DNA of 64,000 nucleotides from Paenibacillus sp. JNUCC-31 (GTDB taxonomy: Bacteria; Bacillota; Bacilli; Paenibacillales; Paenibacillaceae): NCBI RefSeq assembly GCF_014844075.1, contig NZ_CP062165.1, forward strand, positions 5,208,001-5,272,000, written 5' to 3'. The translations under genes and the position numbers were made by a program. The notes beneath the pieces were generated by a model, which was not told where the DNA came from, ran no database searches, and saw nothing but the letters and a program-made list of their open reading frames with translations. Shown here in pieces: positions 1 through 64,000 of this stretch. The number at the start of each line of letters is the position of its first letter. The stretch's first letter is position 1.

Positions 1-770
1 TTCAAGGACGGGAAGAGCTGGACTGGCGAGCAGAACCGGAAGATATTGAGAAGCTGATGGAGCAGGTGGACCTGCTTTTCCTTGGACAGCCCAACAACCC
101 CAATGGGGTACAGTATCCGGTGGACATTCTACATCGACTTGCGCGTAAAGCTGAGATCACAGGCACAATATTGGTGGTAGATGAGGCATTTATAGATTTT
201 ATTCCTGTGTCACAGCGGCAATCGCTTGCGCCCAGATTGAAAGAGTATCCACAAGTGGTCATCATTCATTCGATGACCAAGTTTTATGCGATACCAGGCC
301 TGCGTCTGGGGTATGCGCTGGGTCGTCCCGAACTGATTCATGCGATGACAGAGAAGCAGGTCACCTGGAGTGTGAATGGGCTGGCGCTGATTGCAGGAGA
401 AGCTTGTCTGAGGAGTGGAAAAAGCTTTGAACAGGAGACCATGGTGCTGGTAACACACGAGCGGAAGAGATTAACGGAAGGCCTGAAGGCTTTGGGATGT
501 AAGGTGACGCCAGGGGAAGCCAACTTTATATTGGCTGCTTTGCCAGAGCCGTGGACATCAGCATCGATGCAGGCTGCTCTGGGTGAACGCGGGATACTGA
601 TCCGAAGCTGCTCAATGTATCCGGGACTAGGGGAACGTCATGTACGCTTTGCGATTAAGGACGCGGAGGCTAGCGGACGTTTGCTGGGAACAATGGGAGA
701 TATAATCGGGCTTAAAACGTCTACTGGATCAGAAGCAGGAGGACAGAACGATGGTACTGCCATTCTATGA
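1..770 (+). CDS. cobD: Threonine-phosphate decarboxylase, 5'-truncated by window edge
   Basis: PLP-dependent fold-type I aminotransferase-like enzyme that makes aminopropanol phosphate for the cobalamin nucleotide loop. The frame is open from base 3, so the true start lies before the window; 255 residues are visible. The substrate/PLP region shows QPNNPNG, the VDEAFIDF aspartate segment, and the Schiff-base lysine in SMTKFYAIPGLRLGYA (Lys of codons 279-281). HisC is the closest relative, but the following cbiZ-cbiB-cobC genes argue for CobD. The stop overlaps cbiZ by 20 bases, indicating co-translation. Family assignment is confident; CobD versus HisC rests on context. Confidence 0.88.
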   Translation, partial: QGREELDWRAEPEDIEKLMEQVDLLFLGQPNNPNGVQYPVDILHRLARKAEITGTILVVDEAFIDFIPVSQRQSLAPRLKEYPQVVIIHSMTKFYAIPGLRLGYALGRPELIHAMTEKQVTWSVNGLALIAGEACLRSGKSFEQETMVLVTHERKRLTEGLKALGCKVTPGEANFILAALPEPWTSASMQAALGERGILIRSCSMYPGLGERHVRFAIKDAEASGRLLGTMGDIIGLKTSTGSEAGGQNDGTAIL

Positions 771-1596
771 TAGTTATAAACGATGTACCGATGTACAAAC
801 AGACCATCCCCATGCCGAATACAGATCTTCTGTGTGGCCGGGGCTAAGGATCTCTGCATATGAACGGCATATTAAAGCGTCAAGCCCCTCTGTTGTAAAA
901 GCACTTTCAAGTGCTGTGTATGGAGGCGGCATGATTGAACTGGACCGTATATTCAACATCTACGTGGACAGACATTATCGCTGTGACGATCCACCGCGTG
1001 ATATTGCCGATCTATTGACTGAATGGCAAGAGCAACAGGATCAATGCGCGGGACTTCTGACTGCGGTTCGATTGGAGCACACAGCCATCCAGGAATACAA
1101 AAGCGATGAGTTCGGATTACTTTGCTGCACTACAGCAGGGGTATCCAACGCTGCGCGGGCAGGTTCTGCAAGAACCGTGTTTGATGCTGCAGGGAATGAG
1201 ATCGGAAATGAAACGGGGCATGAGACTATGCCTCAGAAACATGGGAAAAGTTCGGTTTCAAGCTACACTCCCGGTACGATCAATATCATGTTGTGGATGA
1301 ACGGATGTATGACCGCTGGAGCAATGGTGAATGCCGTTCAGACCGCGGTAGAAGCGAAGGCAGCTGCGTTAGCTGATTTTGGTGTGGTGGATTCAGAGAA
1401 TGGTCTGACCGCAACCGGAACAACAACGGATGCCATCGTGCTCGCGGTGAGTCAGTCAGAAGAAAACAGACCCCTCATCTGTTACGCCGGTACGGCTACG
1501 GTCATGGGTGCAGCCATCGGCAGGCTGGTGTATGACACGATAACGGAAAGCCTGCAAGCCGCGCAGGAGTGGAAAGAGAGGAATAACAAGCCATGA
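751..1596 (+). CDS. cbiZ: Adenosylcobinamide amidohydrolase CbiZ
   Basis: Cleaves the aminopropanol side chain of adenosylcobinamide to give adenosylcobyric acid, letting the cell salvage cobinamides. The protein is 281 residues. It shows the CbiZ-type segments TAGVSNAARAG (about residue 129), GTINIMLWMNG and ATGTTTDAIVLA (about residue 211). AGGAGG at about 736 precedes the ATG, and the gene overlaps cobD upstream and cbiB downstream (ATGA). Its presence beside cbiB, cobQ and btuFCD fits a salvage pathway. The extra Gly/Asn/His-rich stretch around residues 145-165 is probably a loop. Confidence 0.88.
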   Translation: MVLPFYDSYKRCTDVQTDHPHAEYRSSVWPGLRISAYERHIKASSPSVVKALSSAVYGGGMIELDRIFNIYVDRHYRCDDPPRDIADLLTEWQEQQDQCAGLLTAVRLEHTAIQEYKSDEFGLLCCTTAGVSNAARAGSARTVFDAAGNEIGNETGHETMPQKHGKSSVSSYTPGTINIMLWMNGCMTAGAMVNAVQTAVEAKAAALADFGVVDSENGLTATGTTTDAIVLAVSQSEENRPLICYAGTATVMGAAIGRLVYDTITESLQAAQEWKERNNKP

Positions 1597-2621
1597 CATT
1601 TTTGCTGCATCAATGGGCTTCTTGGCCGTTTTGGATGGGAATGGCTGGAGCCTGGATTATTGTAGGAGCATACATACTGGATCGCTGCATTGGAGATCCG
1701 CGCTGGATTCCTCATCCGGTGATTGGCATGGGTAAGGCCATCTCTGCGCTGGAGCGAGTGATAAGGTCGCGGGTGGACTCGAACCAGGCTCTCAAAAGGG
1801 CAGGCGTGTTATTTCCCGTTTTAATTGCAGGGGGAGCTTTTGCGGTAACCTGGGCATTGGTGTATGTGCTGGGTCTCATTCATCCTGCCGTTGCGGTTGG
1901 AGCTGAAGTGGTGCTGATTGCAACCACCATTGCTTCCAAAGGTTTGAAAGACGCAGGTATGGAAGTCTACCGCCATCTGAGTCAACAGGATTGGCCTGCG
2001 GCGAGACGTTCACTGGGTATGATCGTGGGACGTGATACGGCCCATCTGGATGAACCGGAGGTTGTGCGGGGAACGGTGGAGACGGTTGCCGAGAATATCG
2101 TGGATGCCATCGTTTCTCCACTGTTCTATGCGCTGATTGGTGGTGCACCTCTTGCCATGGCCTACCGGGCCGTGAACACACTGGATTCAATGGTAGGTTA
2201 TAAAAATGAAAAATATCTTCATCTTGGCTGGGCATCTGCCCGTCTGGATGATTGGGCCAACTGGATTCCCGCACGGCTTACCGCCTTGCTGTTGATTATG
2301 GGAGCCTGGTTCATGAATATGGATGCCAGAGGTGCAGCGCGCTTGGTATCCCGAGATGCAAGGCTGCATCCGAGTCCCAATAGCGGTTTTCCCGAGTCGG
2401 CGGTGGCCGGAGCGCTGGGTATCAGACTTGGTGGACATAACGTGTATCATGGTGTGGCTTCATTTCGGGCTTATATGGGCGAGCCTACAAGGCGGATGGA
2501 AGCAGAAGATATCGTGCGCACGACAAGACTAATGTTTTGGTCGGCAGGTTCTTTTGTTTTATTATGTTGGCTGGTCACCTTCGGGATATGGGCTGTTGGA
2601 GGTACACTGCCATGGATATAA
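1593..2621 (+). CDS. cbiB: Adenosylcobinamide-phosphate synthase CbiB/CobD
   Basis: Integral membrane enzyme joining aminopropanol (phosphate) to cobyric acid. The protein is 342 residues, near the usual family length. It shows the typical LDRCIGDPRWIPHPVIGMG segment near the N-terminus, the GRDTAHLDEPEVVRGTVETVAENIVD region and SPNSGFPESAVAGALG. Several hydrophobic helices are visible (about 15-30, 75-110, 175-200, 320-340). The start codon overlaps the cbiZ stop in ATGA. It uses the aminopropanol product supplied by CobD just upstream. Confidence 0.95.
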   Translation: MTFLLHQWASWPFWMGMAGAWIIVGAYILDRCIGDPRWIPHPVIGMGKAISALERVIRSRVDSNQALKRAGVLFPVLIAGGAFAVTWALVYVLGLIHPAVAVGAEVVLIATTIASKGLKDAGMEVYRHLSQQDWPAARRSLGMIVGRDTAHLDEPEVVRGTVETVAENIVDAIVSPLFYALIGGAPLAMAYRAVNTLDSMVGYKNEKYLHLGWASARLDDWANWIPARLTALLLIMGAWFMNMDARGAARLVSRDARLHPSPNSGFPESAVAGALGIRLGGHNVYHGVASFRAYMGEPTRRMEAEDIVRTTRLMFWSAGSFVLLCWLVTFGIWAVGGTLPWI

Positions 2622-3259
2622 CTGCTGGACAAGGTGCAATGCAAAGCCGAGAGATTATTCTCATACGTCATGGTACTACGGCGTGGAACTTGGAAAAAAG
2701 ATATCTCGGGCATACCGACATCAGTCTGTTGCCAGAGGCAGAACAAGAGCTAACTCCGCTGCGCGAGCAGTTCAGCAATGTCATCTGGGACGCCCTGTAT
2801 TGCAGTGATTTGCTGCGCTGTCAGCAGACACTCGCACACATTGCACCGTTTCAAGCGGGACAAGCCAAGCTTGATCCCCGCCTAAGGGAAATCGATTTTG
2901 GTCAGTGGGAGGGGCTGACCTATGAACAGCTCAAAGATAATCCAACGTACCGAGACTGGATTGATGCCCCGCAGGAGGTGACGCCCCCGAAGGGCGAGTC
3001 CTGGAAGGCATTTTCTGCGCGAATTGAATTATTCCTGGAGGAGCGCCTGTTGTCCTTTTCACCAATACTGTACTCTCGTAACACGAACGTGCCGAAAATC
3101 ACCGTGATTACGCATGGAGGTGTCATTCGTTATCTGGTATCCCGTCTCATTTCGGGTCAAGAATTTTGGGATACACAGGTGATACCAGGACAAGCGATAA
3201 AGATCCGGCTGGATGGTTATGGGGAAAGCTGGGTTGGCACCAGATTGACTTTTCCGTAA
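2612..3259 (+). CDS. cobC: Histidine phosphatase family protein, likely alpha-ribazole phosphatase
   Basis: Phosphoglycerate-mutase-like phosphatase. The RHG motif (LIRHGTTAWN) comes shortly after the N-terminus, with DLLRCQQT and the second catalytic histidine in VITHGGVIRYL. I chose ATG 2612 because GGAGG lies nine bases upstream; longer readings run inside cbiB. It overlaps the end of cbiB by ten bases. Operon position suggests removal of phosphate from alpha-ribazole phosphate or adenosylcobalamin phosphate. Histidine phosphatases are promiscuous, so the substrate is inferred. It ends the first cob block. Confidence 0.82.
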   Translation: MDITAGQGAMQSREIILIRHGTTAWNLEKRYLGHTDISLLPEAEQELTPLREQFSNVIWDALYCSDLLRCQQTLAHIAPFQAGQAKLDPRLREIDFGQWEGLTYEQLKDNPTYRDWIDAPQEVTPPKGESWKAFSARIELFLEERLLSFSPILYSRNTNVPKITVITHGGVIRYLVSRLISGQEFWDTQVIPGQAIKIRLDGYGESWVGTRLTFP

Positions 3260-3265
3260 ATCGGG

Positions 3266-3294
3266 TTGTAAGGATGTATAATATAACCTATAAT
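3266..3294 (+). promoter_or_regulatory. Sigma-A-type promoter for the B12 riboswitch leader
   Basis: TTGTAA at 3266-3271 and TATAAT at 3289-3294 are separated by 17 bases, just after the cobC stop and before the cobalamin aptamer. A second TATAAT-like hexamer (3276-3281) overlaps the spacer. The transcript would begin around 3301 and include the whole riboswitch leader. Confidence 0.6.
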
Positions 3295-3404
3295 CACAAC
3301 AGAAGTGTGACTTAGCAAATGCATCATCGGATGGAGGCTCAACAAGCTCTACCAATGATGCAGGATGCTCACTTGAATGGTTAAACAATATCAGCGACCA
3401 AGGG

Positions 3405-3610
3405 TCCCGCGTGCATGCAGCAATGTTTTATGGGCTTATATGAGGCCATGAACGGCAAACGGGTGAAATAGGGAAGCCGGTGTAAATCCGGCACGGTCCC
3501 GCCACTGTAAATCAGGATGAATTCCTGTAAGTCAGGTTACCTGCCCTGGACGTTTTAAACCGGTGTTCCTTCGAGGAAAGGACAGCGTTTCGGGCATTTT
3601 TCTGTGCATA
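3405..3610 (+). promoter_or_regulatory. Cobalamin riboswitch
   Basis: The adenosylcobalamin aptamer is recognisable from its conserved blocks: AACGGGTGAAATAGGGAAGC from about 3461, the CCGGTGTAAATCCGG hairpin, GTCCCGCCACTGTA (3497-3510), and the B12 box AAGTCAGGTTACCTGCC (3528-3544). A terminator at 3657-3696 follows. The arrangement fits transcription-termination control, in which bound coenzyme B12 shuts off btuFCD-cobTUSQ. The outer boundaries are approximate. Confidence 0.95.
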
Positions 3611-3656
3611 TACAGCGCCAAGCTGACCATGTGCAGATCGCCACATGCGAGACGTC

Positions 3657-3696
3657 ATCCCTAATCCTGACCCAAGGATTGGGGATTTTATTTTTT
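3657..3696 (+). terminator. Riboswitch-controlled intrinsic terminator
   Basis: TCCCTAATCCT pairs with AAGGATTGGGGA, followed by TTTTATTTTTT. It lies directly after the cobalamin aptamer and is the likely expression platform. Confidence 0.85.
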
Positions 3697-3720
3697 CATA
3701 TAAGATGAACCGAATAATTA

Positions 3721-3905
3721 CACGAGAACGAAGAGTGCAGAACCAATCTGAAGAAGCGTATGCGTTCGCCTAAAAGCTTTCTGAAAGAAAGCTGCATCGG
3801 AAGCATATGCTTATCACCGGATTTTTCCCTTTTCAAAAAGGGGATCAAAAAAATCTGGGGATAACAGCGATCGGAAGATGGTACTGCAATCGTAGTGGCC
3901 TAGTG
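3721..3905. repeat. Structured foldback element in the btuF leader
   Basis: Between the riboswitch terminator and btuF there is no ORF but a chain of foldbacks. AAGCGTATGC (3754-3763) pairs with GCATATGCTT (3803-3812) and encloses AGCTTTCT/AGAAAGCT (3775-3793). Next, CCGGATTTTT and AAAAAATCTGG enclose CCCTTTT/AAAAGGGG (about 3817-3878). A CGATCGGAAG...CAATCG pair follows (about 3868-3892). It may be a dispersed intergenic repeat or a structured RNA; I cannot decide without other genome copies. Confidence 0.6.
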
Positions 3906-3998
3906 TAAAGTTTTATTGGTTCAACTTATATAGGAACACAAATTCAAGCGGAAATGGGACAGGAGCACTACTCAACAGAATGAATAGAGAAGGGGAGA

Positions 3999-5003
3999 AT
4001 GAACACAATGAATTTCAAGACATGGAAAGGCACGGCGTCCCTGCTAAGTGCAGCGATGCTGGCATTGGCTCTGGCCGGATGTGGTACAACAACAACGAAA
4101 GAGGGTACGGGAACCTCACAACCTGCACAGGAGCAATCCCAAGGGCAGACACAAACGGATCTCAAAACACAATATCCAATCACGGTCACCGACGCTACAG
4201 GTGAATCGTTTACGTTTGACAAAGCGCCAGCCAAAATCGTATCTGTATCACCAGCTGAAACGGAATCCCTGTTTGCACTCGGATTGGACGAGCAGATCGT
4301 AGGGGTATCCGACTATGACGATTATCCGGAAGCCGCAACGAAAAAACAAAAAATGGGCGGCATAACGAAGCCTAACGAAGAATCAATTATTGCAGCTGAA
4401 GCAGACATCGTATTTACAGGTATTTCGATGAGCGAAGAGTCTGTGAAGAAACTGCGCGATTTGGGCATTACCATTTTCAAAACAAATCCCAAATCAGTTG
4501 ATGATGTGATGACCAACATCGAAACCTTTGGTAAAATTACGGATCATCAGGAAAAGGCACAGGAGATCATCACCCAGATGAAACAGGACGTGTCTGATGT
4601 GACTGAAGCTGTGAAGGCGGTTAAACCGGAAGAGAAGAAAAAAGTATATGTGGAATTCTCCCCAGGCTGGACTGTAGGTAAAGGTGAATTCATGGATGAA
4701 TTGATTACACTGGCCGGAGGTACCAACATAGCATCCGACAAAGACGGTTGGTATGAAATTAACGAGGAGAATGTTATTGCTTCCAATCCGGACGTTATTC
4801 TGTATGCGAATGATGTCATTGATGAAAATTCCAAAACACTGGATCAAATCATCAAAGCCCGCAGCGGCTGGGATCAAATCACGGCTGTGAAAAACGATGC
4901 AGTCATCGGCCTGGATGCCAACCTGCTGAGCCGTCCGGGACCACGGGTAACCCAAGGTCTGAAAGAAGTAGCCAAAGCGATCTATCCTGACCTGTTCAAA
5001 TGA
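3999..5003 (+). CDS. btuF: Cobalamin/cobamide ABC transporter, substrate-binding lipoprotein
   Basis: Class III (BtuF/FhuD-like) periplasmic-type binding protein of 334 residues. The N-terminal signal peptide ends in the lipobox LAGC (Cys about 27), followed by a Thr/Gln-rich linker. The binding fold begins near ITVTDATGESFTFDKAPAKIV, and the helical hinge follows PAETESLFALGLDEQIVG. ATG 3999 has GAAGGGGAG just upstream. The stop overlaps btuC by four bases. The cobalamin riboswitch upstream and cob genes downstream favour cobamide over siderophore, although the fold also serves iron complexes. Confidence 0.88.
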   Translation: MNTMNFKTWKGTASLLSAAMLALALAGCGTTTTKEGTGTSQPAQEQSQGQTQTDLKTQYPITVTDATGESFTFDKAPAKIVSVSPAETESLFALGLDEQIVGVSDYDDYPEAATKKQKMGGITKPNEESIIAAEADIVFTGISMSEESVKKLRDLGITIFKTNPKSVDDVMTNIETFGKITDHQEKAQEIITQMKQDVSDVTEAVKAVKPEEKKKVYVEFSPGWTVGKGEFMDELITLAGGTNIASDKDGWYEINEENVIASNPDVILYANDVIDENSKTLDQIIKARSGWDQITAVKNDAVIGLDANLLSRPGPRVTQGLKEVAKAIYPDLFK

Positions 5004-6046
5004 GCAAGAAGCTGGCAGTGTACGGAATGGCCGGGATTGTGCTGCTTGTATTGACAGTGCTCATCTGCACTGGCATCGGTTCGGTTGCCCTGCCTGTCCG
5101 GGACATTGCAGGCATCCTGCTTCATCGCATTCCCTGGCTGGGCAACTGGATTGTTCCTGACTGGAATACAGCAGCAGAACAGATTATATGGAAAGTCAGG
5201 TTCCCACGCGTACTGCTGGCCGTACTTGTAGGTGCATCACTGGCGATTGCCGGAACGGGATTCCAGGGGGTTCTTCGTAACCCTCTGGCTGATCCGTTTA
5301 CCTTGGGCGTATCGTCCGGTGCATCGGTGGGTGCGGCTTTTCTGATTTTTTTCGGTTTGCAGTATGCGCTGATCGGGATCTGGACCTTGCCACTGGTCGC
5401 GTTTCTGACGGGAGTAATCACATTATGGTTTGTGCTGGCCCTCGCTCGTGAGGGACGCAAAATACCGACACACAGCCTGATTCTGGCTGGGGTGGTCATG
5501 CAAAGTTTTCTGGGAGCAGTCGTTTCCTTCCTGTCGACGATGTCAAAACAGACCATTAATGAAATTATATACTGGACGATGGGAAGCCTGTCACTGCGTG
5601 GGTGGTCGTATACGGCCATCCTTTTCCCGTATTTCGTGCTGGGATTGATCTTCCTCTGGAGTCGTGCGCGTTCATTGAATGTGCTTGCCCTCGGGGAGCG
5701 TCAGGCCGCGCATATCGGGGTTAGGGTGGATGGATTGAAGCTGTCCGTGCTTGCAGTGGGTACGCTGCTTACGGCAGGTGCAGTCTCCGTATCCGGCGTA
5801 ATTGGTTTCGTTGGATTGGTCATTCCGCATATTCTTCGACTGATCGTTGGGCCTGATTATCGCTTGCTGGTGCCTTTGTCCGCGATTGGTGGGGCCATCT
5901 TCATGGTCTGGGCAGACACAATTGCACGCTCATTACTGGCGCCGACCGAAATTCCGCTGGGTGTAGTTACGGCCTTTGTTGGAGCGCCATTCTTCGCGTA
6001 TCTGCTGCACCGGAACAAAAAGCTGCGGAAAGGGATGATGCCATGA
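5000..6046 (+). CDS. btuC: Cobalamin ABC transporter permease
   Basis: FecCD/BtuC-family permease of 348 residues with about nine to ten hydrophobic segments. Family signatures are visible: RFPRVLLAVLVGASLAIAG, GFQGVLRNPLADP, LGVSSGASVGAA, GFVGLVIPHILR and the C-terminal EIPLGVVTAFVGAPFF. It overlaps btuF (ATGA) and btuD (ATGA), so the three transporter genes are translationally coupled. Specificity for cobamides is inferred from the riboswitch and neighbours. Confidence 0.9.
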   Translation: MSKKLAVYGMAGIVLLVLTVLICTGIGSVALPVRDIAGILLHRIPWLGNWIVPDWNTAAEQIIWKVRFPRVLLAVLVGASLAIAGTGFQGVLRNPLADPFTLGVSSGASVGAAFLIFFGLQYALIGIWTLPLVAFLTGVITLWFVLALAREGRKIPTHSLILAGVVMQSFLGAVVSFLSTMSKQTINEIIYWTMGSLSLRGWSYTAILFPYFVLGLIFLWSRARSLNVLALGERQAAHIGVRVDGLKLSVLAVGTLLTAGAVSVSGVIGFVGLVIPHILRLIVGPDYRLLVPLSAIGGAIFMVWADTIARSLLAPTEIPLGVVTAFVGAPFFAYLLHRNKKLRKGMMP

Positions 6047-6864
6047 GTACGATCATGAGGACAGGCCTTAGCGAGAGCATGCCATTGATCGAAGTCACGG
6101 GAGCAGGGAAAATGTATGACAATCATCGGGCGCTGCATGCGGTGGACTGGCAAGTCACAGAGGGTGAATGGTGGGGCGTTGTGGGTCCGAATGGCAGTGG
6201 CAAATCAACCTTGCTTCAACTCCTTGCCGGAACCGAACAGCCGAACGCAGGCCGCATTCAGATTGATGGAAGGGACATTTCCTCATACACTCGTAAAGAC
6301 TTGTCACGTATGATTGCCGTATTGCAGCAGGATGGTCTCCCGGCCATCTCTTATCCCGTAAGGGATGTTGTCGAGATGGGTCGATATCCTTACCAGAACT
6401 GGTTCGGAAAGGAACCGGCGGATGGAGCGGCAGTGGTCGACCGAGTACTCGAAGAATTGGGCTTGAGTGACATGGCCGAACGGCCTTTGGATGAACTTAG
6501 TGGTGGGCAGCGGCAGCGTGTTGCTCTTGCCAAAGTCATGGCTCAGGAGCCCAGACTGTTGCTGCTTGACGAGCCAACCACCTTTCTCGATATCAAATAT
6601 CAATTGCAATTCATGGAGTTATTATCAGCGTGGCGTCAAAAAAATCATATTACCATTGTGGCGGTGCTGCATGATCTGAACCTGGCCGCCCAATTTTGTG
6701 ATCATATTCTGGCACTCCGTGACGGGACATGCGTAGGGAATGGTACACCCCATTCGTTGATGACGGAAGAGAACATCTACAGGATATTCCATGTGAGCCC
6801 GGCCATGGTGTGTCATCCCGACAATGGATTGCCACAGCTGCTGCTGAGGCGGGAGAAGAAGTGA
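6043..6864 (+). CDS. btuD: Cobalamin ABC transporter ATP-binding protein
   Basis: ABC ATPase of 273 residues: Walker A GPNGSGKST (about residue 49), signature LSGGQRQR (about 148), Walker B LLLLDEPTTFLD and the switch histidine in VAVLHDLNLA. The organisation is that of FecE/BtuD importer ATPases. It overlaps btuC upstream. The stop is followed at once by an in-frame GTG that could extend cobT, so the operon is continuous. Confidence 0.9.
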   Translation: MSTIMRTGLSESMPLIEVTGAGKMYDNHRALHAVDWQVTEGEWWGVVGPNGSGKSTLLQLLAGTEQPNAGRIQIDGRDISSYTRKDLSRMIAVLQQDGLPAISYPVRDVVEMGRYPYQNWFGKEPADGAAVVDRVLEELGLSDMAERPLDELSGGQRQRVALAKVMAQEPRLLLLDEPTTFLDIKYQLQFMELLSAWRQKNHITIVAVLHDLNLAAQFCDHILALRDGTCVGNGTPHSLMTEENIYRIFHVSPAMVCHPDNGLPQLLLRREKK

Positions 6865-6912
6865 GTGAAGCGGGGGCGACCCCCATATCTTGATGAAGGA
6901 AGTGCTGGCTGT

Positions 6913-8043
6913 ATGAATAATGAACAGGTGTTGAAACAGTTAATGGGTCGGATCGTGGGTCCTAATCAAGAAGTCGCGGCTGAAGCCTCTGCACATGTGG
7001 ATGCATTAACGAAGCCACCCGGCAGTCTGGGCAAGCTGGAACAGCTGGTTATTCGTCTAGCGGGAATCACCGGTGAGGCTCGGCCTTGCTTTGATCGCAG
7101 ATCTGTAATCGTGATGGCTGCGGATCATGGAGTGGTTGAAGAAGGAATTAGTGCTTTTCCTGCTGAGGTAACTCCGCAAATGGTCCTGAATTTCCTCGCT
7201 GGAGGAGCCGCTGTCAATGTCCTTGCGCGCCACGCTGGAGCGAATGTAATCTGTGTGGATATTGGAGTGAATGCCGATTTGGATCATCCGGATTTGGTCT
7301 CGCGCAAAGTCCGCAAAGGCACAGCCAACATGGCGAAGGGGGCTGCGATGACCCGTGACGAAGCCATTCAGGCCATTCTTGCAGGAGTTGAAGTGGTCTC
7401 GGCTGAGGTAGCGAAGGGAACACAGTTGTTTGTCACTGGAGAGATGGGCATCGGTAATACGACTGCAAGTGCTGCAGTGATGTGTGCATTAACCGGAACA
7501 GCCCCTGCTTCAGCAGTGGGTCGGGGAACAGGTGTGGATGATGCCGGTTTGCAGCGCAAAGCCGCAGTGGTCAGCCAGGCCCTTAGCGTGAATGCTCCCG
7601 ATGCAGAAGATGCACTCGATGTATTGTGCAAAGTGGGTGGACTGGAGATTGCCGGACTGACGGGTGTAATTCTTGCGGCTGCTGCAAACGGATGCCCTGT
7701 GGTGGTGGATGGATTTATCTCCACCGCTGCCGCATTGATTGCCAGACAGCTGGCTCCAGTGAGTACAGAATATATGATTGCTTCCCACACATCACATGAA
7801 AGCGGACATGCCGCGTTGCTTCGTGAACTTGGTCTGAAGCCCATGCTGGACCTCGACATGCGATTGGGTGAAGGTACTGGTGGCGTGCTCAGTCTCCATC
7901 TGATTGATGCGTCATGCCGTATTCTCGCGGAAATGGCGACATTTGCAAGTGCTGGGGTATCGGACGGCACGACAGAAACTCAACCCAATGATGCTTCATC
8001 CGCTTCTCCTGGTTCATCCGTTCAAGGAGAGGTATCTCCATGA
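6913..8043 (+). CDS. cobT: Nicotinate-nucleotide--dimethylbenzimidazole phosphoribosyltransferase
   Basis: Makes alpha-ribazole phosphate from a lower-ligand base and nicotinate mononucleotide. Family segments are LTKPPGSLGKLE near the N-terminus, MAADHGVVEEG, GEMGIGNTTASAA, SHTSHESGH and the catalytic glutamate region LGEGTGGVL. ATG 6913 is preceded by AAGGA about a dozen bases upstream. An in-frame GTG at 6865, touching the btuD stop, would add 16 residues and cannot be excluded. The C-terminus carries a Ser/Thr/Pro-rich tail of about 25 residues that looks disordered. Confidence 0.93.
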   Translation: MNNEQVLKQLMGRIVGPNQEVAAEASAHVDALTKPPGSLGKLEQLVIRLAGITGEARPCFDRRSVIVMAADHGVVEEGISAFPAEVTPQMVLNFLAGGAAVNVLARHAGANVICVDIGVNADLDHPDLVSRKVRKGTANMAKGAAMTRDEAIQAILAGVEVVSAEVAKGTQLFVTGEMGIGNTTASAAVMCALTGTAPASAVGRGTGVDDAGLQRKAAVVSQALSVNAPDAEDALDVLCKVGGLEIAGLTGVILAAAANGCPVVVDGFISTAAALIARQLAPVSTEYMIASHTSHESGHAALLRELGLKPMLDLDMRLGEGTGGVLSLHLIDASCRILAEMATFASAGVSDGTTETQPNDASSASPGSSVQGEVSP

Positions 8044-8600
8044 GTGTACTTGTGACGGGTGGGGCGCGGAGTGGAAAGAGTTCATTTGCCGAGCGCCTCT
8101 GTATGCAGCGATCTTCTGAGGCCTGGTATGTTGCGACAGCACAGGCCTATGATGACGAGATGCGCGAGCGTATACGTCTGCATCAGAACCAGCGGAATGA
8201 AGCAGGATATCTGTGGCATACGGTGGAGGAACCGCTGGAATTGGCTGAATTCATTACTCGTATGGGAGAGTCCTATACGGGTACATCTGCTCCGACCATT
8301 TTGGTGGATTGTCTTACATTGTGGTTAACCAATGTGCTGTTAGCTCATGAACATGAACCTGAGCAGGTGCTGTACGATCATATGGATGCGCTGGTAGCAG
8401 CCATTAAGTCGTATCCGGGTCTACTTGTGCTTGTCACCAACGAAGTGGGCGATGGCATTGTACCCGAGTATGCGCTCGGCCGAAGATATCGGGATTTGGC
8501 AGGTATTCTCAATCAGCGGATTGCTGCGATTAGCCGGGAAGTGTTTCTGGTGACTGTGGGTATTGCGATTGAGCTGAAAAGCAAGGAGTACCGTTTATGA
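8040..8600 (+). CDS. cobU: Adenosylcobinamide kinase / adenosylcobinamide-phosphate guanylyltransferase
   Basis: Bifunctional enzyme that phosphorylates adenosylcobinamide and attaches GMP. The protein is 186 residues with the N-terminal P-loop TGGARSGKSSFAE (residues 6-18), the WYVATAQAYDDEM segment, VDCLTLWLTN, and VTNEVGDGIVPEYALGR near the C-terminus. It overlaps cobT and cobS by four bases each (ATGA), so translation is coupled through the nucleotide-loop genes. Confidence 0.94.
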   Translation: MSVLVTGGARSGKSSFAERLCMQRSSEAWYVATAQAYDDEMRERIRLHQNQRNEAGYLWHTVEEPLELAEFITRMGESYTGTSAPTILVDCLTLWLTNVLLAHEHEPEQVLYDHMDALVAAIKSYPGLLVLVTNEVGDGIVPEYALGRRYRDLAGILNQRIAAISREVFLVTVGIAIELKSKEYRL

Positions 8601-9487
8601 GTAAAGGAGACGTTGACCAAAAACATGCGGCTGCGGCCGCTTTTCAATTTCTGTCCCGTTTCCCGGTAAAAATGCAGCTTGATTTCGTCCCGCCATTATT
8701 GCGGGAGAGTGTAGTGTATTACCCGCTGGTTGGTGCGGCCATCGGATTGTGTGTCTGGCTGGGCGGAGCCCTGACGGGTGCGCTGCTTCCATCGTTTCCG
8801 GCAGCGGTATTAACCTTGACGTTATGGGTATGGTTAACCGGGGGTCTTCATCTGGATGGTTGGATGGATACGGCAGACGGGCTGCTCAGTTATCGCACCC
8901 GTGAGCGAATGCTGGAGATTATGAAAGACAGTCGTGTGGGGGCCATGGGCGTGATCGCTTGTGTCCTGCTGTTGATGATGAAAGCAGCTTTGATTGCTGA
9001 TTTTATCGCACGTGGCAACTGGGCCTATGGAGCTTTGCTTATCCTGCCGATGATCTGGAGCCGTTGGTTCATGGTGTATGCCATGGCGGCCTGGCCGAAT
9101 GCCCGGAAGGACGATGGACTTGCTGTCCTGTTCAAGGGATTGGGAGAGCGGCGGGAAGTCCAGCGTGCACGCAGCTCTGCGATAGGGCTTACCATTTTGG
9201 CAGGTGTGATCACGTTGGCAGTGGTATGGATCTTACAGCCGGATACAGCTATGTTCCAGGTACTGGCGACAGAGAATGGATTGGGAACTTTACCCTGGTG
9301 GCTATATCCCGTTGCAGCGATCATTGCGGTGCCACTGGCTGGCTATGTAATTGGCAAATTCGTTGCCGGGCGTATCAGTGAACGGCTGGGCGGACTTACA
9401 GGGGACACGTATGGGGCTATGAATGAGTTGCTGGAAGCCGCACTGCTAACGGTACTTAGTCTGTTGCAGGGATTCTTTTTGATATAA
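8597..9487 (+). CDS. cobS: Adenosylcobinamide-GDP ribazoletransferase
   Basis: Membrane cobalamin (5'-phosphate) synthase that joins adenosylcobinamide-GDP with alpha-ribazole. The protein is 296 residues. The conserved acidic segment GGLHLDGWMDTADGL is followed by MKDSRVGAMGV, and GGLTGDTYGAMNE lies near the C-terminus. About six hydrophobic stretches are seen. It overlaps cobU by four bases, and cobQ begins 24 bases after its stop. Confidence 0.94.
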   Translation: MSKGDVDQKHAAAAAFQFLSRFPVKMQLDFVPPLLRESVVYYPLVGAAIGLCVWLGGALTGALLPSFPAAVLTLTLWVWLTGGLHLDGWMDTADGLLSYRTRERMLEIMKDSRVGAMGVIACVLLLMMKAALIADFIARGNWAYGALLILPMIWSRWFMVYAMAAWPNARKDDGLAVLFKGLGERREVQRARSSAIGLTILAGVITLAVVWILQPDTAMFQVLATENGLGTLPWWLYPVAAIIAVPLAGYVIGKFVAGRISERLGGLTGDTYGAMNELLEAALLTVLSLLQGFFLI

Positions 9488-9511
9488 CGCGGAGAGCTGA
9501 GGTGAGGGAAG

Positions 9512-11098
9512 GTGGAAGAAACGTCTGCACAAACGTCCAAACAAACGGCGGCAGTATTAATGCTGCAAGGGACAGCATCGGATGTGGGGAAAAGCGTAAT
9601 TACGACGGCCTTATGCCGAATATTCAAGCAGGATGGCTTCAGGCCAGCTCCGTTCAAATCACAGAATATGGCTTTGAATTCGTACGTCACCGAAGACGGC
9701 AAGGAAATCGGCAGAGCCCAGGGAGCGCAGGCTGAGGCATGCGGCATTGAAGCGACGACGGACATGAATCCGATTCTGATCAAGCCGATACGGGATATGC
9801 ATTCCCAGATTGTGGTGCACGGTGTACCTCTTGCACAGATGAGTGCGTGGGATTATCGGCAGTATTTTCTGCCCGAAGCCAAACAGACGGTCATGGATGC
9901 GCTGAATCGGTTACGTGGGACGTATGATATTGTACTAATGGAAGGCGCCGGAAGTCCTGCGGAGATCAATCTGAAGGATCGGGATATCGTTAACATGAAT
10001 TTGGCGGGCTGGGCAGATGCCCCGGTCATTCTGATCTCGGATATTGATCGTGGCGGCGTATTTGCCTCCATTGTAGGTACACTGGAGCTGCTCGAGCCAC
10101 ATGAGGCTCAGCGTGTGAAAGGGTTCATCATTAACAAGTTTCGTGGCGATCTATCCTTGCTGCAGCCAGGTTTGGACTGGCTCGAAGAACGGACAGGTAT
10201 TCCCGTACTAGGCGTATTACCTTACATAAGCGATATTCAGATCGAAGCGGAGGACTCGGTGGTGCTCGACTCGATGCGTCACGGCAAATCCGGTCAGCAG
10301 GAGCTTGACCTTGCGGTGATTCGTTATCCGCGTATTTCCAACTTTACTGATTTTGACGCACTTTCCCGGGAACCGGATGTGAATGTGCGATACGTGACTT
10401 CTCCCGATGAACTGGGGCATCCCGATGCCATTCTGCTTCCGGGTACGAAGGATACGATTGGAGATCTGGCATTTCTACGTGCTTCCGGACTGGAGCAAGC
10501 GATTGCCAGCCAGACGGAGCGTGAACATGTTCAACTTGTGGGCATATGTGGTGGGTACCAGATGCTTGGGCAACATCTCAAAGACCCCTTCGCTGTGGAA
10601 GCGAATCAGGTTCAGGAAGCGAATGGACTTGGATGGCTTCCGCTCTCTACAACGTTTCTCCAGAACAAACAAACGGTAAGAGCCTCCGGGCATGTACACG
10701 GTCTTCATCCAATACGTTTGCACGAGGAAAGCGTTACAGCAAGCTCGTTGTCCATCGAAGGTTACGAGATTCATATGGGAGTTACCGAGTGTCATGATCC
10801 TGAACGTGTAACTGCCTTGTTCGAAATCGCCCATCCGGGTGGTCAGCCCTTCAATGAAGGCTGGGGCACAATGGACGGAAAAGTGTGGGGGACGTACCTG
10901 CATGGTTTGTTTGAAAGTGATCAGTTCCGGCGTTCGTGGCTTAATGGTCTTCGTGAAGGAAAAGGGCTTGCTCCGCTGCTGGAGACGTACAGTGCCCGGG
11001 AACGCAAGGAAATGGAGTTTGACCGTGTAGCCGAATCATTACGCTCTTCATTGGATATGCAGCGTGTGTACGAGATTATGGGTGTTCAGGCACCTTAA
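9512..11098 (+). CDS. cobQ: Cobyric acid synthase
   Basis: Glutamine-dependent amidase that amidates side chains of adenosylcobyrinic a,c-diamide; 528 residues. The N-terminal ATP-binding domain has MLQGTASDVGKS (about residue 22) and MEGAGSPAEINL. The C-terminal type I glutamine amidotransferase domain has the nucleophile in GICGGYQMLG and the histidine in GTYLHGLFE. GTG 9512 is preceded by GAGGGAAG. It is the only de novo-branch gene here. It ends the operon, followed by a strong terminator. Confidence 0.95.
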   Translation: MEETSAQTSKQTAAVLMLQGTASDVGKSVITTALCRIFKQDGFRPAPFKSQNMALNSYVTEDGKEIGRAQGAQAEACGIEATTDMNPILIKPIRDMHSQIVVHGVPLAQMSAWDYRQYFLPEAKQTVMDALNRLRGTYDIVLMEGAGSPAEINLKDRDIVNMNLAGWADAPVILISDIDRGGVFASIVGTLELLEPHEAQRVKGFIINKFRGDLSLLQPGLDWLEERTGIPVLGVLPYISDIQIEAEDSVVLDSMRHGKSGQQELDLAVIRYPRISNFTDFDALSREPDVNVRYVTSPDELGHPDAILLPGTKDTIGDLAFLRASGLEQAIASQTEREHVQLVGICGGYQMLGQHLKDPFAVEANQVQEANGLGWLPLSTTFLQNKQTVRASGHVHGLHPIRLHEESVTASSLSIEGYEIHMGVTECHDPERVTALFEIAHPGGQPFNEGWGTMDGKVWGTYLHGLFESDQFRRSWLNGLREGKGLAPLLETYSARERKEMEFDRVAESLRSSLDMQRVYEIMGVQAP

Positions 11099-11128
11099 TA
11101 AGATGCGTCCCAGCATATTGTCCAAAAG

Positions 11129-11190
11129 AATACCCCCATGGTGCAGCCGTTCCCTATAACCTGGAACGATACTGAACATGGGGGTATTTG
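11129..11190. terminator. Terminator after cobQ, probably bidirectional
   Basis: AATACCCCCATG (11129-11140) is perfectly complementary to CATGGGGGTATT (11177-11188). It lies between the convergent cobQ and chemoreceptor genes; only short T-runs are present. Confidence 0.7.
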
Positions 11191-11248
11191 CAAATTCTGA
11201 TGATATGATTTGATTAAATGTGGGAATGATGGGTTAATGGTATACCTG

Positions 11249-12949
11249 TTAGTTTATTTTGAAGTTCTTCATGGCGGATTGCAGTTCTACGGCTTGTTCA
11301 TGCAGATGGCGAACGGTGTTCGAGTGTGAATCCATCTCGCTGAGTTGAAGATCCGCTGTAGAAGCAATTTGCTGCATGCTTTGACGCGACTTGGACGTAA
11401 TCTGAGCCGTTTCTTCCACGGATGCACTGACTTCTTCAGCTCCGGCAGATACTTGCTGAGTAGATGCGGATACCGTCTGAATCGTCAGATTTACGTTCTG
11501 AATCAATTCGTTAAGCTGCTGGAACGCGGAGCCTGCCTGTTGAACCACGTGAGTACCTGAGCCAATCTCTTGGGTTACGCGGTTCATGGCATCAACGGAA
11601 CGTTCTGCGTCTTCACGAATGGTACCCAGGTAATCGGAGATTTCCTCAGTAGCTGTCTTGGATTGTTCCGCCAATTTGCGTACTTCTCCGGCAACGACCG
11701 CGAACCCGCGTCCATGCTCTCCGGCGCGTGCTGCTTCAATGGACGCATTGAGGGACAGCATGTTGATCTGTTTCGTGATTTCAAAAATGGATTGAACAAT
11801 GGTCCCAATAGCGATCGAACGCTCGTTCATTGTTTCCACATAACGCAGAGATTCGTTTGCAGTCTGACCCACACGTTCCATTTGCTGAATGGCATCCTGA
11901 GCCAGACGGTTACCATTAACCGCTTCGGTCGCAGCATCTCCGATCTGCTCGGATACTTCGGCGGAAGAAGAGGCAATATGCATGATGCCCTGCGTAATTT
12001 CTTCCATGGCTCTTGCATTTTCGGCTGCGCTGGAAGCGATACTTTCACTGCCTTTCTCCACACTTTCAGCAGAACGGCTGGAATCTTTCACCATATCGGA
12101 CATGGATTCAACCCGCTTGAGCAGATCATTGGAGCCTTCCACAACCTCATTGGACGTAGAGAGGGCACGGCTAATCATTTCTTTCAAATTATGAGTCATT
12201 GTCTGGAAGCTTGAAGCGAGCTGTGCGATTTCATCCTTGCCTCTAATCTGAAGTTCTGCGGTCAAGTCACCTTGTGAGATCTGTTTGCTATGTTGAACGA
12301 GCTGGATGATCGGTTTGGTTACTCTTTTGATCATGCTTGTCGAGATAAGCCATCCAAGCACAAAGACCAATGCCGTAATACCGAGGCATAACCAGAAAAT
12401 CTGGGCAATTTTGTCCTGGATGAACTGTGCATCCATACTTACAGCCATGATCATGTTACTTCCTGCTATTGGGATAAAGGCTGCTTTATGTACACCGAAG
12501 GAATCGGAATAAACCTCGCTGATTTCCATTTCTTTCTTCTCAGTGGCTGTATTCATTGCCGCGTCTACGTCTATTTCATCTCCGGCTTTCATGCCTGAGG
12601 AGGCGTTCGCGATCACAACGGTAGCTTTATCTTCCTGGACAGCTACAACATAGGCCGCGTCCAAATTATGCTCTTTTGCTTTACCAGCCAAATAGGATTC
12701 AACGGTCAATGCTGCTCCATCCGAACCCGCGCCGCCACTTTGCACCTGCAATATTTTGGAGGCGGATGTATTTTTGTATATATCCTGAATGGACGTATTA
12801 AGGACCTTGTCGAACTGCGGAAGCACGTAGCTTTGCATGATATTCATGGACACGGCGTAGAAACTGATACTGAACAACAGGGAAGCAACCAGCAAAACGA
12901 GGAACAATGTGCCTCTGATTTTACCGGCAACGGTGCGATTTCGAAACAT
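11249..12949 (-). CDS. Methyl-accepting chemotaxis protein
   Basis: Transmembrane chemoreceptor of 566 residues. An N-terminal membrane helix (about 12-33) is followed by an extracellular sensing region of about 150 residues, a second helix (about 182-205), a HAMP domain ([18 protein letters not shown]) and a long coiled-coil signalling domain. The hairpin tip reads [21 protein letters not shown], the CheA/CheW contact region. The sensing region resembles a single-Cache domain, but its ligand cannot be told. No CheR-binding pentapeptide is seen at the C-terminus. It stands alone, away from other chemotaxis genes. Confidence 0.92.
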
Positions 12950-13282
12950 ATAATCATCCTTTCACGTCATGTTCATTAACATTGTCGCTTTTCCGTCATC
13001 GTAAGACTAAATACCAACGAAGAAAGGCCTAATTTTCACGTTGAGAAAACTTGGGAATAAGCGGATATACCTATATTACAAAATTAACCGGAGGTTGAAT
13101 ACTATAATTTTCACGATTTCGTGTATTTTTTTCAGAAATAGATGAATCAATTACATACATATTACATAATATCAATTAATACCTACCAGAATAGTTTGTT
13201 ATGTGATATATTGTTGAATATCGCTTTTGAGCGAGTAGAAAACCGAATATCCGGTTACTCACACTGAGGAGGATTTATACAA
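12950..13282. other. AT-rich divergent intergenic region
   Basis: This stretch of 333 bases separates the divergent chemoreceptor and tcyP. No ORF is seen. A hairpin lies at 13233-13260, just before the tcyP RBS: GAGT pairs with ACTC outside AACCG/CGGTT. The AT-rich stretch 13120-13215 probably holds the tcyP promoter and any CymR-type operator, but I could not assign exact boxes. No clear sigma-D motif was found for the chemoreceptor. Confidence 0.4.
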
Positions 13283-14680
13283 ATGAATACCTTTTTAATC
13301 ATTTTGAATGTCGTGGTTATGCTCGCTCTTCTGGGTGTCCTGTTCTGGATGCAGAAGAAGCATGTTTCCTTTACGAAGCGTGTATTTGCGGGGCTGGGCA
13401 TTGGAGTCGTATATGGCGTCATTCTGCAACTGATTTACACATCTGATTCTGACATTATCACCAAGTCGGTCGATTGGTTTAATCTGGCTGGTTCAGGATA
13501 TGTTCGTTTGTTACAAATGGTCGTGATTCCATTGATTATGGTTTCCATCATTTCGGCCATCATGAATTTGAAGGGCAAGCAGAATCTTGGCAAAATGAGC
13601 CTTTCGATCATCGCCATCCTGCTCATCACGACGGCGATTGCCGCAAGCGTGAGCATTGTGACGAGCTTGAGCTTCAACCTGACTTCCATTGAGATTGAGG
13701 GTGGAGACAGAGAGCTTGCACAGGGGCAGAAGATGGAGGAACGTCTCGTTGACGTGAAGGATCAGACGATTCCACAGCAAGTACTGGAGTTCATTCCGTC
13801 GAATCCGTTCGCGGATATGACCGGAGAACGTCGTACATCCACGCTGGCTGTTGTTATTTTCTCGGCCTTTATCGGAGTAGCGGTACTGGGACTGGATCGC
13901 AAAAAACCACAGCAGGCGGAAACGTTCCGCGGCATGGTTAATGCGGTATATGCGGTGGTTATGCGGATTGTAACACTGGTGCTAAGGCTGACCCCTTACG
14001 GGATTCTGGCACTGATTACGAAGGTAACCGCAACAACGAACCCAGATGAGATTCTGAAGCTGATCAAATTCGTCATTGCTTCCTACGTGGCGTTGATCGT
14101 CATGTTCATCATCCACCTGATTATTATCTCACTGTTTGGCTTCAATCCTATTACGTATGTGAAAAAGGTTCTGCCCACGCTGATATTTGCCTTCACATCC
14201 CGTTCAAGTGCGGCAGCGATTCCGCTTAACGTGGAGACACAAACGAAGAGACTGGGCGTATCGGACGGGATTGCGAACCTGTCGGCAAGTTTCGGGGCTA
14301 CCATTGGTCAAAACGGCTGCGCCGGGATCTATCCGGCCATGCTGGCGGTCATGATTGCTCCTACGGTTGGGATCGACCCGATGAGCTGGGACTTCATCAT
14401 TACCCTGATCCTGGTGGTCGTGATCAGTTCATTCGGCGTAGCCGGTGTAGGCGGCGGGGCAACCTTCGCTTCCCTGATCGTGTTGTCTACGATGAACCTG
14501 CCGGTTGCTTTGGCAGGCTTGCTGATCTCGGTTGAACCACTCATCGACATGGGCCGTACGGCGCTGAACGTGAACGATTCGATGACCGCAGGTCTCGTAT
14601 CCAGCAAAATTTTGAAAGAAAACGATCAGGATACATTCAATGATCAAAGTCGTGATCTGGATTCCGCCGTTCAGGCGTAA
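13283..14680 (+). CDS. tcyP: L-cystine uptake symporter TcyP
   Basis: Sodium/proton-coupled carrier of the dicarboxylate/amino acid:cation symporter (DAACS) family; 465 residues, close to B. subtilis TcyP. The N-terminal WMQKKHVSFTKRVFAGLGIG matches the TcyP pattern as I recall it. The substrate core shows AFTSRSSAAAIPLNVE (hairpin serine motif), FGATIGQNGCAGIYPAM and the C-terminal LINMG-type segment PLIDMGRTALNVNDS. AGGAGG at 13267 precedes the ATG. It is monocistronic, with a strong terminator. Cystine is the likely substrate from overall similarity. Confidence 0.88.
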   Translation: MNTFLIILNVVVMLALLGVLFWMQKKHVSFTKRVFAGLGIGVVYGVILQLIYTSDSDIITKSVDWFNLAGSGYVRLLQMVVIPLIMVSIISAIMNLKGKQNLGKMSLSIIAILLITTAIAASVSIVTSLSFNLTSIEIEGGDRELAQGQKMEERLVDVKDQTIPQQVLEFIPSNPFADMTGERRTSTLAVVIFSAFIGVAVLGLDRKKPQQAETFRGMVNAVYAVVMRIVTLVLRLTPYGILALITKVTATTNPDEILKLIKFVIASYVALIVMFIIHLIIISLFGFNPITYVKKVLPTLIFAFTSRSSAAAIPLNVETQTKRLGVSDGIANLSASFGATIGQNGCAGIYPAMLAVMIAPTVGIDPMSWDFIITLILVVVISSFGVAGVGGGATFASLIVLSTMNLPVALAGLLISVEPLIDMGRTALNVNDSMTAGLVSSKILKENDQDTFNDQSRDLDSAVQA

Positions 14681-14746
14681 TGGATTCGGACTCACTTTTC
14701 ACCTCTGACATGCAGGTGGGTGTGTAATTACCATAAGCTTAATCAG

Positions 14747-14780
14747 CCGTCCTTCGGGTTAACCCGGAGGGCGGTTTTTT
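14747..14780 (+). terminator. Intrinsic terminator of tcyP
   Basis: CCGTCCTTCGGGTT pairs with AACCCGGAGGGCGG, followed directly by TTTTTT. Confidence 0.92.
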
Positions 14781-14865
14781 GCAATCAAGAGCAAGCTGGA
14801 GTTATTTAGTGCTGTTCAACCGTAGTGAAATGTGATAGAGTATTCATGTTTTGGCCCGGAGCCAA

Positions 14866-14908
14866 ACCGCGGTTCGTAACCATCCCGCGTAATCAAAACT
14901 AGGAAGGC
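14866..14908 (+). promoter_or_regulatory. preQ1-I riboswitch, translational type
   Basis: The stem strand CCGCGG (14867-14872) leads into TTCGTAACCATC, the pairing strand CCCGCG (14884-14889), then the A-rich tail CAAAACTAGGAAGG (14894-14907). This is the compact H-type pseudoknot pattern of class I preQ1 riboswitches. The tail ACTAGGAAGG includes the ribosome-binding site of the following queuosine-precursor transporter, so ligand would block translation. Confidence 0.85.
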
Positions 14909-14920
14909 AGTGTATGATTT

Positions 14921-15604
14921 GTGTTTAATTTAGGATGGGGAGCGCTTTTTGTTCTCGTAACGTATGGCTTTTTTCTGTTGTGTTACCGCTTGTTCGGTAA
15001 AAAGGGTCTGTATGCCTGGATCGGTGTGGCAACAGTCATTGCCAACATTCAGGTGACCAAAACGATAGATATTATGGGGATCGTTCTGACGCTGGGCAAT
15101 ACGATGTATGTCAGCATGTACCTGACCAGTGATCTGCTCAATGAGAAATATGGACCAGGTGAGGCACGTAAAGCTGTATGGTTCGGGTTCTTCACATTGA
15201 TTATGACGACAGTACTTATGCAGATGGTGTTGTTCTTTGAGCCCGCATCGACGGACTTTGCACAGGATTCAATGAAAACCCTGTTTGGTCTGCTGCCACG
15301 TCTGGCACTCGGAAGTCTGTCGGCCTATTTCATCAGTCAGTTCCTGGATGTGCGACTGTACAGCTGGCTGCGCAAGGTGGCGCCAGGGCGCAATCAGTTG
15401 TGGATACGTACCAACGGCAGCTCGATTATCAGTTCGTTTGTGGATACACTGGTATTCTGCACAATCGCTTTTGCGTTCATCTATCCATGGGATGTCTGGC
15501 TTGAAATTTTCCTGACGACGTACGTGATCAAATTTGTATTGACCGCGGTAGGAACGCCGTTTCTATATGCTGCACGAAGCTTTAAATTCAAGGATGAAGC
15601 CTAG
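14921..15604 (+). CDS. yhhQ: Queuosine precursor transporter (YhhQ/YpdP family, COG1738)
   Basis: Membrane protein of 227 residues with about six helices. It shows the family's early segment VATVIANIQVTKTIDIMG, then TLGNTMYVSMYLTSDLLNEKYG with the conserved acidic/aromatic patch, and a C-terminal SSFVDTLVFCTIAF. The GTG start follows AGGAAGG, which lies inside a preQ1-I riboswitch; an ATG at 14914 leads to a stop after four codons. The riboswitch supports a queuosine-precursor substrate (preQ0 or preQ1) independently of homology. Confidence 0.92.
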   Translation: MFNLGWGALFVLVTYGFFLLCYRLFGKKGLYAWIGVATVIANIQVTKTIDIMGIVLTLGNTMYVSMYLTSDLLNEKYGPGEARKAVWFGFFTLIMTTVLMQMVLFFEPASTDFAQDSMKTLFGLLPRLALGSLSAYFISQFLDVRLYSWLRKVAPGRNQLWIRTNGSSIISSFVDTLVFCTIAFAFIYPWDVWLEIFLTTYVIKFVLTAVGTPFLYAARSFKFKDEA

Positions 15605-15646
15605 ATTTGTAGGTAAGTCCGTCCGCTAAATGCTAAATCCAAACAC

Positions 15647-15690
15647 AAAAGTCCCGCAGAACCATGCATTCATGGTTTCGCGGGACTTTT
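15647..15690. terminator. Bidirectional terminator
   Basis: AAAAGTCCCGC/GCGGGACTTTT with an inner AACCATG/CATGGTT stem. It lies between the convergent transporter and M24 peptidase genes, with A/T runs on both sides. Confidence 0.9.
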
Positions 15691-15752
15691 GGTTATGGCA
15701 CCTTATTTTCTTCAGGAAAACCGAATCGCAAGGGGCCTGATCCCAAAAAGGA

Positions 15753-16844
15753 TTAGTCCGTCAGGATTTGCAGCTCTTTCGGATAGGATGTCAGCACCTC
15801 AACGCCAGTTTCTGTCACAAGTACATCATCCTCGATACGTACACCGCCTGCGCCGGTTACATATACGCCAGGCTCAATCGTAAATACCGTACCTTCCTCC
15901 AGAATGTCCATGTTCTGCCCATGCAGGGAAGGATACTCATGCACGTCAATACCCAATCCATGCCCGACTCGGTGCAGGAAACGCTCGCCATACCCGGCTT
16001 CTTCCGTAACCTGACGTGCAGCACGGTCAATCTCCGCACAGGTAACGCCAGGTTTAACTGCACGAATGGCAGCTTCGTTTGCTGCGAGCACGGTGTTGTA
16101 GATCGTTTGGAGTTCAGGTGAAATGTCACCAAAGGCAAATGTGCGCGTAATATCCGATGCATACCCACCCGCGTATACACCCATATCAAACATCAACAGA
16201 TCCCCGTGTTGGAGCTTGCGATCCCCTGGCGTGCCATGTGGCAGACCTGTTTTGGGCCCAGTGAGTACCATGGTATCGAAGGAAGGACCGTCTGCACCCA
16301 GTTTTTTCATCTGATATTCCATCTCGGCAACCAGTTCAATCTCGGTAACGCCTGTACGAACGTGGGAAAGCCCCTGACGAAGTGTCTCTTCGATCAGATG
16401 GATGGCGTGGCGAATACGAGCGACTTCATCCGGTGTTTTTTTCACACGCAAGGTGCGAAGCAGAGGACCGACATCTTCAAAGTTGGCAGCGCCCAGCGAG
16501 GCGGTCAACTGTTCATAACGTGCGACCGTCACGTATTCTTTTTCGAGACCTACGCGGCCCAGACGCCCCTGATAGCGCTCAAATAAGGCGTAAGGATTGT
16601 CCGTATCTGAATGCGTGGCGATGTTGGATACCGAAGAAGCGGTAGCGGCAGCCTCCTCGTCGAGTGCGGGCACGATCAACAGCGGCTCTTCGCCGCGTGC
16701 GAGAACAAGCCCAAGGAAACGTTCATGCGGATTGCTGGCAAAACCGGTTAAATAGTAAATATGTTTCGGATCTGTAATGAGCATGGCGTCCAATCCTTGT
16801 GTAGACAGACCCGCTTCCAGACGGGATAAAGGAGTTTGATTCAT
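15753..16844 (-). CDS. M24 family Xaa-Pro peptidase
   Basis: Dinuclear metallopeptidase of 363 residues with an N-terminal creatinase-like domain and a C-terminal pita-bread domain. Metal-ligand segments are visible in order: LLMFDMGVYAGGYASDITR (two Asp), HRVGHGLGIDVHE (His), FTIEPGVYV (Glu) and VRIEDDVLV (Glu). It probably releases N-terminal residues preceding proline or cleaves X-Pro dipeptides. It is a single gene reading away from the divergent sugar-dehydrogenase gene. Confidence 0.92.
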   Translation of the reverse strand: MNQTPLSRLEAGLSTQGLDAMLITDPKHIYYLTGFASNPHERFLGLVLARGEEPLLIVPALDEEAAATASSVSNIATHSDTDNPYALFERYQGRLGRVGLEKEYVTVARYEQLTASLGAANFEDVGPLLRTLRVKKTPDEVARIRHAIHLIEETLRQGLSHVRTGVTEIELVAEMEYQMKKLGADGPSFDTMVLTGPKTGLPHGTPGDRKLQHGDLLMFDMGVYAGGYASDITRTFAFGDISPELQTIYNTVLAANEAAIRAVKPGVTCAEIDRAARQVTEEAGYGERFLHRVGHGLGIDVHEYPSLHGQNMDILEEGTVFTIEPGVYVTGAGGVRIEDDVLVTETGVEVLTSYPKELQILTD

Positions 16845-17099
16845 GAGTGTATTCGTCCACCTTTCATTCGTTCTATCTTTCTATTATAGAAGAATGTCGG
16901 GGAAATCCAAATGGGAGACCGTGATGCCTGGAAAATAGCTTTAATTCCCCGTTTAAGCGGCAGAAGGGAAGGGTAATACAGGGCGAAACCGCGTAGGGTT
17001 GCTTACTTGCTCGCTCGCTTATTTACTTACTATGGATTATACAGTTCTTGAAACCAGGATTACACGATATAACAACGACATTAGAAGGGAGATATATTC

Positions 17100-18293
17100 A
17101 TGAATAATCGACTAAGCGTTCCGTTATATGCTTCGTTACTCAGTATAGCTTTGTTGACTGCATGTGCTTCGGCTGACCCGACGACAGAATCGCAGCAGAT
17201 TGGGGCAGGTCAGGGGCAGACAGCCGAAGGTGGCAATAACCGTGCGAGTGGTGGAGAAGAGGAAACAGACGAAAATGCTGTAATTCCTTACGAGGCTTCC
17301 GTGCTGGTCGACGGACTCCATGTGCCCTGGGAGTTGGTTAGTGTGCCTGATGGGCGAATGTTTGTAACGGAGCGACCGGGTACCATTCGGTTAATCGAGG
17401 ATGGAGAGCTGTCACCTGAACCGCTGATTGAATTTGCTGCTCCGTTTAATGAAGAAGGGGAAGGTGGCTTGCTCGGCCTTGCTGCTGATCCGAACTTTGA
17501 CAATAATGGCTACCTGTATGCGTATCACTCCTATCTTGAAGGCGAGGACATTGCCAATCGGGTATTGCGCTTGAAGGTGAGTGATGGGAAGGCAACTATA
17601 GACAAAGAGCTGCTCAGTAATATTCCTGGCGGGGTGAATCACAATGGAGGACGGATCAAGATTGGTCCGGACAATCTGCTCTATATTACGACAGGTGAAC
17701 GATATGAACCGGAGCTGGCCCAGAACAAAGACAGCTTGGGTGGCAAAATATTGCGGATTGGTCTCGACGGATCGATCCCAGAAGATAACCCGTGGCCGGA
17801 TTCACCGATCTACAGTATGGGACATCGAAATGCACAGGGACTGGCCTGGAACCCGGACAGTGGCTATCTGTATGCCACAGAGCATGGACAGCGTAATTTT
17901 GATGAAATCAACCGGATTGAAGCCGGCGAGAATTATGGCTGGCCTGAAGTGGAGGGAGACGATGATGACAGTGGCACATATCAGGTTCCACTTGCACACA
18001 GTGGTAATGAGACTTGGGCCCCGTCAGGTTTAGCTTTTATAGAAGAAGGGCCATGGGCTGGGTCTCTGCTTGCTGCCAATCTGCGGGGTGAGCAATTACT
18101 CAAAATTACACGGTCTGAAGATGGCACACAAGTAACACAGGTGGAACCGATTTTTGAAGGCGAGTGGGGGCGTATTCGCAATGTAACTGCCGGGGAAGAC
18201 GGGAAGTTATATGTGCTGACGAATAACCGGGATGGCAGGGGATCACCGCGTGATGGAGATGACCGATTGATTGTTCTTTCGCCGCAGAGTTGA
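17100..18293 (+). CDS. PQQ-dependent sugar dehydrogenase-like lipoprotein
   Basis: Secreted, lipid-anchored six-bladed propeller of the glucose/sorbosone dehydrogenase (GSDH) family; 397 residues. The signal peptide ends in LLTAC (Cys about 21), followed by a Gly/Gln/Glu-rich linker. Propeller motifs include LVDGLHVPWELVSVPDGR, GEGGLLGLAADPNF, NHNGGRIKIGPD, GHRNAQGLAWNP and ATEHGQRNFDEINRI. AGAAGGGAG precedes the ATG. Whether it uses PQQ in this organism is unknown, since many Gram-positive homologues act on unidentified sugars. Confidence 0.88.
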   Translation: MNNRLSVPLYASLLSIALLTACASADPTTESQQIGAGQGQTAEGGNNRASGGEEETDENAVIPYEASVLVDGLHVPWELVSVPDGRMFVTERPGTIRLIEDGELSPEPLIEFAAPFNEEGEGGLLGLAADPNFDNNGYLYAYHSYLEGEDIANRVLRLKVSDGKATIDKELLSNIPGGVNHNGGRIKIGPDNLLYITTGERYEPELAQNKDSLGGKILRIGLDGSIPEDNPWPDSPIYSMGHRNAQGLAWNPDSGYLYATEHGQRNFDEINRIEAGENYGWPEVEGDDDDSGTYQVPLAHSGNETWAPSGLAFIEEGPWAGSLLAANLRGEQLLKITRSEDGTQVTQVEPIFEGEWGRIRNVTAGEDGKLYVLTNNRDGRGSPRDGDDRLIVLSPQS

Positions 18294-18354
18294 GAGTAGA
18301 CTAGGGTGCAAACGATTGTATTAATCGAACATGCCCTCGTGATTATCAAAATAG

Positions 18355-18400
18355 AAAAGGGTTGTCCCGCCATATTCATGACGTATGGGACAGCCCTTCG
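18355..18400. terminator. Bidirectional terminator
   Basis: AAGGGTTGTCCC pairs with GGGACAGCCCTT between the convergent sugar dehydrogenase and MBL-fold genes. Confidence 0.85.
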
Positions 18401-18441
18401 CTTCATTATTTAATTAAATATAACTTAGTTGCTGCTACCGA

Positions 18442-19173
18442 TTAGTCGGCGCTTTCCGCGAGTTCGGCGATGCGCCGACCGGGCTCATCGGTGTACTCAC
18501 CACCATGATAACAAAGCACTTTCTCCAGCTTCAGGCCGAGAAGCCTCTTCAAGCTGCGCAGTGCTTCAGGCATGTCCGGTGTTGCGGGTGGAGCAGGACC
18601 CACCAATTCATCATCGACCACACGTAATTCATCGGCAGCAAGCAAGAACTGTTGCTCCCGGATGTACAGGCAGATATGTCCTGGGGTGTGCCCTGGTGTA
18701 TGAATGACCTGAATACCGCCTTGTAGAGGCAGCATGTCACCGTCCTCTAATACTTTGGAAATGTTGAACTCAGTCCGTTGTGAGATCAATTGTTCCGCCA
18801 GCTCCGCTACGGGTGCAGGCAGCAACGCCTTGCGTTCCGGAGTGAATTTGATCATGGGCTGTTTCCCTGTGATATACGGAATTTCATCGTTATGCGCCCA
18901 GATTTCCACATCTGGAACAGCACTTACAAGGGCACCAAGGTTACCCATGTGGTCTATATCGGAATGTGTTAAAATAATGCGCTTGATATCAGACAACTGA
19001 ACGCCTTCATGCTCCAGTGCGGACTGAAGCTCGGCGAATTGGCCAATCATGCCTGTATCCACAAGCGTAACGCCATCTTCATCGCGCAACATGACAGGGT
19101 AGATCGGGTTTTTCCCCGCAGGTGTGACAATATGAAGATGTAGAATCGTAATATCCATGGATGGATTGTTCAT
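18442..19173 (-). CDS. MBL-fold metallo-hydrolase
   Basis: Metallo-beta-lactamase-fold hydrolase of 243 residues. The dinuclear metal motif is THSDIDHMG, in which serine stands where many relatives have histidine (HxHxDH), as in the YflN-like group. Further ligands are in HTPGHTPGHICLY and DELRVVDDEL. The substrate is unknown; thiolesterase, lactonase or general hydrolase roles are all possible. A ribosome-binding site AGGAGG lies about 27 bases upstream of the chosen ATG, so an alternative start is possible. Confidence 0.88.
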   Translation of the reverse strand: MNNPSMDITILHLHIVTPAGKNPIYPVMLRDEDGVTLVDTGMIGQFAELQSALEHEGVQLSDIKRIILTHSDIDHMGNLGALVSAVPDVEIWAHNDEIPYITGKQPMIKFTPERKALLPAPVAELAEQLISQRTEFNISKVLEDGDMLPLQGGIQVIHTPGHTPGHICLYIREQQFLLAADELRVVDDELVGPAPPATPDMPEALRSLKRLLGLKLEKVLCYHGGEYTDEPGRRIAELAESAD

Positions 19174-19252
19174 ATATGTTTCCGGATCGAATCCGGAGCA
19201 CCTCCTTTATCGTGTAGGACCATTTTCCATTTTGCAATTTATCATGTATTCG

Positions 19253-19798
19253 TTAATTCTCTGGCTGATTATATTTCAAGTATTTTCTATATTTCTTCAC
19301 TGTATCCAGGATGAATTCAAACTCTTGTTGCGCATCGTGATTCTCTCTGATGACGGAAGCATAAGAAAAGTTGGAATGAATAAGTTTATTTCGAAGTTGA
19401 AACACTTTGGCTATTTCTTGTTCAACGTTCTCCTCTCCCGATTTCGGGGAAAGGTGCTGACTTTTCAATTCAGCCTGAAGGATTTCGATATTGGATAACG
19501 AACGATATGCAGGATTTTTCATCAGCTGGATCGAATTAAACTTCTTTTGGTACGTTTGTTGGTATAGATGATTCAGCAGGTCTTCAATAATTGTGCATAA
19601 TTCAATCGTCCATGAACTATATTTTCGTTCTTTCCGATTTCGGGTAAGATGTTTAACCTCTTCATCGTTCCGCAGTTTATCCTTTTCGTGCAGTGGGGAG
19701 TCTATCTTTTGCTGAAGATTTTGAACTTCCTGCTCGATCAGTGCAATCTCATGTTTCGCTTCTTTTTTCAGTTTCTTGAAGTCTTCTTTGGTTAACAT
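19253..19798 (-). CDS. Hypothetical coiled-coil protein
   Basis: 181 residues, not recognised. The N-terminal half (LTKEDFKKLKKEAKHEIALIEQEVQNLQQKI onward in pattern) is highly charged and predicted coiled coil by heptad-like spacing. The C-terminal half has hydrophobic positions but no membrane segment. The ATG at 19798 has GGGAGG six bases upstream. It lies between an MBL hydrolase on the same strand and a divergent SDR gene. Its codon use looks more AT-rich than the neighbours, compatible with a recently acquired or species-specific gene. Confidence 0.7.
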   Translation of the reverse strand: MLTKEDFKKLKKEAKHEIALIEQEVQNLQQKIDSPLHEKDKLRNDEEVKHLTRNRKERKYSSWTIELCTIIEDLLNHLYQQTYQKKFNSIQLMKNPAYRSLSNIEILQAELKSQHLSPKSGEENVEQEIAKVFQLRNKLIHSNFSYASVIRENHDAQQEFEFILDTVKKYRKYLKYNQPEN

Positions 19799-19928
19799 AC
19801 GTATCCTCCCTCTACGACCAATATGTGATCTTTCAATTATCTCATATTGACGGCAGCAGTGCTTAGAAAACAAGAAGACGATTGTCCCCAAATAGGAAGA
19901 ACCTCTGGTTCAAGAAAGGAAGTACCTG

Positions 19929-20792
19929 ATGTCCATTCCAACAGCAATTGTTACGGGAGCCAACTCAGGAATGGGTCTGGCAACTACCATTGAACTTGCA
20001 AGGCGAGGATATCGCGTAATTATGGCGTGCCGCAGCGAGAAACGCGGACAGCAGGCTCTCGAGGAGGCCTTGCGTCAGTCCGGTTCTACTGCGATTGAAC
20101 TGATGCTGTGTGACCTGGGGTCACTGGAGAGTATCCGTCATTTTGCCCAATCCTTCCGGGAGCGTTACGATACACTTGACGTTCTCGTTAATAATGCGGG
20201 TGTCGTCATGTTGAAGCGTCAAGAAACCTCCGATGGTTTCGAGCAAGCTATCGGTATTAACCATCTTGGACATTTCCTGCTTACCTTACTCCTCATCGAA
20301 CCATTGAAGTCTGCGAAGCAGGGGCGTGTAGTGAATGTTTCGTCAGGTGCTTACAAAGCCGGCAAGATCCACTTTGAAGATCCCCACCTGCATAAAGGGT
20401 ATAACCCGATTAAAAGCTATGCTCAATCCAAGCTGGCTAACGTGCTGTTCACCCGTGTTCTGGCTCGTAAATTGGCGGATACCCGGATTACGGTGAACTG
20501 CCTGCATCCCGGTGCGGTTGGCACAAGTATTGGCGTAGATCGCAATACCGGGTTTGGCACACGTATTATGGCTTTGGTGGGCAAGCTGCCCTTTTTTCTC
20601 TCTCCTGAAGAAGGAGCGCAAACGGCTATCTATCTCGCGACAAGTCCAGAAGTCGCAGGGGTAACCGGACGTTACTTCTATCAGCGGAGGGACCAGCAAC
20701 TGAAAGCTCATGCTCAGGATGCTTCAGCCGCGGAGCGTTTCTGGACGTGGAGCGAAGAGCAGGTTGGACTCAGACCCGAAGAGAAATTGTAA
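19929..20792 (+). CDS. Short-chain dehydrogenase/reductase
   Basis: Classical SDR of 287 residues, resembling retinol-dehydrogenase/WW-domain-oxidoreductase-like bacterial proteins. Cofactor motif TGANSGMGLAT (residues 8-18); the arginine after the second strand (ACRSEKR) suggests NADPH. NNAG motif, catalytic serine in VNVSSG, and active-site SYAQSKLANVLF (Tyr and Lys). The substrate is unknown. GAAAGGAAG lies upstream of the ATG. It is a single gene with a terminator. Confidence 0.9.
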   Translation: MSIPTAIVTGANSGMGLATTIELARRGYRVIMACRSEKRGQQALEEALRQSGSTAIELMLCDLGSLESIRHFAQSFRERYDTLDVLVNNAGVVMLKRQETSDGFEQAIGINHLGHFLLTLLLIEPLKSAKQGRVVNVSSGAYKAGKIHFEDPHLHKGYNPIKSYAQSKLANVLFTRVLARKLADTRITVNCLHPGAVGTSIGVDRNTGFGTRIMALVGKLPFFLSPEEGAQTAIYLATSPEVAGVTGRYFYQRRDQQLKAHAQDASAAERFWTWSEEQVGLRPEEKL

Positions 20793-20808
20793 TTGCGAAT
20801 TTCAATGC

Positions 20809-20863
20809 AGAAGGGGCCGCTCACAATGAAGTCATTAATTTAGAAGCGAAGCAGCCCCTTCTA
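20809..20863. terminator. Terminator between SDR gene and thrS
   Basis: AGAAGGGGC...GC and GC...GCCCCTTCT form a long stem between the convergent genes. Confidence 0.75.
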
Positions 20864-20929
20864 CCTCAGACTGTCTGTTTTTACGATCGGATTAGACTAC
20901 AGCTTACAGCTAATATCTGATCGATCCGC

Positions 20930-22906
20930 TCAGGCTTTGGCCTTCACGGCCTGCTGAATCAGCTCGATAAATGCTTCTATGCGCTGAATGCCTTGATCGC
21001 CCTGACCGTATGCACGGACAGAGGCGGAAGAGGCATTTTTCTCATTTTCCCCGAGTACGAGCGAGTAAGGTATCTTTTCCATCTGAGCTTCACGGATTTT
21101 GTAGCCGAGCTTCTCACTGCGCAAGTCTGTTTCTACCCGAATGCCGGCAGCCCGCAGCTGGCTTTGAACTTGAAGCGCATAGTCTGCGTAATGATCTGAC
21201 ACCGGCAGCAGCTTCACTTGGACTGGTGCGAGCCAGAGTGGAAACGCACCGGCGTAATGCTCAGTCAGAATGCCGATGAAACGATCGATCGAACCATAGA
21301 TGGCACGATGGATCACGACTGGACGGTGTTTCAGGCTATCCTCGCCAATATAAGTGAGATCGAACTTCTCGGGCATTTGAAAATCGAGCTGAATTGTTCC
21401 GCACTGCCAGCTGCGCTTCAGTGCATCAAGAATGTGAAAGTCGATTTTCGGACCGTAAAAGGCACCGTCACCCTCGTTAATGCGGTATTTCACACCGCGA
21501 CGATCAAGTACATTTTGCAGTGCTCTTTCTGCCTGATCCCACAGCTCTTCCGATCCCATGGAATCATCCGGGCGAGTGGACAGTTCAATTTTGTACTCGA
21601 ATCCAAAGATGTCGTACATGCGTCCAATCAATGAGATCGCCTGATTGATCTCATCCTCAATCTGTTCTGGCATCACATAGAGATGCGCATCATCCTGGCA
21701 GAAAGTCCGTACCCGCATCATGCCGTTCAGGGCTCCAGAGAATTCATGGCGATGGACCTGGCCAAATTCCATCATACGAATCGGCAGCTCACGATAGGAA
21801 TGGAGTTTATTTTTGAAAATCAGCATGTGTCCTGGACAGTTCATTGGTTTCAGGGCAAAAGTCGCATCGTCCACTTCCGAGAAATACATATTGTCCTTGT
21901 AATGTTCCCAGTGACCGGATTGCTCCCACAGACGGTTGTTCATCATGAGGGGAGTCCGAACTTCCTGATAGCCTTCCTGTAACTGCAACTCACGGGAGAA
22001 TTGCTCCAGTTCTGTACGGACAGTCATGCCTTTGGGCAGATAGAAGGGCATGCCGGGTGCTTCTTCGGAGAACATGAACAGTTCAAGTTCTTTGCCCAGT
22101 TTGCGGTGATCCCGTTTCTTCGCTTCTTCGAGCATGTGCAGATGTTCATCCAATTGGGATTTACTCGGGAAAGCAGTGCCGTAGATGCGTTGCAGCATTT
22201 TATTATCCGAGTTGCCGCGCCAGTATGCACCAGCCACATTCAGCAGTTTGAATGCCTTGATCCGACCAGTGGACGGAAGATGAGGGCCGCGACAGAGATC
22301 GAAAAACTCCCCTTGGTCATAGATCGAAAGCTCAGCGTCCTCTGGTAAATCCTGAATGAGTTCAAGCTTATACGGGTCCTGAATCTCTCCAAAGATACGA
22401 AGTGCTTCTTCCCGGCTAACTACCCGGCGGCTAATTTTCTCATTTTCTTTTATGATTTTGTTCATTTCTTGCTCAATGGCAGCCAAATCACTGATTGATA
22501 GAGCATGTTCCAGATCTACATCGTAATAGAAACCATCTTCAATGACAGGTCCGATGCCCAGTTTCACTTGTTCTGCACCGTAGATGCGTTTGAGCGCCTG
22601 TGCCAGTATATGAGCAGCGCTGTGTCGGTAACGATAAAGGCCTTCCGCGCTGTCCAGTGTAACGATGACGAGTTCGCAATCTTGCTCAAGCTCACATTCG
22701 AGATCGACATTCTTACCATTTACAATACCGCCAATGGCCTGTTTGCCCAGACTAGTGCTGATGGATGAGGCGACCGCTCCTACAGTGATGCCTGCGTTGT
22801 AAGAACGTACAGCTCCGCCTTGCAGGCGAATTTCAATCGGATGCCCGGGTTGCTGTTGGTCATTCGATTGGTTGCTGAATTGGCTGTTATTATTCGGATT
22901 ACTCAT
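20930..22906 (-). CDS. thrS: Threonine--tRNA ligase
   Basis: Class II aminoacyl-tRNA synthetase of 658 residues that charges tRNA-Thr. Domains in order: N-terminal TGS domain, the second editing domain with HSAAHILAQALK and CRGPHLPSTG, the catalytic core with MNCPGHMLIFKNKL and RVRTFCQDDAHLY, motif 3 RPVVIHRAIYGSIDRFIG, and the C-terminal anticodon-binding domain. The ATG at 22906 has GGAGAG eight bases upstream; a longer reading would enter the T-box leader. The N-terminus has an Asn/Gln-rich extension of about 20 residues before the TGS domain. Confidence 0.97.
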   Translation of the reverse strand: MSNPNNNSQFSNQSNDQQQPGHPIEIRLQGGAVRSYNAGITVGAVASSISTSLGKQAIGGIVNGKNVDLECELEQDCELVIVTLDSAEGLYRYRHSAAHILAQALKRIYGAEQVKLGIGPVIEDGFYYDVDLEHALSISDLAAIEQEMNKIIKENEKISRRVVSREEALRIFGEIQDPYKLELIQDLPEDAELSIYDQGEFFDLCRGPHLPSTGRIKAFKLLNVAGAYWRGNSDNKMLQRIYGTAFPSKSQLDEHLHMLEEAKKRDHRKLGKELELFMFSEEAPGMPFYLPKGMTVRTELEQFSRELQLQEGYQEVRTPLMMNNRLWEQSGHWEHYKDNMYFSEVDDATFALKPMNCPGHMLIFKNKLHSYRELPIRMMEFGQVHRHEFSGALNGMMRVRTFCQDDAHLYVMPEQIEDEINQAISLIGRMYDIFGFEYKIELSTRPDDSMGSEELWDQAERALQNVLDRRGVKYRINEGDGAFYGPKIDFHILDALKRSWQCGTIQLDFQMPEKFDLTYIGEDSLKHRPVVIHRAIYGSIDRFIGILTEHYAGAFPLWLAPVQVKLLPVSDHYADYALQVQSQLRAAGIRVETDLRSEKLGYKIREAQMEKIPYSLVLGENEKNASSASVRAYGQGDQGIQRIEAFIELIQQAVKAKA

Positions 22907-22937
22907 GTGAACCACTCTCCAATATTGAAATTTGAAG

Positions 22938-23300
22938 CGCAAAAAACACCCGTCCCGGAAAAGGGACGAGTGCGCTCAGCTCGTGGTTCCACCCTAATTT
23001 GGTTATGAATGCTCCTGAACACGACCAGCCGCCGCAAGCAAGAAACATCATAACCCTCATTGGAATCCGTTATCGGGGATCAGGCGGTGAACTCTACTGA
23101 CAACTTTCCGGAATTCAGAAAGAAGACCGAAAAACTGAGGTTCGAGCTCACGGCTGCAGAGGGGTAATTCCGGTTCGTTCGCTGAAGAAGGTTTCACCAA
23201 TCCCTTCTCTCTCTGGGCAGCACGCAAACGGAATCTTGTCTCTGGTCATCGCCAAATATGCAAAATCGATATCTAATGAATTGATCTGAATATCGTTCAA
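22938..23300 (-). promoter_or_regulatory. T-box leader controlling thrS
   Basis: On the minus strand the T-box AGGGTGGAACCACG (plus 22982-22995) is followed by a terminator hairpin, CGTCCCTTTTCCGGGACG with a T-run (22938-22973). Upstream lies a Stem I region with the loop GGTGAAACC and a candidate threonine specifier ACC (plus 23163-23165) in a GAATTACCCC context. Uncharged tRNA-Thr would favour the antiterminator. The 5' boundary is approximate. Confidence 0.93.
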
Positions 23301-23380
23301 GTCCATATCAATATATGGGAACAGGTGTTATTGAGTGTCGATTATATAGATTGAAAATGAAAAGGTCAAGCGGAATGTTT

Positions 23381-25141
23381 TTACCCATGTTCTGATTGCC
23401 CATCCCATATTAATCGAATGACGGTCCCCTCACCAGAAGTGGATTGTACTTCAATCCGACCCTTCATCGCTTCAATTAAGCCTTTCGTAACCGCCATTCC
23501 AAGGCCTGATCCAACATCGGATGTGCCTGTATCCGTCCCTCGATAATATCGTTCAAACAGCCTCCAGACCAGTTCCGGGTCCATTCCTTGACCGTCATCG
23601 GCAAAATGAACACTGAACTCCCCAGCCTGTTTACCCGGATGCACACTAACGGTCAGAGTCGACTCCGCTGGATTATGCAGAAGGGCATTAGCGGTCAGAT
23701 TATCCACAATGCGTTCAAACGAAGGAATATGTACATGGCCGTATACCGGAATTTTCGCAGGTCGGAACACGATACGCCCCTCGCCATATACCGGGTTGCG
23801 TTCTGCACGCTGGACGAGATCATGCAGCAGCGTATTTACGTCAGTTTCTTCAACAGGTGGCTGGTATCCACCGCTTCGCAATCGGTACGTCATGGCAAGG
23901 TCATTCACAAGCCGGTCCATATACATGGATTTGTCCAGCATAATGCCCGCGAATTCTCGTACTTCTTCCGGTGACCAGCTGTATTTCTGTGCTTCAAGCA
24001 TATGGGCGTATCCCTGGATGGAGGACAGCGGTGTCTTAAGGTCATGCGTTATACCGGCAATCCATTCCTCGCGCAGTGACTCGGTCTTTTTACGGAGCTC
24101 TTCGTCTTGTTTCAATGTTGCGGATAATGCCTGCATGGAGCGAAGCACTTCGGCATACACGTGGTATTTCCGTTTCCATTTGCCATTTCGTCGCTGGCTG
24201 CGAGGTGCGCCTCCAATGCCTTTGGGTTCTTCATAATGTCCCTGTTCCAGGCGCTGGAGCCATTGGAGCATATGAAGCATGGGAGAACCGAAACGATTGG
24301 CATACCATAGGGCCAGAAGGATAAGCAAAATGACAACGGACAGAAGCAGCACGAGTAGAGCGGGTGCCAAAATGAATTTATATGGATTCTGATCTCCTGA
24401 CGCAGATGGGTCTACAGGTATGCTAATCATCCAGGTTGTGCTGTTCTGTTCATCGTACAAGGTTGCGGTCGATATTCCATACCGACTGGGATAACGAACA
24501 CGCAAAACCATTTCCTGAATGTTATAGCTGCTGGGGACGCCTATGGTGGGTTTGTTAAAGGAATCCAGTTCATGGCCGTAAGCGTCCAACACTTGCAGGT
24601 AGGCGCCTTTGGAGCGAAGGGCATCCTGTTGTTTGGGCTGAAGAACAAGCTCACCATTCGTGTAATAACTGCTTTGTCGGGCTTGATCAAGCAAGGATTG
24701 GGCCTGATTGCGCTCGCCGTACAGCAAGGTAAAATTCTCGCCGTTTTTCTCCCGAATCAGCATGATGATCTGATAGGGGAACGGCTTTTTGGCTTCCCAG
24801 TATGCAATCAACTCTCCAGGCTTATATTGCTTCGGAACATCGTCGGGGGTATGGAAATCGTCAATGACATAGCCCTTCTCATCCAGAACCTGCAACCATC
24901 CCTGATTATGTTTAACCTGCTCCAGCAGCTTGGGGTCATATTGGACCGTGCCATCGGGCTTCATCTCTGCAGTATTGATTAATTGGTCCAGTCCGCTTGT
25001 AGCGAAGTCATCCACCAGACTTACTTCATTTATCCTTTGAACGACCCAGTAGGTGGCTGCAGAACCCAACAGGATGATTAGGATTACTGCGCCAGCGAGC
25101 ATCCCGATAAACCGGGTCATCAATCTGCGACGAATACTCAT
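23381..25141 (-). CDS. Sensor histidine kinase with large extracytoplasmic domain
   Basis: 586 residues: membrane helix 1 (about 11-36), extracytoplasmic region to about 255, helix 2 (about 256-282), linker, and HisKA domain with phospho-acceptor His366 in GITHDLKTPL. The HATPase domain has FADDGQGMDPE (N/G1) and GSGLGMAVTKGLIEA (G2). The sensor region seems to hold two related copies: WLQVLDEKGYVIDDF near residue 82 and YLQVLDAYGHELDSF near residue 181, each followed by a Pro/Tyr-rich stretch. It overlaps its response regulator by four bases. Confidence 0.93.
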   Translation of the reverse strand: MSIRRRLMTRFIGMLAGAVILIILLGSAATYWVVQRINEVSLVDDFATSGLDQLINTAEMKPDGTVQYDPKLLEQVKHNQGWLQVLDEKGYVIDDFHTPDDVPKQYKPGELIAYWEAKKPFPYQIIMLIREKNGENFTLLYGERNQAQSLLDQARQSSYYTNGELVLQPKQQDALRSKGAYLQVLDAYGHELDSFNKPTIGVPSSYNIQEMVLRVRYPSRYGISTATLYDEQNSTTWMISIPVDPSASGDQNPYKFILAPALLVLLLSVVILLILLALWYANRFGSPMLHMLQWLQRLEQGHYEEPKGIGGAPRSQRRNGKWKRKYHVYAEVLRSMQALSATLKQDEELRKKTESLREEWIAGITHDLKTPLSSIQGYAHMLEAQKYSWSPEEVREFAGIMLDKSMYMDRLVNDLAMTYRLRSGGYQPPVEETDVNTLLHDLVQRAERNPVYGEGRIVFRPAKIPVYGHVHIPSFERIVDNLTANALLHNPAESTLTVSVHPGKQAGEFSVHFADDGQGMDPELVWRLFERYYRGTDTGTSDVGSGLGMAVTKGLIEAMKGRIEVQSTSGEGTVIRLIWDGQSEHG

Positions 25142-25905
25142 AAACGGGACGCTTTTTCTGGCTGAATGAGCTTGTAGCCAAGACCCCGGACGTTCACAAG
25201 AAAGACAGGGTTAGAAGGATCAGCTTCAATACGCTCACGGATACGGTGGATATGTACCATAACGGTGTTATCGTCGCTGATGGCTTCCGAACCCCATACC
25301 CGCTCATACAATTCCGATTTGGTGAAAATACGATTGGGATGCTTGCAGAAAAAGAGCAGCAGCTGATAGACAAGAGCCGGACAGGTTACGGGCTGCCCCT
25401 CAACTTGCAACTCACCGGCTTGTTCAAATACTTGAAAACGGCCAAAATCATAAATCCCTTCCTGCAAGGCAGAAGATGACGAAGTTACGTCAGAAAAGGG
25501 TGGGTTCACAGTTATGGTTGTCCCCATTTTGGTAGGCAAATAACGTTTCAGCAGCGATTTGATGCGAGCTACCACTTCGAGTGGATTAAAGGGTTTGACG
25601 ACATAATCATCCCCTCCAACAGCGAAGCCGGTTAACTTGTCATAATCCGTTGTTTTGGCAGTCAAAAATAGAATCGGTGCATCAGTGACTTGCCGGAGGA
25701 AAGGACAGATTTCCAGTCCGCTTTTGCCGGGCAGCATGATGTCGAGTACGATGCAATGATAGGTTTTATTTTCACAGGCGGTGAGGGCTTCTTCTGCAGT
25801 CGTGACGGTGTCAATATCCACAAATTGCTCTTTGAGCAGAACGGTTTTGAGCATATGCAAAATGGCTTGTTCATCATCAACAAGCAGGATGGAGACGTGG
25901 TCCAT
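25138..25905 (-). CDS. OmpR/PhoB-family response regulator
   Basis: 255 residues. The receiver domain has the acidic pair Asp10/Asp11, phospho-acceptor Asp55 in VLDIMLPG and Lys104 in VVKPF. The C-terminal winged helix ends with VMVHIHRIRERIEADPSNP and VRGLGYKL. I chose the ATG at 25905 (MDHVSILLVDDE), with AGGAGG 12 bases upstream, over a longer reading. It is coupled to the kinase that follows (ATGA overlap). A divergent M23 lipoprotein gene starts about 220 bases away and could be a target. Confidence 0.92.
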   Translation of the reverse strand: MDHVSILLVDDEQAILHMLKTVLLKEQFVDIDTVTTAEEALTACENKTYHCIVLDIMLPGKSGLEICPFLRQVTDAPILFLTAKTTDYDKLTGFAVGGDDYVVKPFNPLEVVARIKSLLKRYLPTKMGTTITVNPPFSDVTSSSSALQEGIYDFGRFQVFEQAGELQVEGQPVTCPALVYQLLLFFCKHPNRIFTKSELYERVWGSEAISDDNTVMVHIHRIRERIEADPSNPVFLVNVRGLGYKLIQPEKASRL

Positions 25906-26123
25906 GATGTGAAATGACCTCCTGGGGTTTCCTTTTGTTTTATTGCTAATCATACCATCCATATGAACAGTTTGGCGTGTTAGATATCTTAACGGAATCT
26001 TAATTATGAGCCAATGGAAGCTGTCACAATTTAACTACAAGTAAGGAAGGGTTAGACGAAGCATAAGATTCATTCGGTACACTTAACTGGAAAGTATAGC
26101 GATCAATAGAAGGGGTGTTGAGA

Positions 26124-27230
26124 ATGAACAGCGAAAGTCAGCTGAATTCAGAGCAAGCTTCACACAACAAATTACAGAGCAGGAAGGGCTGGAAGATGCT
26201 TGCGATTGCCCTCAGTGCTTGTGTGATATTGTCTGCCTGTGGTAACGATAACTCGATTACATCCGAGGAGGGGGAGAAGCAGTCAGCCGAACAGACGTCC
26301 AATACCAATAAAGAGGGCGAGAGCACTTCTACGGAACAAAATTCCGGTTCAGAAGCGAGTGCAATGGTTACCCCCGACAATTTTGTTGATACCCTGATGA
26401 AAGGTTCCAAGGAAGACATTTACCGTCAGTTTAGTCCGCAAATGAAGGAAGCGATCACACTTGAACAGTTCCAAACGACTGCAGACGAGTTTTTAGAGGG
26501 AGTAACTTCCCTGGATCAAGTGTTCGCAGCTGAAATGAACAATTTGACCGAGTTCGCCTGGAAAGATCAAACAGGAACAAAAGGGATTCAAGCCTATTTT
26601 ACCGAAGCCAATCAGATTGATGGTATGTTGACCAAGCCACTGGAGAGCCATGAGGATACAGATCCAAAGTTCACCAAAACCGAATTCCATCTCCCTTTAA
26701 AGGGTGAATGGTATGTGTTCTGGGGAGGCAATGATGTGATGTCGAACTATCATTACGAGCATGAAACACAGCGCTATGCGCTGGATATCGTTCGGTCCAA
26801 AGAAGGTTTTAGCTATAACGGGGATGCCAAGGTGAACGCAAGCTACCATGCTTTTGGTGAACCGCTCTATGCTGCTGCGGACGGGACCGTAGTGGAGATC
26901 AGGAATGACATTCCAGACAATACACCAGGCGTTATGAATCCGGAAGAGCCAGCGGGGAATTATGTGGTCATTGACCATGGTCAGGACGAATATAGCATTA
27001 CAGCACACATAAAAAAGGGAAGTGTAGCAGTCAAAAAGGGGGATAAAGTCAAGCAGGGAGATCTCATTGGAGAACTCGGCAACTCAGGGAACTCCAGCGA
27101 AGCTCATCTGCACTTCCAGGTATCGGACGGCCCGGATCTGTTCAAAGCTCGTTCCATCAACATTCGTTGGGCGGATCAAAGCCAGCAGTTAACCCGCGGC
27201 AATACCATTCAGGCATTGCCAGAGTCATAA
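26124..27230 (+). CDS. M23-family peptidase-like lipoprotein with DUF3887-like domain
   Basis: Lipoprotein with lipobox ILSAC, then a Ser/Glu/Thr-rich linker. The middle domain resembles DUF3887 (FVDTLMKGSKEDIYRQFSPQ). The C-terminal domain is M23/LytM-like: QRYALDIVRS, EPLYAAADGTVVEIR, GNYVVIDHG and SEAHLHFQVSDG. The HxH pair (HLH) is present, but the residue four before the Asp of YALD is Arg instead of the usual zinc-ligand His, so peptidase activity is uncertain. ATG 26124 follows AAGGGGTG. Divergent from the two-component genes. Confidence 0.82.
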   Translation: MNSESQLNSEQASHNKLQSRKGWKMLAIALSACVILSACGNDNSITSEEGEKQSAEQTSNTNKEGESTSTEQNSGSEASAMVTPDNFVDTLMKGSKEDIYRQFSPQMKEAITLEQFQTTADEFLEGVTSLDQVFAAEMNNLTEFAWKDQTGTKGIQAYFTEANQIDGMLTKPLESHEDTDPKFTKTEFHLPLKGEWYVFWGGNDVMSNYHYEHETQRYALDIVRSKEGFSYNGDAKVNASYHAFGEPLYAAADGTVVEIRNDIPDNTPGVMNPEEPAGNYVVIDHGQDEYSITAHIKKGSVAVKKGDKVKQGDLIGELGNSGNSSEAHLHFQVSDGPDLFKARSINIRWADQSQQLTRGNTIQALPES

Positions 27231-27404
27231 GTATCAGGTACCAAGGGATTGAGCGAAACCAGGCTTCGCACAGGAAGGTCGGTTCGGGCCACCAGGTCAG
27301 CATTTATTCCGACAGAGCGTTTGGGGGATGACGACGGCTTGCTTCCTCCGTTATAATACCGTCATAAGATAGATAGAATCGATCTGGATGATGGAGGAGT
27401 AGAC

Positions 27405-27908
27405 ATGAAGCTGGATAGTGTGCAGATAGAGTATGCGCGCCGTGAGGACTTGCCAAGGATTGTGGAAATCTATAATTCCACGATCGAGAGCCGGATGGTG
27501 ACGGCAGATTTGGAGCCGGTGACTGTAGACCAGCGTATTCCGTGGTTTGAGGAGCATTCATCAGATCATCGCCCGCTCTGGGTGATGAGGCATGAGGGGC
27601 AGGTTGTAGCCTGGGCCAGTCTTAGCTCCTTTTATGGACGACCTGCGTACAATGGAACAGTGGAAGTCAGTGTATATGTGGATCAGGATTGCCGGGGAAT
27701 TGGGGCGGGTGGACGACTGCTGAGCACGATTTTTGACGCTTGTCCTGCACTTGGAATCAAGACGATTCTGGGCTTTGTCTTTGGTCATAATGAACCAAGT
27801 CTGGGATTATTGCGGAAGCATGGCTTTGAACAGTGGGGGTATTACCCTGAAGTGGCTGTGCTGGATGGTGTCAACCGGGATTTGGCGATTTTGGGCAAAA
27901 AAATATAA
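27405..27908 (+). CDS. GNAT acetyltransferase, phosphinothricin-acetyltransferase type
   Basis: 167 residues. N-terminal YARREDLPRIVEIYN, then PWFEEHSSDHRPLWV and AWASLSSFYGRPAYNGTVE, the acetyl-CoA loop DQDCRGIGAGGRLL, and LGFVFGHNEPSLGLLRKHGF. This is the pattern of PAT/YwnH-type enzymes, which acetylate amino groups such as phosphinothricin or methionine sulfoximine. The substrate is not established here. GGAGGAG precedes the ATG. Confidence 0.9.
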   Translation: MKLDSVQIEYARREDLPRIVEIYNSTIESRMVTADLEPVTVDQRIPWFEEHSSDHRPLWVMRHEGQVVAWASLSSFYGRPAYNGTVEVSVYVDQDCRGIGAGGRLLSTIFDACPALGIKTILGFVFGHNEPSLGLLRKHGFEQWGYYPEVAVLDGVNRDLAILGKKI

Positions 27909-27927
27909 CAAAGTATCAAAACAAATG

Positions 27928-27967
27928 AAAACCTCCGAATCTACAGTACGTGGATTGGAGGTTTTTG
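27928..27967 (+). terminator. Intrinsic terminator
   Basis: AACCTCC pairs with GGAGGTT, with an inner ATC/GAT and AC/GT extension, followed by TTTTT. Confidence 0.88.
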
Positions 27968-27997
27968 TGCTTACATAGAACAAAACTGTTGGATGAC

Positions 27998-28105
27998 TTA
28001 GGTGCGCGATACGCCCAGCCTTTGTTTAATATCCTGAATCTGTGCCAGATGACGCTCTACAGCTTCCCAGATTTGACTAGGAATGTCGTCATTACGAGTG
28101 AACAT
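27998..28105 (-). CDS. Small hypothetical protein, 35 residues
   Basis: The minus-strand ATG at 28105 is preceded by AAGGAGAGG about eight bases upstream. The frame encodes MFTRNDDIPSQIWEAVERHL followed by 15 more residues, ending RLGVSRT. The middle looks like an amphipathic helix. I do not recognise it. The strong ribosome-binding site and the sensible amino-acid mix make it a plausible real small protein. It has no neighbours on its strand. Confidence 0.55.
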   Translation of the reverse strand: MFTRNDDIPSQIWEAVERHLAQIQDIKQRLGVSRT

Positions 28106-28316
28106 CGTACCATCCTCTCCTTTTTAGGAGTTTAATGATGTCAGTTTGTGTATACAGTATCTGAAATGTGGTTGCTTGGTGTATACCATAGGGAAAATCA
28201 AAGATAAATATGAAATTATGTTTAATATTCTATGTTATAGGAAGTTATAAGATTTGAGATAAGGCGATTTATCAAAAACAAACCAGATTCAACTGTTGCC
28301 ATCGCCAAAAAAAGGA

Positions 28317-28346
28317 TTGACGCTTAGTGCTGCTGGACTCTATAAT
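28317..28346 (+). promoter_or_regulatory. Sigma-A promoter for the coiled-coil/amtB operon
   Basis: TTGACG (28317-28322) and TATAAT (28341-28346) with an 18-base spacer, about 40 bases upstream of the first start codon. Confidence 0.75.
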
Positions 28347-28387
28347 CGATAACAAGTAACTCGATATGTGAGGAGTCCTGACATGGT

Positions 28388-28807
28388 ATGTTAGTAATTG
28401 ACGAGGTGTATCATCATACAGCATTGCAAATATCATCGTCCGATTTATTGTACCTTATCCAACAGCTCAAGGTCAAAAAAGAAAACGAGATCGAAACACT
28501 CAAACATAAAATCGAACAATTCGAGCAAAAAAAACGTGCGGAAGAAGTGGCATATCAATCCTTGTCTACCGTACGCAAATGGTTTGCAGGACGACCCGCA
28601 TCCCATCACCAGGCGGTGGAATATATGGTTCAGGTGAAGGAACGTTTTCGCAAAATGGAGCAGATTCGACGGCGGATCCGAGAACTGGATCGCATTGCCG
28701 AACGAATCAAGCATCCGGACAGTATTGAACGGGACGAAATCGAGCTTACGCCCGAAACCATCCGGGAAATCAAACAGCTTAGGGAAACGGAGGATGTACA
28801 AGCATGA
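28388..28807 (+). CDS. Coiled-coil protein co-transcribed with amtB
   Basis: 139 residues, no family recognised. From about residue 25 it is almost entirely charged helix (KVKKENEIETLKHKIEQFEQ, later RKMEQIRRRIRELDRIAERI), consistent with a long coiled coil. GAGGAG lies 11 bases before the ATG. Its stop overlaps the amtB start in ATGA, so the two are translationally coupled. No glnB/glnK gene lies here, which makes this protein a candidate accessory or regulator of the transporter; that is inference from coupling alone. Confidence 0.75.
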   Translation: MLVIDEVYHHTALQISSSDLLYLIQQLKVKKENEIETLKHKIEQFEQKKRAEEVAYQSLSTVRKWFAGRPASHHQAVEYMVQVKERFRKMEQIRRRIRELDRIAERIKHPDSIERDEIELTPETIREIKQLRETEDVQA

Positions 28808-30093
28808 CTTTGGAGACGTTAAGCTCCGGGATTGATACGGTCTGGGTCGTACTGAGTGCAGCCATGATTTTGTTGATGGAGGGCGGATTCGCCCTGCTGG
28901 AGGCTGGATTTGTACGTTATAAAAATAGCGTGAATATTATTATGAAGGTTTTTGCTGACATTACGATTGGAACATTGCTTTTCTATGCCATCGGATTTGG
29001 CTTGATGTATGGCTCCGATGTTGGAGGTTTTGTAGGGATAACCGGATTTTTCCTGAATGGTGACCTGTCTCACCTGGATGTGCCCGTATCCTTGGAAACA
29101 TTCTGGCTGTTCCAGGCGGCGTTTACCATTGCTGTTATTTCCATCGTATCGGGTGCTGTGGCTGAGCGGATTAACTTTCGAGCCTATCTGCTGTACATCA
29201 TATTGATGACGGCGATTATTTATCCGATTGGTGGACACTGGGCATGGGGCGGCGGCTGGCTCAGCAAGCTGGGCATGCAGGATTTCGCCGGTTCCGCTGT
29301 CATTCACGCATTGGGCGGATTCTCGGCACTCGCCGCTGCGATCATTATTGGGCCACGGAAAGGCAAATACACGCCGCTTGGCGTGAGTGCGATCGCGCTT
29401 CCGAGTAATCTGCCGCTAGCGTCTGTAGGTGCATTTCTGCTGTGGTTCGGCTGGTTTGGCTTCAATGCAGGAAGTACGCTCAGTGCGACAGATGTAAGAA
29501 TCGGTCACATAGCCATCGTTACGATGTTATCTGCTGCTTCGGGCGGTGCGGTTACGCTGCTGTACACCTTGTTCCGTTTCAATCGTTCGGATGCACCATC
29601 GGTCATTAATGGCTCGCTTGCCGGTTTGGTCGGCATTACGGCGGGTTGTGCATTCGTCGGTGATGCAGCGGCGATATTCATCGGTGCAGTATCCGGGTTG
29701 CTCATGATGGCTGCAACGAATTGGCTGGACCGCAGGCAGATTGATGATCCGGTAGGCGCGTTTCCTGTTCATGCCGTATCCGGGATGTGGGGAACGATTG
29801 CCGTAGGTTTATTTGCAACCGATGGTGGCTTGTTCACGGGAGGAGGCTGGAGGCTGCTGGGTGTTCAGGCGCTCGGACTCACGGCTCTGGTCGTCTGGGG
29901 ATTTGTTATGACCTGGATCGGACTGAAGCTGATCGGCAAGATTGTTCCTGTCCGTTCCACGGAAGAAGAGGAGGATCTGGGTCTGGACATTAGTTACCAT
30001 GGTGTAATGGCCGCCCACCAGTCGCATGAATTCCTGGATGGCGAGGAGCATATTCGGGCGTTCCAGGATGAGTCACCGGATCGGCACCATTAA
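28804..30093 (+). CDS. amtB: Ammonium transporter AmtB
   Basis: Amt/Rh-family channel of 429 residues with about 11 membrane helices. Recognisable segments: MEGGFALLEAGFVRYKN, GHWAWGGGWL, the first pore histidine in VIHALGGFSALAAA, LLWFGWFGFNAGS, and the second pore histidine in PVHAVSGMWGTIAVGLFA. The C-terminal tail after the last helix is about 50 residues, acidic and then His-rich (ends DESPDRHH). A weak terminator follows. Usually paired with a PII protein, but here the partner is an unknown coiled-coil gene. Confidence 0.96.
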   Translation: MTLETLSSGIDTVWVVLSAAMILLMEGGFALLEAGFVRYKNSVNIIMKVFADITIGTLLFYAIGFGLMYGSDVGGFVGITGFFLNGDLSHLDVPVSLETFWLFQAAFTIAVISIVSGAVAERINFRAYLLYIILMTAIIYPIGGHWAWGGGWLSKLGMQDFAGSAVIHALGGFSALAAAIIIGPRKGKYTPLGVSAIALPSNLPLASVGAFLLWFGWFGFNAGSTLSATDVRIGHIAIVTMLSAASGGAVTLLYTLFRFNRSDAPSVINGSLAGLVGITAGCAFVGDAAAIFIGAVSGLLMMAATNWLDRRQIDDPVGAFPVHAVSGMWGTIAVGLFATDGGLFTGGGWRLLGVQALGLTALVVWGFVMTWIGLKLIGKIVPVRSTEEEEDLGLDISYHGVMAAHQSHEFLDGEEHIRAFQDESPDRHH

Positions 30094-30115
30094 GAATGAA
30101 TGGAATAGATCATAA

Positions 30116-30148
30116 AAGGGCTGACAGCGGATGTCAGTCTCTTTTTTC
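30116..30148 (+). terminator. Intrinsic terminator of amtB
   Basis: CTGACA pairs with TGTCAG (30121-30136), followed by TCTCTTTTTT. Confidence 0.7.
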
Positions 30149-30243
30149 GTTAGAAGCAGGGAAAGAAGAGACAGCGGAAGAATATACAGATATGAACCTG
30201 AATATGTCTCACCAAGATGTATTGTCAAAAGGGGAGGATCTGC

Positions 30244-31188
30244 ATGATTAAGCCTGAACAATGTGAACGTCTGACCAGAAAAGCCCGGAAAACACTTGAG
30301 GAATACGGTTTGGGTAATGCTGCCGATCTGCTGTTATCTTCAAGTCGTTGGGGAATTCGCCTTGATGTATCGACAGTGGATGAGTACCGCAGAACAGGGA
30401 ATTCACGTGTTGGTGGAAATCCGGATCTGCCGGAGCAGATGAAATGGCCTGTAACACAGGATGGAGTGCCCATGACGTTCCTGGCCCAGTTGAATCTCGT
30501 GGACTTAACGCCTTATACGCCAAATGATGGGCGCGGGAGTTTGCCAGAACGGGGTATGTTATACTTTTTCATTGGTGTGGATGAACCTGCTTATCATATT
30601 GAGCATCGTGTGATTTACGAGCCGGGCGCTCATAACCTGACGAGGCGGGAGCCTGAGGGCGAAACCGCGTTGAATGAGAATGATTTTGTAGCGCATTCGG
30701 TAACAGTACTGCCTAATCTTGAGTTTCCTACATATGCATATATTGATGCTCTGGCATTGAATGCACTTGTTGCTCCGCTGGCTGGTGGAACGGTAGCAGT
30801 CGAAGGGGAGGAAGGTCTATATGATCGATACCTTGAATTCGAATCCGACTGGAATCATCCAAGTACACAGAACTGGGGTGGCATGTTCGGATACCCTGAC
30901 GGTCAGCATCCGGATGCAGAACATCAGGCGCTGCTGCAAATCGTACTTGGTGAAGAGTATGGTTATGACAAGCAGGCGTGTGAGAAAAAGCTGACTGCTC
31001 ATTATGGCGGAGATGAGGAACGGACGCGGCAGGAGCTTTCAGATACGCTGCTTCTGTTGAAAATTGATACGCATGACGCCATCGGTTTCCAATGGTGGGA
31101 CTGCGGGGAGCTGCAATTTTTCATTCGCAAGGCTGACTTGCTCGCGGGACGATTCGATCAAACGTATTGTTCATTATATTCAAGTTAA
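30244..31188 (+). CDS. DUF1963 (YwqG-like) protein
   Basis: 314 residues. Family features: RVGGNPDLPEQMKWP, MTFLAQLNLVDL, GMLYFFIG, later LGGYPDGQHPDAEHQALLQI-like MFGYPDGQ, and the C-terminal LLLKIDTHDAIGFQWWDCG with aromatic residues then FFIRKADLLAGRFD. ATG 30244 has GGGGAGG seven bases upstream; an earlier in-frame ATG at 30217 lacks a site. The molecular function of the family is unknown; fold and WWD motif suggest ligand binding. It is a single gene. Confidence 0.88.
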   Translation: MIKPEQCERLTRKARKTLEEYGLGNAADLLLSSSRWGIRLDVSTVDEYRRTGNSRVGGNPDLPEQMKWPVTQDGVPMTFLAQLNLVDLTPYTPNDGRGSLPERGMLYFFIGVDEPAYHIEHRVIYEPGAHNLTRREPEGETALNENDFVAHSVTVLPNLEFPTYAYIDALALNALVAPLAGGTVAVEGEEGLYDRYLEFESDWNHPSTQNWGGMFGYPDGQHPDAEHQALLQIVLGEEYGYDKQACEKKLTAHYGGDEERTRQELSDTLLLLKIDTHDAIGFQWWDCGELQFFIRKADLLAGRFDQTYCSLYSS

Positions 31189-31364
31189 GTCCGCATTGGC
31201 TATCATAGGAGCAACAAAATGTCCCAAATCCCGTCTATAAGAGGGAGGCGGGACTTTTTGTTTGTCTTGCTGGTTTTTGGGTATAGCTGGTTTATATAAA
31301 GGGGGATATGGGTTGAATTACGATCATATGTTCTGTATAATGGAATAAAAAGGGAGTGTATCTG

Positions 31365-31823
31365 TTGATTGATTCTGCATTTAAACATATTGATATGGCC
31401 GTGACATCATTAATTGATTTATGTGATCAACTGTCCGAACAGGATTTGGCTCTGACTCCAATTGAAGGTAAACGGCCGGTTGGAGAATTACTTTCACATT
31501 TATCTGTCATTTGTCGTGCGGATGTACATATTTCGGAGGGAGCTTCCGAAGAGGAAATGGCTTTGTTTTACGAGAAAAATCAGCCAAATACGCTGAGCGA
31601 GATCAAGGAAGCGCTGATTGCGAATCAGATGTACCTCTACCATCGGTACAGGCAGTTTAATACGGAGGAATTATTACAGGTGACGGACTCCTATTGGGGC
31701 GCATCGTACAGTCGTCTGGAGTGGCTGCTTGAGATCATGGGACATGTATATCACCACAGAGGCCAACTTCATATGATGCTGACGCTGACTGGCATAGAGC
31801 CCACAGTGGCATTGTTTAAATAG
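31365..31823 (+). CDS. DinB-family protein
   Basis: 152 residues, four-helix DinB/YfiT-like fold, often metal-dependent thiol S-transferases in Bacillales. Helical segments include DSAFKHIDMAVTSLIDLCDQL, GELLSHLSVICRAD and the C-terminal EWLLEIMGHVYHHRGQLHMML, with the conserved histidines that bind the metal. The TTG at 31365 has AAAGGGAG eight bases upstream; the GTG at 31356 overlaps that site and is unlikely. The substrate is unknown. Confidence 0.8.
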   Translation: MIDSAFKHIDMAVTSLIDLCDQLSEQDLALTPIEGKRPVGELLSHLSVICRADVHISEGASEEEMALFYEKNQPNTLSEIKEALIANQMYLYHRYRQFNTEELLQVTDSYWGASYSRLEWLLEIMGHVYHHRGQLHMMLTLTGIEPTVALFK

Positions 31824-32103
31824 AAAAAGTAGATCCATTATACGAGATTTTGCCTGAATAGGAACAAGACTTAATAGAATACATAGAGCGTGTTATCCGC
31901 AACAAGCAACGGTTAAACCCGGATTAGAGAGATGATACTGTACGTAATAATGGGGATTTAAGTGGAAGGGACAATATTACATATATGAGAAAAATAGACT
32001 GAACGTATTCAGGAAATGTATAGGGTAATAATTTTCGCAGCTTCATCCTCTGGTGGTATACTTTGAAGAAGAAATGAATCATGGAATGGAAAGGAAAAAT
32101 GCC

Positions 32104-32808
32104 GTGGCACAGCCAACAACCATTCTGCTTGTGGATGATGAGCAGGATATTATTAAACTGATGGAGATTTATTTTGGCAATGAAGGTTATCGGGTTCTGA
32201 AAGCAAGTGATGGAATCGAGGCTCTTGAGCAATTGAAGAAAGAGTCGATTGACCTGATTATTCTGGATGTCATGATGCCTAATATGGATGGAATTGAAGC
32301 GTGTATGAAAATTCGGGAAGAGCAGAAAATGCCGATCATTATGCTGTCCGCCAAAAGCATGGATATGGATAAAATCACAGGGCTGAGCATCGGCGCTGAT
32401 GATTATGTGACCAAACCGTTTAACCCGCTTGAACTTGTGGCACGGGCAAAGTCACAGCTTCGCAGATACCATACCTTCAATGAAGGGCGGGAAAAAAAGG
32501 AGCATGAATGGGTGATTGATGATCTGGTCATCAATACCGATACCCACGAGGTGTGGGTGGATGAGCAGCCTGTGCGTCTGGCTCCCCGTGAATTTGCCGT
32601 TCTGGAGCTGCTCGCGCGACATCAAGGTTCCGTGCTTAGTATGGAGCAGATCTACAAACAGGTCTGGAAAGAGGAATTTATGGAGTCCAACAACACGGTC
32701 ATGGTACATATCCGCAAAATTCGTGAGAAAATCGAACTCGACAGCAAACATCCCAAGTTCATACAGACGGTATGGGGTGTTGGGTATAAGATGATCAAAC
32801 CACAATAA
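32104..32808 (+). CDS. VanR-like OmpR-family response regulator
   Basis: 234 residues. The receiver has acidic Asp residues in LLVDDEQD, phospho-acceptor Asp in LIILDVMMPNMDG, and Lys in VTKPFNPLE. The winged helix includes APREFAVLELLARHQ and NNTVMVHIRKIREKIE, ending VWGVGYKM. I chose GTG 32104 (reading MAQPTTILLVDDE) because AAAGGA lies eight bases upstream; ATG 32077 or 32089 would add residues with poorer sites. It is followed 54 bases later by its kinase. Similar to VanR/YclJ-type regulators of envelope genes. Confidence 0.9.
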   Translation: MAQPTTILLVDDEQDIIKLMEIYFGNEGYRVLKASDGIEALEQLKKESIDLIILDVMMPNMDGIEACMKIREEQKMPIIMLSAKSMDMDKITGLSIGADDYVTKPFNPLELVARAKSQLRRYHTFNEGREKKEHEWVIDDLVINTDTHEVWVDEQPVRLAPREFAVLELLARHQGSVLSMEQIYKQVWKEEFMESNNTVMVHIRKIREKIELDSKHPKFIQTVWGVGYKMIKPQ

Positions 32809-32862
32809 ACACGTGCGTCTACAGGGTGAATTGCATACAGAGCGTGAGCAGGGAGTTCCGAG

Positions 32863-33996
32863 ATGAATTCAAAATTAATTAACACAGTCCGGTGGAAATT
32901 TATTTACGCATTTTTGCTGAGTGGCATCTTGACAGCTGCTATTTTGTATGGGGGCAGCACCGTTGTACGATCCATTCTGGATGCTCAGACCTATCCTAAT
33001 TATTCGCTCCCTGCGAGGGGCATCAGGTGGCTGGTGAACAATATTGGGTCGGTGCCATTAATGATTATAGTCGGCATACTTGGCTTCGTGCTGTTCTTTT
33101 TTATGTTTACGCGCAGGGTGATGCTGGTTTTGGACGAGATTACGGCGGGAATTCAGGAAGTTGCCAAAGGGGAGTTATCTCATCGGATTGAGGTAAACAC
33201 ATCGGATGAGTTTGGCGTTGTGGCTGCTAGTATCAATCAAATGGCTGAACAATTGCAGCTGTCATTGCAAGAGGAGCGTAGTGCGGTCGCAGCTAAAAAT
33301 GACTTGATTACGGGCATTTCTCATGATTTGAGGACTCCGCTGACCTCGATTCTCGGATTTTTGGAGTATATTGAGAAGGATCGGTATCAGGATGAAATTG
33401 AGATGCGCTATTATGTGAGCATTGCATACGAGAAATCCTTATCATTAAGGAAGCTGATTGATGATTTGTTCGAATATACCCGTGTCAGTGGTGGGAGCCT
33501 GCCCTTGTCATTAACTTTCTTGAACTTGAACCCTTTTCTGATGCAGCTTGCGGAAGAGTTCACTCCGATTCTGGAAGAAGCGGGTATGACATACAAGATC
33601 ATCGGTGGACAAGAACCTTTATGGATTCAGGCCGCTCCGGGAGAGCTTGTCCGTGCGTATGAGAACCTGTTCAGTAACGCAATCCGTTACGGGGCACAGG
33701 GGAAAGTGATGGAGATCGCGTTATCTCTTGAAGGTGAAGAAGCCGTGGTGCGCATCAGTAACTACGGTGAACCGATCCCGGCACAGGATTTGCCGCATTT
33801 ATTCGATCGATTCTACCGGGTGGACAAATCCCGTTCTCGTGAGACGGGCGGTACCGGACTGGGGCTGGCCATTGCGAAGTCGATGATAGAATTACATCAA
33901 GGAAGTATTGCTGCTTACAGTGAACAGGGGAGAACTGATTTTGTTACACGTTTCCCTGTAACTGCTGCCCCGATGAACAGAAATCAAGAGGAATGA
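32863..33996 (+). CDS. VanS-like sensor histidine kinase
   Basis: 377 residues: membrane helices at about 12-32 and 63-82 with a short external loop, HAMP (about 83-135), HisKA with His154 in GISHDLRTPLTS, N-box NLFSNAIRYG, a G1-type segment VVRISNYGEPIPA, F-box LFDRFYRVDKSRS and G2 GGTGLGLAIAKSMIELHQG. The compact sensor region resembles VanS/BceS-like kinases that sense membrane or wall stress. It forms a unit with the regulator upstream. A paralogous truncated kinase-like gene and a PBP gene follow. Confidence 0.92.
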   Translation: MNSKLINTVRWKFIYAFLLSGILTAAILYGGSTVVRSILDAQTYPNYSLPARGIRWLVNNIGSVPLMIIVGILGFVLFFFMFTRRVMLVLDEITAGIQEVAKGELSHRIEVNTSDEFGVVAASINQMAEQLQLSLQEERSAVAAKNDLITGISHDLRTPLTSILGFLEYIEKDRYQDEIEMRYYVSIAYEKSLSLRKLIDDLFEYTRVSGGSLPLSLTFLNLNPFLMQLAEEFTPILEEAGMTYKIIGGQEPLWIQAAPGELVRAYENLFSNAIRYGAQGKVMEIALSLEGEEAVVRISNYGEPIPAQDLPHLFDRFYRVDKSRSRETGGTGLGLAIAKSMIELHQGSIAAYSEQGRTDFVTRFPVTAAPMNRNQEE

Positions 33997-34062
33997 TAAC
34001 CTGAATAATTCTTGTCAAATGGAAGAGAACTTGCTCATTCAGTACTTATGCAAAATGCTGAA

Positions 34063-34120
34063 TTAAGAAAATGATAAGAAGTTACCCACTTCCTCATTAA
34101 GAAATATTCGGTATTCTTAA
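34063..34120. promoter_or_regulatory. Operator-like inverted repeat before the pseudo-kinase/PBP operon
   Basis: TTAAGAA (34097-34103) and TTCTTAA (34114-34120) form a perfect inverted repeat with ten bases between. Another TTAAGAAA lies at 34063-34070 and ATAAGAAG at about 34075. The site is 47 bases before the ATG, where a regulator such as the upstream VanR-like protein could bind. No binding evidence is available. Confidence 0.45.
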
Positions 34121-34166
34121 CCTCAATCGTATACAAGAAACTGCGAAATATAGGAGGATACCGAAT

Positions 34167-34958
34167 ATGAGATTTTTAGTACAAACGGTCAGACTGAGAT
34201 ACATATATATTTGCGGAGCAAGCGCGTTACTTAGCGCAGCGCTCCTATTTGTCGTTTACCATACGTTACGTTTTGCCCACCATCATATCCTGCCTGAGAC
34301 AACAGGGACCATTCGGGTTATGCACTGGGTGATAAACCACATCGGCACAACGCCATTGGTTATACTCATCGGTGGCGGTTTGTTTGCATTGTTTTTTTGG
34401 CTTCGATCCCAGAAGATTGCAGATGACCTCAAGGTTATTGGTCATGGAGCCCATGAACTGGCAAATGGCCGAGTTCCAGCAAAAATGGAAGTGTTGAATG
34501 GTGGGGAACTGCGGCAGATTGCTGCCGATCTGAATGAAGTTGCGCACCGGCACCGGATTCAGACGGAGCGGCTAAACATTTCAGACCAGGAGTGGATAGA
34601 TAGAGAGCCGAGAGGGGAAGATTGGTTCAGTTCTGGTATGTATGAGGATGAGAGTAGTCGGCAACAAATGGCGTCAGAACGTGAAAAAATCCATAAACGT
34701 ATTCAGGAGGATTTGGATGGATCACATTCGATTGGTATAAGTATCGATCTGCCGATTAAACTGACGCTCTACGGTGTTCGATCCTCGCTGGATACGATCA
34801 TGGAGGGACGCTGCCGGGATGAAGCGGAGATACAGCATTGGGTCAGGCTGGCGTATGAACAGACATTAAGGTTGGAACTTGCCCTGGATTCCATGGGAAC
34901 GAAGGCGCAGGAATTTCCGGGCTCCATTACACATGGATACAAGGACACGGGATGTTGA
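34167..34958 (+). CDS. Degenerate histidine-kinase-like membrane protein (no His, no ATPase domain)
   Basis: 263 residues. The N-terminal half parallels the kinase at 32863: two membrane helices with a shared pattern (WVINHIGTTPLVILIGGGLF against WLVNNIGSVPLMIIVGILGF), then a HAMP-like segment (about 83-130). A charged insertion follows (about 131-185). The DHp-like segment reads GISIDLPIKLTLYG where the kinase has GISHDLRTPLTSILG, so the phospho-acceptor His is Ile193. Helix 2 (RDEAEIQHWVRLAYEQTLRL) still matches. There is no HATPase domain. The stop overlaps the PBP start. The clean frame and AGGAGG suggest a functional protein, not decay. Confidence 0.85.
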   Translation: MRFLVQTVRLRYIYICGASALLSAALLFVVYHTLRFAHHHILPETTGTIRVMHWVINHIGTTPLVILIGGGLFALFFWLRSQKIADDLKVIGHGAHELANGRVPAKMEVLNGGELRQIAADLNEVAHRHRIQTERLNISDQEWIDREPRGEDWFSSGMYEDESSRQQMASEREKIHKRIQEDLDGSHSIGISIDLPIKLTLYGVRSSLDTIMEGRCRDEAEIQHWVRLAYEQTLRLELALDSMGTKAQEFPGSITHGYKDTGC

Positions 34959-36814
34959 GGTTCGCATTAAAGCGCTGGATCTATCACATATTTGATGCGC
35001 TCGTTCTCATCGTTATTTTTCTTGCACTTGGTTATATGTGTTTGGTTTATTACGGGGAGAGTGTACTCCGTAACAATGCTCAAGCCATTTCGGTGGCCTC
35101 TTCCACCATCATTTTCAATGCGGATGGAACAGAGATTTCCAGATCGCATACCCAGACTAAAGGATATGCGGATTATGCTGATTTGAAGGACATGCCCGAT
35201 CTGTTAAAGCAGGCGTTTCTGACTACGGAAGATCGACGTTTCTATCATCATGACGGACTTGATTTTATCGGAATTGGCAGGGCGGTTGTGCAGGATGTTT
35301 TACATATGAACCTGAGTCAGGGAGGCAGCTCCATTACACAGCAACTGGCAAGGAATCTGTACTTGAACGGAGATAAAACGCTGGTTCGCAAGGTGAATGA
35401 AATGTCGATTGCCATGGCGATGGAAAAAAGGTTTAGCAAGGATGAGCTATTGGAGCTATATTTGAATCATATTTTTATGGGACGTCAGCAGTACGGGGTT
35501 AAAGCGGCGGCGTGGCGCTACTTTGGAATTAAGGATTTACATCAGCTGGAGATCTGGCAAATGGCTACGCTCGCCGGAATTCCGAAGGGACCCTCCATAT
35601 ACAATCCGATAGATCGGGAAGACCTGTCCAAAGAAAGGCGAGCTGTAGTTCTTGGCCTGATGCATGAGCAAGGAATGATTACAAAGAGACAGATGGAGGC
35701 AGCGCGAAGTGTGGACTATACACCGCCAGATACAACTTCTGCATCAACTCCAGGCTCGCAAGTACCTGCTTATGTGTCAGCTGTCGATGCGGTGATCGAA
35801 GAAGCTTCCCGCCTCACAGGCAAGAGTGGAGCAGAGATTCAATCCGCTGGCTGGACCATTCGTACGGGATTGGATGATCAAGCTCAGCTTGCGATGGAGC
35901 AGGCGTTCCGCGAATCTTCCCGGTTCACGGATGACCTTAAGGATGAGCAAGTGCAGGCGAGCATGGTCATTATGGACCAGCATAATGGTGAAGTCAAAGC
36001 GATGATGGGCGGGCGATCCCCTGTGAAAGGAGGCATCAATCGGGCGACCACGGATGCAAGGCAACCCGGTTCTGCATTCAAGCCAATTATTGCATATGGA
36101 CCTGCACTGGAATCTGGTCGTTTTAAGCCGGATAGTGTGCTGCCTGATCAACGCATGAAATATGGCAGCTATCAACCGAGCAATCTGGATGGGCGTTACA
36201 GAGGTACAGTTACGATGTCGCATGCGATTGTACAGTCCATTAACGCTCCTGCTGTGTGGCTGCTGCATGAGACAGGGCTTGGACGCGCACATCAATTTGC
36301 AGATCGATTAGGCATTGAACTGGGCAAGGAGGATCTCAATCTGTCGATTGCCTTGGGTGGTTTGCACAAAGGGGTATCTCCCCTGAAAATGGCCCAGGCC
36401 TACTCTGTGTTTGCCAATAACGGCAAGCGGAATACAGCACATCTGATTCGTGAAATTACGGATTCACGCGGCCGAACGATCTATGGTTTTAAGCCAGAGA
36501 ACAAGCAGGTGATCTCCGCCAGTACAGCGAATGCTATGACCAGCATGCTCCAGGATGTAGTCAGTCAGGGAACGGGAAGGCGGGCACAGCTGAGCCAGCA
36601 TAAGGTAGCGGGGAAAACCGGGACAACACAGGCTGCCTTACCTGGTGTAGGCAGGGAAGCCAATCGGGACTTGTGGTTTGTGGGGTATACCCATAAGTGG
36701 ACGGCAGCGGTCTGGATGGGATTTGATCGTACGGATGCTGAACATTATATGAGATCGGGAAGTGGTGTGGCGGCGGATTTATTTGCGTCGGTTATGGAGC
36801 GTGCGATGCCATAA
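34952..36814 (+). CDS. Class A penicillin-binding protein (transglycosylase/transpeptidase)
   Basis: Bifunctional peptidoglycan synthase of 620 residues with an N-terminal membrane anchor (about 12-34). The GT51 domain has catalytic Glu93 in TTEDRRFYHHDG, GGSSITQQLARNLYL and RKVNEMSIAMAMEKRFSKDELLELYLN. The transpeptidase domain has Ser374 in PGSAFKP, SIN (429-431) and KTG (555-557). The start overlaps the stop of the pseudo-kinase gene, so translation is coupled. It lacks long C-terminal extensions. Placement behind a VanRS-like system suggests an inducible PBP, possibly linked to wall-antibiotic response. Confidence 0.95.
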   Translation: MLRFALKRWIYHIFDALVLIVIFLALGYMCLVYYGESVLRNNAQAISVASSTIIFNADGTEISRSHTQTKGYADYADLKDMPDLLKQAFLTTEDRRFYHHDGLDFIGIGRAVVQDVLHMNLSQGGSSITQQLARNLYLNGDKTLVRKVNEMSIAMAMEKRFSKDELLELYLNHIFMGRQQYGVKAAAWRYFGIKDLHQLEIWQMATLAGIPKGPSIYNPIDREDLSKERRAVVLGLMHEQGMITKRQMEAARSVDYTPPDTTSASTPGSQVPAYVSAVDAVIEEASRLTGKSGAEIQSAGWTIRTGLDDQAQLAMEQAFRESSRFTDDLKDEQVQASMVIMDQHNGEVKAMMGGRSPVKGGINRATTDARQPGSAFKPIIAYGPALESGRFKPDSVLPDQRMKYGSYQPSNLDGRYRGTVTMSHAIVQSINAPAVWLLHETGLGRAHQFADRLGIELGKEDLNLSIALGGLHKGVSPLKMAQAYSVFANNGKRNTAHLIREITDSRGRTIYGFKPENKQVISASTANAMTSMLQDVVSQGTGRRAQLSQHKVAGKTGTTQAALPGVGREANRDLWFVGYTHKWTAAVWMGFDRTDAEHYMRSGSGVAADLFASVMERAMP

Positions 36815-36970
36815 GGAGAAAGGTTTACTGCACATCAGATGAACAAGAATTCACCAGAAGACATGAGGTAGTTCTGTTTTATGGATCGTCCAGTTATCGA
36901 ACAAGTGGGTGCAACGTTGAAAACACCGCAGATTCTTGATGATCCTTAATCAACATGGGCTAGAAATAGG

Positions 36971-37017
36971 AAAGACCCGTGAAGGACAGCGTTTACCCTG
37001 TCTACAAACGGGTCTTT
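36971..37017. terminator. Bidirectional terminator
   Basis: AAAGACCCGT (36971-36980) is complementary to ACGGGTCTTT (37008-37017). It sits between the PBP gene and the convergent exporter genes. Confidence 0.85.
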
Positions 37018-37048
37018 ATCGTTTTAGTGATATTATATTCGTCTGCTG

Positions 37049-37507
37049 TCAGGATTTTGCTCGCAACGATTCGGGTAAACGACGAATCATCTGGTTCAAT
37101 ACCTCGGACAATACAAGTCCGATGGCAATGGCACCGGATAACATGAGTGCCTTGGCAGCCATCTCCATGGCAGCACTGTAGTCATTTTGTACAAAATTAC
37201 GCATAGCATTATATGCCAGTCCCCCCGGAACAAGCGGAATGATACCAGCAACGCTAAAGATAATAACAGGCGCACGAAACATGCGGGAGAACAGCTGGCT
37301 GATGACTCCTACCGCGATGGTGGCTGCCAGTGTCGCAGGAACGGCATCCGTAGCATATTCGAGTACAATATAGATGATCCAGCCGATCATGCCGACAAAT
37401 CCACCGTGAAGCAGCATTCGCCTGGGTGCGTTAAATATAATGCCGAATGCAGCCGATGCGACAAAGCTGGTCAAGGCTTGTTCAATAAAATGAAGCATAA
37501 CCTGCAC
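37049..37507 (-). CDS. Threonine/serine exporter family, small subunit (YjjB-like)
   Basis: 152 residues with about four to five hydrophobic helices and the motif LYNPAR-like AFGIIFNAPRRMLLHGGFVGMIGW near the N-terminus. PLVPGGLAYNAMRNFV matches the ThrE C-terminal module (DUF3815). The gene starts nine bases after the YjjP-like gene ends, giving a split ThrE-type exporter. The substrate is inferred from the family only. Confidence 0.85.
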   Translation of the reverse strand: MQVMLHFIEQALTSFVASAAFGIIFNAPRRMLLHGGFVGMIGWIIYIVLEYATDAVPATLAATIAVGVISQLFSRMFRAPVIIFSVAGIIPLVPGGLAYNAMRNFVQNDYSAAMEMAAKALMLSGAIAIGLVLSEVLNQMIRRLPESLRAKS

Positions 37508-37516
37508 TCCTCCGTC

Positions 37517-38338
37517 TTACGTAAAAAGTGAAAAAACAACAGCGATGCCGGTACCAATCGCAAAAGCTGTCAAAAATGCCTCGGCTCCCTTGGATAACCC
37601 GGACACGAGATGTCCAGCCATCAGGTCACGCACAGCATTGGTAATCAGCAGCCCCGGTACCAGAGGCATGACTGAGCCAATGATGATTTTGTCCCGTTCA
37701 TGACCCGCACCGATATAAACAAGTAAAAAGGCAAGCAGGCCAATGACAAATGAGGCTGTCAGCTCGGCAAAAAACTTCACCAGTACCAGTCGATGGAAGA
37801 CAATGACCGCTGCATAGCCGATGCCACCGCAGAGTACCGCTGGGAGAAAGTCAATCCATCCTCCGCCAAACATTATGGTAAAGCACCCACTGGATAATGC
37901 TGCTGCAATAAGCCGCACAACCGCAGAATAAGAGGAGGGCTGTCCTTCAATTTGTTGTAACAAGGCATGTGCCTCTTCAACGGTCAGCTCACCTTGTCCA
38001 ATTCGCCGGGAAACGGCATTCACTTCGGATACCTTGTGCAAATCCGTGGTTCGTTCAGAGATCCGAATCAGCTTGGCAGGCTCGGTTGCATCAACCGAGA
38101 AGAAGATGCCTGTGGGCACCACATAACTATGCGAATGGGGAAGGCCCAGCGCGGCAGCCATGCGTTTCATCGTATCTTCCACACGGTAGGTTTCACCACC
38201 GCTTTGCAGCATGATTTTGCCTGCCAATAGACAGATTGCAATCACACGGGATTGTTCAGTATGATTTGTCCCTACCAGCTCCGTCTCAGACTGAGGCACG
38301 GGTGGAGGATCATGGGGGATGTATTCCAACCGGATCAA
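37517..38338 (-). CDS. Threonine/serine exporter family, large subunit (YjjP-like, DUF1212)
   Basis: 273 residues. The cytoplasmic N-terminal part has LAGKIMLQSGGETYRVEDT and the VPTGIFFS motif (about residue 80), followed by about five membrane helices and PLVPGLLITNAVRDLMAG. These are signatures of the DUF1212 half of ThrE exporters. With the YjjB-like gene just downstream it should form a two-component exporter in the membrane. Confidence 0.88.
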   Translation of the reverse strand: MIRLEYIPHDPPPVPQSETELVGTNHTEQSRVIAICLLAGKIMLQSGGETYRVEDTMKRMAAALGLPHSHSYVVPTGIFFSVDATEPAKLIRISERTTDLHKVSEVNAVSRRIGQGELTVEEAHALLQQIEGQPSSYSAVVRLIAAALSSGCFTIMFGGGWIDFLPAVLCGGIGYAAVIVFHRLVLVKFFAELTASFVIGLLAFLLVYIGAGHERDKIIIGSVMPLVPGLLITNAVRDLMAGHLVSGLSKGAEAFLTAFAIGTGIAVVFSLFT

Positions 38339-38499
38339 GCTCCGTTCATATGAGATAAGGCTTGTGCCGACACCATTGTATCATATTTCACACGTTAACA
38401 AGGAAACATACCGCACGAACGACAGGAAGCCTTTCAAGTAGCGGTGATTCACGTATATGTTCAAGCCAAAACGATATCAAAATCATCACGACAAAACTA

Positions 38500-38549
38500 A
38501 AAAAAAGCTTCGCTTCCTAAGGCTCGAAGGCACAGGAGCGGAGCTTTTT
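38500..38549 (-). terminator. Intrinsic terminator on the minus strand
   Basis: AAAAAAGCTTCGCTTCCT pairs with AGGAGCGGAGCTTTTT. On the minus strand it ends in a T-run, downstream of the gene at 38579. Confidence 0.75.
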
Positions 38550-38578
38550 AGGTTAATTGCCGATATAAGCAAAAACAA

Positions 38579-38884
38579 TTACATCAACAGCGTAATAACC
38601 AACAGCTCATACAGCACGAGGGGCAAAATGGTCGGTCCAAACAAGGCGCGCGGCTCGGGATACCCATGCATCGGTGTAACCTGGAGATACAATATTCCCC
38701 GATCTGCACTGATAATGACACCTTCCCATACCTGACCATCGATATTCTGGACTTGCACCTTCTTGCCTACATGCTGCCGGGCTGTATGATGAAGCATATT
38801 CCGCACACTTTGCACGGATTGGAGCATCGGTTGATTGGCTTGGTACACGACCCGCGCGGATGGTGTGGATGTGGATTCGGACAT
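38579..38884 (-). CDS. Small hypothetical protein with Sm-like core and C-terminal membrane segment
   Basis: 101 residues from the ATG at 38884 (GAGGAAGGG nine bases upstream). The middle part (VGKKVQVQNIDGQVWEGVII followed by SADRGILYLQV) has the strand pattern of a small barrel, such as an Sm/SH3-like fold. The C-terminus (ILPLVLYELLVITLLM) is hydrophobic. I do not recognise the family. It is a single gene with its own terminator. Confidence 0.7.
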   Translation of the reverse strand: MSESTSTPSARVVYQANQPMLQSVQSVRNMLHHTARQHVGKKVQVQNIDGQVWEGVIISADRGILYLQVTPMHGYPEPRALFGPTILPLVLYELLVITLLM

Positions 38885-38948
38885 GATGCACAACCCTTCC
38901 TCAAAATAAGTTCTTACTTCAAGGTATGCATCTGCCTACAAAAGGTGT

Positions 38949-39992
38949 TTACACAAATGCCATCTCAAGGCTTCCCTGCCCATTTTCATAAGCCACTTTG
39001 CCCAGTGCGCCATTCACAAAGGTTAACTGTGGCGGGATGTGGCCCAGATCTACATCATACAGTACGGGAACATCCATATCCCCCAGCGCTGAATTCAGGG
39101 CATCGGTGAAATTGAAATCCCCTGTATCCGAATACCCGGCAGGTCGGCCGAACATGAAGCCTTTAACGCCAGTAAACCAGCCAGCCTGTCTCATCTGCCA
39201 CAGATGACGGTAGATATCACCCGCATTCATCTCACAGCTTTCCAGATACCAGATCGTTCCTTCTTCTGCACAGTACTGATCCAGGTACGCTTCAACAGGT
39301 GCGTAAGGCGTACCAATGAGACATGTGATTGTATCCATACAGCCCCCGATTAACCGACCTAAGAATGTAATCGGAGAATCCATACCATCGGGCTGCCCCA
39401 GCTGTTTCCAGTGAGAAGGGGTATCCAGATTAAACCTCGACAACTCCGGTTTCCATTCCGATTGATAGTGAGAGGAGGAAGGTTGAGTGATCTGCCCTCC
39501 CTGGCCGGTCTGTAATACATCAATCCAGCGGGCGGTCACCGGATCGAGCTCATTGGATCTTAGATCTACGTAGTTCGTACCATGTGCTGAAGCCGTTCCG
39601 GTGATCAGGGTGTAAGCGAATAAAAAGGTACTGATATCCGAATATCCCATAACCCATTTGGGAGGCAACGTTTTCAAAGCATCCCAATCTAGCAGGGGCA
39701 GAATATCCATTAGGAACTCCCCACCCCACGGAGGGATGATGGCCTGAATTCCCGGGTCTCGAAAGAATGCATTGATTTCAGCAGCGCGTTCCTCCTTGGA
39801 GGCACTCACACATTTGCTGTTGTGACGTAGCGACGGGCTTTCCTGAACGCCAAAACCAAGGCGCTCCATATTGTGTCTACTTTCTTCGAGGTAATGGTGC
39901 AAGGATTCGCCTACACCGCTGGACGGTGCAGCTACGCCAATCGTATTTCCCGGCGTGAGCGGTTGCGCGTAACGGATCGAACGCTTATTCAT
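38949..39992 (-). CDS. S66 family LD-carboxypeptidase / MccF-like peptidase
   Basis: 347 residues. N-terminal GNTIGVAAPSSG, RHNSKCVSASKEERAAEINAFF-type helix, IPPWGGEFLMDILPLLDW, and the nucleophile serine in WVMGYSDISTFL. The catalytic Glu/His come from the C-terminal half (LESCEMNAGDIY; DLGHIPPQLT). The family contains LD-carboxypeptidases that trim muropeptides and MccF-type enzymes giving immunity to microcin C; length and the GYSD motif fit MccF-like members. Which activity applies is unknown. Confidence 0.88.
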   Translation of the reverse strand: MNKRSIRYAQPLTPGNTIGVAAPSSGVGESLHHYLEESRHNMERLGFGVQESPSLRHNSKCVSASKEERAAEINAFFRDPGIQAIIPPWGGEFLMDILPLLDWDALKTLPPKWVMGYSDISTFLFAYTLITGTASAHGTNYVDLRSNELDPVTARWIDVLQTGQGGQITQPSSSHYQSEWKPELSRFNLDTPSHWKQLGQPDGMDSPITFLGRLIGGCMDTITCLIGTPYAPVEAYLDQYCAEEGTIWYLESCEMNAGDIYRHLWQMRQAGWFTGVKGFMFGRPAGYSDTGDFNFTDALNSALGDMDVPVLYDVDLGHIPPQLTFVNGALGKVAYENGQGSLEMAFV

Positions 39993-40048
39993 GAATACAT
40001 CGCCCCTTCCTGTGGATGGTTCCTCATACTAAATCACAGTATCTACAC

Positions 40049-41143
40049 TCAATCTTTGGAATAAAGTTGCATGACGGCTTTTAGGCCAGGTACGGTAAAA
40101 CTGGCTAGCGGGGAGGGGAGTTCGTTCAGTGGGAACCAGCCGATTTCGCCAATGGCACCACCTTCCTCCAGATTGCGGGCAATACCGTGGATGACCCGCG
40201 CGAAATAGAGGACGGATATCCAATGTTCTTCCTGTTCCGGACGAATGGTTTCGGCCGTGCAGAGTAATCCCTCGATGGCAATCTCCAGATCGACTTCTTC
40301 CTTGATTTCCCGAATGACCGCCGTTTCCAACGATTCGTAAGGATCGACCTTGCCTCCTGGGATACTCCAGGTGTATTGTTCCGGTTGTCGATTCCGCCAA
40401 ACTAAAAGGACTTCATTGCGTTCGTTGAGGATGACCGCTCCAACACCGATGCGAGGTTGAAGAAGGATATCCGCAGTAACCTTAGCTTCTGAATCGGACC
40501 ACGAGGATTCTTCGGCTGCAAGCAGTCGTGAGTCTATGTTAGCTTCTGTCTGTTTATTACCTTGGACACGAGTAGACTGAAAAGCCAATGGCAGCTTGGT
40601 CTGCATTGACCATTCTTCCGCTAGAATACTCATCGAGATCAGATCATAATGCGTGCCATCCCGCAGAACGGCAGAACGCTGGCGACCTTCCTCCCGAAAT
40701 CCGGCTTTCAGATATGCGCGTCTCGCAGCCTCGTTGTATTCAATCACTTCCAGCGCAATCCGATTCAGATTCAATTCATGGAATCCATAACGAATAATCA
40801 GGGCAAGAGCATCACTTCCGTAGCCTTTACCACGATCTTTATCATCACCAATACCGATGGCAAGTCGCGCAGAGCGGTTATTCCATTCAATTCGGTAGAG
40901 GGCGGTGAATCCGATGAACTTATTGTCCTCCAGTGTACGCAGCGCAAATTCAAAACCGTTGTCTCTCCGAACTGCGGATGATCCCGTCTCATCCGGCGTT
41001 AGCGGCACAGCGATATCGGTATCGAGGTTACGTAAGTAATCATAACTGTCGGTGAATCGGGAAAGCCGCATACAGTCTTCCGGGCAAGGGGCCGCCAGCC
41101 GGACTTTGGAACCATGAAAAACATTTAAGTTACGTGGAGTCAT
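40049..41143 (-). CDS. GNAT acetyltransferase-Nudix hydrolase fusion
   Basis: 364 residues. Residues about 1-170 form a RimJ/RimL-type GNAT domain: LRLAAPCPEDCMRLSRF-like start, IGIGDDKDRGKGYGSDAL (acetyl-CoA loop) and NRIALEVIEYNEAARRAYLKAGF. After a linker, residues about 235-364 form a Nudix domain with the box beginning GGKVDPYE and ending AVIREIKEEVDLE; it is intact except that Asp replaces the glycine near the end. The ATG at 41143 has AAGAGG six bases upstream. A frameshift-free fusion is clear; substrates are unknown. Confidence 0.88.
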   Translation of the reverse strand: MTPRNLNVFHGSKVRLAAPCPEDCMRLSRFTDSYDYLRNLDTDIAVPLTPDETGSSAVRRDNGFEFALRTLEDNKFIGFTALYRIEWNNRSARLAIGIGDDKDRGKGYGSDALALIIRYGFHELNLNRIALEVIEYNEAARRAYLKAGFREEGRQRSAVLRDGTHYDLISMSILAEEWSMQTKLPLAFQSTRVQGNKQTEANIDSRLLAAEESSWSDSEAKVTADILLQPRIGVGAVILNERNEVLLVWRNRQPEQYTWSIPGGKVDPYESLETAVIREIKEEVDLEIAIEGLLCTAETIRPEQEEHWISVLYFARVIHGIARNLEEGGAIGEIGWFPLNELPSPLASFTVPGLKAVMQLYSKD

Positions 41144-41328
41144 GTTGCACCTCTTTATTCTATTCGATATGAAATCGATCATTTTATCCCATTATACTAC
41201 GAAAGGGGGAGGATACCGAAAAAAGGACATAACCAGTGGAATTGATCCTCCTAATGAGGAAAAGAAAAGCGACGCTAAATACGGTTAATATAGATCATCT
41301 GAATATTTCCGAATATTAGACAAAACAA

Positions 41329-41352
41329 AAAGCAGCCATAGGCTGCTCTAAC
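41329..41352 (-). terminator. Terminator of the FlgB-like gene
   Basis: AGCAGCC (41331-41337) and GGCTGCT (41341-41347); on the minus strand this is followed by TTTTTGTTTTG. Confidence 0.85.
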
Positions 41353-41357
41353 ATCCA

Positions 41358-41768
41358 TTATTTCAAATCCTGCAACAGGTTTTTCATTTTCTTGTAATGT
41401 CCGCTCACCCGATCAACCATGTAATTATATAATAGCTGGTTTTCCGAAAGATTCGCCATTTCCATATCAATGTCAACATTATTGCCATTATTGTTCATGG
41501 CCGTTTCATTGTTCTCGACAATCCGGTAGGGGACTACGGAAGAAGCAGGATTACTGACCGGAAAATGCTTCGGATGAGTCCGGTGCATGTCCAAATTCTC
41601 TGTTTTACCATTCTCAATGATACGTCTAAGCTCTTCCTCAAACTCCACCGATTTCTTTTTGTAATTGGGCGTGTCTGCATTGGCAATGTTTTCAGTGGTG
41701 ACCTTGTGCTGCACGTTCAGCACTTGTAAGAGAGATTCGTTACGTCTGGAAGTGTTCGTTTCGATCAC
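41358..41768 (-). CDS. Orphan FlgB-like flagellar rod protein
   Basis: 136 residues. The N-terminal helix contains the rod-protein signature VTTENIANADTPNYKKK, and the C-terminal part contains NNGNNVDIDMEMANLSENQLLYNYMVDRV, as in FlgB. Length is close to B. subtilis FlgB (about 130). No other flagellar gene is nearby, and it has its own terminator. Flagellar rod genes normally sit in the fla/che operon, so this is either a displaced copy or a second paralogue. Its N-terminal 12 residues are unusually polar. Confidence 0.85.
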   Translation of the reverse strand: MIETNTSRRNESLLQVLNVQHKVTTENIANADTPNYKKKSVEFEEELRRIIENGKTENLDMHRTHPKHFPVSNPASSVVPYRIVENNETAMNNNGNNVDIDMEMANLSENQLLYNYMVDRVSGHYKKMKNLLQDLK

Positions 41769-41950
41769 GGCTCAGTCTCCTTCACTGGAAATGCAATTGC
41801 TTTCATCATAAAAAAATAAGATGCAGTCTGTCAACTTAGGCAAAAGAAAAGGACAAGCGCACATGTCGGAGGTTTCCGTTAAGAAACTCTGCCTTCATGA
41901 TCTCTTATCCTTGTTGCAGTTCCTGTGAATCGATCCTTATGAATCAGTCC

Positions 41951-42766
41951 TTATGAAGGACGACTTATATTTTTGCCATAATAAATCTCGTCCATCTCCA
42001 GCTTCAGCCACTCCGTAATTTCCTGCTGCTCGGCCTTGCTTAGCTTATCCTTGGTGTACCCAAACAGATAATTATCAAGATCGAATTCCCTCAGCTTGCA
42101 TTTGGTATGGAAAATGTTCTCCTGATAGACGTTCACGTCAATCATGTCAAAGCTGCTCTTGACCTCATCCGGGATGTAATTCTGAATTGAGCCGATCTCA
42201 TGATCAATGAACAGCTTGCGTCCGCTCGTGTCGCGTGTAAATCCACGAACCCGGTAATCCATTGTCATAATATCCGTATCAAACGAGTGAATCAGATAGT
42301 TCAGTGCCTTTAGTGGCGAGATTTCGCCGCAGGTCGACACGTCAATATCTGCCCGGAACGTACTGATGCCTTCGCTCGGATGGAATTCGGGATACGTATG
42401 GACGGTAATATGACTTTTATCGAGCTGCATGACGATATTATCGGGCAGGGGACCAGGCGATTCGTCAAAGGATTCCTCAGGAATTTCCACAATGGGCCCT
42501 TCCGAAACAAGCATCGTCACACTTGACCCTTGAGGCACATAATCCTGTTGAGCAACATTCAGGACGTGGGCCCCGATGATGTCGGACACATTTCTCAGAA
42601 TTTTGCTCAGTCGGTCCGCATTATACTGTTCATCAATATATTCAATGTAAGCTTGGCGTTCATCTTTGGTTTTCGTATAACAGATATCGTACATATTGAA
42701 ACTCAGCGACTTGGTCAGGTTGTTGAATCCGTGCAGCTGAATGCGCTGTTCTGGCGTTAATGTCAT
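41951..42766 (-). CDS. speD: S-adenosylmethionine decarboxylase, E. coli-type
   Basis: Pyruvoyl enzyme that supplies decarboxylated SAM for spermidine synthesis. It is 271 residues, the long bacterial class. Characteristic segments: [37 protein letters not shown], the self-processing Lys-Ser site in [35 protein letters not shown] and [10 protein letters not shown]. The similarity to E. coli SpeD is striking; most Bacillus SpeD proteins are the short (about 125-residue) type. ATG 42766 has AGGGG ten bases upstream. No speE lies next to it. Confidence 0.93.
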
Positions 42767-42943
42767 GGTTGCAGTTCCCCTTTGTCCCATACGACATGGT
42801 AATCGCAGTAATAATACTACTTATACCCAACCTGCTGCCAAAAAAAACATATGTATCAATTCATGTACGACTTCCCCGCTACAATAAAAGGGCATGGATG
42901 TGTACATCATCAGTACGTCATGCGAAAGTTGAACCGTCATCCC

Positions 42944-43522
42944 TCAGAATGAAGAATCTCCGTAATCCATTACATCGTTCATCCGTTCATCCTCGGCAAC
43001 CGATTGGATATCCTCCGATGTGACGCTGATAATCGTGTAATCTTCGTTCAGCTGTTTTTTCACGGCTTTTTCCTTGATAAAACGGGGACTGCCTTCCCCG
43101 GCATCTTCATCATAGACGAGCAGAAGGCCATCGCTTTTGCGCAGCAGCAAGTCATCCCGCGCAGTGAATTGCCACGGGCCGATATACGGCTGGCGACTAA
43201 TGGCCCCATAATAGTCTACACCTTGCAGGATGGAGCGGTAATACTCCTGTTTGTCTTCCTTCCATTGTTCCTCCGGGTTCTGAAAAGCGGTAATGATCGA
43301 CAGCTTCAGATCCGGAAACGTCTCCTTCAGCTCAAGTACCACTTCGCAGGCCCAGAGGTCCACGCCGTATTGGCCTGGCGTCAGCACCCACTCCAGCCCG
43401 TCTTCAACCAGAGGCGTAAGACGGGAGGAGATGGCTTTTTTGATGAAAGGAATCCCCTCGTGTTTCTGTCCGAAAATCTGTAATTCATGTGCCCGGTAAC
43501 CGGTAATCAGCAAGTTTTTCAG
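42944..43522 (-). CDS. ypsA: YpsA-like SLOG-family protein (DUF1273)
   Basis: 192 residues. Starts LLITGYRAHELQIFGQKHE, then WVLTPGQYGVDLWACEVVLEL, KLSIITAFQNPEEQW and SDGLLLVYDED, as in YpsA of Bacillus (SLOG/Rossmann-like nucleotide-binding fold, linked to cell-division control). I set the start at a CTG codon (43522): AAAGGAGG lies eight bases upstream and the reading MKNLLITGY matches the family N-terminus. The next candidate, TTG 43513, would be 17 bases from the site. Confidence 0.88.
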   Translation of the reverse strand: MKNLLITGYRAHELQIFGQKHEGIPFIKKAISSRLTPLVEDGLEWVLTPGQYGVDLWACEVVLELKETFPDLKLSIITAFQNPEEQWKEDKQEYYRSILQGVDYYGAISRQPYIGPWQFTARDDLLLRKSDGLLLVYDEDAGEGSPRFIKEKAVKKQLNEDYTIISVTSEDIQSVAEDERMNDVMDYGDSSF

Positions 43523-43635
43523 CAGTGGTTCCTCCTTTCAGGCATTCGGCCAGTTCTGGCACCGAGGCTTGTCCTGTCCAGAATGGCTATAATCGCTGAG
43601 TTAGCGATGCCCGGTAGCTGAATCATCCTGTTCGT

Positions 43636-44763
43636 TCACTGGGGAGCATCTGCGCGGAACGGATACAGGAACTGCTTCGGAATATCCGTCTCAAATCTCA
43701 TCAGTTCACCTGTCGTTGGATGGATGAACGAAAGTACACGTGCATGCAGTCCGAGGCGTCCCAGTGTTTTGGTGCGAGCACCATACTTCTTGTCTCCTGC
43801 GATGGGATGGCCCAGATCTTCCATATGCACACGAATCTGGTTTTTGCGTCCCGTTTCCAGACGGACTTCCAGCAGGGAGAACTCACGGTTCGACTGCAGG
43901 CGCTTGTAGTGTGTAATCGCGTGCTGTCCATCATTCGGGCGAGAACTGGAATACATCTTCAGTGTTTTGGTTTCTTTCAGCCAGGAGGAGATGGTACCCT
44001 CTTCCTTCGCTACTGCACCTTCCACAAGGGCAACATACACACGTTCTTGTACGTTCTCTTTCCAGTTGTCCTGCAGCTTTTGCTGCACTTCTTCGCTCTT
44101 GGCGAACATCATGACACCCGAAGTGTCACGGTCCAGGCGATGGACAATAAATATCCGGTTCAGCGCGTTGGTACGGCGAACATGCTCGGTCAGCTGGCGA
44201 TAAGCGGTAAGGTCATCACTTTTGTCAGCGGCAATGGATAGCAGTCCGGCTTCCTTGCGAATGACAATGATATCATCGTCTTCATGCAAAATGTTAATCC
44301 CCGTCAAGGAAGGAGCGGCAACGGCGCCTTCTTTGCTGATCGTTACAATCTGTCCTGGCGTCAGCTCCAGATTAAACTTGGTAACCACCTTCTGATCGAC
44401 GGATACCTGCCCGCGACCGAGAATGGATTTGACCGCATTCCTTCCGGACTTCAGATGTTTCAGCAAGAAGTTGAGCAGCTCATCCGGTTCGGTTACTTTG
44501 TACGGGCGCGGTGGTTCTTGCTTACGATAATAGGAATTACCCGAGCGTTTGGCTGCTTTGGGTTTGGAAGCTCCGGATTTCTTGGGTCCGGCCGAGGTTT
44601 TGGCGGCTACTGGCTTCTTCGCCGTTCCTGTATTGCGTGATGCGGAAGGTCCTGATGATTTGGCGGAAGTAAAAGTGGACCGCCCGGACCGCGCTGTGGA
44701 TGAACCTGTAGATGCTTTCCCCTTGGCCGATGTATTGCCTGTGGGGCGTTTGCGTTTATTCAT
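43636..44763 (-). CDS. RluA-family pseudouridine synthase with basic low-complexity N-terminus
   Basis: 375 residues. The first 90 or so are rich in Lys, Ser, Ala, Thr and Gly (KPKAAKRSG and similar), likely disordered and RNA-binding. An S4-like domain follows (PDELLNFLLKHLKSGRNAVK, RGQVSVDQKVVTKFN). The catalytic domain holds the aspartate in HRLDRDTSGVMMFAKS and the C-terminal GRKNQIRVHMEDLGHPIAGDKKYG. It should isomerise uridines in rRNA or tRNA; the exact site is unknown. ATG 44763 has AGAAGGAG upstream. Confidence 0.93.
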   Translation of the reverse strand: MNKRKRPTGNTSAKGKASTGSSTARSGRSTFTSAKSSGPSASRNTGTAKKPVAAKTSAGPKKSGASKPKAAKRSGNSYYRKQEPPRPYKVTEPDELLNFLLKHLKSGRNAVKSILGRGQVSVDQKVVTKFNLELTPGQIVTISKEGAVAAPSLTGINILHEDDDIIVIRKEAGLLSIAADKSDDLTAYRQLTEHVRRTNALNRIFIVHRLDRDTSGVMMFAKSEEVQQKLQDNWKENVQERVYVALVEGAVAKEEGTISSWLKETKTLKMYSSSRPNDGQHAITHYKRLQSNREFSLLEVRLETGRKNQIRVHMEDLGHPIAGDKKYGARTKTLGRLGLHARVLSFIHPTTGELMRFETDIPKQFLYPFRADAPQ

Positions 44764-44952
44764 AAATAGTGATCTCCTTCTGAACAGCCTGTACCGCTTG
44801 TGTGCATACGATCCGTTCATTTCGTTATGCAGTTCAATATACCATTAACCGGGGGCAAATAAAAATAGGTGGATGGAATCTGTTACCCATCCAGTCCAAA
44901 GAGAGCCGAGATTCATAGAATAGCGTATCCCATAGCATTGGAGGTGTTACTC

Positions 44953-45360
44953 ATGGGTGTGTTCCTCGATATGAGATCTTCGATGAATTCGGGAACCGTA
45001 GGACAACCCGGTTTGTCTCTGGGTCCATCCCCGGAATTGTTTGGCTCCATTGGTCTGCAGACCCTTGGTGTTCCGAATCCAATTATCGCCTTAAATGGCA
45101 CGGTTGGTGTGACCGGAGAACTGGGAGATACATTTGTTGTTGAGCTTGTACGGGGTAGCGTTTACGATCCGTTCTTTGTCATCTATCGCGCGGAAGGTAC
45201 GGTAGGTCAGACCGGTGGGGCTGAATTTCATTCGTTCACTGCACAGGATCTGTCCGCACCACCTGCGCTGGAAAGTGTGTATTCTTCGTTTATTTCCGGC
45301 GTGTCCACATCGGTACGGACTGGACCTGAGATGTTCTATGGTATTGCATCCTCTAGGTAG
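44953..45360 (+). CDS. Hypothetical beta-rich surface-type protein
   Basis: 135 residues from ATG 44953 (GGAGGTG upstream). It is rich in Gly, Val, Ser and Thr with alternating hydrophobics and the repeat-like GTVGQPGLSLG, GTVGVTGELG and GTVGQTGGAE. This suggests a compact beta structure, possibly a spore or cell-surface protein. I cannot assign a family. No signal peptide is seen. It is followed by a strong terminator and faces the glycosylation cluster. Confidence 0.7.
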   Translation: MGVFLDMRSSMNSGTVGQPGLSLGPSPELFGSIGLQTLGVPNPIIALNGTVGVTGELGDTFVVELVRGSVYDPFFVIYRAEGTVGQTGGAEFHSFTAQDLSAPPALESVYSSFISGVSTSVRTGPEMFYGIASSR

Positions 45361-45510
45361 TTTCTATGAACAGAAGGTTCAACAGGAAGAGTATTATCGT
45401 ATGGCATCTTATGATGAGCGAAGCTTGCTAATCCTGCCATAAGCCGTCCTAAAAGGATGAGGCATCAATCTTGTTGGCGCTAACAAGACTCATGTCTTGC
45501 CGAAAAAAAG

Positions 45511-45559
45511 AAACACAAAATAATCCCGGCTGCAAGGAGTCCGGGATTATTTTGTGTTT
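45511..45559. terminator. Long bidirectional terminator
   Basis: AAACACAAAATAATCCCGG is complementary to CCGGGATTATTTTGTGTTT over 19 bases. It separates the surface-type gene from the convergent GT-D gene. Confidence 0.93.
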
Positions 45560-45577
45560 AAGCAGTTCATTTTACCC

Positions 45578-46288
45578 TTAGTTGGCGCGTCCTTTCAAAA
45601 TGATGTTGTTGGCTTTGCCAAAGTCGATGGCGACTTTGCCCGCGAGTGCCGCTGTGCGCTCGGCAAGTACAACTGCGTTCACTCCACAGGAGAAGAGAGC
45701 TACATCGAAGGTATCCCGATTTGTCTGAATCCATTGCAGTGTTTCTTCCATCTGGTCCCAGCTGTCGAAGGGCAAGGCGGCTGTAATATCCAGATGGTAC
45801 GGTTCCTGAACAAGCACGGCTCGCAACGGCTCAATCTCCCGGGTAACGAGCAGCACCCGCTTGCCTGCAAGCATATTCCAGAAACGGGGCATTTGCGCGA
45901 GTTCCCGATTGATACAGGCATGGCAAGTCAGTGCCGGAGAGATCCCGAAATGCGCGAACACGATGTCGGTCAGTTGTCTTTTGAGATGCTCCGGGGCTTT
46001 GATCGTACTGTCCCCGTGAGGAAGAACGCCTACGATATCTGCCCGTTGCAAGGAAGCGGCGACCTCATCCCGAAGCTGCAGGTTGGGTAGGCGAAGTCCC
46101 TTTTGTCCCAGATTGGCCTTGATGGCCCAACGCTCCTTCAGAACCTGTTCCGTGGTCCAGACCGTTTCCTGGGACATGACGATATTCTCCCCATCGCCCA
46201 CACGAACCAGAGAGAAGGGACGCTTCTCCTTCACCGCGGTTTCAAGTTGATCCAGCACACCATCCATTTCAAGATAGATTGAATTCAT
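45578..46288 (-). CDS. GT-D fold glycosyltransferase (DUF1792-like)
   Basis: 236 residues. The N-terminal SLVRVGDGENIVMSQ carries the DGE-type motif of GT-D glycosyltransferases. Further marks are VGVLPHGDSTIKAPEHL, THGISPALTCHACINREL-like segment and the central GKRVLLVTREIEPLRAVL, ending CGVNAVVLAERTAALAGKVAIDFGKAN. It probably adds a sugar to a glycan or glycoprotein. It is the first gene of the glycosylation cluster, but reads opposite to the rest. AAAGGGGG lies upstream of the chosen ATG 46288. Confidence 0.82.
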   Translation of the reverse strand: MNSIYLEMDGVLDQLETAVKEKRPFSLVRVGDGENIVMSQETVWTTEQVLKERWAIKANLGQKGLRLPNLQLRDEVAASLQRADIVGVLPHGDSTIKAPEHLKRQLTDIVFAHFGISPALTCHACINRELAQMPRFWNMLAGKRVLLVTREIEPLRAVLVQEPYHLDITAALPFDSWDQMEETLQWIQTNRDTFDVALFSCGVNAVVLAERTAALAGKVAIDFGKANNIILKGRAN

Positions 46289-46641
46289 TGTGGTATAAGG
46301 CCCCCTTTGAAAATTCAATTGCTCTATTCTATGTTGCGGCTTCGGTAACGTATTGTGTGTTCAACCCGGAGGGCTCATCTTTGGTTGTATTTCAATCTAC
46401 TGCCGGGACCGACAAGTGATGGTCGGCTTATGTAAAAGCTGATTTGTGGAGGAACCCGTGCAAATGTCCGGACCGATTCTATTATTTTTTCATACGTTAT
46501 AGAGTCAGCTGGATTGAAGAGAGCTTCTGTATAGCAGTCTCGGGCAGACGGAGGCATTTTTTGTGTGGAAAGGGCTGTAAAGACTATGAAAACAGTCTGA
46601 CTGAATTGAAAGAAGACCACAGAAGAATGAGGAGGAAGGGT

Positions 46642-47331
46642 ATGTCCAGAAAAGTGGTTATTGAAATTAACTTCAACAATTACGGAATGGACCCTCAGCG
46701 GTTGACAAGAGATTGGCTGGAGCGGCGAATGAGCATTTTCCGTACATTCACCCTTCATTGCCTTAAGGCGCAGACGAATCAGGATTTCCTGACGGTGGTG
46801 AAGCTGTCCAAGGAATCGGGGGAGTTGATGCAGGAGATTTTGGCTGAACAGGAGCCGCTGCCTGCCAATATTCGTTTTGGAACAAATATCGAAAGTGTGC
46901 GTGCCATTCTGGCTTTTGCTAAGGGAGCAGAGGATATCTATATAGCCCGACTGGATTCGGATGATCTATATCACAAGACGTTTGTTCAGCAGCTCTATGA
47001 TGTGCAGCCACAGCCCGGAACGATGGCACTCATCAACCAGAATGGATACCTGTGGGACAGCTTGAATCATGAAATGGCTCCAGCGTTTCACCGTTCCCCG
47101 CAATTCTATGTCTACCTATATAAAACGGCTGAGTACGCTGCGGGATACCGGGTGAAGCTGCCAGGCAGGGGAACACATGGCAATGTCATCGATCTGCCGC
47201 ACGAGCTGCTGGTTCCGCGCAATTACGTGAATGTTGTGCATTCCAACAATACGTCTGTCAAAAAAGTACCGCCCAAAGATCGATTGAGCCGGGAAGAGAT
47301 GGCTGCGGTACTACGAGAATTCATGATCTGA
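46642..47331 (+). CDS. Putative (rhamnosyl) glycosyltransferase
   Basis: 229 residues from ATG 46642 with GAGGAGGAAGGG upstream; longer readings lack a site. GT-A-like features: VVIEINFNNYGMDPQRL, MSIFRTFTLHCLKAQTNQDF, and the metal-binding ARLDSDDLYHKTF. It resembles the bacterial putative rhamnosyltransferase family. It is the first plus-strand gene of a run through PseB-like, sugar dehydrogenase and methyltransferase genes with short gaps. The sugar donor is inferred. Confidence 0.82.
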   Translation: MSRKVVIEINFNNYGMDPQRLTRDWLERRMSIFRTFTLHCLKAQTNQDFLTVVKLSKESGELMQEILAEQEPLPANIRFGTNIESVRAILAFAKGAEDIYIARLDSDDLYHKTFVQQLYDVQPQPGTMALINQNGYLWDSLNHEMAPAFHRSPQFYVYLYKTAEYAAGYRVKLPGRGTHGNVIDLPHELLVPRNYVNVVHSNNTSVKKVPPKDRLSREEMAAVLREFMI

Positions 47332-47349
47332 ACAGGGAGGGATTCACCT

Positions 47350-48339
47350 ATGATTCAAGGACAAACGATTCTAATTACCGGAGGAACAGGATCCTGGGGA
47401 CAAAAACTGACGGAGGTACTGCTGGAACAAAATCCGGGCGAGATTCGGATTCTTTCGCGTAATGAGTACGCCCAGATTGCGATGCAGCGCGATTTCGGTC
47501 ATGATGCACGATTGCGTTTTGTCATTGGAGACATTCGTGATTATCGGGCGGTGGAGGAAGCCTGTCGCGGGGTGGATGTTCTCTTTCATCTGGCTGCACT
47601 GAAACACGTTCCGGTATGCGAGGATCAGCCGGATGAAGCGTTCAAGACCAACGTCATTGGGACGCAGAACATCATTCGCGCAGCCATTCGCATGCAGGTG
47701 GCGAAAGTCATTGACGTATCCACCGACAAGGCGGTAGATCCGATTAACGTATACGGCATGACCAAGGCTTTGGGGGAAAAGATGATGATTCGTGCCAATG
47801 GGCTGAGCGAGTCGACCCGATTTGTCTGTATTCGCGGGGGCAATGTGCTCGGAACCAGCGGCAGTGTTGTTCCATTGTTCCGCCGTCAGATTGATGAAGG
47901 CAAGAGCCTGACTATTACGGACAAAGGCATGACCCGCTTTTTCCTGACGCGTACGGAGGCGATTCATCTGTTGCTGAAGGCAGCTGAGGCTGCGGTGGGC
48001 GGAGAGACATTTGTCATGAAAATGAAGGCTTGCAAGATGACCGATCTGGCTTCGGTAATGCTGGAGCAGGCAGGTCGGCCAGCTCACGATTATAAAGTCA
48101 CCGGGATTCGTCCGGGCGAAAAATTGCATGAAGTACTCATTTCCCCATTCGAAGCACCACGTACCTACAAGTTTGATGAACAATATTATGTGATTTTGCC
48201 ACAGGAACCGGACAAGCGCCTGACAGATTCATACAGCGGCCTGTCTCGTGTGGCCTTTTCCGAGTATCGTTCAGACAGCGCGATGATGAATCGTTCCGCG
48301 ATTGCCCAATTTTTACGTGCAGGCGGCTATATCCATTAA
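47350..48339 (+). CDS. UDP-sugar 4,6-dehydratase-like extended SDR (CapD/PseB type)
   Basis: 329 residues, soluble. Rossmann motif ITGGTGSWGQKL, then FHLAALKHVPVCEDQPDEA and the active-site YGMTKALGEKM with DVSTDKAVDPINVYG, the pattern of the UDP-GlcNAc 4,6-dehydratase/5-epimerase family (PseB, CapD-like). Also RGGNVLGTSGSVVPLF and TDKGMTRFFLTR. It would yield a 4-keto-6-deoxy sugar. The C-terminal extension of about 40 residues after ISPFEAPRTYKFD is typical of CapE-like relatives. The next gene begins 35 bases on. Confidence 0.88.
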   Translation: MIQGQTILITGGTGSWGQKLTEVLLEQNPGEIRILSRNEYAQIAMQRDFGHDARLRFVIGDIRDYRAVEEACRGVDVLFHLAALKHVPVCEDQPDEAFKTNVIGTQNIIRAAIRMQVAKVIDVSTDKAVDPINVYGMTKALGEKMMIRANGLSESTRFVCIRGGNVLGTSGSVVPLFRRQIDEGKSLTITDKGMTRFFLTRTEAIHLLLKAAEAAVGGETFVMKMKACKMTDLASVMLEQAGRPAHDYKVTGIRPGEKLHEVLISPFEAPRTYKFDEQYYVILPQEPDKRLTDSYSGLSRVAFSEYRSDSAMMNRSAIAQFLRAGGYIH

Positions 48340-48373
48340 TAGAAGGGAGGCGGACCGTTTGGAGGTGGAAGGA

Positions 48374-49918
48374 ATGGAAGAGAGCAGCAAGAATGACGAA
48401 GTTACGAAGATCAATCAGGAAAGTGCCACACTTCAAAAAATAAACAACCGCTCCCTCAAAGCCGCCGTTATTGGTCTCGGGTATGTCGGGTTGCCGATGG
48501 CAGTGGAGATGGCCCAGGCTGGGTATCAGGTGCAAGGGATTGATATCGATGTGGCGAAGGTGGCTAAGCTGCGTGCAGGAAAATCGTATGTGATCGGCAT
48601 TGAGGATAAGGTGGTGCAATCTCTTGCTCAGGCCGGGTTGTTCATGGCTGGGACGGATTACGCGGCAGTGGCACAGGCCGATGTCATTGTCATCTGTGTG
48701 CCTACACCTTTGACCGTAGAGCATCAGCCGGACATTTCATTTATCGCTGCAGCGGTGGATGGCATAACGCCTTATCTTCGGGAGGACTGCCTTGTCATAT
48801 TGGAGAGTACTACGTATCCCGGCACCACCGAGGAGCGCGTAAAGCAGCCGATTGAGGATGCGAAAGGGTGGAAAGTAGGGCAGCAGTTCCATGTCTGTTA
48901 TTCTCCAGAACGGGTAGACCCCGGAAGTGTGCATTATGGCGTGAAAAATACACCGAAGATCATTGGCGGCTCCACGCCAGCCTGTCTGTCCTATGGAAAA
49001 GCATTCTATGGCTCGTTCCTGAACGAAATCGTTCCCGTTAGTTCAACGACGGTGGCCGAGACGGCAAAACTGTTCGAAAATACATTTCGCAGCGTGAATA
49101 TCGCGCTTGTGAACGAACTTACACCCGCCTGTGAGCAAATGGGTGTGAACATCTGGGAGGTGCTGGACGCGGCGGCGACCAAGCCCTTTGGTTATATGCC
49201 GTTCTATCCGGGTCCGGGCATTGGAGGACATTGCATTCCAATTGACCCGATCTATCTGTCCTGGGCCGCAGGCCGTCAGGGATCGGAGCTGCAATTCATT
49301 ACGCTTGCGGATACGACCAATCGGCAAATGCCGGAAAGAGTGGTGAAGCGTGCCGCTGAGCTGCTTGAACAGAATGGCTCTACGATGCAGGGAGCCCGAA
49401 TTGTACTGGCAGGTATGGCGTACAAAAAAGATATCGACGATCTGCGTGAATCTCCAGCACTGGATGTCTTTAGGTTACTTAGTGAAGCAGGTGCAGACGT
49501 TTGCTTCACCGACCCGATGGTGCCTGTGTTCCGCAAGGAGGATGGCACGGTTATCCAGGCTCAACCAGCCTCACCCGAATTATGGGCAGGAGCTGATCTG
49601 GTCATGATTACGACGGATCATACAGGCTTCGATTATCAGGAGATGGTGGATCATGCCAAGCTCATCTTCGACACACGCAATGCGACAGCCGGATGTGTCG
49701 GTGGTAATATCGTAGTGCTTGGACAGCCGATCCGGTCGGATGTAAACGTGATGCAAAACGTGAAGGAAGTACATGAAATGCAAGTTCACAAAAACATGCG
49801 AGTCGATCAGACGGTGGCTGGGGATAAGCAGGAACTGACAGATTATATTGAGGCGGACCGTGAACCTCACCTCAAACACTCGCACGAAGATTCTGGAGGC
49901 AGCCATGGCGAATCATGA
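48374..49918 (+). CDS. Nucleotide-sugar dehydrogenase (UDP-GlcNAc/ManNAc or UDP-Glc type)
   Basis: 514 residues. NAD-binding motif VIGLGYVGLPMAVEMA, VPTPLTVEHQPDISF, ESTTYPGTTEE, the catalytic cysteine in GPGIGGHCIPIDP, and YKKDIDDLRESPALDV. This is the WecC/WbpA-like branch of UDP-sugar dehydrogenases producing uronates. N-terminal 30 residues and the C-terminal 60 residues (after VLGQPIRSDVNVM) are extra and acidic. ATG 48374 has GGAGG eight bases upstream. The 3' end overlaps the methyltransferase gene by 14 bases. Confidence 0.92.
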   Translation: MEESSKNDEVTKINQESATLQKINNRSLKAAVIGLGYVGLPMAVEMAQAGYQVQGIDIDVAKVAKLRAGKSYVIGIEDKVVQSLAQAGLFMAGTDYAAVAQADVIVICVPTPLTVEHQPDISFIAAAVDGITPYLREDCLVILESTTYPGTTEERVKQPIEDAKGWKVGQQFHVCYSPERVDPGSVHYGVKNTPKIIGGSTPACLSYGKAFYGSFLNEIVPVSSTTVAETAKLFENTFRSVNIALVNELTPACEQMGVNIWEVLDAAATKPFGYMPFYPGPGIGGHCIPIDPIYLSWAAGRQGSELQFITLADTTNRQMPERVVKRAAELLEQNGSTMQGARIVLAGMAYKKDIDDLRESPALDVFRLLSEAGADVCFTDPMVPVFRKEDGTVIQAQPASPELWAGADLVMITTDHTGFDYQEMVDHAKLIFDTRNATAGCVGGNIVVLGQPIRSDVNVMQNVKEVHEMQVHKNMRVDQTVAGDKQELTDYIEADREPHLKHSHEDSGGSHGES

Positions 49919-50651
49919 TCGGGTAAACGAACGTTATTATGGCGAGATTAATTCGGAAGAATCACATGAGGCCACACGTACCCGTATTCACTGGATGTGC
50001 AGGGAAGCAACTGGCAAGCGGATTCTGGATGTTGGGTGCAGCCAGGGCGTCACCTCCATTTTGCTGGCACGGGAAGGATTTCGGGTGACCGGCATCGATT
50101 TGGAAGAAGAGAGCATACAATACGCGCGGGAGGAACTGGCGAAGGAGTCCAGACCCGTTCGGAATAATGTGGATTTTCGTCTGCTGGATATTACGCAATG
50201 GAAAACGAGAACGACCTTTGATACCGTACTGCTGGGCGAAGTGCTGGAGCATTTTGCCCATCCGGAGACGTTATTGCTGCAGATTCACAGACTGCTGTAT
50301 GAGGAGGGAACACTGGTTGTGACCGTACCATATGGCTATCATCCCTTTTACGATCACAAGCAGACGTTCTATGCCGGGAATCTGGCAATGTGTCTGATGC
50401 CGTATTTTGAAGTATTGAAGCTGGAAGTTCATCATAAATATCTATGTTGCGTGGCACGCAAGAGACGGAAAACGCAGCTGCATATGTCACCAACCCTGAA
50501 CCAACTGACGGAATGGATGGAGCTGGATCACTTACATTTTGCCGCCGTGGAGAAGAATCACCTTCGCCTGATGAACCAACGCAAGAAAGCGCTGGACAAT
50601 GCGGTGGAACAGGTTAAACGTCTGCGCCGTCAGGAGAACGGAGAAGGGTAA
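49905..50651 (+). CDS. Class I SAM-dependent methyltransferase
   Basis: 248 residues. SAM motif I RILDVGCSQGVTSILLA (about residue 38), acidic residue in VTGIDLEEESI, and LLGEVLEHFAHPETLL, as in Ubie/Methyltransf_11-type enzymes. The C-terminal part (from about 165) is basic and helical. ATG 49905 has CTGGAGG five bases upstream and lies inside the end of the dehydrogenase gene. Cluster context suggests methylation of a surface sugar. Confidence 0.88.
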   Translation: MANHDRVNERYYGEINSEESHEATRTRIHWMCREATGKRILDVGCSQGVTSILLAREGFRVTGIDLEEESIQYAREELAKESRPVRNNVDFRLLDITQWKTRTTFDTVLLGEVLEHFAHPETLLLQIHRLLYEEGTLVVTVPYGYHPFYDHKQTFYAGNLAMCLMPYFEVLKLEVHHKYLCCVARKRRKTQLHMSPTLNQLTEWMELDHLHFAAVEKNHLRLMNQRKKALDNAVEQVKRLRRQENGEG

Positions 50652-50763
50652 CGGTAACGGGGAAGCATAACAGATGGTAGCTGGATGAAGTTGAAACATG
50701 AGGGTGATGGTCAGGGTGAGACAAGGAAGGGAGGAAGACAGGAAGACAAACAGGCAATAGTAT

Positions 50764-50827
50764 GCAAGAAGGCTAGAAGGCTAGAAGGCAAGTAGGCAAG
50801 TAGGCAAGTAAGCAAGAAGGCAAGTAG
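50764..50827. repeat. Eight-copy octamer tandem repeat
   Basis: Eight consecutive 8-base units with consensus GCAAGNAG (variants GCTAGAAG, GCAAGTAG, GCAAGTAA). They end 71 bases upstream of the glycosyltransferase start codon. The flanking sequence is also purine-rich. Confidence 0.9.
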
Positions 50828-50898
50828 AAAAGAGAAAAGAGAAGCATGTCAGTAACGCAGATGTAGCAATACGTGTATGACAGGAAGGGGCCGAAAAC

Positions 50899-52026
50899 GT
50901 GATCACCATCAGTCTGTGCATGATTGTGAAGAACGAGCAATGCACGCTTGCGCGCTGTCTCGACTCGGTCGCTGGCATCGCTGACGAAATCGTTATTGTA
51001 GATACGGGGTCTTCCGACCGTACGATGGAGATCGCCGTGCAGTATACCGACCGGGTCTACACGTATGAGTGGAAGGATGATTTTGCCGCCGCGAGGAATT
51101 ATTCATTCGACCATGCCACGCAGGAGTATATTTTGTGGCTGGATGCGGATGATGTGCTGCTTCCTGCTGATCGGGCGAAGCTGGAGATGCTGAAGCAGCA
51201 GCTGCCGTCCGGGGGGGAGACGGCAGCTGTGATCTTGAGCTATACGCTGGCCGAGGGGCCGGAGGGAAGTCCGCTCGTGACGGACCGCCGGTTGCGCCTC
51301 GTCAAGCGTAATGCGGGATGCCGCTGGCATGGCCGGCTGCACGAGCAGCTTGCTTTCCCGCCGGGCGGGGTCATTACGGCAGACATTGCCGTTACGCACC
51401 GCCGCGAAGCGGGCCATCATTCGGCGCGAAACGTGCGCATCCTGCGCAAATGGATCGCCGAAGAGGGCGCAGCCCAGGGACGCCTGCTGTTCTATTATGC
51501 AGGCGAATGTTATGACCGCCAGCGTTATGCGGCGGCGGTTCGGGCGTATGCGAAGCTGCTGCTGGAGCCGACCGGCTATCGCGAGGATCGGCTCATTGCC
51601 TGCGCGCGGCTGGCGGAATGTTATGAGCGGCTTGGCGAGCCGGGCCGCAAGCTTGGGGCGCTGCTGCAGTCGTTCCAGTACGACCTGCCGCATGCTGACT
51701 TCTGCTGCTCGATAGCTGCCTGCTTCCAGGATCGGCAGGATTGGATGGCGGCCATCTATTGGTACATGCAGGCACTGGACGTGAGCAGCCGGGATACCGG
51801 GCTGCGTCCAGTGCCTGTGGCATGCCGCACATGGCTGCCGCATGCCCGACTCTCGATCTGTTATGCCCAGATGGGCTACTGGGAACGGGCGCTTCTGCAT
51901 AACGGGAAGGCCCGTGAGTTCCTGCCGAACGATCCCGGCCTGCTCGCCAATCGGCAGAAGATTGAAGAGGTGTTGAGTACGGGGATGGAAAACCGCGAAG
52001 AGCGTGGGGATGCCCCACCTCGCTAG
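50899..52026 (+). CDS. Family 2 glycosyltransferase with C-terminal TPR-like repeats
   Basis: 375 residues. GT2 core: SLCMIVKNEQCTLARCLDSV at the N-terminus, EIVIVDTGSSDRT, and metal-binding ILWLDADDVLLP. The acceptor region has CRWHGRLHEQL. Residues about 195-370 contain TPR-like helices (YYAGECYDRQRYAAAVRAY; RLAECYERLGE). This is the SunS-like architecture, a family that glycosylates proteins or peptides. The GTG start has AGGAAGGGG eight bases upstream. The middle (51200-51760) is visibly GC-richer than neighbours. Confidence 0.9.
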   Translation: MITISLCMIVKNEQCTLARCLDSVAGIADEIVIVDTGSSDRTMEIAVQYTDRVYTYEWKDDFAAARNYSFDHATQEYILWLDADDVLLPADRAKLEMLKQQLPSGGETAAVILSYTLAEGPEGSPLVTDRRLRLVKRNAGCRWHGRLHEQLAFPPGGVITADIAVTHRREAGHHSARNVRILRKWIAEEGAAQGRLLFYYAGECYDRQRYAAAVRAYAKLLLEPTGYREDRLIACARLAECYERLGEPGRKLGALLQSFQYDLPHADFCCSIAACFQDRQDWMAAIYWYMQALDVSSRDTGLRPVPVACRTWLPHARLSICYAQMGYWERALLHNGKAREFLPNDPGLLANRQKIEEVLSTGMENREERGDAPPR

Positions 52027-52194
52027 TAGGCGAAAGCAGTGGGAAAGAGGAAATAAATATAGATATAGAGACAACACTCGGAGTTTTAAAAAGAGGCAGC
52101 TAGCATATCTTCAAACCTGGGTCTGAACACTGGAGCCGACCTGACGTATCTGGAGCAGGCGAGTGAGCAGAAGGTGGAGCGCTAACGAACATGA

Positions 52195-52375
52195 GACGTC
52201 TTATTCAGGGGTTTGAAGCACCAGCAGCAGGCTAAGGAACCTGACACACGTTATATGGGTAATTTAGGCATATTTGCAGCTTTTTTAATGTGATATTAGG
52301 GAATAACGTGTCTGGTGTTCCTTACAATTGAAAAAGACGGCTTCAGGCCCAAATAAGACGTCCTAGGTTCCTTAG
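52195..52375. repeat. Nested inverted-repeat element in a long intergenic region
   Basis: The 599 bases from 52027 to 52625 hold no credible ORF. Outer arms GACGTCTTATT...GAAG (52195-52218) and CTTC...AATAAGACGTC (52341-52362) enclose a second pair, TAAGGAAC...ACACGTTAT (52233-52254) and ATAACGTGT...GTTCCTTA (52303-52324). A third GTTCCTTAG (52367-52375) also matches CTAAGGAAC at 52232. It looks like a small non-coding foldback or MITE-like element. Confidence 0.65.
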
Positions 52376-52625
52376 AATAAGGGCATGCATGCTCCGCCTT
52401 TTGATCCCTCTTATCTCCTTCTATGGTGGAGTGCTATTTTTCATAAAATAAAAAGATCGTAGTTTGGCGTAGTCTGGCCAGTGAAAAGTGTTTACTACTT
52501 GGGCATTGAGGTAAAAGAAGCACCATGAACCCCTAAATTGTCAGTAGATGTGAAGTAATATAGGAAACAAGGGAATCCCCGCGTACCACGAGAATTGGCA
52601 AGCGGGGATTCTTATGGTTGCTGTT

Positions 52626-53147
52626 CTACTTTTCGGGTGACAGGCACCGCACGTACTGGTCCTTCATGCGCAGGCTTTGGCATGCCCAGCCCCAACTGTC
52701 ATAGATTTCATCATCGATGTTTAGCGTAATGCTATCATCGCTGTACTCGTTCCGATTCTCGATCCGGAGCGTTTTTTCATTTTCCCATTCAAGGTGGTTG
52801 GCCCCGTGGTGTTCGGCTCGATATATGGTCTTTACTGTGAACACGTCCGGGGCAATGATCTTCTTCACATCCACCCAGATTGTGACTCCACCAGCTGCAC
52901 CTCCGTAAGGCACCCCGTACATCTCGGCGACATACTCTCCATTCGGCGATGGCATCGTGTAGGCGAGTTCCCCTTGTTCGGAACGATCAAACGTGGAGTA
53001 GTAAGGGCGAAGCATGAAATACAGGAATACGGTGGCAAACAGGGCCAGAATCAATAACGTAAATGCGGTGAATATCGGATGTCGACGTATCCATGATTTT
53101 GGTGGTGAGATGTTTGAAGAGTCACTAGCCTGTGCATGTTGTTCCAT
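52626..53147 (-). CDS. DUF5412-like membrane-anchored protein
   Basis: 173 residues from the ATG at 53147 (AAAGGAGG eleven bases upstream). One membrane helix (about 24-46: FTAFTLLILALFATVFLYFM) is followed by an extracytoplasmic domain with TMPSPNGEYVAEMYG, AAGGVTIWVDVK and KTLRIENRNEYSDDSITLN. This is the pattern of DUF5412 proteins of Bacillales, of unknown function. It ends with WGWACQSLRMKDQYVRCL. It is a single gene. Confidence 0.78.
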   Translation of the reverse strand: MEQHAQASDSSNISPPKSWIRRHPIFTAFTLLILALFATVFLYFMLRPYYSTFDRSEQGELAYTMPSPNGEYVAEMYGVPYGGAAGGVTIWVDVKKIIAPDVFTVKTIYRAEHHGANHLEWENEKTLRIENRNEYSDDSITLNIDDEIYDSWGWACQSLRMKDQYVRCLSPEK

Positions 53148-53443
53148 ACTAAAACGGGCCTCCTTTAAAGGCAGTGGGTTCGAACGAGATGTGGAAAATG
53201 GATATGTAGGTATGTAAATGTCTTTCTGTAAGTTATTCGTTAATCGATGGTAACACAATATGGGTATTGATTAATAACAAATAAGTTAAAATAGTCCTTA
53301 ATTAATAGAAGATAAAGTTAGAGGGAGGACAAGGACTTTGTTAACAAACTCAGGTATTGAAGAAGCCGCATGAATGAGTAATTTGATGTGGAATGTTTAA
53401 CTTACATAAAGGTGGTTGATGCTGCAATTAAGCACGCCAAGCA

Positions 53444-53452
53444 TGGTATAAT
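53444..53452 (+). promoter_or_regulatory. Extended -10 promoter of the Rpn-family gene
   Basis: TGGTATAAT has the TG extension one base before TATAAT (53447-53452). It lies 25 bases before the chosen ATG; no good -35 box is seen. Confidence 0.55.
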
Positions 53453-53477
53453 AGAAAGAAACGGAGTTGATGGTCAG

Positions 53478-54356
53478 ATGTCTGATTTACTCGATCCTCG
53501 GAACGATTTTGTTTTCAAGCGTATTTTTGGCAGTGAAGAAAATAAAGATGTACTGCTGGTGTTCTTGAACCGAACGTTTGCAGAATCGGGGGAACAGCCG
53601 CTGACGGAGATTGTACTCCTTAATCCGTATACCGATAAAGATGCTCCGCTGGATAAACAGTCCATATTTGATATTTGGGCGAAAACAGCTGAAGGTAAAT
53701 TGATAAACATTGAAATGCAGTTATTTAATAAATATGACATCGAAAAGCGTACCCTATACTACTGGAGTAAGCGTTATTCGAGCCAGCTGCAGGAAGGTCA
53801 AACATACAAGGAATTGAAAAAGTGCGTTACCATTAATATTTTAAATTACTCGTTTATCGCGAACGAGCGTTATCATAATGTGTTTCATCTGAGGGAAGAC
53901 CACACCGGACTCGAACTGAGTGATGATCTTGAAGTGCATTTCATGGAGCTGTCCAAACTGGACGATCAATCCGTTCCGATGGAAGGTGGGCTGATCAACT
54001 GGCTTTTGTTTCTGAAAGGTGCGGATAAATCCAATTGGGAGGTGTTGCAAATGAATGAACCTACTTTGAAGAAGGCAATGGATACGCTGGAGTTCTTGAG
54101 TCAGGATCAGGAAGCACGTCGTTTGTATGAAGAGCGTCAGAAGTATTTGCATGATGAAGCTTCCATGATTGAGTGGGCTACGGAAAAGGGAATAGCTCAA
54201 GGAATAGCCAAGGGAATAGAAAAGGGATTAGTAGAAGGGGAAAAAAGAAAGGCGATTGAGATTGCAAAAAACATGTTATCATTTGGCATCGAAGTTTCAG
54301 TCATTGCCAAAACGAGTGGTCTAACTGAATCTGAAGTTGAGGCGTTGAAAGACTAG
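53478..54356 (+). CDS. Rpn family recombination-promoting nuclease / PD-(D/E)XK transposase-like
   Basis: 292 residues, reading MSDLLDPRNDFVFKRIFGSE at the N-terminus. The nuclease motif is the Asp in SIFDIWAKTAEGKLINIEMQ with IEMQ (E-x-Q). RYSSQLQEGQTYKELKKCV is also typical of the family. The C-terminus carries the usual repeats of GIAQGIAKGIEKGLVEGE, then a small helical domain. Rpn proteins are DNA endonucleases that stimulate recombination and may be domesticated mobile elements. The 5' leader (53148-53477) holds no other gene. Confidence 0.9.
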   Translation: MSDLLDPRNDFVFKRIFGSEENKDVLLVFLNRTFAESGEQPLTEIVLLNPYTDKDAPLDKQSIFDIWAKTAEGKLINIEMQLFNKYDIEKRTLYYWSKRYSSQLQEGQTYKELKKCVTINILNYSFIANERYHNVFHLREDHTGLELSDDLEVHFMELSKLDDQSVPMEGGLINWLLFLKGADKSNWEVLQMNEPTLKKAMDTLEFLSQDQEARRLYEERQKYLHDEASMIEWATEKGIAQGIAKGIEKGLVEGEKRKAIEIAKNMLSFGIEVSVIAKTSGLTESEVEALKD

Positions 54357-54374
54357 CAAATGCACGCTAAATCC

Positions 54375-54419
54375 AAACAATCGTATTGTTCCTAAAAGGG
54401 CAGGCGGTTGTTTTTTTTA
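54375..54419 (+). terminator. Intrinsic terminator
   Basis: AAACAATCG pairs with CGGTTGTTT, followed by a long T-run. The remaining 280 bases before recQ hold no ORF that I can support. Confidence 0.75.
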
Positions 54420-54699
54420 TTTTACTAGAATGTTCGATCACACCTGATTCTTCTTGCAATCTATCCGATAGCGAAGGGGATACCGCTGTTACACATCTGC
54501 CAAAGAGCATTTTACATTAAAACGCGGTTGCTCATTCCGGTCTGGGCCGTTAAACTAAAGGGAGCGGCGTTTGCTTGACGGACAAGTCATGAGAACGCCA
54601 TTTTGTTGTCAAGGATGCGGCTTATGCCGCTTTCGGATGTCAGAATCGGATCGGACCAAGCTGGTGGAAGAACACCGGTGATAAGTAAGGAGTCTTTAC

Positions 54700-56577
54700 A
54701 TGAGTGTGCAAACACCTACATTAGAAGAAGCGCAGGGTCTCCTGCAAAAATATTATGGCTACCCCGACTTCCGTGAGGGACAGAAAAAGATCGTAGCCAG
54801 CCTGCTCGAACGTGAAGATACGCTGGGCATTATGCCAACCGGGGGCGGAAAGTCGATCTGTTATCAGATCCCCGCTCTGTTATATTCAGGGCTGACACTT
54901 GTCGTCTCCCCGTTGATCTCATTAATGAAGGACCAGGTCGATGCGTTGACGACCGCGGGGATTGCTGCCGCTTATATTAATAGTACGTTAAGCGGCAAAG
55001 AAGTGAATGAGCGCATCCGCGCGGCGCAGCGCGGTGAGCTGAAGCTGCTCTATGTCGCGCCTGAGCGACTGGAGCTGGATTGGTTCCGCGAGGAGATGGG
55101 CTATTTGCCAATCTCGTGCGTTGCCGTGGATGAGGCCCACTGTGTGTCACAGTGGGGACATGATTTTCGGACAAGCTACCTTGCGGTAGCGCCGTTTGTG
55201 GACAGTTTGCCGGAGCGGCCGGTGGTGGCCGCCTTTACGGCTACAGCGACGCCCGAGGTCATGGGCGATATTCTGCGGCTGCTGCGTTTGCAGGACCCGC
55301 AGACGTATGTGACCGGACTTGGGCGGGATAATCTGGCGTTCAGCGTGCTGCGCGGCGAGAGCAAGAAGGACTTTGTCCTGAATTACGCGCGCGAGCATGC
55401 CAGCGAACCGGGGATTGTATATGCCGCGACCCGCAAGGACGTGGACGATCTGCATCAGCGTTTATTGCAGGCAGGCTTGCCAGCAGGACGCTATCATGCC
55501 GGGATGACGGACGATGAACGGGCCCAGAGCCAGGAAGCTTTTTTGTACGATGACATCAGGGTGATGGTGGCGACAAATGCGTTCGGGATGGGAATCGATA
55601 AATCCAACGTCCGTTACGTTATTCATAACAGCATGCCGAAGAACATGGAGGCCTATGTGCAGGAAGCCGGGCGTGCAGGACGGGACGGAGAGCCGAGCCA
55701 GTGCATTTTGTTATTTGGGGCACAGGACATTATTACTCAAAAGTTCCTGATTGAGCAGAACCCGATGGAGGGCGACCGCAAACAGAACGATTACCGGAAG
55801 CTGCAGCAGATGGTCGATTACTGTTACACGACCCGCTGCCTGCGCAGTGCACAGCTGGATTATTTCGGTGAGGTACATGAGGACAAGCCGTGTGGCATTT
55901 GCAGTTCCTGTACAGACGACCGCGAGCTGGTGGATATGACGATTGATGCACAGAAAATATTCAGCTGCATTCACCGCATGCGTGAACGGTATGGTGTTTC
56001 GTTGGTCGCTTCGGTGCTCAAAGGCTCCCGTGCCAAAAAAGTGCTCGATTACGGCTTCAACTCCCTGCCAACCTATGGCGTAATGGGCAACCGTACGGAA
56101 CGTGAGATCGCGGAGATCATCAACGTCATGGTATCGGAAGGATATCTGATGCTGTCTGAGGGACAGTATCCGGTCGTTCGTTTGCAGCCATTGGCAGTGG
56201 AAGTGCTGAAGGGTCAACGTGAAGTGATGCAGCGTGTGGTCCGCAAAACGGCAGCGACGGCTTCGGGTACAAACTACGGCGGACGTCGTGGACGCGATGC
56301 GATGCCATCTGCGGTTAACGAGACGGTATTTGAACAGCTTCGTCTGATTCGGCGTGATCTGGCGGCGAAAGAGCATGTGCCGTCGTACATTATTTTCAAT
56401 GACGCGACCTTGCGCGAGATGAGTGTGGTATGTCCACAGACAGAACGTGACATGCTGAATATCAAAGGGGTCGGTGAAGTCAAGTACCGAAAGTACGGAC
56501 TGCCGTTCCTGGAGTTTTTCCAGAAGCAAACGGGCGAAGACGTGGATACGGATGATGATGCTTTTTACGAGTATTAG
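54700..56577 (+). CDS. recQ: ATP-dependent DNA helicase RecQ
   Basis: 3'-5' superfamily 2 helicase of 625 residues acting in recombination and fork repair. Motifs in order: FREGQKKIV (Q-motif region), Walker [33 protein letters not shown], and helicase C motifs [26 protein letters not shown] and [12 protein letters not shown]. The zinc-binding cysteines are in YCYTTRCLR and CGICSSC. A winged-helix domain and a C-terminal HRDC domain ([20 protein letters not shown]) follow. The ATG has AAGGAG upstream. Confidence 0.96.
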
Positions 56578-56698
56578 TAAGAAGTAAGTAGCGGGTTGTA
56601 CCTTTGCATTGTGTGTGGAATGCCCCTGAATGATGGACGTGGACATTGACATTGACATGGATCGTTCGTCTCTCTGTGGTGGACAAAAGGGGCTACGT

Positions 56699-56857
56699 TG
56701 TCTTTCAAAAGGTGGACATTGGCGGTGGAAATGGTGAGCAGTTACGGATACTGCATGTAGTTTGACGACGTGCAATTTATGCTACATGTAGTGATTTGGG
56801 TGCGGCGGGGAATATATGTCTTTTTGAAAGGTGTGTCCACTCTTTGAAAGACAAAAG
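56699..56857. repeat. Three related motifs in the recQ/radical SAM intergenic region
   Basis: The 488 bases 56578-57065 hold no credible ORF. TTGTCTTTCAAA with TGGACA (56699-56718) recurs inverted as GTCCAC...TTTGAAAGACAA (56835-56855) and again directly as TGTCTTTTTGAAAGGTG with GTCCAC (56817-56840). CTGCATGTAG and CTACATGTAG (about 56751-56791) add another near-inverted pair. Its function is unknown; it may be remnant or regulatory. Confidence 0.55.
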
Positions 56858-57065
56858 TGGGATATGTCCATCATGCGTGGAATGTCTAGCTTTAGACTCA
56901 GGTAGTGGCATGTGGAAGTTATCGCTATAGTTATAGGTGCAGGTGTAGGCATGGCTCGGAGCAAGAGTTAAGGTTTGCATGAACAGCATCCGGGGCAGGA
57001 TGGCTGTGGAGTTTTACTTTTACCCCAAAAATATGGTCTGGGTGTCCAGGCAAAGGTTGTGAACC

Positions 57066-59102
57066 ATGAAGGTTATTCTTTCTACTTTAAATGCAAAGTA
57101 CATCCATACCTCCTTGGCCTTGCGGTGTTTGAAGGCGTACAGTGAGAAGGATTTTGATATTGAACTGGCGGAGTATACGATTAAGGACCCGGTCATGAAT
57201 ATTGTGTCGGATCTGTACCAGCGCGGCGCTGACGTGATCGGGTTCTCGTGTTACATCTGGAACATCGAAGAGACGATCAAGGTGATTGATAATTTGAAAA
57301 AGGTTATGCCTGACGTGAAAATTTTGCTGGGCGGGCCGGAAGTGTCCTATGACACGGAATATTGGATGAACCGGATTCCGAATGTCGATTTCATCGTGAT
57401 GGGTGAAGGAGAAGAGACGCTGCATCAGCTGTTGACGGAGCTGGAGGGGGACAAAAAGTTTCATTTTGTGTATGGACTGGCGTATCGCAAAGGGGAAGAG
57501 GTCATTCTCATGCCAGGACGGCCGAAGGCGGATCTGAACGATCTGCCGTCTCCGCACCGATTTGAAGAGGATATCCCGGATCTCGGGAAACGGGTTGTAT
57601 ATTTTGAAACTAGCCGGGGCTGTCCGTTCAGTTGTCAGTTCTGTCTGTCCAGTATTGAGGTCGGCGTGCGATATTACGATATTGAGCGGACGAAGTCGGA
57701 CATTCTGTACCTGATCGAGAAGGGTGCGAAGCTGATTAAGTTCGTGGACCGGACGTTCAACATCAAGCGGGATTATGCGCTCGAAATGTTCAAGTTCCTG
57801 ATCGAGAATCATCAGGGGACGGTGTTCCAGTTTGAAATTACGGCTGACATCATGCGCCCTGAGGTACTCGATTATCTGGCAGAGAATGCGCCACCGGGTA
57901 CATTCCGGTTCGAAATTGGGGTGCAGTCCACGAATGATCCGACGAATGAACTGGTGAAACGCCGCCAGAACTTTACCAAACTGAGCCGTACCGTGAACAA
58001 GGTCAAAGCCAGCGGTAAAATCGACCAGCATCTGGATCTCATCGCCGGACTTCCAGAGGAAGATTACAATACGTTCCGCAAGACGTTTAATGATGTGTTT
58101 GCTTTGGGTCCGGAAGAGCTTCAGCTCGGATTCCTCAAAATGCTGCGCGGTACCGGTCTGCGTATGGATGCGGAGAAATACAACTATACGTACATGGATC
58201 ACGCGCCGTATGAGATTCTGGGCAGTGACGTGCTGCCGTTCAGCGACATCGTGCGCTTGAAGCGACTGGAAGATGTACTGGAGAAATATTGGAACGCACA
58301 TCGAATGGACCATACGCTGAAGTATCTGATGGAGCAAGAGTTCGATTCGCCATTTGATTTCTTCCAGGCGTTCGGGGATTACTGGGAGGGTCAGGGCTGG
58401 CAGAAGATCGGTCACCAACTGGAGGATCTGTTCACCCGTCTGCATAGCTTCCTGGAGTCGCGGAACACGCCGCATATGGATATCGTGCTTGGTCTGATGA
58501 AGCTCGATTATTTCCTCGGTCACAAATACAAACCACGCAAAATCTGGTGGGAAGATCCGCTCCAGAAAGACCAGTGGGCGGGTTATATGAAAACACTGGC
58601 CGAACGTCCGGAAGACGTTCGCCTGCCACGCATTGCCGGTGCCACAGGCACGGCATGGCTGGAAAGCAGCGGCACGAGTGTGAGTGCCGCTGCTGGAAGT
58701 TCGGCTGCTGCCGGGGAAGACGCTGCCGCGGATGCGGCGGGTGTGATTGGCAGCGATGGCGCAGCGTCGCTCCCTGCGGGCGACGCAACAGGGTCCGCCG
58801 CGGATGGAGCGGCGGACGGGGTGGACGGCAACGCTTCGCGTGCGTTGCCGATGACCTCGGCCATGACCGCACAGACGGTCATGGGTGCCCGTGCTTTCGC
58901 CGATCTGGGACTCGGCGAAAAGGAACTGCAGAAGCACACCGTATTGGATGTGCTTCCATTCCGGCTTGAGCGTGTGCTTGCTGGCGCCAGCCCGCTTGCC
59001 GCGAAAGGCCGGACGCTGCTGGTCGTGGTATACCAGCAGCATGAAGGGCAGCAGGCGCAGTATTACACGCTGCCGCTGGGAGAAGAAGCCGCTGCCATGT
59101 AG
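57066..59102 (+). CDS. B12-binding domain radical SAM protein with DUF4080
   Basis: 678 residues. The N-terminal cobalamin-binding-like domain has RGADVIGFSCYIWNIEET and LLGGPEVSYD. The radical SAM core binds the 4Fe-4S cluster through SRGCPFSCQFC (CxxxCxxC) with SIEVGVRYYDIERTK and KFVDRTFNIK. The C-terminal DUF4080 spans about 390-510. About residues 535-600 form an Ala/Gly/Ser-rich low-complexity insertion, absent from typical members as far as I recall. The final part resumes ordered sequence. The substrate is unknown. It lies beyond the B12 operon but could use its product. Confidence 0.9.
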   Translation: MKVILSTLNAKYIHTSLALRCLKAYSEKDFDIELAEYTIKDPVMNIVSDLYQRGADVIGFSCYIWNIEETIKVIDNLKKVMPDVKILLGGPEVSYDTEYWMNRIPNVDFIVMGEGEETLHQLLTELEGDKKFHFVYGLAYRKGEEVILMPGRPKADLNDLPSPHRFEEDIPDLGKRVVYFETSRGCPFSCQFCLSSIEVGVRYYDIERTKSDILYLIEKGAKLIKFVDRTFNIKRDYALEMFKFLIENHQGTVFQFEITADIMRPEVLDYLAENAPPGTFRFEIGVQSTNDPTNELVKRRQNFTKLSRTVNKVKASGKIDQHLDLIAGLPEEDYNTFRKTFNDVFALGPEELQLGFLKMLRGTGLRMDAEKYNYTYMDHAPYEILGSDVLPFSDIVRLKRLEDVLEKYWNAHRMDHTLKYLMEQEFDSPFDFFQAFGDYWEGQGWQKIGHQLEDLFTRLHSFLESRNTPHMDIVLGLMKLDYFLGHKYKPRKIWWEDPLQKDQWAGYMKTLAERPEDVRLPRIAGATGTAWLESSGTSVSAAAGSSAAAGEDAAADAAGVIGSDGAASLPAGDATGSAADGAADGVDGNASRALPMTSAMTAQTVMGARAFADLGLGEKELQKHTVLDVLPFRLERVLAGASPLAAKGRTLLVVVYQQHEGQQAQYYTLPLGEEAAAM

Positions 59103-59261
59103 GTGCAGCGGCATTGGGGAGCTGCATGGCCGATGGCTGCATGCAGCGGGGGAAGCACCATGGCTTTGCCGTTCTGGTGCTACAACGGTGAGCACCGCGG
59201 TTATGGACGCGGTGCAATCCCGTGAGGTGCTGCCCGATTGGGCGCAGCACCTTACCCTTAC

Positions 59262-59300
59262 GCGGCTTGCCACTTCACAAGCCGCGCTCCGTTTTACTTT
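59262..59300 (+). terminator. Terminator-like hairpin after the radical SAM gene
   Basis: GCGGCTTG (59262-59269) pairs with CAAGCCGC (59278-59285), followed by T-rich sequence. A further hairpin, GGTGCTGC/GCAGCACC (about 59226-59251), lies just before. Confidence 0.65.
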
Positions 59301-59328
59301 TTACAAAATCATATGTTCCGAAAGTATC

Positions 59329-59382
59329 GGAAGGTCATCTGATTCCCTAGTGGATGAAGAAGGGCCTTCCTTTTTTGTTTTT
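59329..59382 (+). terminator. Intrinsic terminator before the recombinase remnant
   Basis: GGAAGG (59329-59334) pairs with CCTTCC (59365-59370) with an intervening GTC/GGC extension, then TTTTTTGTTTTT. Confidence 0.7.
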
Positions 59383-59431
59383 CCGAATTTGGGTCAAAAA
59401 CATAACCTATCCAAACGAAGGAGAGTTTCCT

Positions 59432-60615
59432 ATGAATAAATATGCTACTACTGAAAAGGCGATTACCATAACTAAAGGTTCCACTGAGTTACTGCGCATT
59501 CATATCCCATATAACCCTTGAGCGGATTCGTCGGATTAATGGCAGAACGTGGGAATCCAAACAAAAAGTGTGGATCATCCCATACACCATAGCTGCTCTT
59601 CAGGAGTTCATGAATCAATTTGATCCTGATGACGTTCTGATTACCCCAGAGTTGTGGGTTGAAAATGAGAATTTACAGCAACGGAAAGCTAGTAAGGCAA
59701 ACCATCCATGGAGCAAAGAGCCGTTACAGAAGGCATTAAAGTGACGAGGATACAGCCAGCCGCAAAACGATTAAAGCATATTGTAATCAGGTCGAACGTT
59801 TTCTGAGTAGCTTTCCCCTTAAAGATACCGATGTGACTACTTCCAATGTTCAAATGTATTGTTTAGGTTTGCTTGAGCGAGGGATCTCCCATTCAAGCGT
59901 GAATCAGACGATTAGCGCGCTTCGCTTCTATTGCAAACATGTACTCCATCACCCCACTGAGATCCAGTTTATTCGTCCCAAGAAGCAGACCAAGCTTCCG
60001 CAAGTATTGTCGGAAAAGGAAGTCGCTCAATTGCTCAAATCCGTAACCAACCCTAAACATAAGGCCATATTGTTTCTAACCTATTCTTCTGGCCTTCGTG
60101 TAAGTGAAGTTGTGCGTTTGCGGTGCAGCGATCTTGATATTGAAAGGCAAACACTCATCGTGAGACAGGGGAAGGGGCAAAAGGATCGGAGAACGATCCT
60201 ATCGAGTCTAGCGTGGGATATGGTGCAGAAATACGTCACTGAATATAGACCGACTCGTTGGCTCTTTCCAGAGCAATCTTCTGATCGGCATCTTACGGAG
60301 CGGAGTGTGCAGAAGGTTTTTGAAGAAGCCAGACAACGTGCAGACATTGTGAAAAAGGTTAGTATTCATGTCTTGAGGCACTCTTTTGCTACTCATTTGT
60401 TGGAAAACGGAACAGACCTGCGCTACATTCAGGAGCTACTTGGTCATACGAGCGCACGCACAACACAGCGATATACGCATGAGTACGAAAAATATTCAGC
60501 GTATTCAGAGCCCGCTGGATCGTTTGGATTTGGGAGATTGAATGCTTCAATAAATCTCCCTTTTTCACCAAATTCTTCTTCGCAAATACTACACCATAGG
60601 TTATCATATACGTAG
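59432..60615 (+). pseudogene. Tyrosine recombinase (XerC/D- or IntI-like), disrupted N-terminus
   Basis: The reading begins at ATG 59432 (MNKYATTEK), preceded by GAAGGAGAG. Three lesions follow: a stop at 59519-59521 where the protein continues in another frame (LERIRRINGRTWESK), a stop at 59742-59744, and an apparent four-base CAGC duplication at 59753-59760 that shifts the frame. From 59761 the frame is open to 60615. The C-terminal catalytic domain is intact: Arg in SSGLRVSE, Lys in RQGKGQKDRR, HVLRH, LLGHTS and the Tyr nucleophile in TTQRYTHEY. Between WLFPEQ and HVLRH it is short and lacks the IntI-specific insertion. Probably inactive. Confidence 0.88.
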
Positions 60616-60659
60616 TTCACATATCATGCAGGATGTGTGGTATTTACGAAGTACATAAA

Positions 60660-60680
60660 TTAGATGTTATCAGAAATATC
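60660..60680 (+). other. attI-like core next to the recombinase
   Basis: GTTATCAGAAAT (60666-60677) matches the cassette cores GTTATAAGAAA (62304, 63196) apart from C for A. It lacks the full foldback partner seen in the other sites. It lies 51 bases after the recombinase stop and 76 bases before the first cassette ORF, the position expected for attI. Confidence 0.6.
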
Positions 60681-60741
60681 ACAAAGCTAATAAAAATTTA
60701 TCAAAACCAGTATATTCAAGACATTTCGGGGGTGTATAGAT

Positions 60742-61062
60742 ATGAAAATAAGTGCAACTGAGTATCTAGTTAAAGAACGTATACCTGCAAACTTATTTAG
60801 AGGTATAGAAGCAGTGGGTGGAAGGCTTAATATAACGAACGAGAGAATACTTTTCAACCCTCATAGTATCAATATTCAAAGAAAACCTCTTGAAATTATG
60901 ATTAAAGACATAAGTAAAATTGAAAAGCGAAACACATTAAAAATAGTTCCAAACGGAATAAAAATTACTATAAATAATGGTCAAGAGTATAAGTTCGTAG
61001 TGTATAAAAGATCTAAATTAATAGAGCTATTAAATGGATTCAGAACAACTAAAAGAAATTAG
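60742..61062 (+). CDS. Small GRAM/PH-like protein, first cassette ORF
   Basis: 106 residues. The pattern AVGGRLNITNERILFNPHSIN is that of GRAM/PH-like domains, in which a strand pair (GRLxxTxxRLxF) begins the barrel, and KIVPNGIKITINNGQEYKFVV with a C-terminal helix completes it. It may bind lipid or a membrane partner; function unknown. ATG 60742 has GGGGGTG upstream. The ORF fills the cassette between the core at 60666 and the attC-like element at 61106. AT-rich compared with the upstream genes. Confidence 0.75.
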   Translation: MKISATEYLVKERIPANLFRGIEAVGGRLNITNERILFNPHSINIQRKPLEIMIKDISKIEKRNTLKIVPNGIKITINNGQEYKFVVYKRSKLIELLNGFRTTKRN

Positions 61063-61105
61063 TAATATTTTGTTTTGAAGGCCTACTCGAAGAAGTGGAT
61101 ACATC

Positions 61106-61222
61106 TGATAACAACATATTCAAGCTGTGTCTCCTTCGGAGCCTTGGTCTGCGGGAAGGATTTCGGAGAAGGATTTCAGCAGACAACCCCTCCGGGGTTT
61201 CGTGAATACAGGAACGTTATAG
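61106..61222 (+). repeat. attC-like element 1
   Basis: R''-like GATAAC (61107-61112), L''-like TATTCAAG (61117-61124), a variable centre with GTCTGC/GCAGAC arms, L' CGTGAATA (61201-61208) and R' GTTATAG (61216-61222). The two L boxes pair with one mismatch. About 117 bp. The centre is GC-richer than the cassettes and reads through as a spurious ORF. Confidence 0.75.
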
Positions 61223-61288
61223 GAAATCAGCGCAAGAAATTAATTGATGAATTAACCTAAAGGGCAGTTATGCTTAGTGGAAATGAGC

Positions 61289-61328
61289 AAAAGCAGCCTA
61301 TCCTCTGACGAGGAACGGGCTGCTTTTT
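61289..61328. terminator. Bidirectional terminator inside cassette 2
   Basis: AAAAGCAGCC pairs with GGGCTGCTTTT. It can end transcription from cassette 1 and from the antisense exosporium-like gene downstream. Confidence 0.8.
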
Positions 61329-61430
61329 ACTCTTCTATCTTTTTTTCCATTTTGAAGTACCCATTCCCTCAAAATAGAGGTTTTTGCAGGGCTCTCTATT
61401 CAGGTGCGAAAAATTATTGCCAATACGGTA

Positions 61431-61856
61431 TTAGGTTCTCGTTTTAACGGCTAACCCACTAAACGATATCGGCCCAACAACATCGGCTCTTGTATTTGTA
61501 GTAAGATTTTCTGCTGTGACTGTGTAAACATGGGTACCAGCTATTACATTTCTATCTTCCGCCTGGAACGTAACAGCATAATTTTGTTCAGAGCCAGCAG
61601 ATTCGATACCTTGTTGTGTGTTGAAAATCTCTCTTCCATCGCGGAAGATTCTAAAGAGTATTTGTGCAATACCAGTGACACCTCGAACACCCACGGTTGC
61701 TACCAAATCTACCCGATTACGTTGAGAATTGACTGGAATCCGTATAGTGATTGTTGCAAGGCGAGATCTTGCTGGTGAACGACGGATAATAAATGAGTTT
61801 GCTAAGTTGAATCTACGGCGCGGCTGGACGGCAGCTTTATCGAGAATACGTACCAA
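61431..61856 (-). CDS. Exosporium-like protein, antisense to the array
   Basis: 141 residues from the TTG at 61856 (AAAGGAG eight bases upstream). The sequence starts LVRILDKAAVQPRRRFNLAN, then IRRSPARSRLATITIRIP, NRVDLVATVGVRGVTG and SEQNYAVTFQAED, ending ADVVGPISFSGLAV. This resembles Firmicutes proteins annotated as exosporium protein C, as I recall. Probably beta-rich and surface located on spores. It reads opposite to all other cassette genes, with the bidirectional terminator about 100 bases after its stop. Confidence 0.72.
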   Translation of the reverse strand: MVRILDKAAVQPRRRFNLANSFIIRRSPARSRLATITIRIPVNSQRNRVDLVATVGVRGVTGIAQILFRIFRDGREIFNTQQGIESAGSEQNYAVTFQAEDRNVIAGTHVYTVTAENLTTNTRADVVGPISFSGLAVKTRT

Positions 61857-62163
61857 AATATCAACTCCTTTTATTTGATATCTCCAAGATATGTTGAACA
61901 AAAAGAGAATGATTGGACAATTATGTAAGATGCTTTAATTTGATTCAAATAGATTATGAACAATGGTAAAGAGCATATTACAGGTGGTGGTGAATAAGGG
62001 ACGTACAAGAAATCCTAACCATTTAACGTATTTCATGACTGTAATGTTACTAACTAAATAATTGTTATCCACCAGGAGCGCCTCAGCGGACACGGAATGA
62101 GTTGCGTTAACGGGAAGCGATAGTTAAGAAACAATGATTTTGTATTTCGAAGGCGCTGGCATC
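61857..62163. other. Non-coding 3' part of cassette 2
   Basis: The 307 bases between the antisense gene and attC-like element 2 hold no supported ORF. GCGTTAACGGGAAGC and AGTTAAGAAAC near 62110-62131 recall the GTT...AGAAA core. They could be remnants of an older site, but no foldback partner was found. Confidence 0.35.
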
Positions 62164-62310
62164 CTATAACACAATATTCGCGCTGCGGGCCGTTGGCCCT
62201 TGATCTGCCAGGAGTTTTTTCGAAGAAGAGGAGACAGGCAGATACATCCATTCCCCTAAGATAGGAGCTATCTAAGGGAAATGGACGTCGCTAATACAAG
62301 AACGTTATAA
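62164..62310 (+). repeat. attC-like element 2
   Basis: R'' TATAAC (62165-62170), L'' TATTCGCG (62175-62182), L' CGCTAATA (62289-62296) and R' GTTATAA (62304-62310). The L boxes pair with one mismatch. The centre has ATCTGCC/GGCAGAT arms and a hairpin TTCCCCTAAGATAG/CTATCTAAGGGAA (about 62250-62280) shared with element 4. About 147 bp. Confidence 0.85.
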
Positions 62311-62368
62311 GAAACCGGTGCAATAATTATTTAATAATATATAAAACAATAAGAAATGAGGAAACCAT

Positions 62369-63001
62369 ATGAACAATCCCTTTAAAGAAATCTTGACTTC
62401 AGAAGATGACATTAGAGATCTCCTAGGTTATCCAAGTGAACTTGTAAAGAAGAAAGTAATAAAGTGTTTAGATATTCATTGTCGAAACTTCATTTCTTTG
62501 TCACCCTTATTATTTTTAGCTACATCGGATGAGCAAGGATTTTGCGATGTATCTCCACGAGGAGATGCACCTGGATCAGTGATAGTTATAGATGAGAAGC
62601 ATTTAGTTATTCCTGAAAGACCAGGTAACCGTAGAATTGATTCACTAAGAAATATATTATCGAACCCAAGAGTAGGTATTATATTTATCATTCCCGGGCT
62701 AGAAGAAACGCTGAGGATTAATGGACAAGCTTTTGTGATTAAAGATGAAAAAATTCTAGATCTTATGAAAGCTAAAGATAAAAAACCCACCTTAGGAATT
62801 GGAGTAAAAGTTGAAGAATGCTTTATTCATTGTGCAAAAGCATTTAAGCGGTCTGGGGTGTGGGAAAGCAAGTCTTGGCCAGAAGAGAATACTCTACCGT
62901 TAATTCCAACAATACTATCAGATCATGTAAATTCAACTGAATTTACAGTAGAAGTAATCAGGAAAGGACTACAAGAAAGTTACGAGAAGAGACTGTATTA
63001 A
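62369..63001 (+). CDS. PPOX-class FMN-binding flavoprotein (MSMEG_1061-like)
   Basis: 210 residues. Pyridoxamine 5'-phosphate oxidase-like split barrel: SPLLFLATSDEQGFCDVSPRG, LVIPERPGNRRIDSLRNIL, VGIIFIIPGLEETLRINGQA and an acidic C-terminal domain (about 130-205). Members bind FMN or F420; the natural substrate here is unknown. ATG 62369 has GAGGAAA upstream. The ORF occupies cassette 3, starting 65 bases after its core and followed closely by element 3. AT-rich. Confidence 0.85.
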   Translation: MNNPFKEILTSEDDIRDLLGYPSELVKKKVIKCLDIHCRNFISLSPLLFLATSDEQGFCDVSPRGDAPGSVIVIDEKHLVIPERPGNRRIDSLRNILSNPRVGIIFIIPGLEETLRINGQAFVIKDEKILDLMKAKDKKPTLGIGVKVEECFIHCAKAFKRSGVWESKSWPEENTLPLIPTILSDHVNSTEFTVEVIRKGLQESYEKRLY

Positions 63002-63039
63002 AGAATATTTGTTTGTAGTTTCAAAGAAGGCACGGGCAT

Positions 63040-63202
63040 CTTATAACATCGTATTCACGCTGCGGGTCTTTCGCCCCTTGGTTGCCCGAGGCATTTCGAG
63101 GAAGTAGAATCAGGTAGGCAACCCTACACTGGCAAATCCGTCGGACCTGGCAGCTACGCTACCTTAAGCCACTGAGGGTTCGTGAATACCAGAACGTTAT
63201 AA
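63040..63202 (+). repeat. attC-like element 3 (best conserved)
   Basis: R'' TTATAAC (63041-63047), L'' GTATTCACG (63051-63059), L' CGTGAATAC (63181-63189) and R' GTTATAA (63196-63202). Both box pairs are perfectly complementary, with unequal spacers of three and six bases. The centre has GGTTGCC/GGCAACC arms. About 163 bp. Confidence 0.88.
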
Positions 63203-63247
63203 GAAATTGGGAAAAGGATATAAAAACAACTCAAAGGAGTAATGTAC

Positions 63248-63724
63248 ATGGCGAAGACCTCTTTGGAAATGGTAGAAGAATTCAAAACCTTTATTGATTT
63301 TGTACGAGAGTTAAAGACTATAGATGAAGAACATTGGAATAGTCCCATTTCAGAAGGGAAATGGTCAATGAAAGATGTTATAAGTCATATCATGCTTTGG
63401 GACAAATATTTTTATGAGGAAGGCATAGAGAAGATCAAGCTTGGTCAGTTCGTGACTGTAAGGCATTTAGACTTTGATGAATTCAACGCTAATGCAAGGG
63501 AATATGCAAAGACTCAAACAAGAGATTCTATCGTTAACCAATTCGTTGAATACAGAAACAAGATCATTGATGATATCACCGGATTACCAGAGGAAGATTA
63601 TATAAAGGAATATAAAGACGGAGACAGAAAAAAGTTTTCGATTAGGGGATATTTAAGAGGATTTATTCCCCACGATAAACACCATAAAAAACAAATTGAA
63701 AAGTACGTAAAGTCAATACAATAA
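63248..63724 (+). CDS. DinB-like four-helix protein, cassette 4
   Basis: 158 residues from ATG 63248, with AAAGGAG eight bases upstream (an earlier ATG at 63242 is too close to the site). Helical segments: MVEEFKTFIDFVRELK, WSMKDVISHIMLWDKYFYEE and the C-terminal GFIPHDKHHKKQIEKYVKS with histidines typical of DinB/ClbS-like proteins. Possible thiol transferase or DNA-protection relative; unproven. It is unlike the DinB-family gene at 31365 in sequence. Followed by element 4. Confidence 0.78.
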   Translation: MAKTSLEMVEEFKTFIDFVRELKTIDEEHWNSPISEGKWSMKDVISHIMLWDKYFYEEGIEKIKLGQFVTVRHLDFDEFNANAREYAKTQTRDSIVNQFVEYRNKIIDDITGLPEEDYIKEYKDGDRKKFSIRGYLRGFIPHDKHHKKQIEKYVKSIQ

Positions 63725-63755
63725 AGTGTAAGCGAATTCAGGGATGCCCCAACAT

Positions 63756-63903
63756 CTTATAACACTATGTTCCAGCTTCACGTCTGTCGCTGCTCGGTCT
63801 GCCTGAAGGATTTCAAGGAAGCAGATTCAGGCAGACACATCAATTCCCCTAAGATAAGAGCTATCTAAGGGGAATCGACGTCAGGAACAAAACAACGTTA
63901 GAT
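63756..63903 (+). repeat. attC-like element 4
   Basis: R'' TTATAAC (63757-63763), L'' TGTTCC (63768-63773), L' GGAACA (63884-63889) and R' GTTAGAT (63897-63903), which fits the canonical integron core GTTRRRY. The centre has perfect GTCTGCCTGAA/TTCAGGCAGAC arms and the ATTCCCCTAAGATA hairpin shared with element 2. About 148 bp. Confidence 0.85.
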
Positions 63904-63952
63904 GAAATTACGATGCAAGTTCTTATCAAAATCAAAAACTATGAGGTGCATA

Positions 63953-64000
63953 ATGCCAAGACTAATTACATTGGCTGATGGAAGATCAGTAGAAGTTGAA
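63953..64000 (+). CDS. Partial ORF at the start of cassette 5
   Basis: ATG 63953 has GAGGTG just upstream. Sixteen codons are visible (MPRLITLADGRSVEVE) before the window ends. It begins 56 bases after the core of element 4, like the other cassette ORFs. Too short to identify. Confidence 0.5.
   Translation, partial: MPRLITLADGRSVEVE

Follow-up and report, generated by a model that had tools for sequence, protein, structure and literature searches.

At the end of the 64,000-nucleotide stretch of Paenibacillus sp. JNUCC-31 DNA analysed here (the window), we identified what is very probably a chromosomal integron cassette array, in which the mobile unit is the stretch between successive GTT cores and is presumably moved by a family of recombinases that is encoded beside the array and is distinct from IntI. 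The original prediction of an integron-like gene-cassette array is supported by tandem sites, core-bounded cassettes and a conserved attI. Its remark that chromosomal integrons are essentially unreported in Firmicutes roughly fits the available part of the IntegronFinder 2.0 paper, in which a single Firmicutes integron, that of Limnochorda pilosa, is counted as complete, next to a small number of CALINs (clusters of attC with no IntI close by); a review lists Firmicutes among the integron-bearing phyla.

Four attC-like sites, all on the + strand, were found with two covariance models: R1, whose training set included three of the four window elements, and R2, whose training set contained none of them. 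Site 1 (61105-61223, 119 bp) scored 101.6 bits with R1 and 40.6 bits (E 2.6e-6) with R2; the corresponding scores were 94.0 and 50.6 bits for site 2 (62163-62311, 149 bp), 103.7 and 49.6 bits for site 3 (63040-63203, 164 bp), and 73.7 and 31.7 bits (E 1.7e-4) for site 4 (63756-63904, 149 bp). The expected foldbacks of about 117-163 bp were thus recovered, and the R2 scan of the 64 kb returned these same elements and no fifth at E<=1. ATAAC- and TATTC-type boxes with a GTTA core had been described, and all four sites contain them: the R'' boxes read CTGATAAC, CCTATAAC, CTTATAAC and CTTATAAC in sites 1-4, each followed by TATTC or TGTTC, and the cores lie at 61216, 62304, 63196 and 63897. The sites therefore show, in tandem, the R''/L''/L'/R' architecture with a GTT core that characterises an integron platform. 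A strict ungapped palindrome scanner caught just one of the four, and motif scans and covariance models were used instead; an Rfam search of 11.5 kb of array sequence gave zero matches at E<=0.1. When elements 1, 2 and 4 were folded, elements 2 and 4 folded better than shuffled sequence and element 1 did not (z -0.85 and -0.91). The bottom strand was the more stable in site 2 (-26.9 against -21.5 kcal/mol for the top strand) and in site 4 (-29.3 against -27.3 kcal/mol), as it was in 119 of 179 sites, with the top strand stabler in 57 (mean -1.02 kcal/mol, Wilcoxon 1.9e-8). The bottom strand of attC may be the recombination substrate.

The cores divide the array into cassettes, all listed on the + strand. 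Cassette 1 (60666-61215) encodes a GRAM-domain protein (ORF 60742-61062), cassette 3 (62304-63195) an FMN-dependent PPOX-type flavoprotein (ORF 62369-63001; TIGR04025, 244.9 bits with a cut-off of 170; PF01243) and cassette 4 (63196-63896) a DinB-superfamily protein (ORF 63242-63724; PF12867, E 3.5e-9). The only sizeable ORF of cassette 2 (61216-62303) lies on the - strand (61431-61901) and has no Pfam or NCBIfam match; a copy of this cassette, 99.1% identical, is present in array 2 of the same genome (L014 10411-11500). Cassette 5 starts at 63897 and continues beyond position 64000, with a 168-aa protein from 63953 that has no Pfam match, and the genome holds three copies of it (L013 4897, L014 9689 and L107 6404). 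Most ORFs had been said to begin 52-76 bases past a core; the measured distances are 76 (60742), 65 (62369), 46 (63242) and 56 (63953) bases.

Each of the four complete cassettes of the window opens, just past the core, with 8 bases that are exactly the reverse complement of its own R'' box; one of these cases is uninformative, as the cassette that follows has an identical leading end. Across Paenibacillaceae, where three variable bases were compared, own-end complementarity was observed in 82 of 109 informative cassettes, versus 2 of 109 for the next cassette; with the uninformative ones included, 87 of 114 cassettes showed it, versus a mean of 6.8 and a maximum of 18 in shuffles. Outside Paenibacillus the figures were 19/28 and 0/28. 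The leading end thus belongs to the cassette's own attC, as in a circular form. Cassettes common to two arrays match as far as the GTT core and diverge past it, so that the units are bounded by cores as the tandem-site reading anticipated. In ten aligned junctions, comprising nine of the 10 shared cassette pairs and one more, 29-30 of 30 bases were identical just inside the left core and 13-25 of 30 outside it, the left boundary being sharp in 10 and the right in 9; in the tenth shared pair the boundary could be placed no more closely than to within some twelve bases.

A genome-wide scan (7.55 Mb) detected 35 sites, which occur only in clusters and all on one strand, and which bear out the claim that the array runs past the end of the window. 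The elements are palindromes, as would be expected if they were scattered REP or MITE-like repeats with no tie to gene exchange, but scattered intergenic occurrence was not seen across the genome. The clustering on one strand, the own-end complementarity and the boundaries at the core refute that explanation, which we consider hardly credible.

The original prediction placed a tyrosine-recombinase gene just upstream of the array. A gene of the integron type is indeed there (59432-60538, + strand, located by tblastn with the intact relative L039), but it is broken into pieces in different frames (59432-59518, 59517-59759 with a stop, 59758-60480 and 60479-60538) and, to judge from its sequence, is not a canonical IntI. 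Its open C-terminal frame matches Pfam PF00589 (E 6.7e-41). The core without a foldback partner that had been noted at the attI position was confirmed at 60666-60669 (GTTA), within a motif conserved in relatives that marks a putative attI insertion site (60601-60669, + strand). This motif was present in 18 of the 26 loci scanned, 17 of them behind the recombinase gene (15 relatives and two loci of this genome), and not found in 8 loci that are more distant or lack an integrase. The 46 nt to the left of the core share 79.7% mean pairwise identity, versus 37.6% on the right side (n=18). A promoter scan of 59200-60800 gave 4 matches versus 3.3 in shuffles and was uninformative. A LexA-like box (up to 2 mismatches) was absent from 12 of 13 upstream regions and present in 1, and SOS control is not supported.

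Both recombinase copies found in the genome are disrupted, in 3-4 frames each, and hence the arrays it carries may be silent, may survive as relics or may depend for movement on a recombinase acting in trans. Together with a site that has lost its core (L013 5463-5618), this could mean that the array in the window is a fossil whose integrase has decayed and whose cassettes are immobile in this strain, a reading that concerns present activity only and not origin. Full-length, stop-free integrases in 23 of 74 genus genomes (a count of rows) speak against it, as do the shared cassettes within the genome, which are 99.1% and 94.5% identical and indicate that duplication or movement is not ancient. 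We regard a fossil array as a serious possibility, though somewhat less probable than its opposite.

The recombinase family was then compared with known tyrosine recombinases. Against TIGR02249 (cut-off 265 bits), the window ORF scored 172 and intact relatives 196.6-224.5, versus 507.5 for IntI1 and 410.3 for IntI2. An insert specific to IntI, some 40 residues long, is missing from the family and appears as a gap in the alignment with VchIntIA (2a3v). The spacing around patch III is 59 residues in the window; it was 58-62 in relatives (111 of 120 could be measured) and 99-100 in IntI-type proteins (118 of 120). In a tree, 8 sampled IntI lay across a branch (100/98) from 40 family rows (support 72/92), the IntI sample being narrow, with mostly gammaproteobacterial names, and the rooting unsettled, with Xer outgroups on very long branches. 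Residues R227, K252, H317, R320, H343 and Y352, which we take to be catalytic, are invariant in the 18 rows of alignment A3, so that the R, K, H-x-x-R, H, Y set is complete. By sequence, the best PDB match was XerA-like 4a8e (E 5.9e-41), ahead of 2a3v (1.6e-35); by Foldseek with a recombinase model of moderate quality (pLDDT 78.8, pTM 0.50), it was the integron integrase 2a3v. The best NCBIfam match of the window ORF (185.1 bits) and of four intact relatives was NF040815 (recomb_XerA_Arch, cut-off 220); three relatives exceeded the cut-off (225.8, 240.3 and 221.3) and one did not (202.3), and the window ORF falls below it because it is truncated. NCBI's name for NF040815, "site-specific tyrosine recombinase/integron integrase", is used for some family members. 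The model itself extends over the SAM-like and catalytic regions and leaves out the N-terminal domain. The name is assigned automatically, and we found no paper tying it to cassette arrays.

The anatomy of the array is like that of classical integrons, and CALINs are common according to the available part of PMC8618304; the cassettes might accordingly belong to an ordinary integron run by a canonical IntI encoded elsewhere, with the neighbouring recombinase incidental. For the genus this is rejected at the TIGR02249 cut-off, which none of the 74 genomes passed, the strain's own included, and which both positive controls, IntI1 and IntI2, did pass. Since the attI motif also recurs behind this recombinase gene, the explanation is largely refuted and most improbable. 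Host XerC/XerD have related catalytic domains and could move the cassettes in the manner of pdif modules, which XerC/XerD move on Acinetobacter plasmids. The sites, however, are foldbacks of 62-244 bp in one orientation, unlike short dif-like sites, and an attI motif lies behind this recombinase gene; movement by XerC/XerD is therefore very unlikely.

Under the favoured reading, a tyrosine recombinase, presumably of the family encoded just before attI, would cut at the core and cassettes would leave as circles, in which the leading end rebuilds the R' box pairing with the cassette's own R''; the circles would then be inserted again, either at attI or into a different attC. Known integrons are cut at G^TT, and the exact cut may be the same here. 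A HARP-like N-terminal domain, defined on intact relatives and placed in the window by tblastn (59465-59680, + strand), spans a frame disruption. It is tentatively likened to HARP and the UvsW-XPB DRD, and a fold search gave similar Z for unrelated chains, so that fold alone proves nothing. This domain may help the recombinase to read folded single-stranded attC. Should the recombinase beside the array prove to be the catalyst, folded attC can be recombined by other means than the IntI-specific domain. The way in which a recombinase recognises DNA hairpins would then be open to direct test, there would be a reason why IntI-seeking tools miss such systems, and soil Firmicutes would be seen to hold a large gene-exchange platform, in which a Cohnella plasmid also bears an attC array.

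The arrays share with IntI chromosomal integrons (VchIntIA; IntI1, IntI2) tandem one-gene cassettes, R''-L''-L'-R' foldbacks, the GTT core, an attI next to the integrase, a leading end that is part of each cassette's own site, and a bottom strand that folds somewhat better. They differ in an integrase that has no IntI insert, carries an extra N-terminal domain, scores under the IntI cut-off, branches apart and reads towards the array, and in the LexA-like box that 12 of 13 upstream regions lack. Transcription of the integrase towards the cassettes is shared with Treponema integrons, which the available part of PMC3607928 describes as intI systems. Unlike CALINs, these arrays possess a recombinase and an attI, but standard tools would probably class them as CALINs because no IntI is recognised.

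Sites were present in 73 of 74 genus genomes and in 120 of 198 genomes sampled from the order, and 21 of 22 Paenibacillus integrase loci had same-strand downstream sites (141 sites downstream, 4 upstream). Relatives of the recombinase lie near such arrays in Clostridia and in further phyla as well. An R2 site at E<=0.001 was found at 17 of 62 family loci, including 15 of 58 outside Paenibacillus, of which 11 supplied R2 training elements and four (L049, L062, L067 and L092) are independent. The remaining family loci had no site or lay on contigs ending soon after the gene, and Bacteroidota family loci had no R2 site at E<=0.1. The three archaeal contigs stop 45, 87 and 667 bases past the recombinase gene, too soon to test for sites. 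On balance, we favour the view that a second integron-integrase lineage, separate from IntI and with a HARP-like DNA-structure-binding domain replacing the IntI insert, runs arrays in Paenibacillales, Clostridia, Dehalococcoidia, Atribacterota and perhaps archaea. If so, many "integrase-less" CALINs would be complete integrons of that type. A near-identity search of plasmids returned one record, from Cohnella herbarum, with 24 sites; the three tyrosine recombinases that it encodes resemble the family only weakly (71-86 bits).

The four attC sites in the 64 kb window were detected with covariance model R1, trained on 35 elements, 3 of which lie inside the window. A second model, R2, recovered the same four sites and nothing more at E ≤ 1; its 25 training elements included 21 that came from other genera than Paenibacillus, one belonging to array 2 of the same genome and none in the window. 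The array is preceded by a tyrosine-recombinase gene (59432–60538) and, between this gene and the cassettes, by an attI-like core at 60666. In the 7.55-Mb single-contig genome, where the window occupies positions 5,208,001–5,272,000, scoring of 150 of 920 first-look candidates with R1 yielded 35 matches at E ≤ 1. Every one lay on the + strand, in clusters at 5.269–5.279, 5.292–5.294, 5.318–5.326, 6.2996–6.309 and 6.323–6.330 Mb, and the row of cassettes runs beyond the window end, as had been proposed. This clustering on a single strand ruled out a reading of the elements as scattered repeats. Elsewhere in the window, an inverted repeat of 21 nt, its arms separated by 115 nt (56698–56854), was seen between genes that by eye resemble recQ and a radical-SAM gene.

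The original prediction that cassette limits coincide with the GTTA cores was borne out by cassettes common to several arrays. Cutting at the cores gave 127 cassettes, among which 10 pairs at different arrays or positions shared >80% identity; the cassette at 61216–62303, for example, was 99.1% identical to an array 2 cassette with different neighbours, and that starting at 63897 had three copies in its own genome. Junctions were aligned for nine of these pairs and for one additional pair in which the right-hand site no longer has a core. At the left junctions of all ten alignments, 29–30 of 30 bases were identical on the cassette side of the core and 13–25 of 30 on the outer side, which holds the conserved arm of the neighbouring attC. 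At the right junctions, 17–20 of the last 20 inside bases agreed in seven alignments and 4–8 in three, the latter showing length differences within the site or a lost core. Behind the GTTA, similarity dropped in nine junctions and carried on in one, where the next sequence is also common to both. In the tenth shared pair (loci L034 and L035), similarity starts roughly a dozen bases in from the left core. The cassettes are thus units bounded by the core. In array 2 (locus L014), two elements that by eye are near-identical insertion-sequence copies interrupt cassettes at about 13495–14330 and 14672–15507; an uninterrupted copy of one such cassette is present at 8969–9688.

An ORF of at least 50 residues was present in 125 of the 127 cassettes, with a median core-to-start distance of 46 bases, and lay on the attC strand in 103. 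Products in the JNUCC-31 genome include GRAM, PPOX-flavoprotein, DinB, CAP, SnoaL-like and other small proteins. Beyond the window, cassettes at 9101–10645 and 11531–12298 of locus L013 encode predicted beta-lactamase-family (PF00144) and nucleotidyltransferase-domain proteins.

A cassette circle closing at the core would let the cassette's leading bases rebuild an R′ box that pairs with its own R″. R1 leaves three variable R″ bases unpaired, and therefore the model cannot itself create such an own-end signal. From 179 sites in a set of 26 loci, among which L087 had none, 114 consecutive site pairs were usable after exclusion of those >3 kb apart or without GTT/AAC. All three variable bases were matched by the cassette's own leading end in 87 of the 114 and by that of the next cassette in 7; in 10,000 shuffles, own-end matches averaged 6.8 and never exceeded 18. 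When only the 109 informative cassettes, whose two leading ends differ, were considered, the counts were 82 versus 2. Outside Paenibacillus (sites at E ≤ 0.1), the own end matched in 19 of 28 informative cassettes and the neighbour's in none. In the window, the own end matched R″ across all 8 bases in 4/4 cassettes, that at 62304–63195 being uninformative because the next leading end is identical. Folded as DNA, four of five sites formed either a long stem or an L-box stem carrying inner hairpins, and folded better than shuffles; window site 1 folded no better than shuffles, with the top strand slightly more stable. Across the full set of 179, the bottom strand was the more stable in 119 sites and the top in 57 (mean bottom–top difference, −1.02 kcal/mol), and the minimum-energy fold paired the R″/R′ cores in 71 bottom and 32 top strands. 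According to PMC8946536, the bottom strand of attC is the substrate in known integrons.

A 24-base attI motif ending in GATGTTA (≤5 substitutions allowed) was found at 18 of 26 loci, three in the JNUCC-31 genome, including array 2 where no integrase lies ahead, and 15 in relatives. In 12 of these 15 it begins 104–106 bp behind the integrase-frame stop; in the remaining three (L028, L032 and L035) the integrase frame read ends elsewhere. Around the attI core, mean identity was 79.7% in the 46 bases to the left and 37.6% to the right.

The window's recombinase copy is split into four frame pieces and contains a stop; a second one, near 5.3165 Mb and preceding the third array, is split into three. 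Intact relatives of roughly 350–400 residues exist, with N-terminal, SAM-like and catalytic domains, and the catalytic residues are invariant across 18 aligned rows. From linkage, we infer that this neighbouring recombinase would catalyse cassette movement. We hypothesize that its N-terminal domain, tentatively HARP-like, helps to read folded single-stranded attC; no paper on a HARP domain with a tyrosine recombinase was found in the open-access literature. The family is distinct from the classical integrases, IntI. The GKGxKxR–HxLRH spacing was 59 residues in the window copy, 58–62 in relatives (111 measured of 120), 55–63 in the loci set (75 measured of 80 loci) and 99–100 in IntI-type proteins (118 measured of 120); the integron integrase 2a3v carries this stretch where the recombinase aligned with it shows a gap. 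PMC9668308 calls the domain added in IntI necessary for integron recombination. Against the IntI model TIGR02249 (cut-off 265), IntI1 and IntI2 scored 507.5 and 410.3, and four intact relatives 196.6–224.5; none of 74 genus genomes had a match over the cut-off. Three of the four exceeded the cut-off of NF040815, a model whose NCBI name is "site-specific tyrosine recombinase/integron integrase". IntI and the recombinase family fell on separate sides of a branch in both a quick tree (94 and 91) and a careful one (100/98 and 72/92). By Foldseek, 2a3v was the best match to the recombinase model, with XerA behind; by sequence, the XerA-like 4a8e ranked ahead of 2a3v.

A covariance-model scan of 74 Paenibacillus genomes found such sites in 73 (E ≤ 1e-4; 2–37 per genome). 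The integrase was detected in 49 of the 74 at E ≤ 1e-60, and 23, by our own count, have a stop-free frame covering 340 or more of 364 positions. At 21 of 22 Paenibacillus integrase loci, which come from named genomes (two of one strain) and many of which supplied R1 elements, same-strand sites followed downstream, the first 442–1205 bp behind the gene match; at the other, the contig stops 509 bp after it. Sites were also found in 120 of 198 genomes sampled from the order (E ≤ 1e-5; 25 of 43 genera) and in 24 of 249 sampled from the class (E ≤ 1e-4), 17 of these 24 in the same family as JNUCC-31. Searches of open-access titles and abstracts for integrons or attC in Paenibacillus, Alkaliphilus, Bacilli and Firmicutes returned no description of the system, nor did the available sections of PMC8618304, PMC2426708, PMC9024848, PMC9668308, PMC8352920, PMC9892861, PMC3607928, PMC8946536, PMC4909258, PMC3382206 and PMC7691350. 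Chromosomal integrons had at the outset been described as essentially unreported in Firmicutes. For this phylum IntegronFinder 2.0 lists one complete integron and a few CALINs (attC clusters without IntI), so integrons in Firmicutes are not new as such; what appears new is an integron that is genus-wide, lacks IntI and is accompanied by a recombinase of this family.

Relatives at 49–56% identity lie near such sites in Alkaliphilus, Acididesulfobacillus, other Clostridia, Dehalococcoidia, Atribacterota, Thermotogae, Nitrospirae and other MAGs. In Acididesulfobacillus (L053, 11681–18188), sites occupy both strands, an arrangement suggestive of two arrays facing each other; on a Dehalococcoidia contig (L048, 5121–10358) the integrase is encoded on one strand and five of six sites lie on the other. 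The Cohnella herbarum plasmid NZ_CP051681.1 (L016) carries 24 R1 sites at 6–21 and 155–170 kb, one cluster end adjoining three tandem tyrosine recombinases (21630–24423) with no strong family match. A full-length relative (38.6% identity) is encoded on a Chryseobacterium plasmid (L110, 5974–7017) under the label "site-specific tyrosine recombinase/integron integrase".
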